64,000 nucleotides of DNA from Rhabditoides inermis (lineage: Eukaryota > Nematoda > Chromadorea > Rhabditida > Rhabditidae). The translations under genes were made by a program, and so were the position numbers. Of the stretch, positions 1 to 64,000 are shown one piece after another. Each line of letters opens with the position of its first letter. The stretch's first letter is position 1. The stretch lies in the NCBI GenBank assembly GCA_963966185.1, contig CAWZYM010000102.1:275001-339000 (forward strand), read 5' to 3'. The notes under the pieces were generated by a model. The model worked only from the letters and a program-made list of their open reading frames with translations, did no database searches and had not been told where the DNA came from.

Positions 1-133
1 CCAACCCATGATCGCAATCGGTCTGCCTCAGCATATACAGCTGGAATACCGAAAACCAGTGAGCGGCAAGGGCGCGTGGCGTGTCAACGCCGGCGGTGGG
101 CGGGTGATTGTAAAACAGCGGAGGGTGGGTGGG

Positions 134-244
134 AATACAAAAGCCGTAGAATGGAGTGCTTGTCGCTTGCGAATTCGAAAATCGCAGCCGCGGAGCGGCC
201 GCGTAGCGGACAGTCAGTGCGCTGGATCGCAAAAACGGAACATT
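134..244 (+). repeat. 111-bp direct repeat, copy 1
   Basis: This 111-bp stretch is identical, base for base by eye, to 2341-2451. It begins AATACAAAAGCCG and ends AACGGAACATT, and carries an EcoRI-like GAATTC and a GC-rich centre. Flanking bases differ immediately on both sides, so the ends are sharp. There is no TG...CA pattern and no coding content between the copies to call it an LTR. Confidence 0.9.
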
Positions 245-1167
245 TTCACTCCGCTACACTACGTGAAAACGACCGTTTTCACTCACCAGGCACAGGAAAG
301 GGAGGATACGGCTAGAACAAGCAAAGATCGCGAGAGGAAGGCGACGTGAGGGAACCGGGAGCTTATATGATGTTTTGGGCAGCCCAGACAAAGCACAGTG
401 CTCGGTGCCTATCGCCTGTCGCGCTTTCCAAAAAAAATAACGCGGAGTGCGAAAAAAAAGAAAACAGAAGACCACAAGATGGTGCTTTCCTATCACGTAT
501 CACGTCACCAATTAATCTACCAAAGACGGCCTATCCATATGCGTACTTACAAAGCAGTGAAAGTGTACGAGATAGATTTATGCATACATCGCGTACCAGG
601 GACGGCTGACGTTCGAACACAAACGAGATGAGAAAATCCACATGCCCATCGATGTATGTGCATACGATGTTCCAATCATATTTCCCTTCAACCACGAGAA
701 CCGACATTATGTACTGAACCGAAAAATAATGAAAACTTTAACATGCACTGCGTGCTGCCACGTAAAGTGCGCACGCGCCCTATGCCCTAGCTCCTCTTCT
801 CACTTGTATCAGCAACCGGGCCCGCCTCGAAAAAGCTAAAATGTCGTCCTGTAGCGATCTGACGTCACATGGTTTCATGCGAGGTGATCTGTGATTGTGA
901 AAGGCTGCCCCAACGAAACGCGAGAGCGAGAGCGAGAGTAAAGGCGCACACCTGCCACGAATAATCTCGGAAAATACTATCATACCACGATACAACTCGG
1001 AGATCGCCGACAAAAAACTGGTCCACTAACATCATGTTGCATACGCTCTGACGTTGAAACAGAAGAACCGGCATGTATAGAAGTCGAAGAATAAAAGTAG
1101 CACGCATTGGCAATACAACTGGGACGGGCACATAGTAGGTGAGCAGAACTCCCGCAGGCTCGCCGGG

Positions 1168-1207
1168 AGCTATGGTAGCTCGATGGAAGCTATGGTAGCT
1201 CGATGGA
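1168..1207 (+). repeat. 20-bp tandem duplication
   Basis: Two perfect adjacent copies of a 20-bp unit beginning AGCTATGGTAGCTC. No function is apparent. Confidence 0.8.
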
Positions 1208-1487
1208 ATCCTTCATCCGCTGAGATCATCAGAAAACAATAAGTATCGAAACTCCTAGGGTTGTATACCAATAATATACTCCGCACAACACAGCAGTAAA
1301 CTTCCGTAGACAATCTTATCGAAAGAAAAACGTCAACGACCCGTACAAACCGTTCCATAACATGTAACCAGTCTCATGATCGAAAAGTGTGCAAGATGTT
1401 GGCTAAAAAGCCCATCGGTTCACTCAAGGAACACGCGATGCTCACCTCGATCCGCGCGTAGATGCTTACCATACAGGCTCGTCTCAA

Positions 1488-1669
1488 GGGAAGCTGTTCC
1501 CGTCCGGCTCAGGAGCCTCGCTTCCGACTAAAGAGTCTAGCGCACCGGGGAAGCTGTTCCCATCCAGGCTCACGGGGCCATTGGACAAGCAAGGGAAGCT
1601 GTTCCCGTTCCGGCTAAAGAGCCTCTCGCTTCCGACTCAGGAGTCTAGCGTACCAGGGAAGCTGTTCCC
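1488..1669. repeat. Cluster of four GGGAAGCTGTTCCC dyads
   Basis: Four identical 14-bp motifs (1488, 1548, 1593, 1656) each form an inverted repeat GGGAA-N4-TTCCC. They are embedded in a looser repeat of about 45-63 bp that also carries the words CCGGCT and CTTCCGACT. Spacing is irregular, so this is a degenerate minisatellite or a cluster of protein-binding dyads. The half-sites resemble Rel/NF-kB-type half-sites, but the 4-bp spacer makes the full site longer than the usual one. Confidence 0.6.
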
Positions 1670-2340
1670 ATACCGGCTCAAGGGCCACAAACGCCGACCG
1701 ACGTCCTTCGATCGCTCGTTCTCACATCGGGCTCTCTGTTGAACCATCGTCCGGCGATGATCACTCCGCCCGCCTAACTGTGGGCTCCGCCATACGACAA
1801 CTGTGAAAATATTAGCACGCACAGATGACGGCTGTGCTATGATACATTCGAATTTGGAGCGTCCGAGCATAAAACAAGCCGCGATCATCCACACACCCAT
1901 GCCGGAATAAACGAGTCCGTCGCAAAAGAAAAAGAGGAACGACAACGACCGAGCTGCTGAGTGAGCAAAAACACTGATGTCACTACTCATACTCCTAACA
2001 ACAGCGACGAGATTAGCTACATAGACATAGACTTACGAGGAATAGGAGACCTGTTCGACACCCGCGTGACGCGACGAAATCTAACTACTCGTCAATCTCA
2101 CACACAATTCACCCGTTATAATAACATAATGATCGAGAAAAAAATAAGACCAGATTCCTTACAAAAATCGCCAATTACAAGTACGAGTGCGTACCACCAA
2201 GTAAAATCAGACTACGTAAAGAACCTGATCACTCATGGCATGAATTTACATAAAATGTACATTACTTAAACATATATACAAACCCAGTGAAACTATAAAA
2301 CACTTAAAAAAGCAAAATAAACTAAACGCAACCGCACGGC

Positions 2341-2451
2341 AATACAAAAGCCGTAGAATGGAGTGCTTGTCGCTTGCGAATTCGAAAATCGCAGCCGCGG
2401 AGCGGCCGCGTAGCGGACAGTCAGTGCGCTGGATCGCAAAAACGGAACATT
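2341..2451 (+). repeat. 111-bp direct repeat, copy 2
   Basis: Second, identical copy of the repeat at 134-244, in the same orientation 2207 bp downstream. Perfect identity implies a recent duplication, gene conversion or a recently active small element. Confidence 0.9.
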
Positions 2452-2775
2452 GAAAGGTGTTGTGGGCGATTCTTTGAAGTATTTAGAAGCTTGGATCATT
2501 TTCTCCTTTTTTCGCGATCCTCTGGACTTTTCGTCTTGTTGAATGGTCCTCCATTTCGAATAGACAATCTAGGAATGCGATCTAAATAGTATCGTTACAA
2601 TTACAAACCGTAATCGTACGTACTTTCTGTGGCGGAAACGTTTCATCGTATTTCGTGCTGTTCTCGAAATTGTGTTTCTGTACGATTTGAAATCAATCGC
2701 CACTAGTTGAGAATAGCTACGACGTACACGGCTGGGTGTCGTTATGATAGTCTCATCGACGACGACGACCGACAA

Positions 2776-2817
2776 GTGATTAGCTTTCTTGTTCAATAGA
2801 ACAAGAAAGCTAATCAC
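2776..2817. repeat. Perfect 19-bp inverted repeat with 4-nt loop
   Basis: The arms 2776-2794 and 2799-2817 are exact reverse complements around the loop AATA. The stem begins GTGATTAGC. It could be a fold-back end of an eroded element or a transcribed hairpin; no RNA family is recognised. Confidence 0.85.
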
Positions 2818-2895
2818 GTGTTGAGTGTTCCATGCCCTGCAAAAAAATTCCTTACAAATCAGCACTATTTCATAAAGAATGGTACAGTCGTGTTC

Positions 2896-2900
<5 letters not shown>

Positions 2901-2982
<82 letters not shown>
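2901..2982 (+). repeat. (GA)n and (TA)n microsatellites
   Basis: A run of GA dinucleotides (about 2901-2933) is followed, after GAATAAA, by a run of TA dinucleotides (about 2939-2982). Confidence 0.95.
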
Positions 2983-2992
<10 letters not shown>

Positions 2993-3893
2993 CTCGGTCA
3001 ATAACATGCAAATACTCCGAAATATGCGGGTATGAAAGTAATTGTAATGTAGGTACGGCGTTTAATCATTTTCCAGGAATACAAGTGATTCGTTTCCCGA
3101 TATCGGGCAGCTTTAATTATACTTTCAATAGTCGTAGCTCGAGATGTCCAATTCTGAATTTCATTCCGAGATTTTGTAAGGACAGACGGCCATTATGAGA
3201 ACAGTTTCCAGAAATATGCAGGAGTGGAGCAAATAGGTTGCACAAACGTATAGAGTAACAGAATCCTGCAACAATTTTGTTTACATAAAAAAGAAACAAT
3301 AATACAACAGCAATTCACTAGGGAAAACTTTATAAATCAGGCGCGCTATCGGGAGGTCAGTGGTGTGTGCAGTGAGTGAGAGATATGATGCATTGCGGTC
3401 GATAATGAGTAAGCGAGAGGGTAAGGGAACAGAGAGAGCGCCAGGTGGCGAGGAGACTATTCTTGGTGGAGCGCGCATATGTGGCTGTTTTCAGTCCAAC
3501 CAAACAAATAGAGAAATATAATCAAAAAAATTATTGCAAAGAGCAATACAATATACGCAGCACATGCCTTTCACGCTAGTTCCCCGAGATTCACGAGCTG
3601 CATCACTACGTTCTAATGGACTTAAATAACCTACACTGCCCCAGGCTCTGAGCCAACTTTTGTTTCCTCCCGAGTAGTAAACAATTTTTAACAAGCTGGA
3701 CCGTTCTACCGTTTGTCTATACAGTAAGAAAGAATTCAAATTTGCCCTCAATAGATTTCTTTTGTTTCACCCACTAGACGACCCCACGAGGCTTTAGTAT
3801 ATCGCGTGAGTACTATCATTGATATTGATTGTAGTGTCTCGTAGCAGGCTTTCCCTGCTCTCCCCTTTCAGCCTGCTTCCTACCGGGAGCGCG

Positions 3894-6800
3894 TGTCTGA
3901 ATAGTCTGAATAGTCTGAATAGAAAGTCTGAATAGAAAGTCTGAATAGTTAGAAGTTCTGTTCACACAGATTAGATATCAGAAAAATCAGTCTTTGTTCA
4001 GTCATATGTGCTATATTTTACAGAAACGGTTGTGAGTTGTAAAAAATGAAATCGGTTTGTCTCACTTGTTTACCATATTGAAGTTCACGCTTTGTTCTCC
4101 AAGTCTGAATAGTTAGAAGTTCTGTTCACACAGACTAGATATCAGAAAAATCAGTCTTTGTTGTGAATATGTGCTATATTTTACAGAAACGGTTGTGAGT
4201 TGTAAAAAATGAAATCGGTTTGTCTCACTCGTTCACCATATTGAAGTTCACGCTCTGTTTTCCAAGTCTGAACAGTTAGAAGTTCTGTTCACACAGGTTA
4301 GATATCAGAAAAAATCAGTCTTTGTTGTGAATATGTGCTATACTTTACAGAAATGGTTGTGAGCTGTAAAAAATGAAATCGGTTTGTCTCACTCGTTTAC
4401 AATTTTGAAGTTCACGCTCTGTTCTCCAAGTCTGAATAGTTAGAAGTTCTGTTCACACAGATTAGATATCAGAAAAATCAGTCTTTGTTGTGAATACGTG
4501 CAATATTTTACAGAAACGGTTGTGAGTTGTAAAAAATGAAATCGGTTTGTCTCACTCGTTCACCATATTGAAGTTCACGCTCTGTTCTCCAAGTCTGAAT
4601 AGTTAGAAGTTCTGTTCACACAGATTAGATATCAGAAAAATCAGTCTTTGTTGTGAATATGTGCAATATTTTACAGAAACGGTTGTGAGTTGTAAAAAAT
4701 GAAATCGGTTTGTCTCACTCGTTTACCATATTGAAGTTCACGCTTTGTTCTCCAAGTCTGAATAGTTAGAAGTTCTGTTCACACAGACTAGATATCAGAA
4801 AAATCAGTCTTTGTTGTGAATATGTGCTATATTTTACAGAAACGGTTGTGAGTTGTAAAAAATGAAATCGGTTTGGTTCACTCGTTTACCATATTGAAGT
4901 TCACGCTCTGTTCTTCAAGTCTGGTTAGTTAGAAGTTCTGTTCACACAGATTAGATATTAGATATCAGAAAAACCAGTCTTTGTTGTGAATATGTGCTAT
5001 ATTTTACAGAAACGGTTGTGAGTTGTAAAAAATGAAACCGGTTTGTCTCACTCGTTTACCATATTGAAGTTCACGCTCTGTTCTCCAAGTCTGAATAGAA
5101 AGAAGTTCTGTTCACACAGATTAGATATCAGAAAAATCAGTCTTTGTTGTGAATATGTGCTACTTATATTTTACAGAAACGGTTGTGAGTTGTAAAAAAT
5201 GAAACCGGTTTGTCTCACTCGTTTACCATATTGAAGTTTACGCTCTGTTCTCCAAGTCTGAGTGGTTAGAAGTTCTGTTCACACAGATTAGATATCAGAA
5301 AAATCAGTCTTTGTTGTGAGTATGTGCTATATTTTACAGAAACGATTGTGAGTTGTAAAAAATGAAATCGGTTTGTCTCACTCGTTCACCATATTAAAGT
5401 TCACGCTCTGTTCTCCAAGTCTGAGTAGTTAGAAGTTCTACTCACACAGATTAGATATCAGAAAAATCAGTCTTTGTTGTGAATATGTGCTATATTTTAC
5501 AGAAACGGTTGTGCGTTGTAAAAAATGAAATCGGTTTGTCTCACTCGTTCACCATATTGAAGTTCACGCTCTGTTCTCCAAGTCTGAACAGTTAGAAGTT
5601 CTGTTCACACAGATTAGATATCAGAAAAATCAGTCTTTGTTGTGAATATGTGCTATATTTTACAGAAACGGTTGTGCGTTGTAAAAAATGAAACCAGTTT
5701 GTCTCACTCGTTTACCATATTGAAGTTCACGCTTTGTTCTCCAAGTCTGAATAGTTAGAAGTTCTGTTCGCACAGATTAGATATCAGAAAAATCAGTCTT
5801 TGTTGTGAATATGTGCAATATTTTACAGAAACGGTTGTGAGTTGTAAAAAATGAAATCGGTTTGTCTCACTCGTTCACCATATTGAAGTTCACGCTCTGT
5901 TCTCCAAGTCTGAATAGTTAGAAGTTCTGTTCACACAGATTAGATATCAGAAAAATCAGTCTTTGTTGTGAATATGTGCAATATTTTACAGAAACGGTTG
6001 TGAGTTGTAAAAAATGAAATCGGTTTGTCTCACTCGTTTACCATATTGAAGTTCACGCTTTGTTCTCCAAGTCTGAATAGTTAGAAGTTCTGTTCACACA
6101 GACTAGATATCAGAAAAATCAGTCTTTGTTGTGAATATGTGCTATACTTTACAGAAACGGTTGTGAGTTGTAAAAAATGAAATCGGTTTGGTTCACTCGT
6201 TTACCATATTGAAGTTCACGCTCTGTTCTTCAAGTCTGGTTAGTTAGAAGTTCTGTTCACACAGATTAGATATTAGATATCAGAAAAACCAGTCTTTGTT
6301 GTGAATATGTGCTATATTTTACAGAAACGGTTGTGAGTTGTAAAAAATGAAACCGGTTTGTCTCACTCGTTTACCATTTTGAAGTTCACGCTCTGTTCTC
6401 CAAGTCTGAATAGAAAGAAGTTCTGTTCACACAGATTAGATATCAGAAAAATCAGTCTTTGTTGTGAATATGTGCTATATTTTACAGAAACGGTTGTGAG
6501 TTGTAAAAAATGAAACCGGTTTGTCTCACTCGTTTACCATATTGAAGTTCACGCTCTGTTCTCCAAGTCTGAGTGGTTAGAAGTTCTGTTCACACAGATT
6601 AGATATCAGAAAAATCAGTCTTTGTTGTGAATATGTGCTATATTATACAGAAACGGTTGTGAGTTGTAAAAAAATGAAATAGGTTTGTCTCACTCGTTTA
6701 CCATATTAAAGTTCACGCTCTGTGCTCCAAGTCTGAATGGTTAGAAGTTCTGTTCACACAGATTAGATATCAGAAAAATCAGTCTTTGTTGTGAGTATGT

Positions 6801-9800
6801 GCTATATTTTACAGAAACGATTGTGAGTTGTAAAAAATGAAATCGGTTTGTCTCACTCGTTCACCATATTAAAGTTCACGCTCTGTTCTCCAAGTCTGAG
6901 TAGTTAGAAGTTCTACTCACACAGATTAGATATCAGAAAAATCAGTCTTTGTTGTGAATATGTGCTATATTTTACAGAAACGGTTGTGCGTTGTAAAAAA
7001 TGAAATCGGTTTGTCTCACTCGTTCACCATATTAAAGTTCACGCTCTGTTCTCCAAGTCTGAACAGTTAGAAGTTCTGTTCACACAGATTAGATATCAGA
7101 AAAATCAGTCTTTGTTGTGAATATGTGCTATATTTTACAGAAACGGTTGTGCGTTGTAAAAAATGAAACCAGTTTGTCTCACTCGTTTACCATATTGAAG
7201 TTCACGCTTTGTTCTCCAAGTCTGAATAGTTAGAAGTTCCGTTTCACACAGATTAGATATCAGAAAAATCAGTCTTTGTTGTGAATATGTGCTATATTTT
7301 ACAGAAACGGTTGTGAGTTGTAAAAAATGAAATCGGTTTGTCTCACTTGTTTACCATATTGAAGTTCACGCTCTGTTCTCCAAGTCTGAATATTTAGAAG
7401 TTCTGTTCACACAGATTAGATATCAGAAAAATCAGTCTTTGTTGTGAATATGTGCTATATTTTACAGAAACGGTTGTGAGTTGTAAAAAATGAAACCGGT
7501 TTGTCTCACTCGTTAACCATATTGAAATTCACGCTCTGTTCTTCAAGTCTGAATAGTTAGAAGTTCTGTTCACACAGATTAGATATCAGAAAAATCAGTC
7601 TTTGTTGTGAATATGTGTTATATTTTACAGAAACGGTTGTGAGTTGTAAAAAAATGAAATCGATTTGTCTCACTCGTTTACCATATTGAAGTTCACGCTC
7701 TGTTCCTTCAAGTCTGAATGGTTAGAAGTTCTGTTCACACAGATTAGATATCAGAAAAATCAGTCTTTGTTGTGAATGTGTGCTATATTTTACAGAAACG
7801 ATTGTGAGTTGTAAAAAATTAAATCGGTTTGTCTCACTCGTTTACCATATTAAAGTTCACGCTCTGTTCTCCAAATCTGAGTAGTTAGAAGTTCTGTTCA
7901 CACAGATTAGATATCAGAAAAATCAGTCTTTGTTGTGAATATGTGTTATATTTTACAGAAACATATGTGCGTTGTAAAAAATGAAATCAGTTTGTCTCAC
8001 TCGTTAACCATATTGAAGTTCACGCTCTGTTCTCCAAGTCTGAATAGTTAGAAGTTCTGTTCACACAGATTAGATATCAGAAAAAATCAGTCTTTGTTGT
8101 GAATATGTGTTATATTTTACAGAAACGGTTGTGAGTTGTAAAAAAATGAAATCGATTTGTCTCACTCGTTTACCATATTGAAGTTCACGCTCTGTTCCTT
8201 CAAGTCTGAGTGGTTAGAAGTTCTGTTCACACAGATTAGATATCAGAAAAATCAGTCTTTGTTGTGAATGTGTGCTATATTTTACAGAAACGATTGTGAG
8301 TTGTAAAAAATGAAATCGGTTTGTCTCACTCGTTTACCATATTGAAGTTCACGCTCTGTTCTCCAAATCTGATTAGTTGGAAGTTCTGTTCACACAGATT
8401 AGATATCAGAAAAATCAGTCTTTGTTGTGAATATGTGTTATATTTTACAGAAACATATGTGCGTTGTAAAAAATGAAATCAGTTTGTCTCACTCGTTAAC
8501 CATATTGAAGTTCACGCTCTGTTCTCCAAGTCTGAATAGTTAGAAGTTCTGTTCACACAGATTAGATATCAGAAAAATCAGTCTTTGTTCAGTCATATGT
8601 GCTATATTTTACAGAAACGGTTGTGAGTTGTAAAAAACGAAACCGGTTTGTCTCACTCGTTTACCATATTGAAGTTCACGCTCTGTTCTCCAAGTCTGAA
8701 TAGTTAGAAGTTCTGTTCACACAGATTAGATATCAGAAAAATCAGTCTTTGTTGTGAATATGTGCTATATTTTACAGAAACGGTTGTGAGTTGTAAAAAA
8801 ATGATACCGGTTTGTCTCACTCGTTTACCATATTGAAGTTCACGCTCTGTTCTCCAAGTCTGAATAGTTAGAAGTTCTGTTCACACAGATTAGATATCAG
8901 AAAAATCAGTCTTTGTTGTGAATATGTATTTTGTCTCACTCGTTCACCATATTGAAGTTCACGCTCTGTTCTCAAAGTCTGAATAGTTAGAAGTTCTGTT
9001 CACACAGATTAGATATCAGAAAAATCAGTCTTTGTTGTGAATATGTGTTATATTTTACAGAAACGGTTGTGAGTTGTAAAAAAATGAAATCGGTTTGTCT
9101 CACTCGTTTACCATATTGAAGTTCACGCTCTGTTCCTTCAAGTCTGAATGGTTAGAAGTTCTGTTCACACAGATTAGATATCAGAAAAATCAGTCTTTGT
9201 TGTGAATGTGTGCTATATTTTACAGAAACGATTCTGAGTTGTAAAAAATGAAATCGGTTTGTCTCACTCGTTTACCATATTGAAGTTCACGCTCTGTTCT
9301 CCAAGTCTGAATAGTTAGAAGTTCTGTTCACACAGATTAGATATCAGAAAAATCAGTCTTTGTTCAGTCATATGTGCTATATTTTACAGAAACGGTTGTG
9401 AGTTGTAAAAAACGAAACCGGTTTGTCTCACTCGTTTACCATATTGAAGTTCACGCTCTGTTCTCCAAGTCTGAATAGTTAGAAGTTCTATTCACACAGA
9501 TTAGATATCAGAAAAATCAGTCTTTGTTGTGAATATGTGCTATATTTTACAGAAACGGTTGTGAGTTGTAAAAAATGAAACCGGTTTGTCTCACTCGTTT
9601 ACCATATTGAAGTTCACGCTCTGTTCTCCAAGTCTGAATAGTTAGAAGTTCTGTTCACACAGATTAGATATCAGAAAAATCAGACTTTGTTGTGAATATG
9701 TATTTTGTCTCACTCGTTTACCATATTAAAGTTCACGCTCTGTTCTCCAAGTCTGAATAGTTAGAAGTTCTACTCACACAGATTAGATATCAGAAAAATC

Positions 9801-12800
9801 AGTCTTTGTTGTGAATATGTGCTAAATTTTACAGAAACGGTTGTGAATTGTAAAAAATGAAATCGGTTTGTCTCACTCGTTTACCATATTGAAGTTCACG
9901 CTCTGTTCTCCAAGTCTGAATAGTTAGAAGTTCTGTTCACACAGATTAGATATCAGAAAAATCTGTCTTTGTTCAGTCATATGTGCTATATTTTACAGAA
10001 ACGGTTGTGAGTTGTAAAAATGAAACCGGTTTGTCTCACTCGTTCACCATATTGAAGTTCACGCTCTGTTCTCAAAGTCTGAACAGTTAGAAGTTCTGTT
10101 CACACAGATTAGATAACAGAAAAATCAGTCTTTGTTGTGAATATGTGTTATATTTTACAGAAACGGTTGTGAGTTGTAAAAAAATGAAATCGGTTTGTCT
10201 CACTCGTTTACCATATGGAAGTTCACGCTCTGTTCCTTCAAGTCTGAATAGTTAGAAGTTCTACTCACACAGATTAGATATCAGAAAAATCAGTCTTTGT
10301 TGTGAATGTGTGCTATATTTTACAGAAACGATTGTGAGTTGTAAAAAATGAAATCGGTTTGTCTCACTCGTTCACCATATTGAAGTTCACGCTCTGTTCT
10401 CCAAGTCTGAATAGTTAGAAGTTCTACTCACACAGATTAGATATCAGAAAAATCAGTCTTTGTTGTGAATATGTGCTAAATTTTACATAACGGTTGTGCG
10501 TTGTAAAAAAATGAAATCGGTTTGTCTCACTCGTTCACCATATTGAAGTTCACGCTCTGTTCTCCAAGTCTGAATAGTTAGAAGTTCTGTTCACGCAGAT
10601 TAGATATCAGAAAAATCAGTCTTTGTTGTGAATATGTGCTATATTTTACAGAAACGGTTGTGCGTTGTAAAAAATGAAATCAGTTTGTCTCACTCGTTTA
10701 CCATATTGAATTTTACGCTCTGTTCTCCAAGTCTGAATAGTTAGAAGTTCTGTTCACACAGATTATATATCAGAAAAATCAGTCAGTGTTGTGAATATGT
10801 GCTATATTTTACAGGAACGGTTGTGAGTTGTAAAAAATGAAATCGGGTTGTCTCACTCGTTTACCATATTGAAGTTCACGCTCTGTTCTCCGAGTCTGAA
10901 TAGTTAGAAGTTCTCTTCACACATATTAGATATCAGAAAAATCAGTCAGTGTTGTGAATATGTGCTATATTTTACAGGAACGGTTGTGAGTTGTAAAAAA
11001 TGAAACCGGTTTGTCTCACTCGTTCACCATATTGAAGTTCACGCTCTGTTCTCAAAGTCTGAACAGTTAGAAGTTCTGTTCACACAGATTAGATAACAGA
11101 AAAATCAGTCTTTGTTGTGAATATGTGTTATATTTTACAGAAACGGTTGTGAGTTGTAAAAAAATGAAATCGGTTTGTCTCACTCGTTTACCATATGGAA
11201 GTTCACGCTCTGTTCCTTCAAGTCTGAATAGTTAGAAGTTCTACTCACACAGATTAGATATCAGAAAAATCAGTCTTTGTTGTGAATGTGTGCTATATTT
11301 TACAGAAACGATTGTGAGTTGTAAAAAATGAAATCGGTTTGTCTCACTCGTTCACCATATTGAAGTTCACGCTCTGTTCTCCAAGTCTGAATAGTTAGAA
11401 GTTCTACTCACACAGATTAGATATCAGAAAAATCAGTCTTTGTTGTGAATATGTGCTAAATTTTACATAACGGTTGTGCGTTGTAAAAAAATGAAATCGG
11501 TTTGTCTCACTCGTTCACCATATTGAAGTTCACGCTCTGTTCTCCAAGTCTGAATAGTTAGAAGTTCTGTTCACGCAGATTAGATATCAGAAAAATCAGT
11601 CTTTGTTGTGAATATGTGCTATATTTTACAGAAACGGTTGTGCGTTGTAAAAAATGAAATCAGTTTGTCTCACTCGTTTACCATATTGAATTTTACGCTC
11701 TGTTCTCCAAGTCTGAATAGTTAGAAGTTCTGTTCACACAGATTATATATCAGAAAAATCAGTCAGTGTTGTGAATATGTGCTATATTTTACAGGAACGG
11801 TTGTGAGTTGTAAAAAATGAAATCGGGTTGTCTCACTCGTTTACCATATTGAAGTTCACGCTCTGTTCTCCAAGTCTGAATAGTTAGAAGTTCTCTTCAC
11901 ACATATTAGATATCAGAAAAATCAGTCAGTGTTGTGAATATGTGCTATATTTTACAGGAACGGTTGTGAGTTGTAAAAAATGAAATCGGTTTGTTTCACT
12001 CGTTCACCATATTGAAGTTCACGCTCTGTTCTCCAAGTCTGAACAGTTAGAAGTTCTGTTCACACAGGTTAGACATCAGAAAAATCAGTCTTTGTTGTGA
12101 ATATGTGCTATTTTTTACAGAAACGGTTGTGCGTTGTAAAAAATGAAACCAGTTTGTCTCACTCGTTTACCATATTGAAGTTCACGCTTTGTTCTCCAAG
12201 TTTGAATAGTTAGAAATTCCGTTTCACACAGATTAGATATCAGAAAAATCAGTCTTTGTTGTGAATATGTGCTATATTTTACAGAAACGGTTGTGAGTTG
12301 TAAAAAATGAAATCGGTTTGTCTCACTTGTTTACCATATTGAAGTTCACGCTCTGTTCTCCAAGTCTGAATAGTTAGAAGTTCTGTTCACACAGATTAGA
12401 TATCAGAAAAATCAGTCTTTGTTGTGAATATGTGCTATATTTTACAGAAACGGTTGTGAGTTGTAAAAAATGAAACCAGTTTGTCTCACTCGTTTACCAT
12501 ATTGAAGTTCACGCTTTGTTCTCCAAGTTTGAATAGTTAGAAATTCCGTTTCACACAGATTAGATATCAGAAAAATCAGTCTTTGTTGTGAATATGTGCT
12601 ATATTTTACAGAAACGGTTGTGAGTTGTAAAAAATGAAATCGGTTTGTCTCACTTGTTTACCATATTGAAGTTCACGCTCCGTTCTCCAAGTCTGAATAG
12701 TTAGAAGTTCTGTTCACACAGATTAGATATCAGAAAAATCAGTCTTTGTTGTGAATATGTGCTATATTTTACAGAAACGGTTGTGAGTTGTAAAAAATGA

Positions 12801-13423
12801 AACCGGTTTGTCTCACTCGTTAACCATATTGAAGTTCACGCTCTGTTCTCCAAGTCTGAATAGTTAGAAGTTCTGTTCACACAGATTAGATATCAGAAAA
12901 ATCAGTCTTTGTTGTGAATATGTGTTATATTTTACAGAAACGGTTGTAAGTTGTAAAAAAAATGAAATCGATTTGTCTCACTCGTTTACCATATTGAAGT
13001 TCACGCTCTGTTCCTTCAAGTCTGAATGGTTAGAAGTTCTGTTCACACAGATTAGATATCAGAAAAATCAGTCTTTGTTGTGAATGTGTGCTATATTTTA
13101 CAGAAACGATTGTGAGTTGTAAAAAATGAAATCGGTTTGTCTCACTCGTTTACCATATTAAAGTTCACGCTCTGTTCTCCAAATCTGAATAGTTAGAAGT
13201 TCTGTTCACACAGATTAGATATCAGAAAAATCAGTCTTTGTTGTGAATATGTGTTATATTTTACAGAAACATATGTGCGTTGTAAAAAATGAAATCAGTT
13301 TGTCTCACTCGTTAACCATATTGAAGTTCACGCTCTGTTCTCCAAGTCTGAATAGTTAGAAGTTCTGTTCACACAGATTAGATATCAGAAAAATCAGTCT
13401 TTGTTGTGAATATGTGTTATATT
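3894..13423 (+). repeat. 163-bp satellite array, left part
   Basis: Head-to-tail monomers of 163 bp, counted directly from the spacing of the AAGTCTGAATAGTTAG word (for example about 4101, 4264, 4427 and 4590). Each monomer includes TTCACACAGATTAGATATC, ATTTTACAGAAACGG, GTTTGTCTCACTCG and GAAGTTCACGCTCTG blocks. Monomers differ by a few substitutions, and a few carry deletions (for example near 8926 and 9700, where TATGTATTTTGTC replaces a longer stretch). Variants recur in fixed order, giving higher-order repeats; the block near 10021 recurs 980 bp later, which is six monomers. No CENP-B-box-like motif was seen. A centromeric or pericentromeric role is possible but unproven. Confidence 0.97.
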
Positions 13424-13790
13424 TAGGGGGCACAAACGATTTTACGAAAATTAGAATTTCGAAATTTTGTTCTTACTATCGTTTAATACACTACTAATGG
13501 TTGTTGAAAACTGAGGTTAAACTCAAAAACGGTTTCGGAAAAAAATATTTAATCTTTGAAAGTTCACCATTTTTGAGGGGGCGTAAATGGCGCCAATTTC
13601 GATCAATTATTGATTTTTCATATTGATGCATCGAATAGGAATGGACGAGGTCATGTTTTCTGGATAGACTGTGTTCTAATCTACAATCCTGCGAAAGTCG
13701 CATCCATTTCTTTTCGATGCATCAAAAGTTATGACCGAACGGAATCGCGGAATCTGAGCGGAGTAAAATATTCGCCCTTTGAGCCCTCTA
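13424..13790. mobile_element. hAT-type MITE inserted in the 163-bp satellite
   Basis: A 367-bp foreign segment interrupts a satellite monomer. Its ends form imperfect terminal inverted repeats starting TAGGGGGC and, on the other strand, TAGAGGGC, matching in about 12 of the first 15 positions. The flanks are a perfect 8-bp target duplication GTTATATT (13416-13423 and 13791-13798). An 8-bp duplication with TAG-start termini is typical of hAT transposons. The two overlapping open frames inside resemble no transposase, so the copy is non-autonomous. A paralogous satellite block carries the intact empty site at 15593-15600. Confidence 0.85.
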
Positions 13791-16700
13791 GTTATATTTT
13801 ACAGAAACGGTTGTGAGTTGTAAAAAAAATGAAATCGATTTGTCTCACTCGTTTACCATATTGAAGTTCACGCTCTGTTCCTTCAAGTCTGAGTGGTTAG
13901 AAGTTCTGTTCACACAGATTAGATATCAGAAAAATCAGTCTTTGTTGTGAATGTGTGCTATATTTTACAGAAACGATTGTGAGTTGTAAAAAATGAAATC
14001 GGTTTGTCTCACTCGTTTACCATATTAAAGTTCACGCTCTGTTCTCCAAATCTGATTAGTTAAAAGTTCTGTTCACACAGATTAGATATCAGAAAAATCA
14101 GTCTTTGTTGTGAATATGTGTTATATTTTACAGAAACATATGTGCGTTGTAAAAAATGAAATCAGTTTGTCTCACTCGTTAACCATATTGAAGTTCACGC
14201 TCTGTTCTCCAAGTCTGAATAGTTAGAAGTTCTGTTCACACAGATTAGATATCAGAAAAATCAGTCTTTGTTCAGTCATATGTGCTATATTTTACAGAAA
14301 CGGTTGTGAGTTGTAAAAAATGAAACCGGTATGTCTCACTCGTTTACCATATTGAAGTTCACGCTCTGTTCTCCAAGTCTGAATAGTTAGAAGTTCTGTT
14401 CACACAGATTAGATATCAGAAAAATCAGTCTTTGTTGTGAATATGTGCTATATTTTACAGAAACGGTTGTGAGTTGTAAAAAATGAAACCGGTTTGTCTC
14501 ACTCGTTTACCATATTGAAGTTCACGCTCTGTTCTCCAAGTCTGAATAGGTAGAAGTTCTGTTCACACAGATTAGATATCAGAAAAATCAGTCTTTGTTG
14601 TGAATGTGTGCTATATTTTACAGAAACGGTTGTGAGTTGTAAAAAATGAAACCAGTTTGTCTCACTCGTTTACCATATTGAAGTTCACGCTTTGTTCTCC
14701 AAGTTTGAATAGTTAGAAATTCCGTTTCACACAGATTAGATATCAGAAAAATCAGTCTTTGTTGTGAATATGTGCTATATTTTACAGAAACGGTTGTGAG
14801 TTGTAAAAAATGAAATCGGTTTGTCTCACTTGTTTACCATATTGAAGTTCACGCTCCGTTCTCCAAGTCTGAATAGTTAGAAGTTCTGTTCACACAGATT
14901 AGATATCAGAAAAATCAGTCTTTGTTGTGAATATGTGCTATATTTTACAGAAACGGTTGTGAGTTGTAAAAAATGAAACCGGTTTGTCTCACTCGTTAAC
15001 CATATTGAAGTTCACGCTCTGTTCTCCAAGTCTGAATAGTTAGAAGTTCTGTTCACACAGATTAGATATCAGAAAAATCAGTCTTTGTTGTGAATATGTG
15101 TTATATTTTACAGAAACGGTTGTAAGTTGTAAAAAAAAATGAAATCGATTTGTCTCACTCGTTTACCATATTGAAGTTCACGCTCTGTTCCTTCAAGTCT
15201 GAATGGTTAGAAGTTCTGTTCACACAGATTAGATATCAGAAAAATCAGTCTTTGTTGTGAATGTGTGCTATATTTTACAGAAACGATTGTGAGTTGTAAA
15301 AAATGAAATCGGTTTGTCTCACTCGTTTACCATATTAAAGTTCACGCTCTGTTCTCCAAATCTGAATAGTTAGAAGTTCTGTTCACACAGATTAGATATC
15401 AGAAAAATCAGTCTTTGTTGTGAATATGTGTTATATTTTACAGAAACATATGTGCGTTGTAAAAAATGAAATCAGTTTGTCTCACTCGTTAACCATATTG
15501 AAGTTCACGCTCTGTTCTCCAAGTCTGAATAGTTAGAAGTTCTGTTCACACAGATTAGATATCAGAAAAATCAGTCTTTGTTGTGAATATGTGTTATATT
15601 TTACAGAAACGGTTGTGAGTTGTAAAAAAAATGAAATCGATTTGTCTCACTCGTTTACCATATTGAAGTTCACGCTCTGTTCCTTCAAGTCTGAGTGGTT
15701 AGAAGTTCTGTTCACACAGATTAGATATCAGAAAAATCAGTCTTTGTTGTGAATGTGTGCTATATTTTACAGAAACGATTGTGAGTTGTAAAAAATGAAA
15801 TCGGTTTGTCTCACTCGTTTACCATATTAAAGTTCACGCTCTGTTCTCCAAATCTGATTAGTTAAAAGTTCTGTTCACACAGATTAGATATCAGAAAAAT
15901 CAGTCTTTGTTGTGAATATGTGTTATATTTTACAGAAACATATGTGCGTTGTAAAAAATGAAATCAGTTTGTCTCACTCGTTAACCATATTGAAGTTCAC
16001 GCTCTGTTCTCCAAGTCTGAATAGTTAGAAGTTCTGTTCACACAGATTAGATATCAGAAAAATCAGTCTTTGTTCAGTCATATGTGCTATATTTTACAGA
16101 AACGGTTGTGAGTTGTAAAAAATGAAACCGGTATGTCTCACTCGTTTACCATATTGAAGTTCACGCTCTGTTCTCCAAGTCTGAATAGTTAGAAGTTCTG
16201 TTCACACAGATTAGATATCAGAAAAATCAGTCTTTGTTGTGAATATGTGCTATATTTTACAGAAACGGTTGTGAGTTGTAAAAAATGAAACCGGTTTGTC
16301 TCACTCGTTTACCATATTGAAGTTCACGCTCTGTTCTCCAAGTCTGAATAGGTAGAAGTTCTGTTCACACAGATTAGATATCAGAAAAATCAGTCTTTGT
16401 TGTGAATGTGTGCTATATTTTACAGAAACGATTCTGAGTTGTAAAAAATGAAATCGGTTTGTCTCACTCGTTCACCATATTGAAGTTCACGCTCTGTTCC
16501 TTCAAGTCGGAATGGTTAGAAGTTCTGTTCACACAGATTAGATATCAGAAAAATCAGTCTTTGTTGTGAATGTGTGCTATATTTTACAGAAACGATTCTG
16601 AGTTGTAAAAAATGAAATCGGTTTGTCTCACTCGTTTACCATATTGAAGTTCACGCTCTGTTCTCCAAGTCTGAATAGTTAGAAGTTCTGTTCACACAGA

Positions 16701-17742
16701 TTAGATATCAGAAAAATCAGTCTTTGTTCAGTCATATGTGCTATATTTTACAGAAACGGTTGTGAGTTGTAAAAAAATGAAACCGGTTTGTCTCACTCGT
16801 TTACCATATTGAAGTTCACGCTCTGTTCTCCAAGTCTGAATAGTTAGAAGTTCTGTTCACACAGATTAGATATCAGAAAAATCAGTCTTTGTTGTGAATA
16901 TGTGCTATATTTTACAGAAACGGTTGTGAGTTGTAAAAAATGAAACCGGTTTGTCTCACTCGTTTACCATATTGAAGTTCACGCTCTGTTCTCCAAGTCT
17001 GAATAGTTAGAAGTTCTGTTCACACAGATTAGATATCAGAAAAATCAGACTTTGTTGTGAATATGTATTTTGTCTCACTCGTTTACCATATTAAAGTTCA
17101 CGCTCTGTTCTCCAAGTCTGAATAGTTAGAAGTTCTACTCACACAGACTAGATATCAGAAAAATCAGTCTTTGTTGTGAATATGTGCTAAATTTTACAGA
17201 AACGGTTGTGAGTTGTAAAAAATGAAATCGGTTTGTCTCACTCGTTTACCATATTGAAGTTCACGCTCTGTTCTCCAAGTCTGAATAGTTAGAAGTTCTG
17301 TTCACACAGATTAGATATCAGAAAAATCAGTCTTTGTTGTGAATATGTGTTATATTTTACAGAAACATATGTGCGTTGTAAAAAATGAAATCAGTTTGTC
17401 TCACTCGTTAACCATATTGAAGTTCACGCTCTGTTCTCCAAGTCTGAATAGTTAGAAGTTCTGTTCACACAGATTAGATATCAGAAAAATCAGTCTTTGT
17501 TGTGAATATGTGTTATATTTTACAGAAACGGTTGTGAGTTGTAAAAAAATGAAATCGATTTGTCTCACTCGTTTACCATATTGAAGTTCACGCTCTGTTC
17601 CTTCAAGTCTGAGTGGTTAGAAGTTCTGTTCACACAGATTAGATATCAGAAAAATCAGTCTTTGTTGTGAATGTGTGCTATATTTTACAGAAACGATTGT
17701 GAGTTGTGAAAAATGAAATCGGTTTGTCTCACTCGTTTACCA
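13791..17742 (+). repeat. 163-bp satellite array, middle part
   Basis: Continuation of the 163-bp array after the hAT insertion. A block of about ten monomers (about 15420-17050) is repeated from about 17340 onward and continues beyond the Helitron insertion to about 20940. Monomers with TGTTCAGTCATATG, CCTTCAAGTC and ACATATGTGCG variants mark the order. Confidence 0.97.
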
Positions 17743-19771
17743 TCGCCTTTTCTACTAAAATGTCCTATGGTGTCCGTCATTCCAGAGTCATAACTAGCTT
17801 CAAACTCAACCGATTCCCATGAAACTTGGTAAAAAAGTTGTGTTCTCTTCCAAGGACGACGACAAAATTCAGGCACCTCTCAACTCCTCCTCTACGTCCA
17901 TATTTGGTCAAAAAACCACCAAAAATGGTCACTTTTGCACTTTTTCTTGTGTGTCCGCGGGCATAACTCCGTTTCTACCGAACCGATTTGCGTCAAACTT
18001 TGCGAAAAGTTTACATAGTACTTTAGGATGCAGTCCACTTTGTGATTACTCTCCAATTACACTCATTGCCTATATTTGGTAGAAAAACCTCAAAATTCGC
18101 CGATTTTGGTGCTGTCCGCTGCAAAAGCTTCTCACCTAAGAAACAGTTTCGCTTCTTGTTCTGTAATTACTTTCAACAATTAGTTCTGTCACTAACCTGC
18201 AAGTTTCATCATCATTGGTTACGGTGTAAGGAAAATATAGCCAAATTAGCAAGAGCCGCGCGCGCGCTCTCGCCTCACTTTTGCGATTTTTAGTATTTCC
18301 GCGGTCATAACTCGATTCATACAAAACCAATTTGCAAGAAACTTGACTGATAGTTGAGTTTACGTCTTGTGATGCAGTCCATTCTGTGACAGTTCTCAAT
18401 TTTGCTTTCATTACCTCTCTTTTTGGTCAAAATACTACCAAAAATGGTCACTTTTTCACTTTTTCATGTGTGTCCGCAAGATTATCTCCGTTTCTACTGA
18501 ATCGATTCGCGTGAAACTTCGCAGAAAAATTACTTTGTGTTACAGAATGCAGTCCACTTTCTTATACGTCTCTACTTACTCTGGTTATAGAAGAAAAACC
18601 ACGAAAACCATTAAATTTGTAACTGTCTGCAGCAAACGTTTCTCATCTAAGCAACATCTCTGTTTTATTTTCCGTAATTACGTTCAAACGTTTTTTTTTC
18701 CGTAAAATTCAACCTGAGTGGTTACAATGTGAGAAAGATATAGCCAATTTATCAAAAGGTGCACGCGCGAGAGGAGACCTGAGAGAAAGAGAAAGAGGAA
18801 GAGAGGGAAAAAGAAAAAGAGATAGATAAAAAAAGAGAAAGAAAGAGAGAAAGAGATTAGTGAGGGGAAGATGTTGCAGAAGCAGAAAAGCAGAACTGTC
18901 TGTTTTCGTAGCATGAAAGGAACAGTGGCGACTTATTTGACACGGAGTATTTTTTTTAAAACCATGTTAACCTAACACATTTGCATTTTTTTTTTCGAAA
19001 GAACGACGATTCTGCGTTACTTTCGAATCTGACACTGCCAAGGATTCAGATGAAAATTTGAATTTCCCGCCAACGCTTCAATACTGCAAATTGGGGTCGG
19101 AGACATAAGCGCAATTGAACAACGCTTAGTCAATAGCTTCATGGCTCAGAGCATGTGCGCTGCATTGTGGCCCCCGATCTTCGCCGGTTCGATCCCACGG
19201 CCAAATGTTTTGCTCGTGTGAAAATGATGAGTTGTGGCAGGTTGTGACAGAAATAAGTCGCCACTGTGTCTTTAACACTGGAAGAAAAACGAAAAAAATA
19301 AATAAAGAGAAAGCAGGGAGATAAAGAGAGGAAGGAGAGAGCGAGAAGAGAGGGGAGAAAGAGGGAGAGATAGAAGGAGGAGGGCTAATATCAGAGCGAT
19401 GCTGACTTGTGCCTGAGCGCATTTAGTTTTTGGGAGCATAGAAAAGTACAGTTCAGAAAAAAGAAATATATCATTATTCTTTTCATAGACATTGATAGGT
19501 GAAGCGCGCGGCAGCTTACTATAGGACTTGCAAACCAGTTATTATTGTTATTATTATTATTACCCCGCTCCTAGACAACATACTTATCAGTGCAATCAAT
19601 ACATCAATCGACTAATCTTCTTTACGTTAATAATTCGTTTCACTCGTCAAAATGTTATGAATTTGTGGATAAACAGTAGTATTGAACATAACCAAAAACT
19701 TGTATGAATTTCTATTCTTCTAATTTTCATGTTCTAGCGCGGAGGCGCGCGACAGCGCGCCGGAGCGCTAG
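17743..19771 (+). mobile_element. Non-autonomous Helitron-like element in the satellite
   Basis: The element starts TCGCCTTTTCTAC, ends in a GC-rich hairpin plus CTAG, and lies exactly between A (17742) and T (19772) with no target duplication: all three Helitron hallmarks. The undisturbed site is visible in a paralogous monomer at 15824/15825. The terminal hairpin (about 19735-19771) is bounded by CTAG on both sides. The body has TTCAT-rich unique DNA, purine-rich tracts (18780-18860 and 19270-19390) and a tRNA-like segment. No Rep/helicase frame exists. The first 65 bp are nearly repeated in inverse at 46033-46100. Confidence 0.85.
19135..19207 (+). mobile_element. tRNA-derived SINE-like segment
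   Basis: A box A-like TGGCTCAGAGC (19142-19152) and a perfect box B GGTTCGATCC (19186-19195) lie at tRNA-like spacing. The cloverleaf is not convincing, so this reads as a tRNA-derived SINE head rather than a working tRNA gene. It lies inside a segment bounded by a 17-bp inverted repeat (18922-18938 and 19251-19267). Confidence 0.5.
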
Positions 19772-21603
19772 TATTAAAGTTCACGCTCTGTTCTCCAAAT
19801 CTGATTAGTTAAAAGTTCTGTTCACACAGATTAGATATCAGAAAAATCAGTCTTTGTTGTGAATATGTGTTATATTTTACAGAAACATATGTGCGTTGTA
19901 AAAAATGAAATCAGTTTGTCTCACTCGTTAACCATATTGAAGTTCACGCTCTGTTCTCCAAGTCTGAATAGTTAGAAGTTCTGTTCACACAGATTAGATA
20001 TCAGAAAAATCAGTCTTTGTTCAGTCATATGTGCTATATTTTACAGAAACGGTTGTGAGTTGTAAAAAATGAAACCGGTATGTCTCACTCGTTTACCATA
20101 TTGAAGTTCACGCTCTGTTCTCCAAGTCTGAATAGTTAGAAGTTCTGTTCACACAGATTAGATATCAGAAAAATCAGTCTTTGTTGTGAATATGTGCTAT
20201 ATTTTACAGAAACGGTTGTGAGTTGTAAAAAATGAAACCGGTTTGTCTCACTCGTTTACCATATTGAAGTTCACGCTCTGTTCTCCAAGTCTGAATAGGT
20301 AGAAGTTCTGTTCACACAGATTAGATATCAGAAAAATCAGTCTTTGTTGTGAATGTGTGCTATATTTTACAGAAACGATTCTGAGTTGTAAAAAATGAAA
20401 TCGGTTTGTCTCACTCGTTCACCATATTGAAGTTCACGCTCTGTTCCTTCAAGTCGGAATGGTTAGAAGTTCTGTTCACACAGATTAGATATCAGAAAAA
20501 TCAGTCTTTGTTGTGAATGTGTGCTATATTTTACAGAAACGATTCTGAGTTGTAAAAAATGAAATCGGTTTGTCTCACTCGTTTACCATATTGAAGTTCA
20601 CGCTCTGTTCTCCAAGTCTGAATAGTTAGAAGTTCTGTTCACACAGATTAGATATCAGAAAAATCAGTCTTTGTTCAGTCATATGTGCTATATTTTACAG
20701 AAACGGTTGTGAGTTGTAAAAAAATGAAACCGGTTTGTCTCACTCGTTTACCATATTGAAGTTCACGCTCTGTTCTCCAAGTCTGAATAGTTAGAAGTTC
20801 TGTTCACACAGATTAGATATCAGAAAAATCAGTCTTTGTTGTGAATATGTGCTATATTTTACAGAAACGGTTGTGAGTTGTAAAAAATGAAACCGGTTTG
20901 TCTCACTCGTTTACCATATTGAAGTTCACGCTCTGTTCTCCAAGTCTGAAAAGTTAGAAGTTCTACTCACACAGATTAGATATCAGAAAAATCAGTCTTT
21001 GTTGTGAATATGTGTTATATTTTACAGAAACGGTTGTGAGTTGTAAAAAAATGAAATCGGTTTGTCTCACTCGTTTACCATATGGAAGTTCACGCTCTGT
21101 TCCTTCAAGTCTGAATGGTTAGAAGTTCTGTTCACACAGATTAGATATCAGAAAAATCAGTCTTTGTTGTGAATGTGTGCTATATTTTACAGAAACGATT
21201 GTGAGTTGTAAAAAATGAAATCGGTTTGTCTCACTCGTTTACCATATTAAAGTTCACGCTCTGTTCTCCAAGTCTGAATAGTTAGAAGTTCTACTCACAC
21301 AGATTAGATATCAGAAAAATCAGTCTTTGTTGTGAATATGTGTTATATTTTACAGAAACGGTTGTGAGTTGTAAAAAAATGAAATCGGTTTGTCTCACTC
21401 GTTTACCATATGGAAGTTCACGCTCTGTTCCTTCAAGTCTGAATGGTTAGAAGTTCTGTTCACACAGATTAGATATCAGAAAAATCAGTCTTTGTTGTGA
21501 ATGTGTGCTATATTTTACAGAAACGATTGTGAGTTGTAAAAAATGAAATCGGTTTGTCTCACTCGTTTACCATATTGAAGTTCACGCTCTGTTCTCCATC
21601 TGA
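19772..21603 (+). repeat. 163-bp satellite array, right part
   Basis: The array resumes in the same phase on the far side of the Helitron-like element, starting TATTAAAGTTCACG, and runs about eleven more monomers. It stops at CTCCATCTGATATTT, where the 3' hairpin of the next Helitron-like element begins. Confidence 0.97.
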
Positions 21604-21884
21604 TATTTCTAGCGCTTCGCGCGCTAGAAATATAGGTAAAAAAAGAGGAGAAAATTATCTATCGATTGATAGATAGATTGACTTGATATGTGCTCTGGAA
21701 AATGCTATTAGGAGCTGTGCTAGAAGTGCTGTTGTCAGTCTTTTAATAGATGACTGATCTTTATTTATTTCCCTATTTTTTTTTATTTTTCAGTAGTTTC
21801 AAATATTTAGAAAGTGTCACAGGTTATCAGTATCTGGTTGATAGTATCTGCTTGACTGCTTATCTACAGATGTTATATTTACTA

Positions 21885-23294
21885 TGCTCATAGAAGGCGA
21901 TCCGGGCACGCTCCGCGCGCCTCCACGGTTAAAGTATATCAGTAGATCAGTAATTATAAAAAAACATTGATCACTGATACTGATATGCATTTTCTCCGAC
22001 TTTTTGATCTTTTACTCTTTCGTTTGCACATAGAGGGCGCTCCGGCACGCTTCGCGCGCATCCGCGGTCAAAGTCTATCAGTATATCAGTAATAATAAGA
22101 ATATATTGATCACTGCTACTGATATGCATTTTCTCCGACTCTCTGATCGTTCACTTTCTCGTATGCACATAAAAAGCGCTTCGGCACGCTTCGCGCGCCT
22201 CCGCGGTCAAAGTCGATCAGTAGATCAGTAATACCAAGACTATATTTATCACTGCTACTGATATGCAATCTCTCCTACTCTCTGATCTTTCACTCTCTCG
22301 TATGCACATAGAAAGCGCTCCGGCACGCTTCGCGCGCCTCCGCGGTCAACGTATATCAGTAGATCAGTAATTATAAAAAATATAATGTCACTGCTACTGA
22401 TATGCATTCTCTCCTACTCTCTGATCTTTCACTCTCTCGTATGCACATAGAGGGCGCTCCGGCACGCTTCGCGCGCCTCCGCGGTCAAAGCCTATCAGTA
22501 GATAATTAAAAATAAGAATATATTGATCACTGCTACTGATATGCATTTTCTCCGACTCTCTGATCGTTCACTCTCTCGTATGCACATAGAAAGCGCTCCG
22601 GTACGCTTCGCGCGCCTCCGCGGTCAAAGCCTATCAGTAGATCAGTAATTATAATAATATACTGATCACTGATACTGATATGCCTTCTCTCCTACTCTCT
22701 GATCTTTTACTCTCTCGTACACACATAGAAAGCGCTCCGGCACGCTTCGCGCGCCTCCGCGGTCAATGCCGATCAGTAGATGAGTAATTATAATAATATA
22801 TTGATCACTGTAACTGATATGCATTTTCTGCGACTATCTGATTTTTCACTCTCTCTTATGCACATAGATGGCGCTCCGTCACGCTCCGCGCGCCTCCGCG
22901 GTCAAACTATATCAATAGATCAGTAAAATAAGAATATATTGATCACTGCTACGGATATGCATTTATGCATCCGACTCTCTGATCGTTCACTTTCTATCAT
23001 GCACATAGAAAGCGCTCCGGCACGCTCCGCGCGCCTCCGCGGTCAAAGTCGATCAGTAGATCAGTAGTATTAAGAATGTATTGATCACTGCTACTGATAT
23101 GAATTTTTCACAGATCTAATATCATAAAATATCTACTCTCGCCTATGTTCATAGATAGCCGCTCCGCGTGCCTCCGCGGTCAAATCCTATCAGTAGCTGG
23201 TTGACAATTTTTATTTATTATAGATCCAAGTATAATTTATACTTATCACTGGTATAATATTATAAAATATAAGCGAGAGAGGAAAAAGAGCAAG

Positions 23295-23343
<49 letters not shown>

Positions 23344-23390
23344 GAGAAAGAGAGAGAGAAAAAAAGAGGAAGAAGAAAGAGAGAGAGAGA

Positions 23391-23429
<39 letters not shown>

Positions 23430-24330
23430 GAAAAAGAGAGGGATGAGAAATACTGATATGCATTTTCTCCGATCTTCTGATCGTTCACTTTCTCGTATGC
23501 ACATAGAAGCGCTCCGGCACGCTTCGCGCGCCTTCGCGGTCAAAGCCGATCAGTATATCTGTGATAGTAAGAATATATATAGATCACTGCTTCTGATATG
23601 AATTTTCTCCGACTCTCTGATCGTTCACTTTCTATGCACATAGAAAGCGCTCCGGCACGCTTCGCGCGCCTCCGCGGTCAAAGTATATCAGTAGATCAGT
23701 AATAGTAAGAATATATTGATCACTGCTTCTGATATGAATTTTTCTCCGACTCTCTGATCGTTCACTTTCTATGCACATAGAAAGCGCTCCGGCACGCTTC
23801 GCGCGCCTCCGCGGTCAAAGTATATCAGTAGATCAGTAATAGTAAGAATATAATTATCACTGCTACTGATATGCATTTTATCCGACTCTCTGATCGTTCA
23901 CTTTCTCGTATGCACATAGAAAGCGCTCTGGCACGCTTCGCGCGCCTCCGCGGTGAACGTATATCAGTAGATCAGTAAAAATAAGAATATATTAATCACT
24001 GCTACTGATATGCATTTTCTTTGACTCTCTGATCGTTCACTTTCTCGTATGCACATAGAAGGCGCTCCGGCACGCTTCGCGCGCCTCCGCGGTCAAAGCC
24101 GATCAGTAGATCAGTAATTATAATAATACATTGATGCATTGATCACTGATACTGATATGCATTTTCTCCGACTCTTTGATTTTTTTACTCTTTCGTATGC
24201 ACATAGAAGGCGCTCCGGCACGCTTCGAGCGCCTCCGCGGTCAAAGCCGATCAGTTTATCAGTAATTATAATAAAACATTGCACATAGAAAGCGCTCCGG
24301 CACACTCCGCGGTAAAAGCCTATCAGTACT
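21885..24330 (-). repeat. 139-bp satellite array in E0
   Basis: About 17 monomers of roughly 139 bp. Each has TACTGATATGCATTTTCTCC, CTCTGATC, TCGTATGCACATAGAAAG, a GC-rich core GCTCCGGCACGCTTCGCG and TATCAGTAGATCAGTAAT. An internal GA tract (about 23273-23440) splits the array; satellite resumes directly after it. Confidence 0.95.
23273..23440 (+). repeat. GA microsatellite inside the 139-bp array
   Basis: Nearly pure GA tract with a few GAC and GAAAAA interruptions. It is preceded by the same junction sequence (CTGGTTGACA-like, then ATAATATTATAAAATATAAG) that elsewhere marks the end of an array. Confidence 0.9.
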
Positions 24331-24387
24331 ATTTATTATAGATACAAGTATAATTTATAGTTATCACTGGTTTAATATTGTAAAATA

Positions 24388-24442
<55 letters not shown>

Positions 24443-24598
24443 AGAGTGGGTAAGAGTGGGATGTACAGCTGGTTGACAATTATGATTTAATTTAGATGCA
24501 AGTAGACTTTATAGTTATCACTAATCTGAAATCATAAACTATAAAAGAGAGATAGAGGAAGAGAGGAGATAGGGAGAGAGAAAGAGAGCGAGCGAGCG

Positions 24599-24634
<36 letters not shown>

Positions 24635-24650
24635 GAAAAAGGAGGAATGA
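24331..24650 (+). repeat. Doubled array-end junction with GA microsatellites
   Basis: Two successive copies of the junction (TATAGTTATCACT followed by A/T-rich DNA) each run into a GA tract (about 24390-24440, preceded by GT repeats, and about 24543-24632). The same doubled arrangement is seen at 51510-51830. Confidence 0.85.
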
Positions 24651-25631
24651 GAAAAGAAGGTTACATAGTATTTACTCAGAATATGGTAATCGCGCAGTTT
24701 GTTGGAGTGTGGTGAGCTGTTTCGTAGTGCATGGTGATGTTCTCGCTCATTTGCACAATTGACTGTCTTTTTCTCTGACATCAGACAGACTGGCAGCTGG
24801 TGCACTCTCACCTCGCCACACTCTCTCGTCGCGGGCAATAAAGTGGCGCCGATTAGAGGAATTTAATTGATAGCGGGCGTAAGAGGTCACAAAAAGATGC
24901 AAATTTTGGTAGAAGTGTAGTGGCCACCTATTTGCATGTTGTAGTAAAGGGAGATCTGACACGGTTGCCTAGTTTTCTTGAACAGCCCGCGACAACTGTT
25001 TGGTGTCGCCTCGCCTCGATTAAATCACTTCGTGAAAGGAAACGAGGAGGAGTTATAAAAAGATTACGGGCAGATTTGTAGGTGAGGGAGTATAGAGGAG
25101 TGACGTCGAAACCGTTTATCGAAAGCTGAAGTCTGCGATCCGCAGTGCTCGTTCTTGTAAGGTCTACTCGCCGCAGCCGATTCGCCAGTGACCCGTCTCC
25201 TCGCCTCACACACTATTTCGCCGCTTTTGTGTCTGACTCTCTCTGATTACGCGCTATTTCGTCGGACTTTCTGGAGCTTATAGCTCCTCGGATATGAGAG
25301 ATAACGAGCTGAAAATTGGAATCCTGCATCTCGGGACCGAGACCATCGGATCGATGTCACGTTTGGCTAGATAGGAGTAGTGGCTGGCGCGGTAGAGCGA
25401 TGTATGGACAGACACCATAGGGCATTTTACACATACACCCGACTGGGTGCGTCAAAAGACGTGAAGTTTCGTCCCATAAGGGACGTGGGTTGGTCATACG
25501 ACCAAAGGGTAATGCTAAGAAAAGACAGATCATACTGGGAAGAGGGTAATTTCTCCCCTCAAATCACCCAGCATCACTGCCAGATCTAATTACAAAAAAA
25601 TCAAAAGAAGTTCTATTTCAAAAAATCATAG

Positions 25632-25714
25632 CACACATCCGGTTTCGGTCCCTTCCACCAGACCGGATGTGTGAACCTACCAGCCGGGACCATCATCAGT
25701 GATGAGCTGGTAGG
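25632..25714 (-). other. Paired hairpins with complementary loops (pseudo-LTR)
   Basis: Two adjacent hairpins: a perfect 12-bp stem (25632-25643 with 25662-25673) and a perfect 8-bp stem (25676-25683 with 25707-25714). One loop contains GGTCCC and the other GGGACC, so the loops can pair. On the minus strand one loop carries CTGATGA and the other ends in GAAA, the two conserved strands of a hammerhead ribozyme, but in a non-canonical topology. Probably an RNA structure important to the retroelement; catalysis is unproven. Confidence 0.6.
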
Positions 25715-25990
25715 TAAATATACAAAGAAGTTTTACAAGAAAAAAAGGGGGAAAGTGAGTCTAGACTGTTATTGATTGTCTATGACGCTAAGAATACGGG
25801 GGGCGACGCGCAAAGAAAACAACCACTCGGGACAGGGGAATGTGAAACGAATGATTTGAGAGTGGCGACTGCGAGGCTCATCGACTGTTTCGCGCAGATC
25901 AGTAGATCAGTAAGAGTGCAGAGATAGAGAGGGAATGGTAGCAGGTCATTTCAGAGTGTCAATGAAACGTTTGAATGTATTTTTGGTTTT

Positions 25991-26245
25991 TCATTTGTAT
26001 TTTAATAATAGTTGTTTATTACTAAGAATTGTTTTCGAAATTTGGAACATAACTTTGTCAGAGTTGTAACCATTTGCGATATATGTTTTATACAGTTGTT
26101 GGCATCTTTGTTGAAAGGTTAACTTCATAGTGCAACATCTGAATATTCGAATTATCTCTCCATGTAGACAATTCATAGCAATGCTTGACTTAATATTACT
26201 TTCACAGTGAGGATATGTATCTGATAACATCGAATGAGTAGTCAT
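25991..26245 (-). pseudogene. C-terminal thumb-like segment of the reverse transcriptase
   Basis: An 84-codon frame continues the RT after DVIRY with PHCESNIKSSIAMN, GEIIRIFRCC and FQQRCQQLY. This matches the C-terminal region that follows the palm in Penelope-like RTs. The same 61 codons recur intact at 29967-30152 in the upstream pseudo-LTR copy. Confidence 0.7.
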
Positions 26246-26957
26246 CTGTTTTATTGTAAAGTTCTGTTTTTATTAAATTATGTTCTATTTTGATGGTCAA
26301 ATCTAAGAATTCTGTCTCTTTAATCTGAGTACTAGTTTGTTCAAGAGTCAAAGAGTTGTGGTATATTTCGCTATTCATCTTAAGGACAATAGTGGAATTG
26401 GTTCGGTGTATTATTAGAATATCGTCCATATATCTGCATATTTTTGAATGAGTATTACTGAAATATTCTGAGTTTCGCATTATGTAAGTGTATTCCATGA
26501 AGGATAGTGTCAAATCGGCTAGAAGAGGTGAACAATTGTTACCTTGAGGAATACCGGATATTTGTTTGAAAATTAATCCTCCATATAGGGCATAACTGTT
26601 TTTCCATATATATTCAAGCATGAATTTAATATCATTTTTGTCATATGTATTTCCTGACTTTGTATCTGATGTGCTGTAGTAGACTTTCTTGAATCCAACC
26701 ACAATGAACTCTTTTTTGCTGTTCTTGAAGCATAGATCGATCAGTCCAAAGATGTTTTTGATTACTGATTCATGTGGTAGATTCGTAAAAAGGCTACTGA
26801 AGTCCGCAGAAAACAAATTATTTTGACTTGCGTTTTCTATTGAATTACACATTTGCAATACTTGCAAGCTGTTATTTATGGACCAAATTGGATTAATATT
26901 TGTGCGTTGTGTTATTGATTTACAGTAATTATGGAAATGGTGTTTAAAAAATGTCAA
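26202..26957 (-). pseudogene. Reverse transcriptase palm segment with YMDD
   Basis: A 251-codon frame carries the catalytic core: SADFSSLFTNLP with D52, the GIPQG loop (135-139) followed by NNCSPLLADL, and YMDD (176-179) followed by ILII. KETEFLDLTI (213-222) is the next RT motif. All three catalytic aspartates are present. The frame starts at a T-run (about 26945-26950) where the upstream reading frame slipped, and ends early because another frameshift separates it from the C-terminal segment. Confidence 0.85.
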
Positions 26958-27011
26958 TATTTTTTTGCATTTTTAGTAAAATGGGTTTTAAACTGCTGTT
27001 AAATGCTCCAG

Positions 27012-27377
27012 TTATGAAACGGAATTTATTGGATTTTTGTGCATTTTAGGGATTGCATAGATTTTGGGTAAAGCTTTATCATTGTCATCTGTTGCTAGTT
27101 TTAGAGAATTAGTTGTTAGCAAATGTCTGTTTATTATTTCATCTTCTTTTTCGCTCTGATATATATTGTAAGTTGAATAAATGGTTGTGTTTGTAACATA
27201 ATCATAACCTAATTCTTTATTCATAATTTGTAAATATAGTTTTTTGCAAGTGATAGCATAGTTTCCGGAGGCTTTATCAATACAAGTTATCACAAACTTA
27301 TCTTGTAAGGTTTTCAATTCTAGTGGCATGGTTTTTTCCTTGAACGGCGGAGGTTTGCATTTTTCATACCGTTTCAA
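27012..27377 (-). pseudogene. Reverse transcriptase fingers segment
   Basis: A 121-codon frame carries the early RT motifs: DKFVITCIDKASGNYAI (residues about 27-43) and ALPKIYAIPKMHKNP (about 103-117). The second matches the LPK-hx-PK-hHK signature of Penelope-like and telomerase-related RTs. After KNP the frame is lost; the next frame continues KFRFITGAFNSSLKP, which is the expected following motif. The frame was therefore broken by a small indel near 27020. Confidence 0.8.
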
Positions 27378-27389
27378 AAAATTAGTTTT

Positions 27390-27756
27390 TATCCTATTTT
27401 AAATTTCGAGGAGTATGTTACCGGGAATTTTGTAAACAGTGGATACTTTTTCCAAGTGCTGTTTAATTAGTTGCAATAGTTCTGTTGTGATATCTTCATC
27501 GATTATTGATTTAGGGGATCGATATTTGGTTTCTTTTATTATAATGCTTCTCAGGTTATTACTTTTTATTATGTTGGCGTTTCCAGAAACAATATGGTTA
27601 TAATGAGAGCCGATATATTATGGATATTGATTGCAGTAACATGTTGACGTGAGTATTGATTTGAATTTATTAGTAGTCAGATTGCGTAAGAATTTATTGT
27701 AGTTCATTATCATTGTACTGTCTGGAAGAGCGTAGGTGTATAGAGTTCGCGTTTTT
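27390..27756 (-). pseudogene. CxC linker between endonuclease and reverse transcriptase
   Basis: Translating the minus strand one frame away from the endonuclease gives a continuous domain: TLYTYALPDSTM, then a T-C-Y-C motif, then HNHIVSGN, NNLRSIIIKE and TKYRSP. The order C-x-C, H-(V/I)-V-(T/S)-G, basic LR, K(Y/F)R-P is what I recall of the short connecting domain of N-terminal-endonuclease Penelope elements. Two in-frame TAA codons (one soon after the C-Y-C motif, one after ILLEI) and the frameshift at its start mark it as a pseudogene. Confidence 0.7.
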
Positions 27757-28770
27757 TTAATGTTTTTCATTTGTTGATTTAAAGTATGAATTAAGTGAGC
27801 GATTTATTATTTTGGCTAAGTTTATATTTTCCATGAACTTACCATAATATTGTATTTTCAAATTGTGATATTTTTCAGGTTTAATTTCTGTCATTTTTTT
27901 ATAAACTAATGTTTTTGAAAGGATACAGAAAATTTTAAGTTGGAGAGTTTTATTCAAAAGGTTATAATTTTCATCATTCACCATGTAGTCCAAGAGAGTA
28001 TCAATGGCATGTTTATTAAGTGAATTGTAATATTTATATAGTTGTTTCCCTTCGAGTGTTTCTATTGTAGTTAAAATTTCTGAGTTTGTAATTGTATTTT
28101 TATATGCTGCAATACTTCTTCTTCTTTTTCCTCGATGTTTTTGTATATTTCTCGAGTTAGATATTTTCATACTAGTGAATGGATCATTTTCAATTTTACA
28201 TTTGTGTAAATCGATTACAGAAAGATTTCCAAATGTTTTAATTTGATCATTCAATCCTAGGGGATAAGCAGTTTTGATCAAGTTTATCCAAAAAAGTTCC
28301 TTTTCAAGTCTTACTTCAGTGTCACTGTTCTCTGGCTGATTGTCCAAAATAGTAATCTTGAATTCTTCACAATCATGGTCCGAGAGTTTGAAATGTTTGC
28401 TGAGAAAAGTATTTAACTTGTTGGTTTTAAAACTGTTCCTATGTGCGGACATTCTTTGTTTGAGTGTTTGTTTAGTTTCACCGACATACTGTAACTTGCA
28501 TTTACTACATGTTATGAGGTAAACCAAGTTCTTTGAAAGACAGTTGGAATCATCTGTTTTGAAAGTAGGTATATTTATTGACGTGCATGAACTTATGGTA
28601 TGTGAGTTGAATTCTAGTTTCGGACAAATTACACATCGTTTGTTATTACATCGTTTTCCGGTAAAGGTTGTGTTTCCGGGAAGATCAGCCTTTGTTTGCT
28701 TTCTATCTGTCTGCACACGTTGAATTTCCTTTAGTAGGTAGTATGGTTTATCGTTGTTTTTGTACAGCAT
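27757..28770 (-). CDS. GIY-YIG endonuclease part of a Naiad-type element
   Basis: A 337-codon open frame encodes the N-terminal endonuclease, expected to nick DNA at the insertion site. Cysteines at 41, 46 and 49 form a small cluster. The GIY-YIG core starts with VYL (83-85) and YVG (95-97), followed by ET, the conserved arginine R106 and the glutamate region around E156/E158. C88, C91, H110 and H126 fit the CCHH motif of Penelope endonucleases. PLGLN (170-174) closes the domain; the rest is a basic, lysine-rich linker. An in-frame TAA lies immediately before the ATG. The frame ends in a run of A's where the protein should continue into the linker in another frame, so this is the intact first part of a broken gene. 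Confidence 0.85.
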   Translation of the reverse strand: MLYKNNDKPYYLLKEIQRVQTDRKQTKADLPGNTTFTGKRCNNKRCVICPKLEFNSHTISSCTSINIPTFKTDDSNCLSKNLVYLITCSKCKLQYVGETKQTLKQRMSAHRNSFKTNKLNTFLSKHFKLSDHDCEEFKITILDNQPENSDTEVRLEKELFWINLIKTAYPLGLNDQIKTFGNLSVIDLHKCKIENDPFTSMKISNSRNIQKHRGKRRRSIAAYKNTITNSEILTTIETLEGKQLYKYYNSLNKHAIDTLLDYMVNDENYNLLNKTLQLKIFCILSKTLVYKKMTEIKPEKYHNLKIQYYGKFMENINLAKIINRSLNSYFKSTNEKH

Positions 28771-29426
28771 TTAGAGGCAGCTGCGCCTGTTTTTGGGTAA
28801 AGGGTGAGAGCAGAACTGGTGTTTTCTAGAGTGTTCCTTGAGTACATTGCTGAGGCCAGAACCTGTCATCCCACCTTACAGCAATGGCAGTGAGCACCGC
28901 TCTCGTGCATCCGCGGGGTGTCTGCCCCATCCCACTGCCAACCTGAGTTCGGGGTGGGACCGCTTTGTGGTCAACACCGGGTATATCCTCCCTTGCAGTT
29001 ACTGTCTACTCTGGGTAGCATGAGTGATCATTGTGTGTTGTGTAGTCTGATTGGTCACAAGAGGTTGGGTGGTGTGCTGGCGGCGGAGAGAAGCGAGTGA
29101 TCGATCGCGAGTGTTCTTTGATCCCGCTACCCACACCTATTGTTCTTTGAGTGTTCATCGTGATGTGCGGTGCGCTCCAACCTGCCAACCGGCAAGCACA
29201 TCTAGTGTTCATTGATTAGTGCATAGGGGGTGATCCAAAGATCAAAGTTCATCGAATTCGACGATCGTGCGACTTATGTCAGTCACTCAAGTATTCGCGC
29301 GTACAAACAATTTACGCTGGAATGGCAGTGCAAAACATGATTTGATTCGGAAACAAATTTGTTTGTGTTTTAATTAGATTAATTTCAGATAATATTATAT
29401 AAAAAGGTAGCCCCATGCGGGGTAGT
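28771..29426 (-). other. Presumed 5' untranslated region of the Naiad-type element
   Basis: No coding motif is visible between the upstream pseudo-LTR and the endonuclease ATG. Open frames of 60-68 codons on either strand resemble nothing. The part near the junction contains a short palindrome (GCCCCATGCGGGG at about 29409). Confidence 0.5.
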
Positions 29427-30222
29427 TGCGTCAAAAGACAATTAATGTCCCATAAGGGACGTGGGTTGGTCATACGACCAAAGGGTAATGCTAAGAAAAG
29501 ACAGATCATACTGGGAAGAGGGTAATTTCTCCCCTCAAATCACCCAGCATCACTGCCAGATCTAATTACAAAAAAATCAAAAGAAGTTCTATTTCAAAAA
29601 ATCATAGCACACATCCGGTTTCGGTCCCTTCCACCAGACCGGATGTGTGAACCTACCAGCCGGGACCATCATCAGTGATGAGCTGGTAGGTAAATATACA
29701 AAGAAGTTTTACAAGAAAAAAAGGGGGAAAGTGAGTCTAGACTGTTATTGATTGTCTATGACGCTAAGAATACGGGGGGCGACGCGCAAAGAAAACAACC
29801 ACTCGGGACAGGGGAATGTGAAACGAATGATTTGAGAGTGGCGACTGCGAGGCTCATCGACTGTTTCGCGCAGATCAGTAGATCAGTAAGAGTGCAGAGA
29901 TAGAGAGGGAATGGTAGCAGGTCATTTCAGAGTGTCAATGAAACGTTTGAATGTATTTTTGGTTTTTCATTTGTATTTTAATAATAGTTGTTTATTACTA
30001 AGAATTGTTTTTGAAATTTGGAACATAACTTTGTCAGAGTTGTAACCATTTGCGATATATGTTTTATACAGTTGTTGGCATCTTTGTTGAAAGGTTAACT
30101 TCATAGTGCAACATCTGAATATTCGAATTATCTCTCCATGTAGACAATTCATAGCAATGCTTGACTTGATATTACTTTCACAGTTAGGATATCTGATAAC
30201 ATCGAATAAGTAGTCATCTGTG
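29427..30222 (-). repeat. Pseudo-LTR, upstream copy (truncated element)
   Basis: Repeats 25448-26249 with only scattered differences, including a 61-codon remnant of the RT C-terminus (29967-30152). Similarity stops at about 30222 (GTCATCTGTGTTA) and at 29427 (TGCGTCAAAAGAC). Confidence 0.9.
29608..29690 (-). other. Paired hairpins, second copy
   Basis: Identical copy of the structure at 25632-25714, in the upstream pseudo-LTR. Confidence 0.6.
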
Positions 30223-30415
30223 TTATGTACAAATGAACAAAAAACTCATATCGTAACCAGTGTGTACCGCTTTCTTGAGCCATTTTCCATCCTTGCGATT
30301 ATACTAGAAATAATTTCTTTTTCTTATTCTCCCAGCACGTGAACATCTCAATCTTTCTCTCATTGCACACAGAGTACATTTTGTCTGATTCTACATCCTT
30401 TAAATTAAATTTCGA
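30223..30415. other. Short unassigned spacer
   Basis: Between the Penelope-like element and the next Helitron-like 5' end. Nothing recognisable. Confidence 0.5.
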
Positions 30416-30725
30416 TCGCCACTCTCCCCCCTAAAATTTCCTATGGAGTTTGTCCAGTCTCAGAACTCATTACTGAGTAGAGTCTCATGGCTCTCCTTTT
30501 GGGGTTAAACATTGTTGGGGTCTGGCACGCAATCGTTTCTTTGACACCTCATTTGCATATTCCATATTTGGTAAAAATTTTGCACCCCTGTAACTTTTTA
30601 CTGAGCGCGAGTTGATAGCTGGATTTTGTAATTTAATTATCAGTACCTTAACACCTTTCACTGTGAATTTTTCCAGATTTTTATCTAATTTTTGAATTAG
30701 AGAGGGCGCGCAGCGCCCTCTCTCT
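30416..30725 (+). mobile_element. Helitron-like 5' end fragment (E1)
   Basis: Starts TCGCCACTCTCCCCC after an A, followed by TAAAATTTCCTATGG, the shared 5' terminus of the plus-strand elements. It ends near a GC-rich hairpin (30699-30723, 11-bp stem, GCA loop), but the bases after it are CTTGG, not CTAG. It is either a short element with a mutated 3' end or a truncated copy. Confidence 0.55.
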
Positions 30726-31079
30726 TGGGTTAAAATAAGGCTCGCGCCAGAATTTTCAAGTAGCGATATCCAAAGGACATGTTAGCAACAATGTGAAGTC
30801 TTCCAATTTATGTTAGTTAGATTCGCACGGTTCCATAGGGCAGATCACTAATTGACGGCATCTTTGTATCTTTTCTCCGAAAGAAGTTATGAGCGATCTC
30901 GCACTCGCACTAGGCGAAAGGCCAGCGTGTGGGTGGGTGGGTGGGTGGGTGTCGTTTCCAGTCACGCTAGCTGATAGCTAGCCCTCTGCTGGCGGGCGAG
31001 CGCGAGAGCACGCGAGAGAGCACGCTGTTTGGAGAGAGACAGATGTACTTTAGTGGCTGCGATCAGTAGGAATTTAGTA
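30726..31079. other. Unassigned DNA with a (GGGT)5 tract
   Basis: No gene seen. At 30930-30950 five GGG runs separated by single T's could fold into a G-quadruplex. A palindrome CTAGCTGATAGCTAG lies just downstream. Confidence 0.5.
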
Positions 31080-33166
31080 AGGGGAGAGAGAAAGAGAGAA
31101 CGAGAGAACGAGAGAACGAGAGAACGAGAGAACGATATAACGAGAGAAAAGGAGAAAAAGAGAGGAGGGAAGGAGGGAAGGAGAGACGGAGAGAACGAGA
31201 GAACGAGAGAAGGATAGAAAGAGAGAACGAGAGAACGAGAGAACCAGAGAAAGAGAGAAAGATATAAAAAGAGAACGAGAGAGCTAGAGAACGAGAGAAA
31301 GAGAGAAAGGGAGAAGGAGGGATGGAGAGAAGAAGAGAAGGATAGAAAGAGAGAACGAGAGAACTAGAGAACGAAAGAAAGAGAGAAAGAGAGAAAGAGA
31401 GAAAGAGATAAAGAGATAAAGAGAGAACGAGAGAAAGCGAGAACGATATAACGAGAGAATTAGAGAACGAGAGAAAGAGAGAATGGGAGGAGGAGGGAAG
31501 GAGGGAAGGAGAGAAAGAGAGAACGAGAAAACGAGAAAACGAGAGAAAGAGAAAACGAGAGAAAGAGAGAACGATATAACGAGAGAGCTAGAGAACGAGA
31601 GAAAGAGAGAAAGGGAGAAGGAGGGAAGGAGGGATGGAGAGAAGAGGGAGAAGGAGAGAAGAGAGAAGAGAAAGAGAGAAGGAGAGAAGAGAGAAAGAGA
31701 AGAGAGAGAAAGAGAGAAAGAGAGAAAGAGAGAAAGAGAGAAAGAGAGAAAGAGAGAAAGAGAGAAAGAGAGAAAGAGAGAAAGAGAGAAAGAGAGAAAG
31801 AGAGAAAGAGAGAAAGAGAGAAAGAGAGAAAGAGAGAGAGAGAGAGAAAGAGAGAAAGAGATAATGAGAGAACGAGAGAAAGAGAAACCGATAGAAAGAG
31901 AAAACGAGTGAAAGAGAGAACGATATAACGAGAGAACTAGAGAACGAGAGAAAGAGAGAAAGTGAGAAGGCGGGAAGGAGGGAAGGAAAGAAGGAGAGAA
32001 CGAGACAACGAGAGAACGAGACAACGAGACAACGAGAGAACGAGAGAACGAGAAAACGAGAGCACGAGAGAACGATATAACGATATAACGAGAGAAATAG
32101 AGAACGAGAGAAAGAGAGAAAGAGAGAAGGAGAGAAGGAGGGAAGAAGAGAAGGAGAGACGGAGAGAACGAGAGAACGAGAGAACGAGAGAACGAGAGAA
32201 GGATAGAAAGAGAGAACGAGATAAAGAGAGAACGAGAGAACGAGAGAACGAGAGAACGAGAAAACGAGAGAAAGAGAGAACAAGAGAAAGAGAGAACGAA
32301 AGAAAGAGAGAACGATATAACTAGAGAACGAGAGAACGAGAGAAAGAGAGAAGGAGGGTGGTAGGAGGGAAGGAGGGAAGAAGAGACGGAGAGACGGAGA
32401 AAACGAGAGAACGAGAGAACGAGAAACGAGAGAACGAGAGAACGAGAGAACGAGAGAACGAGAGAACGAGAGAAAGAGAGAAAGAGAGAACGAGAGAAAG
32501 AGAGAACTGGAGAACTAGAGAAAAAGAGAAAGGGAGAAGGAGGGAAGGAGGGAAGGAGAGAAGAAGAGAAGGAGACACGCGAGAACGAGAGAACGAGAGA
32601 ACGAGAGAACGAGAGAACGAGAGAACGAGAGAAAGAGAAAACGAAATAACGAGAGAACTAGATAACGAGAGAACGAGAGAAAGAGAGAAAGGGAGAAGGG
32701 GGGAAGGAGGGAAGGAGAGAAGGAGAGACGGAGAGACGGAGAGAACGAGAGAACGAGAGAACGAGAGAACGAGAGAAAGAGAGAAAGAGAGAAAAGAGAG
32801 AAAAGAGAGAACGAGAGAAAGAGAGAAAAGAGAGAAAGGGAGAACGAGAGAACGAGAGAACGAGAGAACTAGAGAACGAGAGAAAGAGAGAAAGGGATAA
32901 CGAGAGAACGAGAGAAAGAGAGAACGAGAGAAAGAGAGAACGAGAGAAAGAGAGAACGAGAGAAAGAGAGAACGAGAGAAAGAGAGAAGGAAAGAAGGAG
33001 GGAAGGAAGGAAGGAGGGAAGGAGAGGAGGAGAGGAGGAGAGAAGGGGAGAAGGAGAGAAGGAGGGAAGGAATGGGAGGAGAGAAGGAGGAAAGGAGAGG
33101 AGGAGAGAAGGAAAGAAGGAGAGAAGGAGGGAAGGAATGGAAGGAGAGAACGAGAGAACGAGAAAA
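31080..33166 (+). repeat. 2.1 kb purine-strand minisatellite
   Basis: The plus strand is almost entirely A and G with scattered C, built from short words such as GAGAGAAAGA, GAGAACGA and GAAGGAGG. Longer blocks (for example runs ending GATATAACGAGAGAACTAGAG) recur with variation, so it is a higher-order minisatellite, not a simple microsatellite. Open frames of up to 313 codons on either strand are low-complexity artefacts (Ser/Leu/Phe or Arg/Glu/Lys). Confidence 0.95.
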
Positions 33167-33273
33167 TATCGAATAAATTTTAAATGAAATTGATGAAATA
33201 ATGAGAGAAGAACATGTTACATGTATGAAGACGAGAGAGAAAATTTCTATGAAATTAAACAAAAGGACATATA

Positions 33274-33762
33274 TTATCTTTTAAAAGTACTTCCGTAAAA
33301 AGTGTTGTTTGTGTTAACCTGATTCAAGAAAAGCGCATGCATATATTATTAATTTTCGAAAAATCAAATCGTAAACACCTGAACATGAAAACTAACACAA
33401 ACTTGCTCTTTCAAAACGTTGAATAATTTTTGAATAATTAATGTTGAATAATTCCATGTTTTATTTTTTTGACATTTTTATACCTGAAACATTGAGTCAA
33501 ACAACATCACGAATAACATTTTATTTTACTGATAAACCATAAATAATAAACCGCAAAAAACACTAAATAAACAAAACAATCGTATTATTCTGAATGTTAC
33601 GTGTAACTATTCTATATTCGTTTGAAAGAGCAAGTTTGTGTTAGTTTTCATGTTCAGGTGTTTACGATTTGATTTTTCGAAAATTAATAATATATGCATG
33701 CGCTTTTCTTGAATCAGGTTAACACAAACAACACTTTTTACGGAAGTACTTTTAAAAGATAA
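33274..33762. mobile_element. MITE with perfect 142-bp inverted repeats
   Basis: The arms 33274-33415 and 33621-33762 are exact reverse complements, starting TTATCTTTTAAAAGTACTTC. The spacer of about 205 bp is AT-rich and non-coding. The left flank resembles the left flank of a related element at 55314, so the true end may lie further out; no clear target duplication was found. Confidence 0.85.
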
Positions 33763-33789
33763 TTTTTATTTGTTTTTGAAATTTCACTT

Positions 33790-35095
33790 TTAATGACTCA
33801 GAATCATATCAATTTAATAACTTGGTTCGTTTTTGAGCTAAAGGGTTCATACTCGGTACAAGTAACAAGTAAACAAGTTCGAAATTTTTGGTAAACAACA
33901 ACAGTAAACAAGTAAACAAATAAGTAAACACTTCCAAATCTCATTTTAAAGGTATCTAACGTGTACTAGACCAAGTACTGAGTTCATATTTGTTGTTTAC
34001 AAGTGAAGTAAACAAGTAAACAAACTTGTAAACAACTCAGAAATGTGTTTTAAAGATCTCTAACATATAGTACACAAAGTACTAAGATCGTTTTTATTGT
34101 TTATTTGGCATGTAAATAAGTAAACAAAAAAGTAAACAAGTACAAATCTCATTTAATAGGTATCTAACGTGTACTAGACCGGGTACTGAGTTCAGATTTG
34201 TTGTTTTGTATCTCATGTTGTAGTTATCGTTGGGGGTTGAGGTATGGAAATTAGATCCTAAGTGGTCCTGGCATGCAATCGTTCACCTGGGGTCCTGATC
34301 TGTTCATTCCTTAAATGGGTTCTCCCTGGAAAATTTGCATATTTGAGAACATAGAATCTGAGAGATGGCCAGTTCTATGTAAACTATGCTTCGTTTTCGA
34401 GCTATTGAGATGTCCTTTTAGGGTTAGGGTACTGTAGGGTCGGTGATTAAAATTTTTAAATATTGACTTCATTTGCATAATTCCAAATATGGTAATGTTG
34501 TATCTCGGTCAGTTTTGATGCCAAAGAGTCCAAACTTGGTATGTGACCTGGAGACAAGTCAGCGATGTTGTTGTTTATATGTTTGTCAACAAGTAAACAA
34601 ATTTGTAAACAAATTTAAAGTTTGTTATGAAGGTATCTAAGATGATGTAGACTTGGAGGCGAGTTCAAAAATGTTGTTTACAGGTGATGTAAACAAGTAA
34701 ACAACTTCGTAAACAACCTGAAAATGTGTTTCAAAGATGTCAGATGTTTAGTAACATTAATGGTGAGTTCAAAAATGTTGTTTACAGATGTTGTAAACAA
34801 GTGAACAAATCTGTAAACAACCTGAAAACGTGTTTTAAAGGTGTATAACGTGTAGCAGACTTAAAGGGGAGTTCAAAAATGTTGTTTACAGAGAGTGTAA
34901 ACAGGTAAACAAATTTGTAAACAACGTTCAATTGTCTTCATTTTTGGTATTTCGTCTTGTAATGTACTTCTCAGTTGGTCAAGAGGTTTGTGGACATAAC
35001 TTAGTTATGAAATTAGATTTTTGAGTGTAGTTTGAGAGTTGAGGCCGCCAAAGGCGGCCCTAGCCCGCGCGGCGCGCCAGCGCCGCTCGGGCTAG
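33790..35095 (+). mobile_element. Helitron-like element, 3' part (E2)
   Basis: The 3' end has a GC hairpin (about 35043-35059), CTAG (35060-35063), a second GC hairpin and CTAG (35092-35095), directly followed by the TCGCC start of E3. The last 900 bp (from about 34205) match E7 (44285-45189), but the part before that matches the body of other elements, so this copy is a chimera. Its 5' end is not recognisable. Dense GTAAACAA motifs fill the body. Confidence 0.7.
33850..34930 (+). repeat. GTAAACAA-rich repeats in E2
   Basis: Many copies of GTAAACAAGTAAACAA-type words within diverged units of about 100-190 bp that also carry TATCTAACGTGTACTAGAC. GTAAACA matches the forkhead consensus (RYAAAYA). 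Confidence 0.8.
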
Positions 35096-37127
35096 TCGCC
35101 CCGGCTGGGGCTATATAAAATTTGCTATGGTCGTTGTGTGTTTGTCTGTCCGGGCACATAACTCAAGCGACACTGCACATACACGGCTCATACTCTAAAC
35201 TTAACATTCTTCTTGTGACAGCATGCAATCGTTTCATTTTCACACGCACACCTCTACTTACCGTATGACTTTACTAACAACTTGACATAGCCTGAAAAAC
35301 TTTTCACCGATATGCTCAGTCCATGTTTCAAGATGTGAATCTAATACTGTAAACTTAGACTCAGCACACTATATTGACTTGACACACGTCACTAGGACTC
35401 ATTCCGAAAACTCCTTATATGGGTTTATATAGAATTTCCAAAATTTCAGAAGGACATAACTCAATACTGAAGAAACTTTTTACACTCAAACTACAAACCT
35501 GAGATTAACTAATCACTCTTAAGAAACACACATTAGCATAGGTTTCTATCCAATTTCCTTAAATGGGTTCACTAACAACTCGGTTCACTTCTATGTAAAC
35601 CTACCTTCAAACTTCATATTTTTTCATGAAACTCGCACAATAACATGAAACCTGCGTGTTATTTACAGTTTTACAGTTTCATTTCAAAAAACCAGTTCAA
35701 AAAAGTTTTACAGCAATTTTCATTTTCTGACAGGATCAATCACGTAAGATGCAAAACGCAAAAACCTTGAATATCTTTGTTTGTTTTGAAGACTAAAATT
35801 TCAAACTTTAGCTGATGATAGAAGACACTTGGCCGTTCACACCATTTCAATTTCAAATAAAATACTTATTTCGTTTTCAAAATATAAATATTCAAACTTT
35901 CGTAGAAATTTTACATTTTTGATCATAACTTCTTTCGTTTTTGATATTAATTTTTCAAATTTTTATGGTAAATTACTCTCTATAACACAATCAACACAAA
36001 CACGTGTGCTCAACTCTATTACTGAAAATAAAAATCATATTTCATGATTCACTAGATCAACTACAATCCCTTTCTATCTAAGAGTTGAGACCTGGATTTT
36101 GCACTGTAATTCATAACTCAAAAACTAATATTTACTGACAAAATTTCAGATTTTTCGCTTCACTGTAGAAGGATTTCACTTTTTCAAAAAACCTTCATTT
36201 TCAACTAAATGTGGCTCATTTTTGCAGTTGAGCATATTGACCGCTGACAGGATCAATCAGGCAAGATGCAAAACGTAAAATACAGTAGATCTAAGTTTCA
36301 ACTTCTTAGAAAAACTATTTTTAATTCTCTCATTCCTTTCACCAATGACACCTTAGGTCCTGAGTACCTGCCAGGTACCGTCTCACCTGTGGCCTCTCAC
36401 CTGTCACCTGAGATAAATTAGCATAAACTTCAAATATCACTTTACGACCCTGTAACTTTTGTCTAGATGAGAGTTGACACCTGGATTTTTCTATTTAATT
36501 ATCACTACCGTAAAACCTTTATTCATGAATTATTTCAGATTTGTAATTAATGTTTGAATATTAATTAATTTTTCAATTTCCGCCTTTTTAATACTCAGAA
36601 ATGTTATAAAATTTATAATTTTGTTATTTTTTGAGGTAGAAGGTTCATACTTGGTACAGGTAACAAGTAAATAATTACAATTTTTTTAGGTAAACAACTC
36701 AGGTCAACAAGTAAACAAAAAAGTAAACAACTCCAAATCTCCTGATTTTGATATCTAATCGATACTAAACCTTCAGGAGAGTTAAGGTATAGTGTTTACA
36801 AGTTATGTAAACAAGTAAACAAAACTGTAAACAAGTCCGAAACTGTAGATTTTGATATCTAAAGTGTATTAGACTCAATGAAGAGTTTGTATCTGATGTT
36901 TACATGACAAGTAAACAAGTAAACAAAGTTGTAAACAACTCCAAAACCAGAGATTTTGATGTCTCATGTGTACTAGACCCATAGGAGAATTCAGATTTGA
37001 AGTTTTGATGAGTTAACGCGAAGAGGCGAGCGCGCCGAAGGCGCGCGAGCCTCGGAGCGCAGTGCGGCGGCGAAGCCGCCGCCACTAGCGGGCCGGAGGC
37101 GAGCGAAGCGAGCCTCCGGCCCGCTAG
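35096..37127 (+). mobile_element. Helitron-like element (E3)
   Basis: Starts TCGCCCCGGCTGGGGC, with TATAAAATTTGCTATGG, directly after the CTAG of E2. Ends with three consecutive GC-rich hairpins (from about 37020), CTAG at 37085 and final CTAG at 37124-37127. It contains a diverged internal duplication (TGACAGGATCAATCA at about 35733 and 36247) and a GTAAACAA cluster at 36650-36950. No protein gene. Confidence 0.8.
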
Positions 37128-37929
37128 TCGCCTCTCTCCCCCCCCTAAAATTTCCTATGGCGTTTGTTTGTTGTCCGCTCACGTACAGAGTTTCTGAATA
37201 GAGATATCGAGCTGACCTTCTAGACTTAAGCTTTGGTGGTCCATGAGACGGCACATCTAACTTTGCATCTCATTTGCATAACTCCTTATATGGGTTCACT
37301 AACAACTCTGGACTTAGAATCTGAAATTTGTGACACTTCTATATGAACTCTGTCAGTTTTCGACCTAGAGACTTGAAACTTGGTACAGGTAACAAGTAAA
37401 CAAGTTCAATTTTTTTGGTAAACAACAACAGTAAACAAGTAAACAATTAAGTAAACAACCCCAAATCTCATTTTAAAGGTATCTAACGTGTACTAAACCA
37501 AGTACTGAGTTCATATTTGTTGTTTACAAAAGAAGTAAACAAGTAAACAAGTTTGTAAACAACTCAGAAATGTGTTTTAAAGGTCTGTAACGTGTAGTAT
37601 ACAAAGTACTCAGTTCGATTTCATTGTTTATTTGGCATGCAAACAAGTAAACAAATAAGTAAACAACTCTAAATCTCATTTAAAAGGTATCTAACGTGTA
37701 CTAGACCAAGTACTGAGTTCATATTTGTTGTTTACAAGTGAAGTAAACAAGTAAACAAGTTTGTAAACAACTCAGAAATGTGTTTTAAAGTCTCTAACAT
37801 GAATAAAGTTATGTTAAGAGTATATACTTAGAGGTCATACAGCGGAAAGGCGAGCGCCTTGGAGCAAACGCGGCGCGAAGCGCCGCCACTAGCGGCCGGA
37901 GGCGAGCGAAGCGAGCCTCCGGCCGCTAG
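37128..37929 (+). mobile_element. Helitron-like element (E4)
   Basis: An 802-bp element starting TCGCCTCTCTCCCC and ending in hairpin-CTAG-hairpin-CTAG. It carries ATTTGCAT (37272) and an array of GTAAACAA words (about 37380-37790). Its last hairpin is the same as that of E6. Confidence 0.8.
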
Positions 37930-38211
37930 TCGGGTGTAAGTGTCAAATGCCCTATGGTTTCCGCACTTTTTGTCCGTCCGTCCATCGCTCTACCGCGCCA
38001 CCCACTACTCCTATCTAGCCAAACGTGACATCGATCCGATGGTCTCGGTCTCGAGATGCAGGATTCCAATTTTCAGCCCTTTATCTCTCATATTCGCGGA
38101 GCTATAAGCCTTAAAGAAAATTCGACGAAATAGCGCGTAATCAGAGAGAGTCAGACAGAAAAAAGAGCGAAATAGTGTGTCAGATGAAGAGACGGTTAGG
38201 TCGTTGAACGG

Positions 38212-38460
38212 TTGCATCGAGTAGGTCTTACAAGAACGAGTACTGCGAATCGCAGACTTCAGCTATCGAAAAACGGTTTCGACGTCACTCCTCTACACTC
38301 CATCACCTACAAATTGGCCCGTAATCTTTTTATAACTCCTCCTGGTTTCTTTTCACGAAGTGATTTAATCGAGGCGAGGCGACACCAAACAGTTGTTGCG
38401 GGCTGTTCAAGAAAACTAGGCAACCGTGTCAGATCTCCCTTTACTACAACATGCAAATAG
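38212..38460 (+). CDS. Small open frame shared by Helitron tails, unknown
   Basis: An 82-codon frame in the 5' tail of E5, in the sense direction of the element. Near-identical frames stand at 24928-25209, 52605-52853 and 59722-59970 on the minus strand, always in the sense direction. The fifth tail (E10, about 55890-56130) has a frameshift in a run of T's. The product is basic, with no recognised domain. It could be a captured exon or chance openness kept because the copies are young; I do not claim it is translated. Confidence 0.2.
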   Translation: MHRVGLTRTSTANRRLQLSKNGFDVTPLHSITYKLARNLFITPPGFFSRSDLIEARRHQTVVAGCSRKLGNRVRSPFTTTCK

Positions 38461-38825
38461 GTGGCCACTACACTTCTACCAAAATTTGCATCTTTTTGTG
38501 ACCTCTTACGCCCGCTATCAATTAAATTCCTCTAATCGGCGCCACTTTATTGCCCCGCGACGAGAGAGTGTGGCGAGGTGAGAGTGCGCCAGCTGCCAGT
38601 CTGTCTGATGTCAGAGAAAAAGACAGTCAATTGTGCAAATGAGCGAGAACATCACCACGCACTACGAAACAGCTCACCACACTCCAACAAACTGTGCAAA
38701 TTTTATTTTCTGAGCACATACAATAAAACATTACTATATGCACTCACGTCATTCTATATTCAATCAGGGAAGTGAGGCGAGGCGAAATACTATGTAACCT
38801 CCTTTTTTCATCCAATTCCTTTGCT

Positions 38826-38908
38826 CATCTCTCTTTCTCTCTTTCTCTCTTTCTCTCTTTCTCTCTTTCTCTCTCTCTCTCTTTCTCTCTTTCTCTCCCT
38901 CTCTCCCT

Positions 38909-38954
<46 letters not shown>

Positions 38955-38981
38955 GTCTTTCTCTCTCTCGCTCTCTCTTTC

Positions 38982-39034
<53 letters not shown>
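38826..39034 (+). repeat. CT microsatellite in E5
   Basis: CT-rich tract with TTTCTCTC and TTTCGTC interruptions between the 5' tail and the satellite. This is the same position as in every satellite-bearing element of the window. Confidence 0.95.
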
Positions 39035-39036
<2 letters not shown>

Positions 39037-39520
39037 TTTATAACAAAAGACCAGTGATAACTATATATTATATTTGTATCTCTAATAAATAAAAATTGTC
39101 AACCAGCTTCTGATAGGCTTTACCGCGGAGTGTGCCGGAGCGCCCTCTATGTGCATACGAGAGAGTGAAAGATCAGAGAGTAAGAAAGAATGCATATCAG
39201 TATCAGTGTTTGATATATTATTTTAATTACTGATCTACTGATCGGCTTTGACCGCGGAGGCGCGCGAAGCGTGCCGGAGCGCTTTCTATGTGCATACGAG
39301 AAAATGAACGATCAGAGATTCGGAGAAAATTCATATCAGTAGCAGTGATCAATATATTCCTATTATCACTGATATACTGATATACTTTGACCGCGAAGGC
39401 GCGCGGAGCGTGCCGGAGCGCTTCCTATGTGCATACGAGAATGTGAACGATCAGAGAGTGGGAGAAAATGCATATCAGTAGCAGTGATCAATTTATTCTT
39501 ATTATTACTGATCTACTGAT

Positions 39521-40300
39521 AGAATTTGACCGCGGAGGCGCGCGGAGCGGCTGTCTATGATCGTAGGCGAGAGTAGATATTTTATAATATTCGATCCGTG
39601 ATAACTAATCATTGTCAACCAGCTGCTGATAGGATTTGACCACTGAGGCGCGCGGAGCGGCTGTCTGTGATCAAAGGCGAGAGTAGAGATTTTATAATAT
39701 CAGATCCGTGATAACTAATCATTGTCAACCAGATACTGATAGAATTTGACCGCTGAGGCGCGCGGAGCGGCTGTCTGTGATCAAAGGCGAGAGTAGATAT
39801 TTTATAATATTAGATCCGTGATAACTAATCATTGTCAACCAGCTACTGATAGAGTTTGACCGCTGAGGCGCGCGAAGCGGCTGTCTGTGATCAAAGGCAA
39901 GAGTAGAGATTTTATAATATTAGATCCGTGATAACTAATCATTGTCAACCAGCTACTGATAGATTTTGACCGCTGAGGCGCGCTGGGCGGCTGTCTGTGA
40001 TCAAAGGCGAGAGTAGATATTTTATAATATCAGATCCGTGATAACTAATCATTGTCAACCAGCTACTGATAGAATTTGACCGCTGAGGCGCGCGAAGCGG
40101 CTGTCTGTGATCAAAGGCGAGAGTAGATATTTTATAATATTTGAACCGTGATAACTAATCATTGGCAACCAGCTACTGATAGAATTTGACCGCAGAGGCG
40201 CGCGGAGCGGCTGTCTATGATCATAGGCGAGAGTAGATATTTTATAATATTAGATCCGTGATAACTAATCATTGTCAACCAGCTACTGATAGAATTTGAC
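39521..40300 (+). repeat. 110-bp satellite variant in E5
   Basis: About seven monomers with a 110-bp period (CTGTCT at 39551, 39661, 39771 and 39881). One half is the 139-bp monomer's TACTGATAGAATTTGACCG plus GC core. The other half (TTTTATAATATTAGATCCG, ATCATTGTCAACCAG) matches the junction that elsewhere separates the satellite from the microsatellite. Confidence 0.85.
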
Positions 40301-40329
40301 CGCAGAGGCGCGCGGAGCGTGCCGGAGCG

Positions 40330-42700
40330 CTTTCTATGTGCATACGAGAGAGTGAAAGATCAGAGAGTAGGAGAGAATTCATATCAGTATCTGTGATACA
40401 TATAGCCTTATTATTACTGATCTACTGATCGACTCTGACCGCGGAGGTGCGCGGAGCGTGCCGGAGCGCTTTCTATGTGCATACGAGAGAAAGAAAGATC
40501 AGAGAGTCGGAAAAAATTCATATCAGTAGCAGTGATCAATGCATTCTTACTATTACTGATCTACTGATATATTTTGACCGCGGAGGCGCGCGGAGCGTGC
40601 CGGAGCGCTTTCTATGTGCATACGAGAAAGTGAACGATCAGAGAGTCTGTGAAAATTTATATCAGTAGCAGTGATCAATGCATTCTTACTATTACTGATC
40701 TACTGATAGAATTTGACCGCGGAGGCGCGCGGAGCGTGCCGGAGCGCTTTCTATGTGCATACGAGAGAAAGAAAGATCAGAGAGTCGGAGAAAATTCATA
40801 TCAGTAGCAGTGATCAATGCATTCTTACTATTACTGATCTACTGATAAATTTTGACCGCGGAGGCGCGCGGAGCGTGCCGGAGCGCTTTCTATGTGCATA
40901 CGAGAAAGTGAACGATCAGAGAGTCGGAGAAAATTCATATCAGTAGCAGTGAACATCAGTAGCAGTGATCAATGCATTCTTACTATTACTGATCTACTGA
41001 TAGAATTTGACCGCGGAGGCGCGCGGAGCGTGCCGGAGCGCTTTCTATGTGCATACGAGAGAAAGAAAGATCAGAGAGTCGGAGAAAATTCATATCAGTA
41101 TCAGTGATCAATGCATTCTTACTATTACTGATCTACTGATATAATTTGACCGCGGAGGCGCGCGAAGCGTGCCGGAGCGCTTTCTAGCGCGTGAACGATC
41201 AGAGAATCGGTGAAAATTCATATCAGTAGCAGTGATCAATGCATTCTTACTATTACTGATCTACTGATAGAATTTGACCGCGGAGGCGCGCGGAGCGTGC
41301 CGGAGCGCTTTCTATGTGCATACGAGAGAAAGAAAGATCAGAGAGTCGGAAAAAATTCATATCAGTAGCAGTGATCAATGCATTCTTACTATTACTGATC
41401 TACTGATATATTTTGACCGCGGAGGCGCGCGGAGCGTGCCGGAGCGCTTTCTATGTGCATACGAGAGAAAGAAAGATCAGAGAGTCGGAGAAAATTCATA
41501 TCAGTAGCAGTGATCAATGCATTCTTACTATTACTGATCTACTGATATATTTTGACCGCGGAGGCGCGCGGAGCGTGCCGGAGCGCTTTCTATGTGCATA
41601 CGAGAAAGTGAACGATCAGAGAGTCGGAGAAAATTCATATCAGTAGCAGTGATCAATGCATTCTTACTATTACTGATCTACTGATAGAATTTGACCGCGG
41701 AGGCGCGCGGAGCGTGCCGGAGCGCTTTCTATGTGCATACGAGAGAAAGAAAGATCAGAGAGTCGGAGAAAATTCATATCAGTATCAGTGATCAATGCAT
41801 TCTTACTATTACTGATCTACTGATAGAATTTGACCGCGGAGGCGCGCGGAGCGTGCCGGAGCGCTTTCTATGTGCATACGAGAGAAAGAAAGATCAGAGA
41901 GTCGGAGAAAATTCATATCAGTAGCAGTGATCAATGCATTCTTACTATTACTGATCTACTGATATATTTTGACCGCGGAGGAGCGCGGAGCGTGCCGGAG
42001 CGCTTTCTATGTGCATACGAGAGAAAGAAAGATCAGAGAGTCGGAGAAAATTCATATCAGTAGCAGTGATCAATGCATTCTTACTATTACTGATCTACTG
42101 ATAGAATTTGACCGCGGAGGCGCGCGGAGCGTGCCGGAGCGCTTTCTATGTGCATACGAGAGAAAGAAAGATCAGAGAGTCGGAGAAAATTCATATCAGT
42201 AGCAGTGATCAATGCATTCTTACTATTACTGATCTACTGATATAATTTGACCGCGGAGGCGCGCGAAGCGTGCCGGAGCGCTTTCTATGTGCATACGAGA
42301 GAAAGAAAGATCAGAGAGTCGGATAAAATTCATATCAGTAGCAGTGATCAATGCATTCTTACTATTACTGATCTACTGATAGAATTTGACCGCGGAGGCG
42401 CGCGGAGCGTGCCGGAGCGCTTTCTATGTGCATACGAGAGAAAGAAAGATCAGAGAGTCGGAGAAAATTCATATCAGTATCAGTGATCAATGCATTCTTA
42501 CTATTACTGATCTACTGATAGAATTTGACCGCGGAGGCGCGCGGAGCGTGCCGGAGCGCCCTCCATGTGCATACGAGAGAGAATAAAATATCAGAGAGTA
42601 GCAGAAAATGCAAATCAGTATCAGTGATCATTATTGTTATTTTTATTACTGATCTACTGATATGCTCTGACAGCGGAGCGTGCCGGAGCGCCTTCTATGA
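40330..42700 (+). repeat. 139-bp satellite array in E5
   Basis: Monomers of 139 bp, confirmed by the recurrence of the same ATG at 41274, 41413, 41691, 41830, 41969, 42247, 42386 and 42525. The GC core reads GGAGGCGCGCGGAGCGTGCC in this orientation. Because 139 is not a multiple of three, repeated 77-codon frames appear in every phase; they are not genes. Confidence 0.97.
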
Positions 42701-42966
42701 GCATAGTAAATATATCTGTAGAAAAACAGTCAACCAGATACTATCAACCAGATAGACTGTGACACTTTCTAATTATTTAAAATTACTGTAAATATAAAAA
42801 GGAAATAAATAAAGATCAGTCATCTACTGGAAGACTGACAACAGCACTTCTAGCACAGCTCCTAATAGCACTTCCAGAGCACATATCAAGTCAATCTATA
42901 TATCAATCGATAGATAATTTTCTCTTCTATTTTCTACCTATATTTCTAGCGCGCGAAGCGCGCTAG

Positions 42967-44232
42967 TCGCCACTCTCCCCCCCCCCCCTAAAATGTCCTA
43001 TGGTGTCTGATGTCCAGACTCATAACTCATTACTCTTTGTACGAATCAGGATACAACTTTGGAGTTAAGGTTCAGTACTACCTGAGACGCGATGGTTACT
43101 ATGACATCTCATTTGCATAACTCCTAATAGGGGTTCACTAGCAACCTGATACATGGACATAGACTGAAAATGGCACTTTTTGACCGAATTTTTGTCATAA
43201 CTCGCTTCTTTTCACAGGTACACGGTTACTACTTGGTACATATGACAAGTACACAAGACTTATAATTTAGGTAAACAATACAGGTAAACAAGTAAACAAA
43301 CAAGTAAACAATAAACACATGTTCAAATTTCCATTTTTCAGAACTTCTATGTAAACTTCATCTCATTTTTGAGATATGAAGATACCTTTCTAGGGTTATG
43401 ACAAGATAAACGTCGATAATCAGATTTTATAATGTCACCTTATTTGCATATTCCTAAATACGGTAAATGTTGTCTCTAAATTACTTTTAAATAGTAAAAT
43501 TAGTTTCGCAGTCAGTTTTAGACCTAGAGACTTGATACTTGGTACAGGTAACAAGTGAACAAGTTCAATTTTTTTGGTAAACAACAACAGTAAACAAGTA
43601 AATAAATAAGTAAACAACTCCAAATCTCATTTAAAAGGTATCTCACGTGTACTAGACCAAGTACTAAGTTCATATTTGTTGTTTACAAGTGAAGTAAACA
43701 AGTAAACAAGTTTGTAAACAACTCAGAAATGTGTTTTAAAGGTGTCTAACATGTAGTACACAAAGTACTCAGTTCGATTTTTTTGTTTATTTGGCATGTA
43801 AACAAGTAAACAATTAAGTAAACAACTTCAAATCTCATTTTAAAGATACCTAACGTGTACTAGACCAAGTACTGAGCTCATATTTGTTGTTTACAAATGA
43901 AGTAAACAAGTAAACAAGTTTGCAAACAACTCAGAATTGTGTTTTATAGGTCTCTAACATGTAGTACACAAAGTACTCAGTTCGATTTTATTGTTTATTG
44001 GACATGTAAACAAGTAAACAAAAAAGTAAACAAATACAAATCTCATTTTAGAGCTGTCTAGCGTGTACTAGACCTAGTACTGAGTTGTTTAAAGTTAAGT
44101 TATGAGTATATACTCAGAGGTTATACAGCGGAAAGGCGAGCGCGCCGAAGGCGCGCGAGCCTTGGAGCAAACGCGGCGCGAAGCGCCGCCACTAGCGGCC
44201 GGAGGCGAGCGAAGCGAGCCTCCGGCCGCTAG
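42967..44232 (+). mobile_element. Helitron-like element (E6)
   Basis: Starts TCGCCACTCTCCCCC, with TAAAATGTCCTATGG, directly after the CTAG of E5, and ends with three GC hairpins (from about 44132) and CTAG (44229-44232). Contains ATTTGCAT at 43111 and 43442 and a long array of GTAAACAA words (43250-44060). Confidence 0.8.
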
Positions 44233-45189
44233 TCACCCGCCCACTCCCTATAAATTATGCTATGGTGTTTGTTTTCTGTCCGCAGTTGTATCTCATGTTG
44301 TAGTTATCGTTGGGGGTTGAGGTATGGAAATTAGATCCTAGGTGGTCCTGGTATGCAATCGTTTACCTGGCGTCCTGATCTGACTATTCCTTATATGGGT
44401 TCTCCCTAGAAAATTAGCATATTTGAGAACATAGAAATTGAGAGATGGCCAGTTCGATGTAAACTATGCTTCGTTTTCGAGCTATTGAGATGTCCTTTTA
44501 GGGTTAGGGTACTGTAGGGTCGGTGATTGAAGTTTTTAATTATTGACCTCATTTGCATAATTCCAAATATGGTAATGTTGTATCTCGGTCAGTTTTGATG
44601 CCAAAGAGTCCAAACTTGGTATGTGACCTGGAGACAAGTCAGCGATGTTGTTGTTTATATGTTTGTCAACAAGTAAACAATTTTGTAAACAATTTTTAAG
44701 TTTGTTTTGAAGGTATCTAAGATGTTGTAGACCGAGAGGCGAGTTCAAAAATGTTGTTTACAGGTGATGTAAACAAGTAAACAACTTTGTAAACAACCTG
44801 AAAAAGTGTTTTGAAGATGTCAAATGTTTAGTAACATTATTGGTGAGTTCGAAAATGTTATTTACAGATGTTGTAAACAAGTAAACAAACATGTAAACAA
44901 ACTGAAAACGTGTTTGAAAAATGTATTGCGTGTAGTAGACTCGGAGGCGAGTTCAAAAATGTTGTTTACATAAAGTGTAAACAAGTAAACAAGTTTGTAA
45001 ACAACGTTCAATTGTCTTATATTTTTTGTGTTTTGTGTTGTAATGTACTTCTTAGTTGGATTACAGGTTTGTGGACAGATTTTAGTTGAGAAACTAGATT
45101 TGAGTGATGATTTCAGTTTTGATGTTTGAGTGGTGAGGCCGCCGAAGGCGGCCCTAGCCCGAGCGGCGCGCCAGCGCCGCTCGGGCTAG
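44233..45189 (+). mobile_element. Helitron-like element (E7)
   Basis: Starts TCACCCGCCCACTCCC directly after CTAG and ends with two GC hairpins, each followed by CTAG (45154-45157 and 45186-45189). Body nearly the same as E2 from 34205 on. Has ATTTGCAT at 44551 and GTAAACAA clusters. Confidence 0.8.
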
Positions 45190-46037
45190 TCGCCACTCTC
45201 CCCCCCTAAAATTTCCTATGGAGTTTGTTGTCCGCTCACGTACAGAGTTTCTGGGTAGAGGACTCGAGCTGACCTTTTAGACTTAAAGGGAGTGTACACT
45301 CTGAATTTCGAAGTTGAGTTAGCACCGGGATGTGAAAATATGATGAAAGCAATGCAGTTTTGTCAATACAACTATTTGCTGAAAATGCCTGCAAGTCGAT
45401 TAAAATTGAGCGCCAAATGTGTCAAAATGCAGAAATTGGTGCCAATTGGTGCCAATTTTCAATGTTCAACAGAATTTTTCACCGACTTATAGGTATCTCC
45501 GACACATAGTGTTATTGAGAAAAGTGCATCATTTTCATCATATTTTCACATCCCGGTGCTAACTCAACTTCGAAATTCAGAGTGTACACTCCCTTTAAGT
45601 TAGATTACTCAATGAGACGGCACATAAATTTTTTCATCTCATTTGCATAACTCCTTATAGGGGTTCACTAGCAACCTGACACCTGGACATAGACTGAAAA
45701 TGGCACTTTTCGACCGAATTTTTGTTATAACTCGCTTCATTTCACAGGTACACAGTTACTACTTGGTACATATGACAAGTACATAAGACTTATCATTTAG
45801 GTAAACAATACAGGTAAACAAGTAAACAAACAAGTAAACAATAAACACATGTTCAAAATTCCATTTTTCAGAACTTCTATGTAAACTTCATCTCATTTTT
45901 GAGATATGAAGATACCTTTCTAGGGTTATGACAAGATAAACGTCGATAATCAGACTTTATAATGTCACCTCATTTGCATATTCCCAAATACGGTAAATGT
46001 TGTCTCTAAATTACTTTTTAAATAGTAAAATTAGTTT
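45190..46037 (+). mobile_element. Helitron-like element, 3' truncated (E8)
   Basis: Starts TCGCCACTCTCCCCC and follows the E6 body, but stops at AAATTAGTTT, where it is fused to an inverted Helitron 5' end. It carries a 308-bp MITE (45287-45594). ATTTGCAT occurs at 45641 and 45972. Confidence 0.75.
45287..45594. mobile_element. MITE with TTAA target duplication
   Basis: A 308-bp insertion with perfect 62-bp terminal inverted repeats starting AGGGAGTGTACACTC, flanked by TTAA (45283-45286 and 45595-45598). E4 keeps the empty site (GACTTAAGC at about 37222). TTAA duplication is characteristic of piggyBac-type transposons. The 66-codon frame inside is not a transposase. Confidence 0.85.
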
Positions 46038-46100
46038 GAAGCTAGTTATGACTCTGGAATGACGTACGGACACCATAGGACATTTTAGTAGAAAAGGCGA
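46033..46100 (-). mobile_element. Inverted 5' fragment of a Helitron-like element
   Basis: On the minus strand this begins TCGCCTTTTCTAC and follows the first 65 bp of the element at 17743. It directly abuts the 3' CTAG of E9. Its other end overlaps E8 by AGTTT. Confidence 0.8.
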
Positions 46101-46261
46101 CTAGCGCGCTTCGCGCGCTAGAAATATAGGTATAAAATAGAGGAGAAAATTATCTATCGATTGATATATAGATTGACTTGAAATGTGCTCTGGAAGTGCT
46201 ATTAGGAGCTGTGCTAGAAGTGCTGTGGTCAGTCTTTCAATAGATGACTGATCTTTATTTA

Positions 46262-49200
46262 TTTCCTTATTTCTGATATGCACTGATATGCATTTTCTCC
46301 GACTCTGATTTTTTACTCTTTCGTATGCACATAGAAGGCGCTCCGGCACGCTTCGCGCGCCTTCTCGGTCAAAGCCATTCTGTATATCAGTAATTATAAT
46401 AAAACATTGATCGCTGATACTGATATGCATTCTCTCCTACTCTCTGATATTTTACTTTTTCGTATGCACATAGAGGCGCTCCATCACGCTTCGCGCGCCT
46501 CCGCGGTCAAAGTCGATCAGAAGATCAGTAATAATAATAATATATTAATCACTGATACTGATATGCAATCTCTTCTACTCTCTGATCTTTTACTGTTTCG
46601 TATGCACATAGAAGGCGCTCCGGCACGCTTCGCGCGCCTCCGCGGTCAAATCCGATCAGTAGATCAGTAATTATAATAAAACATTGATCACTGATACTGA
46701 TATACATTTTCTCCGACTCTCTGATCTTTCACTTTCTCGTATGCACATAGAAAGCGCTCCGGCACGCTTCGCGCGCCTCCGCGGTCAAAGTCGATCAGTA
46801 TATCAGTAATTATAATAAAACATTTATCGCTGATACTGATATGCATTCTCTCCTACTCTCTGATATTTTACTTTTTCGTATGCACATAGAGGCGCTCCAT
46901 CACGCTTCGCGCGCCTCCGCGGTCAAAGTCGATCAGTAGATCAATAATAATAATAATATATTAATCACTGATACTGATATGCAAACTCTTCTACTCTCTG
47001 ATCTTTTACTCTTTCGTATGCACATAGAAGGCGCTCCGGCACGCTTCGCGCGCCTCCGCGGTCAAAGCCGATCAGTAGATCAGTAATTATGAAAAAAAAC
47101 ATTGATCACTGCTACTGATATGCATTCTCTCCTACTCTCTGATCTTTCACTCTCTCGTATGCACATAGAAAGCGCTCCGGCACGCTTCGCGCGCCTCCGC
47201 GGTCAAAGCCGATCAGTCAGTAATTATAATAATATACTGATCACTGATACTGATATGCCTTCTCTCCTACTCTCTGATCTTTCACTCTCTCGTATGCACA
47301 TAGAAAGCGCTCCGGCACGCTCCGCGCGCCTCCGCGTTCAAAATATATCAGTAGATCAGTAATAGTAAGAATGCATTGATCACTGCTACTGATATGAATT
47401 TTCTCCGACTCTCTGATCTTTCTTTCTCTCGTATGCACATAGAAAGCGCTCCGGCACGCTCCGCGCGCCTCCGCGTTCAAAATATATAAGTAGATCAGTA
47501 ATAGTAAGAATGCATTGATCACTGCTACTGATATGAATTTTCTCCGACTCTCTGATCTTTCTTTCTCTCGTATGCACATAGAAAGCGCTCCGGCACGCTC
47601 CGCGCGCCTCCGCGGTCAAGTTCTATCAGTAGATCAGTAATAGTAAGAATGCATTGATCACTGCTACTGATATGAATTTTCTCCGACTCTCTGATCTTTC
47701 ACTTTCTCGTATACAAATAGAAAGCGCTCCGGCACGCTCCGCGCGCCTCCGCGGTCAAATTCTATCAGTAGATCAGTAATAATAAGAATAAATATTGATC
47801 ACTGCTACTGATATGAATTTTCTCCGAATCTCTGATCTTTCACTCTCGTATGCACATAGAAAGCGCTCCGGCACGCTCCGCGCGCCTCCGCGGTCAAAAT
47901 ATATCAGTAGATCAGTAATAGTAAGAATGCATTGATCACTGCTACTGATATGAATTTTCTCCGACTCTCTGATCTTTCACTCTCTCGTATGCACATAGAA
48001 AGCGCTCCGGCACGCTCCGCGCGCCTCCGCGGTCAAAATATATCAGTAGATCAGTAATAGTAAGAATGCATTGATCACTGCTACTGATATGAATTATCTC
48101 CGACTCTCTGATCTTTCACTTTCTCGTATGCACATAGAAAGCACTCCGGCACGCTCCGCGCGCCTCCGCGGTCAAAATATATCAGTAGATCAGTAATAGT
48201 AAGAATGCATTGATCACTGCTACTGATATGAATTATCTCCTACTCTCTGATCTTTCACTCTCTCGTATGCACATAGAAAGCGCTCCGGCACGCTCCGCGC
48301 GCCTCCGCGTTCAAAATATATCAGTAGATCAGTAATAGTAAGAATGCATTGATCACTGCTACTGATATGAATTTTCTCCGACTCTCTGATCTTTCTTTCT
48401 CTCGTATGCACATAGAAAGCGCTCCGGCACGCTCCGCGCGCCTCCGCGTTCAAAATATATCAGTAGATCAGTAATAGTAAGAATGCATTGATCACTGCTA
48501 CTGATATGAATTTTCTCCGACTCTCTGATCTTTCTTTCTCTCGTATGCACATAGAAAGCGCTCCGGCACGCTCCGCGCGCCTCCGCGGTCAAGTTCTATC
48601 AGTAGATCAGTAATAGTAAGAATGCATTGATCACTGCTACTGATATGAATTTTCTCCGACTCTCTGATCTTTCACTTTCTCGTATACAAATAGAAAGCGC
48701 TCCGGCACGCTCCGCGCGCCTCCGCGGTCAAATTCTATCAGTAGATCAGTAATAATAAGAATAAATATTGATCACTGCTACTGATATGAATTTTCTCCGA
48801 ATCTCTGATCTTTCACTCTCGTATGCACATAGAAAGCGCTCCGGCACGCTCCGCGCGCCTCCGCGGTCAAAATATATCAGTAGATCAGTAATAGTAAGAA
48901 TGCATTGATCACTGCTACTGATATGAATTTTCTCCGACTCTCTGATCTTTCACTCTCTCGTATGCACATAGAAAGCGCTCCGGCACGCTCCGCGCGCCTC
49001 CGCGGTCAAAATATATCAGTAGATCAGTAATAGTAAGAATGCATTGATCACTGCTACTGATATGAATTATCTCCGACTCTCTGATCTTTCACTCTCTCGT
49101 ATGCACATAGAAAGCGCTCCGGCACGCTCCGCGCGCCTCCGTGGTCAAATTCTATCAGTAGATCAGTAATAATAAGAATAAATATTGATCACTGCTACTG

Positions 49201-51510
49201 ATATGAATTTTCTCCGAATCTCTGATCTTTCACTCTCGTATGCACATAGAAAGCGCTCCGGCACGCTCCGCGCGCCTCCGCGGTCAAAATATATCAGTAG
49301 ATCAGTAATAGTAAGAATGCATTGATCACTGCTACTGATATGAATTTTCTCCGACTCTCTGATCTTTCACTCTCTCGTATGCACATAGAAAGCGCTCCGG
49401 CACGCTCCGCGCGCCTCCGCGGTCAAAATATATCAGTAGATCAGTAATAGTAAGAATGCATTGATCACTGCTACTGATATGAATTATCTCCGACTCTCTG
49501 ATCTTTCACTTTCTCGTATGCACATAGAAAGCGCTCCGGCACGCTCCGCGCGCCTCCGCGGTCAAAATATATCAGTAGATCAGTAATAGTAAGAATGCAT
49601 TGATCACTGCTACTGATATGAATTATCTCCGACTCTCTGATCTTTCACTCTCTCGTATGCTCATAGAAAGCGCTCCGGCACGCTTCGCGCGCCTCCGCGG
49701 TCAAAGCCGATCAGTCAGTAATTATAATAATATACTGATCACTGATACTGATATGCCTTCTCTCCTACTCTCTGATCTTTCACTCTCTCGTATGCACATA
49801 GAAAAGCGCTCCGGCACGCTCCGCGCGCCTCCGCGTTCAAAATATATCAGTAGATCAGTAATAGTAAGAATGCATTGATCACTGCTACTGATATGAATTT
49901 TCTCCGACTCTCTGATCTTTCTTTCTCTCGTATGCACATAGAAAGCGCTCCGGCACGCTCCGCGCGCCTCCGCGTTCAAAATATATCAGTAGATCAGTAA
50001 TAGTAAGAATGCATTGATCACTGCTACTGATATGAATTTTCTCCGACTCTCTGATCTTTCTTTCTCTCGTATGCACATAGAAAGCGCTCCGGCACGCTCC
50101 GCGCGCCTCCGCGGTCAAGTTCTATCAATAGATCAGTAATAGTAAGAATGCATTGATCACTGCTACTGATATGAATTTTCTCCGACTCTCTGATCTTTCA
50201 CTTTCTCGTATACAAATAGAAAGCGCTCCGGCACGCTCCGCGCGCCTCCGCGGTCAAATTCTATCAGTAGATCAGTAATAATAAGAATAAATATTGATCA
50301 CTGCTACTGATATGAATTTTCTCCGAATCTCTGATCTTTCACTCTCGTATGCACATAGAAAGCGCTCCGGCACGCTCCGCGCGCCTCCGCGGTCAAAATA
50401 TATCAGTAGATCAGTAATAGTAAGAATGCATTGATCACTGCTACTGATATGAATTTTCTCCGACTCTCTGATCTTTCACTCTCTCGTATGCACATAGAAA
50501 GCGCTCCGGCACGCTCCGCGCGCCTCCGCGGTCAAAATATATCAGTAGATCAGTAATAGTAAGAATGCATTGATCACTGCTACTGATATGAATTTTCTCC
50601 GACTCTCTGATCTTTCACTCTCTCGTATGCACATAGAAAGCGCTCCGGCACGCTCCGCGCGCCTCCGCGGTCAAAATATATCAGTAGATCAGTAATAGTA
50701 AGAATGCATTGATCACTGCTACTGATATGAATTATCTCCGACTCTCTGATCTTTCACTTTCTCGTATGCACATAGAAAGCGCTCCGGCACGCTCCGCGCG
50801 CCTCCGCGGTCAAAATATATCAGTAGATCAGTAATAGTAAGAATGCATTGATCACTGCTACTGATATGAATTATCTCCGACTCTCTGATCTTTCTTTCTC
50901 TCGTATGCACATAGAAAGCGCTCCGGCACGCTCCGCGCGCCTCCGCGGTCAAAATATATCAGTAGATCAGTAATAGTAAGAATGCATTGATCACTGCTAC
51001 TGATATGAATTATCTCCGACTCTCTGATCTTTCTATTTCTCGTAGGCACATAGAAAGCGCTCCGGCACGCTCCGCGCGCCTCCGCCGTCAAAATATATCA
51101 GTAGATCAGTAATAGTAAGAATGCATTGATCACTGCTACTGATATGAATTTTCTCCGACTCTCTGATCTTTCTATTTCTCGTAGGCACATAGAAAGCGCT
51201 CCGGCACGCTCCGCGCGCCTCCGCGGTCCAATTCTATCAGTAGATCAGTAATAGTAAGAATGCATTGATCACTGCTACTGATATGAATTTTCTCCGACTC
51301 TTTGATCTTTTACTCTATCGTATGCCTTTAGAGGACGCTCCGGCACGCTACGCGCGCCTCCGCGGTCAAAGCCGATCAGTAGATCAGTAATTATAATAAT
51401 ATATTGAACACTGATACTGATATGCATTCTCTCCTACTCTCTGATCTTTCACTCTCTCGTATGCTCATAGAGGGCGCTCCGGCACACTCCGCGGTAAAAG
51501 CCTATCTGTA
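46262..51510 (-). repeat. 139-bp satellite array in E9
   Basis: About 38 monomers. Variants recur in order: a monomer with TCGTATACAAATAG stands at about 47705, 48677 and 50205, spacings close to 7 and 11 monomers. This indicates higher-order amplification inside the element. Confidence 0.97.
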
Positions 51511-51601
51511 GCTGGTTGACAATTTTTATTTATTAGAGATACAAATATACTTTATAGTTATTACTGGTATTATATTATAAAATTTAAGCGAGCGAGAGAG
51601 A

Positions 51602-51642
<41 letters not shown>

Positions 51643-51776
51643 AGAGAGAGAAAGAGAGTGGGATGAGCAGCTGGTTGACAATTATTATTTATTTTAGATC
51701 CCAGTAGACTTCATAGTTATCAATAATCTAAAATCATAATATATAAGAGAGAGATAGAGGAAGAGAGGGAGAGAGG

Positions 51777-51822
<46 letters not shown>

Positions 51823-51832
51823 TGAGAAGAGA
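51511..51832 (+). repeat. Array-end junctions with GA microsatellites in E9
   Basis: Two successive copies of the CTGGTTGACAATT junction, each followed by a GA tract (about 51588-51660 and 51745-51820). Confidence 0.85.
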
Positions 51833-52235
51833 TCAATCAATCAATCAATCAATCAATCGTTTATCCGGAATCGTTATATCTGAATATGACAACACAATCA
51901 TAATGATATGGAGCATACAGTAGTGCCTAAGATGCTAGATACATAATAGGCTAACGCCGGGGAAAGACAGCTAGGCTGACAAGGTTAGTGGTGGGAAGAC
52001 GATACTTGATCGATAATCATTCCTGGACCATTAGAGTACCATTCTTGACGTGAAGAGCTCCGAGGCTTCCTTTGCTTCCATGCCAATTATTATCTCCTCG
52101 CGCCATAGCTGCTTCCACATGAGGATACTTCCCGCCGCCTCACTGGTGACTCGGGAAGGATTCTTGTCGATGACCGAACATTCGGCGGCGGTGGGGCAAA
52201 ATGAGGACCCGACCGCACGCCGCGGGGAAAAGAAG
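51833..52235 (-). mobile_element. 5'-truncated non-LTR retrotransposon 3' end
   Basis: A segment absent from the other tails begins (plus strand) with TCAATCAATCAATCAATC and GTTTATCC. On the minus strand this is a 3' end AATAAACGATTGATTG-like with a (TTGA)n tail. Upstream the minus strand is open for over 60 codons (WREEIIIGMEAKEASELF region) until a stop at about 52038, consistent with the end of a non-LTR ORF2 followed by a 180-bp untranslated region. The clade is not identified. Confidence 0.5.
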
Positions 52236-53389
52236 AAGAAGAGAGGGATAAGTAAAGAAGAGAGATGAGAAAAGGAGGTTACATAGTATTTCGCCTCGCC
52301 TCACTTCTATGATTGAATATAGAATGACGTGAGTGCATATAGTATTGTTTTATTGTATGTGCTCAGAAAATAGTTTGTTGGAGTGTGGTGAGCTGTTTCG
52401 TAGTGCATGGTGATACTCTCGCTCATTTGCACAATTGACTGTCTCTTTCTCTGACATCAGACAGACTGGCAGCTGGCGCACTCTCACCTCGCCACACTCT
52501 CTCGTCGCGGGGCAATAAAACGACGTCGATTAGAGGAATTTAATTGATTGCAGGCGTCAGAGGTCACAAAAAAATGCGAATTTTGGTAGAAGTGTAGTGG
52601 CCACCTATTTGCATGTTGTAGTAAAGGGAGACCTTACACGATTGCCTAGTTTTCTTGAACAGCCCGCGACAACTGTTTGGTGTCGCCTCGCCTCGACTAA
52701 ATCACTTCGTGAAAGGAAACCAGGAAGATTTATAAAAAGATTACGGGCAGATTTGTAGGTGAGGGAGTGTAGAGGAGTGACGTCGAAACCGTTTCTCGAT
52801 AGCTGAAGTCTACGATTCGCAGTACTCGTTCTTGTAAGGTCTACTCGCCGCACACGATTTGCCAGTGACCCGTCTCTTCATCTGACACACTATTTCGCCG
52901 CTTTTGTGTCTGACTCTCTCTGATTACGCGCTATTTCGTCGGACCTTCTTGAGCTTATAGCTCCGCGGATATGAGAGATAAAGATCTGAAAATTGGAATC
53001 CTGCATCTCGGGACCGAGACCATCGGATCGATGTCACGTTTGGCTAGATAGGAGTAGTGGGTGGCGCGGTAGAGCGATGTATGGACAGACACCATAGGGC
53101 ATTTTACACATACTAGCGACTAGCGCGCTTCGCGCGCTAGAAATATACGTGTAAAAAAGAGGAGAAAATTATCTATCGATTGATATATAGATTGACTTGA
53201 TATGTGCTCTGGAAGTGCTATTAGGATCTGTGCTAGAAGTGCTGTTGTCAGAGTATTCCGGTAGATGATTGATCTTTATTTATTTCCTGATTTTTTTTAT
53301 TTTTTTTCAGTAATTTCAAATAAATAGAAAGTGTCACAGTCTATCAGTATCTGGTTGATACTATCTTGACTGCTTTTCTACAGATAATA

Positions 53390-54830
53390 TTATTACTATG
53401 CTCATAGAAGGCGCTCCGGCACGCTTCGCGGTCGAAGCTGATCAGTAGATCAGTGATTATAATAATATGGTGATCACTGATACTGATATTCATTATATCC
53501 TACTCTCTGGAATTTTACTCTTTCGTATGCACATAGAGGGCGCTCCGGCACGCTTCGCGCGCCTCCGCGGTCAAAGTATATCAGTAGATCAGAAAAAAAC
53601 AAGAATATATTGATCACTGCGGCGCGGTCAAAGCCGATCAGTAGATCAGTAATTATAATAATATATTAATCACTGATAATGATATACAATCTCTTTTACT
53701 CTCTGATGTTTTACTCTTTCGTATGCACAGAGAAGTCGCTCCGGCACGCTTCGCGCGCCTCCGCGGTCAAAGCCGATCAGTATATCAAAAATTATAATAA
53801 TATATTAATCACTGATAATGATATACAATCTCTTCTACCTTCTGATATTTTACTCTTTCGTATGCACTTAGAAGGCGCTCCGGCACGCTTCGCGCGCCTC
53901 CGCGGTCAAAGCCGATCAGTATATCAGTAATTATAATAATATATTAATCACTGATAATGATATACAATCTCTTCTACTCTCTGATATTTCACTCTCTCGT
54001 TTGCACATAGAAAGCGCTCCGGCACGCTCCGCGCGCCTCCGCGGTCAAAGTCGATCAGTAGATCAGTAATAATGAGACTATATTGATCACTGCTACTGAT
54101 ATGCATTTTCTCCGACTCTCTGATCTTTTACTCTCTCGTATGCACATGGAGGGCGCTCCGGCACGCTCCGCGCGCCTCCGCGGTCAAAGCCGATCAGTAG
54201 ATCAGTAATTATAATATTACATTGATCACTGATACTGATATGCATTTTCTCCTACTCTCTGATATCTCACTCTCTCGTTTGCACATAGAAAGCGCTCCGG
54301 CACGCTCCGCGCGCCTCCGCGGTCAAAGTCGATCAGTAGATCAGTAATAATGAGACTATATTGATCACTGCTACTGATATGCATTTTCTCCGACTCTCTG
54401 ATCTTTTACTCTCTCGTATGCACATGGAGGGCGCTCCGGCACGCTCCGCGCGCCTCCGCGGTCAAAGCCGATCAGTAGATCAGTAATTATAATAATACAT
54501 TGATCACTGCTACTTATATGCAATTCTCCGACTCTCTGATATTTTACTTTCTCGTATGCACAAAGAAAGCGCTCCGGCACGCTTCGCGCGCTTCAGCGGT
54601 CAAATTCTATCAGTAGCTGGTTGACAATGATTAGTTATCACGTATCAAATGTTATAAAATCTCTACTCTCGCCTTTGATCACAGACAGCCGCTCCGCGCG
54701 CCTCAGCGGTCAAATTCTATCTTTTCTCGTATGCACATAGAAAGCGCTCCGGAACGCTCCGCGCGCCTCCGCGGTCAAAGTCGATCAGTAGATCAGTAAT
54801 AATAAAAATATGTTGATGAGTTATCACGGA
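53390..54830 (-). repeat. 139-bp satellite array in E10
   Basis: About ten monomers, including truncated ones near 53620 and a 110-bp-type unit at about 54590-54720. Confidence 0.95.
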
Positions 54831-54911
54831 TCTAATTTTATAGAATCTCTAGTCTCGCCTTTGAATCTCGCCTTTGAATTTTATAGAATCTCTAGTCTCG
54901 CCTCTCTAGTC

Positions 54912-55130
54912 TCGCCACGGAACGTTTTCTAGGGGGGTGGTGGCGCGCACCGGCTGCCCCCAGCAGACAGGAGGTGCACAATCCGCACTGCCTGTGGATT
55001 GCACTGATATCGTTTAGATCGCGTGCTCTGCCGTGCGCACCGTAGTGTTGTGGTTAGCGATTGCGTCCGTTGAGACACATGGCTCGAGTTCGGTTCCGGC
55101 TGGAGGCAAACGTTTTGTAATATATGATTT
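54912..55130 (+). mobile_element. tRNA-derived SINE-like element
   Basis: A tRNA-like stretch (about 55036-55110) has box A-like TGGTTAGCG and box B-like GAGTTCGGTTCC. It is preceded by GC-rich DNA of unknown origin. Too diverged to be a functional tRNA gene. Confidence 0.45.
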
Positions 55131-55313
55131 TACATAGAAATGACATTGGAATTGTAAATTTTTCCATCAGCATTACCTAAACTCTTTTTTGCAAATTTTA
55201 TACAATTTTGGACTCAACAAGGTGGGTGAACTGTTGGATTTCTTTTAAAAAAATGTTTTGTGTTTCATGTTAATGTAGATAGATTTATATGAAATCCAAT
55301 AAAAGTACATTTA

Positions 55314-55613
55314 TTATCTTTTAAAAGGACTTCCGTAAGAGAAGAGTTTGTGTTACTCAACGTAATGCAACAAAAGCTCATGCATTTTATCAATCGAAAT
55401 AGTACACAAACCTGTTCCAATAGTTCAACAAGTTATATATAATCGATCGGATACCGAAATCAATTTCCCGACATACAACATTCGCTCGCATTAGTTTTTA
55501 TTGAAGAAAGAGCAGGTTTGTTTACTATTTCGATTGATAAAATGCATGAGCTTTTGTTGCATTACGTTGAGTAACACAAACTCTTCTCTTACGGAAGTCC
55601 TTTTAAAAGATAA
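55314..55613. mobile_element. MITE with 101-bp inverted repeats
   Basis: Arms 55314-55414 and 55513-55613 are reverse complements with one mismatch. Ends TTATCTTTTAAAAGGACTTC are shared with the MITE at 33274, so the two belong to one family although their interiors differ. Confidence 0.85.
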
Positions 55614-56659
55614 ATTGTATTGTATTTGCTCAGAATATAGATTTTGCGCAGTTTGTGTGGTGAGCTGTTTCGTAGTGCATGGTGTTGTTCTCGCTCATTT
55701 GCACAATTTACTGTTTCTTTCTCTGACATCAGACAGACTGGCAGCTGGCGCACTCTCACCTCGCCACACTCTCTCGTCGCGGGGCAATAAAGTGGCGTCG
55801 ATTAGAGGAATTTAATTGATAGCGGGCGTCAGAGGTCACAAAAAGATGCAAATTTTGGTAGAAGTGTAGTGGCCACCTATTTGCATGTTGTAGTAAAGGG
55901 AGATCTGACACGGTTGCCTAGTTTTCTTGAACAGCCCGCGACAATTGTTTGGTGTCGCCTCGCCTCGATTGAATCACTTCGTGAAAAAAAAACCAAGAGG
56001 AGTTATAAAAAGATAACGGGCCAATTTGTAGGTGAGGGAGTGTAGAGGAGTGACGTCGAAACCATTTTTCGATAGCTGAAGTCTGCGATTCGCAGTACTC
56101 GTTCTTGTGAGGCCTACTCGATGCAACCGTTCAACGACCTAACCGTCTCCTCGCCTCACACACTATTTCGCCTGTTTTCTGTCTGACTCTCTCTGATTAC
56201 ACGCTATTTCGTCGGACTTTCTGGAGCTTATAGCTCCGCGGATATGAGAGATAAAGGGCTGAAAATTGGAATCCTGCATCTCGGCACCGAGACCATCGGA
56301 TCGATGTCACGTTTGGCTAGATAGGAGTAGTGGCTGGCGCGGTAGAGCGATGGACGGACGGAAACCATAGGGCATTTTGCACAGCCAGGCGCAGCGGGCG
56401 CTGCGACTAGCGCGCTTCGCGCGCTAGAAATATAGGTATAAAATAGAGGAGAAAATTATCTATCGATTGTTATATATATTGACTTGATATGTGCTCTGGA
56501 AGTGCTATTAGGAGCTGTGCTAGAAGTGCTGTTTTCAGTCTTCCAGTAGATGACTGATCTTTTTCATTTCCTTTTTTTATTTTCAGTAATTTTAAATAAT
56601 TAGAACGTGTCACAGTCTATCTGGTTGATAGTATCTTCTTGACTGCTTTCCTGTTATAT

Positions 56660-57295
56660 TTACTATGCTCATAGAAGGCGCTCCGGCACGCTCCGCGGTC
56701 ATAGCCTATGAGTATTTCACTAATAAAAATAATAATAAAATGATCACTGATACTGATATGCACTTTCTCCTACTCTTTGATATTTTACTCTCTCGTATGC
56801 ACATAGAGGGCGCTCCGGCACGCTTCGCGCGCCTCCGCGGTCAAAGTCGATCAGTAGATCAGTAATTATGATAATTTATTAATCACTGATACTGATATAG
56901 AATCTATTCTACTCTCTGAGTAGCTGGTTGATAATTTTTGATTCTCGCGCTTCGAGATGCAGCCGAAGACTATCGGTATATGAGTGATAAATATGTTATA
57001 ACTAAACTACACTTTTCGTTTCTCCGCTTCTCTCTCTCTCTCTCTCTCTCGCTCTCTCTCCTTTGCTCTAGAAGGCGCTCCGGCACGCTTCGCGCGCTTC
57101 CGCGGTCAAAGCCGATCAGTAGATCAGTAATTATAATAACATTTTTATCACTGCTACTGATATGCGTTTTCTCCTACTCTCTGATATTTTACTCTTTCGT
57201 ATGCACATGAAGAGCGCTCCGAGATGCAGCCGAAGACAATCGGTATATGAGTGATAACTATGTCATAACTAAACTACACTTTCCGTTTCTCCGCT

Positions 57296-57327
<32 letters not shown>

Positions 57328-59110
57328 TCTCTCTCTTTCTCTCTGTCTCTCTGTCTCTCTGTCTCTTTCTGTCTCTTTCTCTCTCTCCTTTGCTCTAGAA
57401 GGCGCTCCGGCACGCTTCGCGCGCCTCCGCGGTCAAAGCCGATCAGTAGATCAGTAATTATAATTATTTATTGATCACTGATACTGATATGCATTTTCTC
57501 CTACTCTTTGATAAGTTACTCTCTCGTATGCACATAGAAAGCGCTCCGGCACGCTCCGCGCGCCTCCGCGGTCAAAATCGATTAGTAGATCAGTAATACT
57601 AAGACTATATTGATCACTGCTACTGATATGCATTTTCTCCGACTCTCTGATCTTTTACTTTCTCGTATACACATAGAAAGCGCTCCTGCACGCTCCGCCC
57701 CCCTCCGCGGTCAAAGTCGATCAGTAGATCAGTAATAATAAGACTATATTGATCACTGCTACTGATATGCATTTTCTCCGACTCTCTGATCTTTTACTTT
57801 CTCGTATGCACAAAGAAAGCGCTCCGGCACGCTCCGCGCGCCTCCGCGGTCAAAGTCGATCAGTAGATCAGTAATAATAAGACTATATTGATCACTGCTA
57901 CTGATATGCATTTTCTCCGACTCTCTGATCTTTTACTTTCTCGTATGCACTTAGAAAGCGCTCCGGCACGCTCCGCCCCCCTCCGCGGTCAAAGTCGATC
58001 AGTAGATCAGTAATAATAAGACTATATTGATCACTGCTACTGATATGCATTTTCTCCGACTCTCTGATCTTTTACTTTCTCGTATGCACAAAGAAAGCGC
58101 TCCGGCACGCTCCGCGCGCCTCCGCGGTCAAAGTCGATCAGTAGATCAGTAATAATAAGACTATATTGATCACTGCTACTGATATGCATTTTCTCCGACT
58201 CTCTGATCTTTTACTTTCTCGTATGCACTTAGAAAGCGCTCCGGCACGCTCCGCGCGCCTCCGCGGTCAAAGTCGATCAGTAGATCAGTAATAATAAGAC
58301 TATATTGATCACTGCTACTGATATGCATTTTCTCCGACTCTCTGATCTTTTACTTTCTCGTATGCACTTAGAAAGCGCTCCGGCACGCTCCGCGCGCCTC
58401 CGCGGTCAAAGTCGATCAGTAGATCAGTAATAATAAGACTATATTGATCACTGCTACTGATATGCATTTTCTCCGACTCTCTGATCTTTTACTTTCTCGT
58501 ATGCACTTAGCAAGCGCTCCGGCACGCTCCGCGCGCCTCCGCGGTCAAAGTCGATCAGTAGATCAGTAATAATAAGACTATATTGATCACTGCTACTGAT
58601 ATGCATTTTCTCCGACTCTCTGATCTTTTACTTTCTCGTATGCACTTAGATAGCGCTCCGGCACGCTCCGCGCGCCTCCGCGGTCAAAGTCGATCAGTAG
58701 ATCAGTAATAATAAGACTATATTGATCACTGCTACTGATATGCATTTTCTCTAACTCTTTTATCTTTCACTCTCTCGTATGCACATAGAAAGCGCTCCGG
58801 CACGCTCCGCGCGCCTCCGCGGTCAAAGTCGATCAGTAGATCAGTAATATATAATAAAACATTGATCACTGCTACTGATATGCGTTTTCTCCATTTCTCT
58901 TATCTTTTACTTTCTCGTATGCACATAGAAAGCGCTCCGGCATGCTTCGCGCGCCTCCGCCGTCAAAACCGATCAGTATATCAGTAATTATAATAATATA
59001 CTGATCACTGATACTGATATGCCTTCTCTCCTACTCTCTGATCTTTTACTCTCTCGTATGCACTCAGAATGCGTTCCGGCACACTCCGCTCCGCGGTAAA
59101 AGCCTATCAG
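56660..59110 (-). repeat. 139-bp satellite array in E11
   Basis: About 16 monomers; those from 57540 to 58770 are nearly identical to each other, a recent expansion. Confidence 0.95.
56954..57410 (+). repeat. Tandem pair of 267-bp units with CT microsatellite
   Basis: GAGATGCAGCCGAAGAC begins at 56954 and again at 57221. Each copy leads through TATGAGTGATAA and a CT tract into CTCCTTTGCTCTAGAAGG and a GC core. A composite of microsatellite and 139-bp monomer duplicated as one block. Confidence 0.8.
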
Positions 59111-59185
59111 TAGCTGGTTGACAATTTTTATTTATTAGAGATACAAATATAATTTATAGTTATCACTGGTCTCATATTATAAAAT

Positions 59186-59244
<59 letters not shown>

Positions 59245-59308
59245 GAGAGACGAAAGAAATAGCGAGAGAGAGAGAGAGAGAGAGAAAGACGAGAGAGAGA
59301 TATAAGAA

Positions 59309-59341
<33 letters not shown>

Positions 59342-60529
59342 CGAAAAAAGAGGGATGAGAAAAAGAGAGGGATGAGAAAAGAAGGTTACATAGTATTTCG
59401 CCTCGCCTCACTTCCTGATTGAATATAGAATGTCGTTAGTGCATACAGTTATATTTGTATTGTATTTGCTCAGAATATAGACTTTGCACAGTTTGTGGAG
59501 TGTGGTGAGCTGTTTCGTAGTGCATGGTGCTGTTCTCGCTCATTTGCACAATTTACTGTTTCTTTCTCTAACAGCAGACAGACTGGCAGCTGGCGCACTC
59601 TCACCTCGCCACACTCTCTCGTCGCGGGGCAATAAAACGACGTCGATTAGAGGAATTTAATTGATAGCGAGCGTCAGAGGTCACAAAAAGATGCAAATTT
59701 TGGTAGAAGTGTAGTGGCCACCTATTTGCATGTTGTAGTAAAGGGAGACCTTACACGGTTGCCTAGTTTTCTTGAACAGCCCGCGACAACTGTTTGGTGT
59801 CGCCTCGCCTCGACTAAATCACTTCGTGAAAGGAAACCAGGAGGATTTATAAAAAGATTACGGGCAGATTTGTAGGTGAGGGAGTGTAGAGGAGTGACGT
59901 CGAAACCGTTTTTCGATAGCTGAAGTCTGCGATTCGCAGTACTCGTTCTTGTAAGGTCTACTCGCCGCACCCGATTCGTCAGTGACCCGTCTCTTCATCT
60001 GACACACTATCTCGCTGCTTTTCTGTCTGACTCTCTCGGATTACGCGCTATTTCGTCGGACCTTCTTGAGCTTATAGCTCCGCGGATATGAGAGATAAAG
60101 ATCTGAAAATTGGAATCCTGCATCTCGGGACCGAGACCATCGGATCGATGTCACGTTTGGCTAGATAGGAGTAGTGGCTGGCGCGGTAGAGCGATGGACG
60201 TACGGAAACCATAGGGCATTTAGCCAGACCGGCGCAGCGGGCGCTGCGACTAGCGCGCTTCGCGCGCTAGAAATATAGGTATAAAATAGAGGAGAAAATT
60301 ATCTATCGATTGATTTATAGATTGACTTGATATGTGCTCTGGAAGTGCTATTAGGAGCTGTGCTAGAAGTGCTGTTGTCAGTCTTTCAATAGATGACTGA
60401 TCTTTATTTATTTCCCTATTTTTTTATTTTTCAGTAGTTTCAAATATTTAGAAAGTGTCACAGTTTATCAGTATCTGGTTGATAGTATCTGCTTGACTGC
60501 TTATCTACAGATGTGATATTTACTATGCT

Positions 60530-63340
60530 CATAGAAGGCGATCCGGGCACGCTCCGCGCGCCTCCACGGTTAAAGTATATCAGTATATCAGTAATTATAA
60601 TAAAACATTGATCACTGATACTGATATGCATTTTCTCCGACTTTTTGATCTTTTACTCTTTCGTTTGCACATAGAGGGCGCTCCGGCACGCTTCGCGCGC
60701 ATCCGCGGTCAAAGTCTATCAGTATATCAGTAATAATAAGAATATATTGATCACTGCTACTGATATGCATTTTCTCCGACTCTCTGATCGTTCACTTTCT
60801 CGTATGCACATAAAAAGCGCTTCGGCACGCTTCGCGCGCCTCCGCGGTCAAAGTCGATCAGTAGAGCAGTAATACCAAGACTATATTTATCACTGCTACT
60901 GATATGCATTTTCTCCAACTCTCTGATCTTTCACTCTCTCGTATGCACATAGAAAGCGCTCCGGCACGCTTCGCGCGCCTCCGCGGTCAAAGTCGATCAG
61001 TAGATCAGTAATAATGAGACTGTATTGATTACTGCTACTGATATGCATTTTCTTCGACTCTCTGATCTTTCACTTTCTCGTATGCACATAGAAAGCGCTC
61101 CGGCACGCTCCGCGCGCCTCCGCGGTCAAAGTATATCAGTAGATCAGTAATAACAAGACTATATTTATCATTGCTACTGATATGCATTTTCTCCGACTCT
61201 CTGATAGTTCACTTTCTCGTATGCACATAGAAAGCGATCCGGCACGCTTCGCGCGCCTCCGCGGTCAAATCCTATCAGTAGATCAATAATTAAAATAATA
61301 TAATTTCACTGCTACTGATATGCAATCTCTCCTACTCTCTGATCTTTCACTCTCTCGTATGCACATAGAAAGCGCTCCGGCACGCTTCGCGCGCCTCCGC
61401 GGTCAACGTATATCAGTAGATCAGTAATTATAAAAAATATAATGTCACTGCTACTGATATGCATTCTCTCCTACTCTCTGATCTTTCACTCTCTCGTATG
61501 CACATAGAAAGCGCTCCGGCACGCTTCGCGCGCCTCCGCGGTCAAAGTCGATCAGTAGATCAGTAATAATGAGACTGTATTGATTACTGCTACTGATATG
61601 CATTTTCTTCGACTCTCTGATCTTTCACTTTCTCGTATGCACATAGAAAGCGCTCCGGCACGCTCCGCGCGCCTCCGCGGTCAAAGTATATCAGTAGATC
61701 AGTAATAACAAGAATATATTGATCACTGCTACTGATATGCATTTTCTCCGACTCTCTGATCGTTCACTTTCTCGTATGCACATAAAAAGCGCTTCGGCAC
61801 GCTTCGCGCGCCTCCGCGGTCAAAGTCGATCAGTAGATCAGTAATACCAAGACTATATTTATCACTGCTACTGATATGCATTTTCTCCAACTCTCTGATC
61901 TTTCACTCTCTCGTATGCACATAGAAAGCGCTCCGGCACGCTTCGCGCGCCTCCGCGGTCAAAGTCGATCAGTAGATCAGTAATAATAAGACTGTATTGA
62001 TTACTGCTACTGATATGCATTTTCTTCGACTCTCTGATCTTTCACTTTCTCGTATGCACATAGAAAGCGCTCCGGCACGCTCCGCGCGCCTCCGCGGTCA
62101 AAGTATATCAGTAGATCAGTAATAACAAGACTATATTTATCACTGCTACTGATATGCATTTTCTCCGACTCTCTGATAGTTCACTTTCTCGTATGCACAT
62201 AGAAAGCGATCCGGCACGCTTCGCGCGCCTCCGCGGTCAAATCCTATCAGTAGATCAATAATTAAAATAATATAATTTCACTGCTACTGATATGCATTCT
62301 CTCCTACTCTCTGATCTTTCACTCTCTCGTATGCACATAGAGGGCGCTCCGGCACGCTTCGCGCGCCTCCGCGGTCAAAGCCTATCAGTAGATCAGTAAT
62401 TATAAAAAATATAATGTCACTGCTACTGATATGCATTCTCTCCTACTCTCTGATCTTTCACTCTCTCGTAAGCACATAGAGGGCGCTCCGGCACGCTTCG
62501 CGCGCCTCCGCGGTCAAAGCCGATCAGTATATCAGTAATTATAATAAAACATTGATCACTGATACTGATATGCATTTTCTCCGACTCTCTGATCGTTCAC
62601 TCTCTCGTATGCACATAGAGGGCGCTCCGGCACGCTTCGCGCGCCTCCGCGGTCAAATCCTATCAGTAGATCATTAAAAATAAGAATATACTGATCACTG
62701 CTACTGATATGCATTTTCTCCGACTCTCTGATCGTTCCCTCTCTCGTATGCACATAGAAAGCGCTCCGGTACGCTTCGCGCGCCTCCGCGGTCAAAGCCT
62801 ATCAGTAGATCAGTAATTATAATAATATACTGATCACTGATACTGATATGCCTTCTCTCCTACTCTCTGATCTTTTACTCTCTCGTACGCACATAGAAAG
62901 CGCTCCGGCACGCTTCGCGCGCCTCCGCGGTCAATGCCGATCAGTAGATGAGTAATTATAATAATATCTTGATCACTGTAACTGATATGCATTTTCTCCA
63001 ACTCTCTGATCGTTCACTCTCTCGTATGCACATAGAGGGCGCTCCGGCACGCTTCGCGCGCCTCCGCGGTCAAAGCCGATTAGTATGTCAGTAATTATAA
63101 TAATATATTGATCACTGCTACTGATATGCATTCTCTCCTACTCTCTGATCTTTTACTCTCTCGTACGCACATAAAAAGTGCTCCGGCACGCTTCGCGCGC
63201 CTCCGCGGTCAAAGTCGATCAGTAGATCAGTAATTACAATAATATTTAGATCACTGATACTGATATGCATTCTCTTCTACTGTCTGATCTTTTACTCTCT
63301 CGTATGCCCTTAGAGGGCGCTCCGGCACACTCCCTATCAG
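60530..63340 (-). repeat. 139-bp satellite array in E12
   Basis: About 20 monomers. The order of variant monomers at both ends follows that of the E0 array, with an extra block duplicated in the middle (a variant with AATACCAAGACTATATTTAT at about 60870 and again at 61845). Confidence 0.95.
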
Positions 63341-63415
63341 TAGCTGGTTGACAATTATTATTTATTATAGATCCAAGTTTAATTTATAGTTGTCACTGGT
63401 CTAATATTATAAAAT

Positions 63416-63419
<4 letters not shown>

Positions 63420-63457
<38 letters not shown>

Positions 63458-63517
63458 TCGAAAGAGGAAGAGAGGAAGAGAGTGAGAGAGGGAGAGAAAG
63501 AGAGGGAGAGAGACGAA

Positions 63518-63573
<56 letters not shown>
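63420..63573 (+). repeat. GA microsatellite in E12
   Basis: GA tract with a few GTGATCG, GGAA and GACGAAA interruptions, at the usual place between array and tail. Confidence 0.95.
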
Positions 63574-63576
<3 letters not shown>

Positions 63577-64000
63577 TGAGAAAAGGAGAGAGATGAGAAA
63601 AAGAGTTTACATATTATTTCGCCTCGCCTCACTTCCCTGATTGAATATAGATGGACGTGAGTGCATATAGTAATGTTTTATTGTATTTACTCAGAATATG
63701 GTAATCGCGCAGTTTGTTGGAGTGTGGTGAGCTGTTTCGTAGTGCATGGTGCTGTTCTGGCTCATTTGCACAATTTACTGTTTCTTTCTCTAACAGCAGA
63801 CAGACTGGCAGCTGGCGCACTCTCACCTCGCCACACTCTCTCGTCGCGGGGCAATAAAACGACGTCGATTAGAGGAATTTAATTGATAGCGAGCGTCAGA
63901 GGTCACAAAAAGATGCAAATTTTGGTAGAAGTGTAGTGGCCACCTATATACATGTTGTAGTGAAGGGAGACCTTACACGATTGCCTAGTTTTCTTGAACA

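Follow-up and report, generated by a model that had tools for sequence, protein, structure and literature searches.

The closest described systems are Helitrons and Helentrons, for which the comparisons made here draw on excerpts of the papers cited. In HINE/Helentron elements, tandem arrays lie between a microsatellite and a palindrome-bearing right module (PMC7492417, PMC8268682, PMC4067079). Thus, in Cg_HINE of Crassostrea gigas the left flank leads into a microsatellite, tandem repeats form the centre and the right flank bears a 3' palindrome (PMC7492417, PMC8268682), and DINE-1/HINE elements combine a microsatellite, central repeats and a 3' palindrome with clustering of the elements (PMC4067079). 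Canonical Helitrons carry a hairpin ~10-12 nt upstream of the 3' end (PMC5148889, PMC4067079). Helraiser and Helibat have TC...CTAG ends and a 3' hairpin; the Helraiser hairpin serves as a terminator, and its bypass gives new 3' ends (PMC4778049). For 3'-truncated Helitron arrays, tandem amplification after loss of the terminator was proposed by Xiong et al. 2016, as reported in the excerpt of PMC12628747. In the excerpts of the literature examined, the cause of the frequent satellite arrays in Helitrons and Helentrons is not settled.

We analyzed a window of 64,000 nucleotides from Rhabditoides inermis (assembly GCA_963966185.1, contig CAWZYM010000102.1, positions 275,001 to 339,000 of the forward strand; all coordinates below are those of the window), along with the source assembly (172.6 Mb, 599 contigs). 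The satellite-bearing family is denoted here S, and V is its copy at 37930..42966; GGA is the family of the element ending at 19771, named after its hairpin. We consider it rather probable that the satellite in this window forms the tandem array inside elements of a non-autonomous Helitron-type family, S, in which a hairpin was internalised and then amplified. The features on which the analysis is based are as follows.

17743..19771, + strand: GGA-family Helitron-type element, TC...CTAG, delimited from the sequence and both flanks
19734..19771, + strand: GGA-type terminal hairpin, with CTAG within the outer stem
21876..24328, - strand: array of S element U, with the 3' hairpin of U at 21609-21627
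37930..42966, + strand: S element V, with a TC start that abuts the CTAG of the preceding element, and a CTAG end
38828..39033, + strand: TC microsatellite of V, located 5' to the array
39105..42709, + strand: whole internal array of V, 139-bp and 110-bp units, from nhmmer matches and the sequence
39513..40319, + strand: 110-bp B units of V, 7.3 copies, 93% matches, hairpin not intact
40283..42662, + strand: 139-bp array of V, 17.1 copies, 92% matches (Tandem Repeats Finder)
42710..42945, + strand: 3' module of V, extending from the last unit up to the terminal hairpin
42946..42966, + strand: S-type terminal hairpin of V, CTAGCGCGCGAAGCGCGCTAG, flush with the element end
46101..53119, - strand: S element Z, with its array at 46281-51513
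53120..56406, - strand: S element Y, with its array at 53395-54800
56407..60249, - strand: S element X, with its array at 56657-59115
60250..63333, - strand: further S element W2, with its 3' hairpin at 60250-60270 and its array at 60521-63333, the span covering the 3' end and the array only

S elements are ordered as a 5' module, a TC microsatellite, the tandem array and a 3' module that ends in the hairpin; the genome contains 562 exact matches to CTAGCGCGCGAAGCGCGCTAG preceded by TATATTT. Array units were found within 1.5 kb upstream of the end in 30 of 30 S ends, which are not independent, several being near copies (e.g. L059/L065 and L044/L060/L063), and the last match is truncated, stopping 174 to 515 bp short of the end. 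Measured from TTCTATGAGCATAG, which lies in the last unit, the stretch up to the element end spans 269-297 bp in 26 of the 27 loci in which TTCTATGAGCATAG was found, the remaining one having 369 bp; in 3 of the 30, TTCTATGAGCATAG was not found. By eye, the sequence after the last unit is recognisably common to most S loci. Element Y also contains a long inverted repeat (~55311-55614, by eye), perhaps a small inserted transposon.

The TC...CTAG ends, which agree with the canonical Helitron1 5' TC and 3' CTRR, were found in the 17743-19771 element and in S elements V, X, Y and Z. However, the S and GGA hairpins both include the CTAG and are flush with the end, in contrast to the canonical spacing given above and to the Helraiser hairpin, which is located 11 nt upstream of the end (PMC4778049), and for this reason these elements are not filed as canonical Helitron1. 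The HINE/Helentron combination of a microsatellite, central tandem repeats and a 3' palindrome is present in V, and arrays accompany all 30 S ends. HINEs have subterminal inverted repeats, and they insert into T-rich sites (PMC4067079) instead of carrying TC...CTRR termini and entering between A and T. Because its ends are TC and CTAG, S is not classed as HINE despite the HINE-like layout. We therefore place S under neither Helitron1 nor HINE and term it Helitron-type. Compared to Cg_HINE, with its 3' module of ~60 bp, the S module of about 270-295 bp is longer and the ends are TC/CTAG; furthermore, S units carry a terminator-type hairpin, and none is mentioned for Cg_HINE monomers in the excerpts of PMC7492417 and PMC8268682.

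The first base of the 3' flank is T in 30/30 S and 30/30 GGA ends, and PF14214 (Helitron_like_N) has 80 matches in the genome at E <= 0.001, some in open frames >1,800 aa. In the one insertion represented by the 17743-19771 element, the target is a 163-bp satellite, entered between an A and a T; this long satellite spans 3937-21598 and is broken by the element. Inside the same element, GGTTCGATCC at 19186-19195 resembles a tRNA promoter B box.

In the first-pass annotation, the monomer core was read in element sense as CGCGGAGGCGCGCG-GAGCGT-GCCGGAGCGCT, with its first 14 and last 11 bases in common with the hairpin at 19734-19771, and the sequence bears out both statements. On local alignment, the 31-nt GC core of the 139-bp monomer is identical to the GGA 3'-terminal hairpin in 29 of 32 columns (score 47, compared to a maximum of 22 among 200 dinucleotide shuffles). 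Both contain a GGA/GGA internal loop, the sequence of which is not forced by pairing. When GCGCGCGAAGCGCGC was sought in the window with up to 1 mismatch, 46 matches were obtained, namely, 5 exact ones in terminal hairpins and 41 one-mismatch occurrences, GCGCGCGAAGCGTGC, in monomers; 100 shuffles gave 0 matches. The GGA terminus and the GAA-loop monomer have the same predicted fold (outer stem, GGA/GGA internal loop, 7-bp stem and a 3- or 4-nt loop), whereas for the GGA-loop monomer, the form present in the 40283-42662 array, the predicted minimum-energy fold differs from that of the terminus, with almost equal energies (-9.4 vs -9.2). The outer stem comprises 7 bp, with CTAG, in the GGA terminus and 3 bp in the monomer. 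Genome-wide, 771 matches to GGA hairpin ends were identified with up to 3 mismatches, using the last 31 bases of the 19734..19771 hairpin as the query. The terminal hairpin of the S family itself differs from the monomer hairpin: the consensus monomer is only weakly similar to the S terminus (score 19-20, reached by 14 to 35 of 200 shuffles for monomer A). These comparisons support the conclusion that the monomer core is the same kind of hairpin as those at the Helitron-type 3' ends of this genome, beyond chance. Given that the sequence and the predicted fold match beyond chance, the unit hairpin and the GGA terminal hairpin are likely to be of common descent, and this relationship may extend to terminal hairpins in certain other families. 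Terminal hairpins of other types, in which the CTAG end adjoins a new 5' end, are located at 37127, 37929 and 45189; 2 of these 3 ends have a GA/GA internal loop in a long palindrome.

The likeness of the monomer to the GGA 3' end holds for the hairpin, well above shuffles, and is absent from the adjacent sequence, an outcome that corresponds in part to what the first-pass annotation named as refuting its proposal. After removal of the hairpin, the scores of the 3'-terminal 150 bp of the GGA element and six S elements were reached by 93 to 185 of 200 shuffles against monomer A and by 10 to 174 of 200 against monomer B. Similarly, immediately upstream of the hairpins, the similarity of S to GGA was not clear of shuffles (score reached by 12 to 43 of 300). 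Against the monomer profile, 28 of 30 GGA loci matched at the hairpin, with short extensions at most, and 2 gave no match; eight further GGA loci (L001-L008) all matched at the hairpin. Among six loci inspected, longer monomer matches at L002 and L006 were rejected, the extensions being gapped and of low posterior probability, including the longest one (L002). A common hairpin by itself gives no direction and, conceivably, transposition stopped inside an array, with a monomer hairpin gaining CTAG to become a GGA-type 3' end; the excerpt of PMC4778049 documents that Helraiser and Helibat can form 3' ends de novo when an end has been bypassed or truncated. However, had the hairpin been captured out of an array, monomer sequence should have persisted on its upstream side in GGA ends, and none was found there in the 30 loci, so that this direction of events appears unlikely.

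For the comparison of units within and between elements, full-length units were used (98 of 132 matches). In four of six elements, the mean identity within the element exceeds every mean between elements (V, 0.912; X, 0.925; Z, 0.909; W2, 0.897), by a tiny margin in V (0.912 vs 0.906 with Z) and in W2 (0.897 vs 0.896 with X), whereas in U (0.849) and Y (0.853) the identity within the element does not exceed that with units of some other elements. Thus, homogenisation within elements is partial and weak. Among 291 distinct aligned units, most stem pairs are of the standard kind, the hairpin is complete in 252 and GGA/GGA is retained in 225; no compensatory double changes in the stem were detected in this set. 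The hairpin columns are slightly more conserved than the rest (0.952 vs 0.909), but some other stretches are equally conserved and, with compensatory changes lacking, selection for the stem is not demonstrated.

At the edges of the arrays, the hairpin of the first unit is shortened in V and in 5 of 6 array starts inspected (the exception is L050), and the last unit of V is shortened as well, a strict pattern for the short form matching in 11 of 30 loci. The outer units have the lowest scores in the 6 arrays of the window, in part because they are short. The 110-bp units of V are missing the 3' arm of the hairpin; the 110-bp spacing recurs in several other S loci, with 139-bp and 110-bp units mixed. 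The amplification of this 110-bp block implies that an intact hairpin is not needed for amplification. The start of the 3' module is similar to monomer B (score 27, reached by 3 of 300 shuffles) and matches neither monomer A (score reached by 78 of 300) nor the segment preceding the array (35 of 300). A hairpin-less copy of the unit at this position was considered as a candidate for the state before acquisition of the hairpin and was rejected because, to the right of the hairpin position, the match covers ~7 nt only and the bases differ between subfamilies, which makes loss of the hairpin just as likely.

Under the preferred reading, a terminator-type hairpin would have become internal, probably once, through one bypass or nested insertion; of the first-pass mechanism, one such founding internalisation is what may survive. 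The internal hairpin would then have lost the CTAG part of the outer stem, and the surrounding segment would have been amplified and partly homogenised within the element by unequal exchange or replication slippage. It might be speculated that hairpins stall rolling-circle synthesis and so promote slippage. Elements with a GGA-type end and an S-type body were not found, and neither were S elements without an array; the founding event itself is, accordingly, not seen. A more ambitious version, to which we assign a low probability, is that the unit is a decommissioned Helitron-type terminator and that such internal pseudo-terminators hold up rolling-circle synthesis and trigger slippage of the template, with replication of the transposon thereby driving the growth and spread of the satellite. 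The 3'-truncated Helitron arrays are similar to S in that tandem amplification is tied to rolling-circle replication and to the terminator, but there it is the truncated element itself that is repeated, giving many 5' ends and a single 3' end (Xiong et al. 2016, per the excerpt of PMC12628747), whereas in S a 139-bp or 110-bp segment from inside the element is repeated. In Helraiser and Helibat, bypass captures flanking DNA, and the excerpt of PMC4778049 describes no building of a satellite. Internal satellites in Helitrons and Helentrons are known, and the unusual detail is the terminator-type hairpin within the units, of which no description in Helitron satellite monomers was found in the titles and abstract openings searched, which is not proof of absence. 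The hairpin-bearing satellite offers a concrete system for asking whether hairpins promote array growth in rolling-circle transposition, and also for distinguishing a single internalisation of a terminator from repeated bypass.

The ends of these elements often carry GC-rich palindromes, and the hairpins could be alike by convergence or chance, without any common history. When the stems were fixed and the loops alone randomised, the score of 47 was reached in 8 of 20,000 sets; moreover, a score of 32 against the GAA-loop monomer is attained by two T-type ends (37127 and 37929), compared to 14 for the end at 45189, which suggests that related motifs are frequent here. In contrast, 47 was not reached once when 20,000 random hairpins of like build were tried, and 10 other GC-rich stretches of the window score just 11 to 27 on the sense strand. 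Taken together, these comparisons make a likeness without history improbable. Weighing against internalisation and amplification of a terminator-type hairpin are the unobserved founding event, the weak homogenisation, the lack of compensatory change in the stem, the above result with fixed stems and the different fold of the GGA-loop monomer.

Alternatively, rolling-circle replication might have strung together copies of a 139-bp mini-element, with every unit extending from TC to a hairpin end. Whole-element head-to-tail CTAG-T junctions are indeed abundant (47 in the window and the loci, some overlapping), and CTTTCTATG, after the monomer hairpin, is, by eye, loosely similar to CTAG-TC followed by TATG. 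However, the CTAG-TC junction itself is absent from the units, and the 139-bp and 110-bp units are intermixed, so that this origin is very unlikely.

To identify monomers ending in CTAG, the genome was searched with GGCGCGCGNAGCGTGCCGGAGCGCTAG, allowing up to 1 mismatch. Of the 51 matches, one was exact (L009) and corresponds to a deletion inside an array, whereas the other 50 have CTAT or CTTG where CTAG is expected. A longer monomer-end pattern, also with up to 1 mismatch, gave 49 matches, the single exact one at the same place in L009. Thus, apart from the L009 deletion, no monomer terminus with CTAG was detected genome-wide at up to 1 mismatch, a threshold that more diverged termini would escape. 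The scenario of the first-pass annotation, in which every monomer is a former 3' terminus and each read-through appends a new end, draws on the resemblance of the monomer core to the terminal hairpin and on the 3'-end bypass with new downstream ends documented in Helitrons (excerpt of PMC4778049), but several observations speak against it: the internal position of the array at all 30 S ends examined, where it is followed by the 3' module and a different hairpin, the lack of similarity outside the hairpin, the lack of monomers with CTAG in these searches, the degradation of the units at the 3' edge and, generally, of the outermost units, and the amplification of a unit type without an intact hairpin. 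Moreover, read-through into flanking DNA would not be expected to capture the same linker repeatedly. We regard this scenario as very improbable.

Elements in the window and at loci L039-L098 are arranged head to tail, CTAG being joined to the next TC (in the window, at 42966, 46101, 53120, 56407 and 60250), and S ends are clustered in same-strand runs. Another 5' end follows immediately in 27 of 30 cases for S ends and in 8 of 30 for GGA ends; the flanks of the other 22 GGA ends start with TC in 18 cases, TA in 2 and TT in 2. The 5' TC of an element may be a preferred target, in which case chains could grow by repeated insertion. Several other repeats were noticed in the window. A 104-bp tandem repeat rich in GTAAACAA occupies 33903-37798 and 43589-45005, in another element family, and an 8-bp GAGAGAAC repeat forms a 2-kb array at 31086-33163. 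The region 25400-29950 is retroelement-like, with minus-strand open frames at 26202-26852 and 27757-28770 between similar repeats; by eye, it is presumably a Penelope-like element with GIY-YIG and reverse-transcriptase parts.
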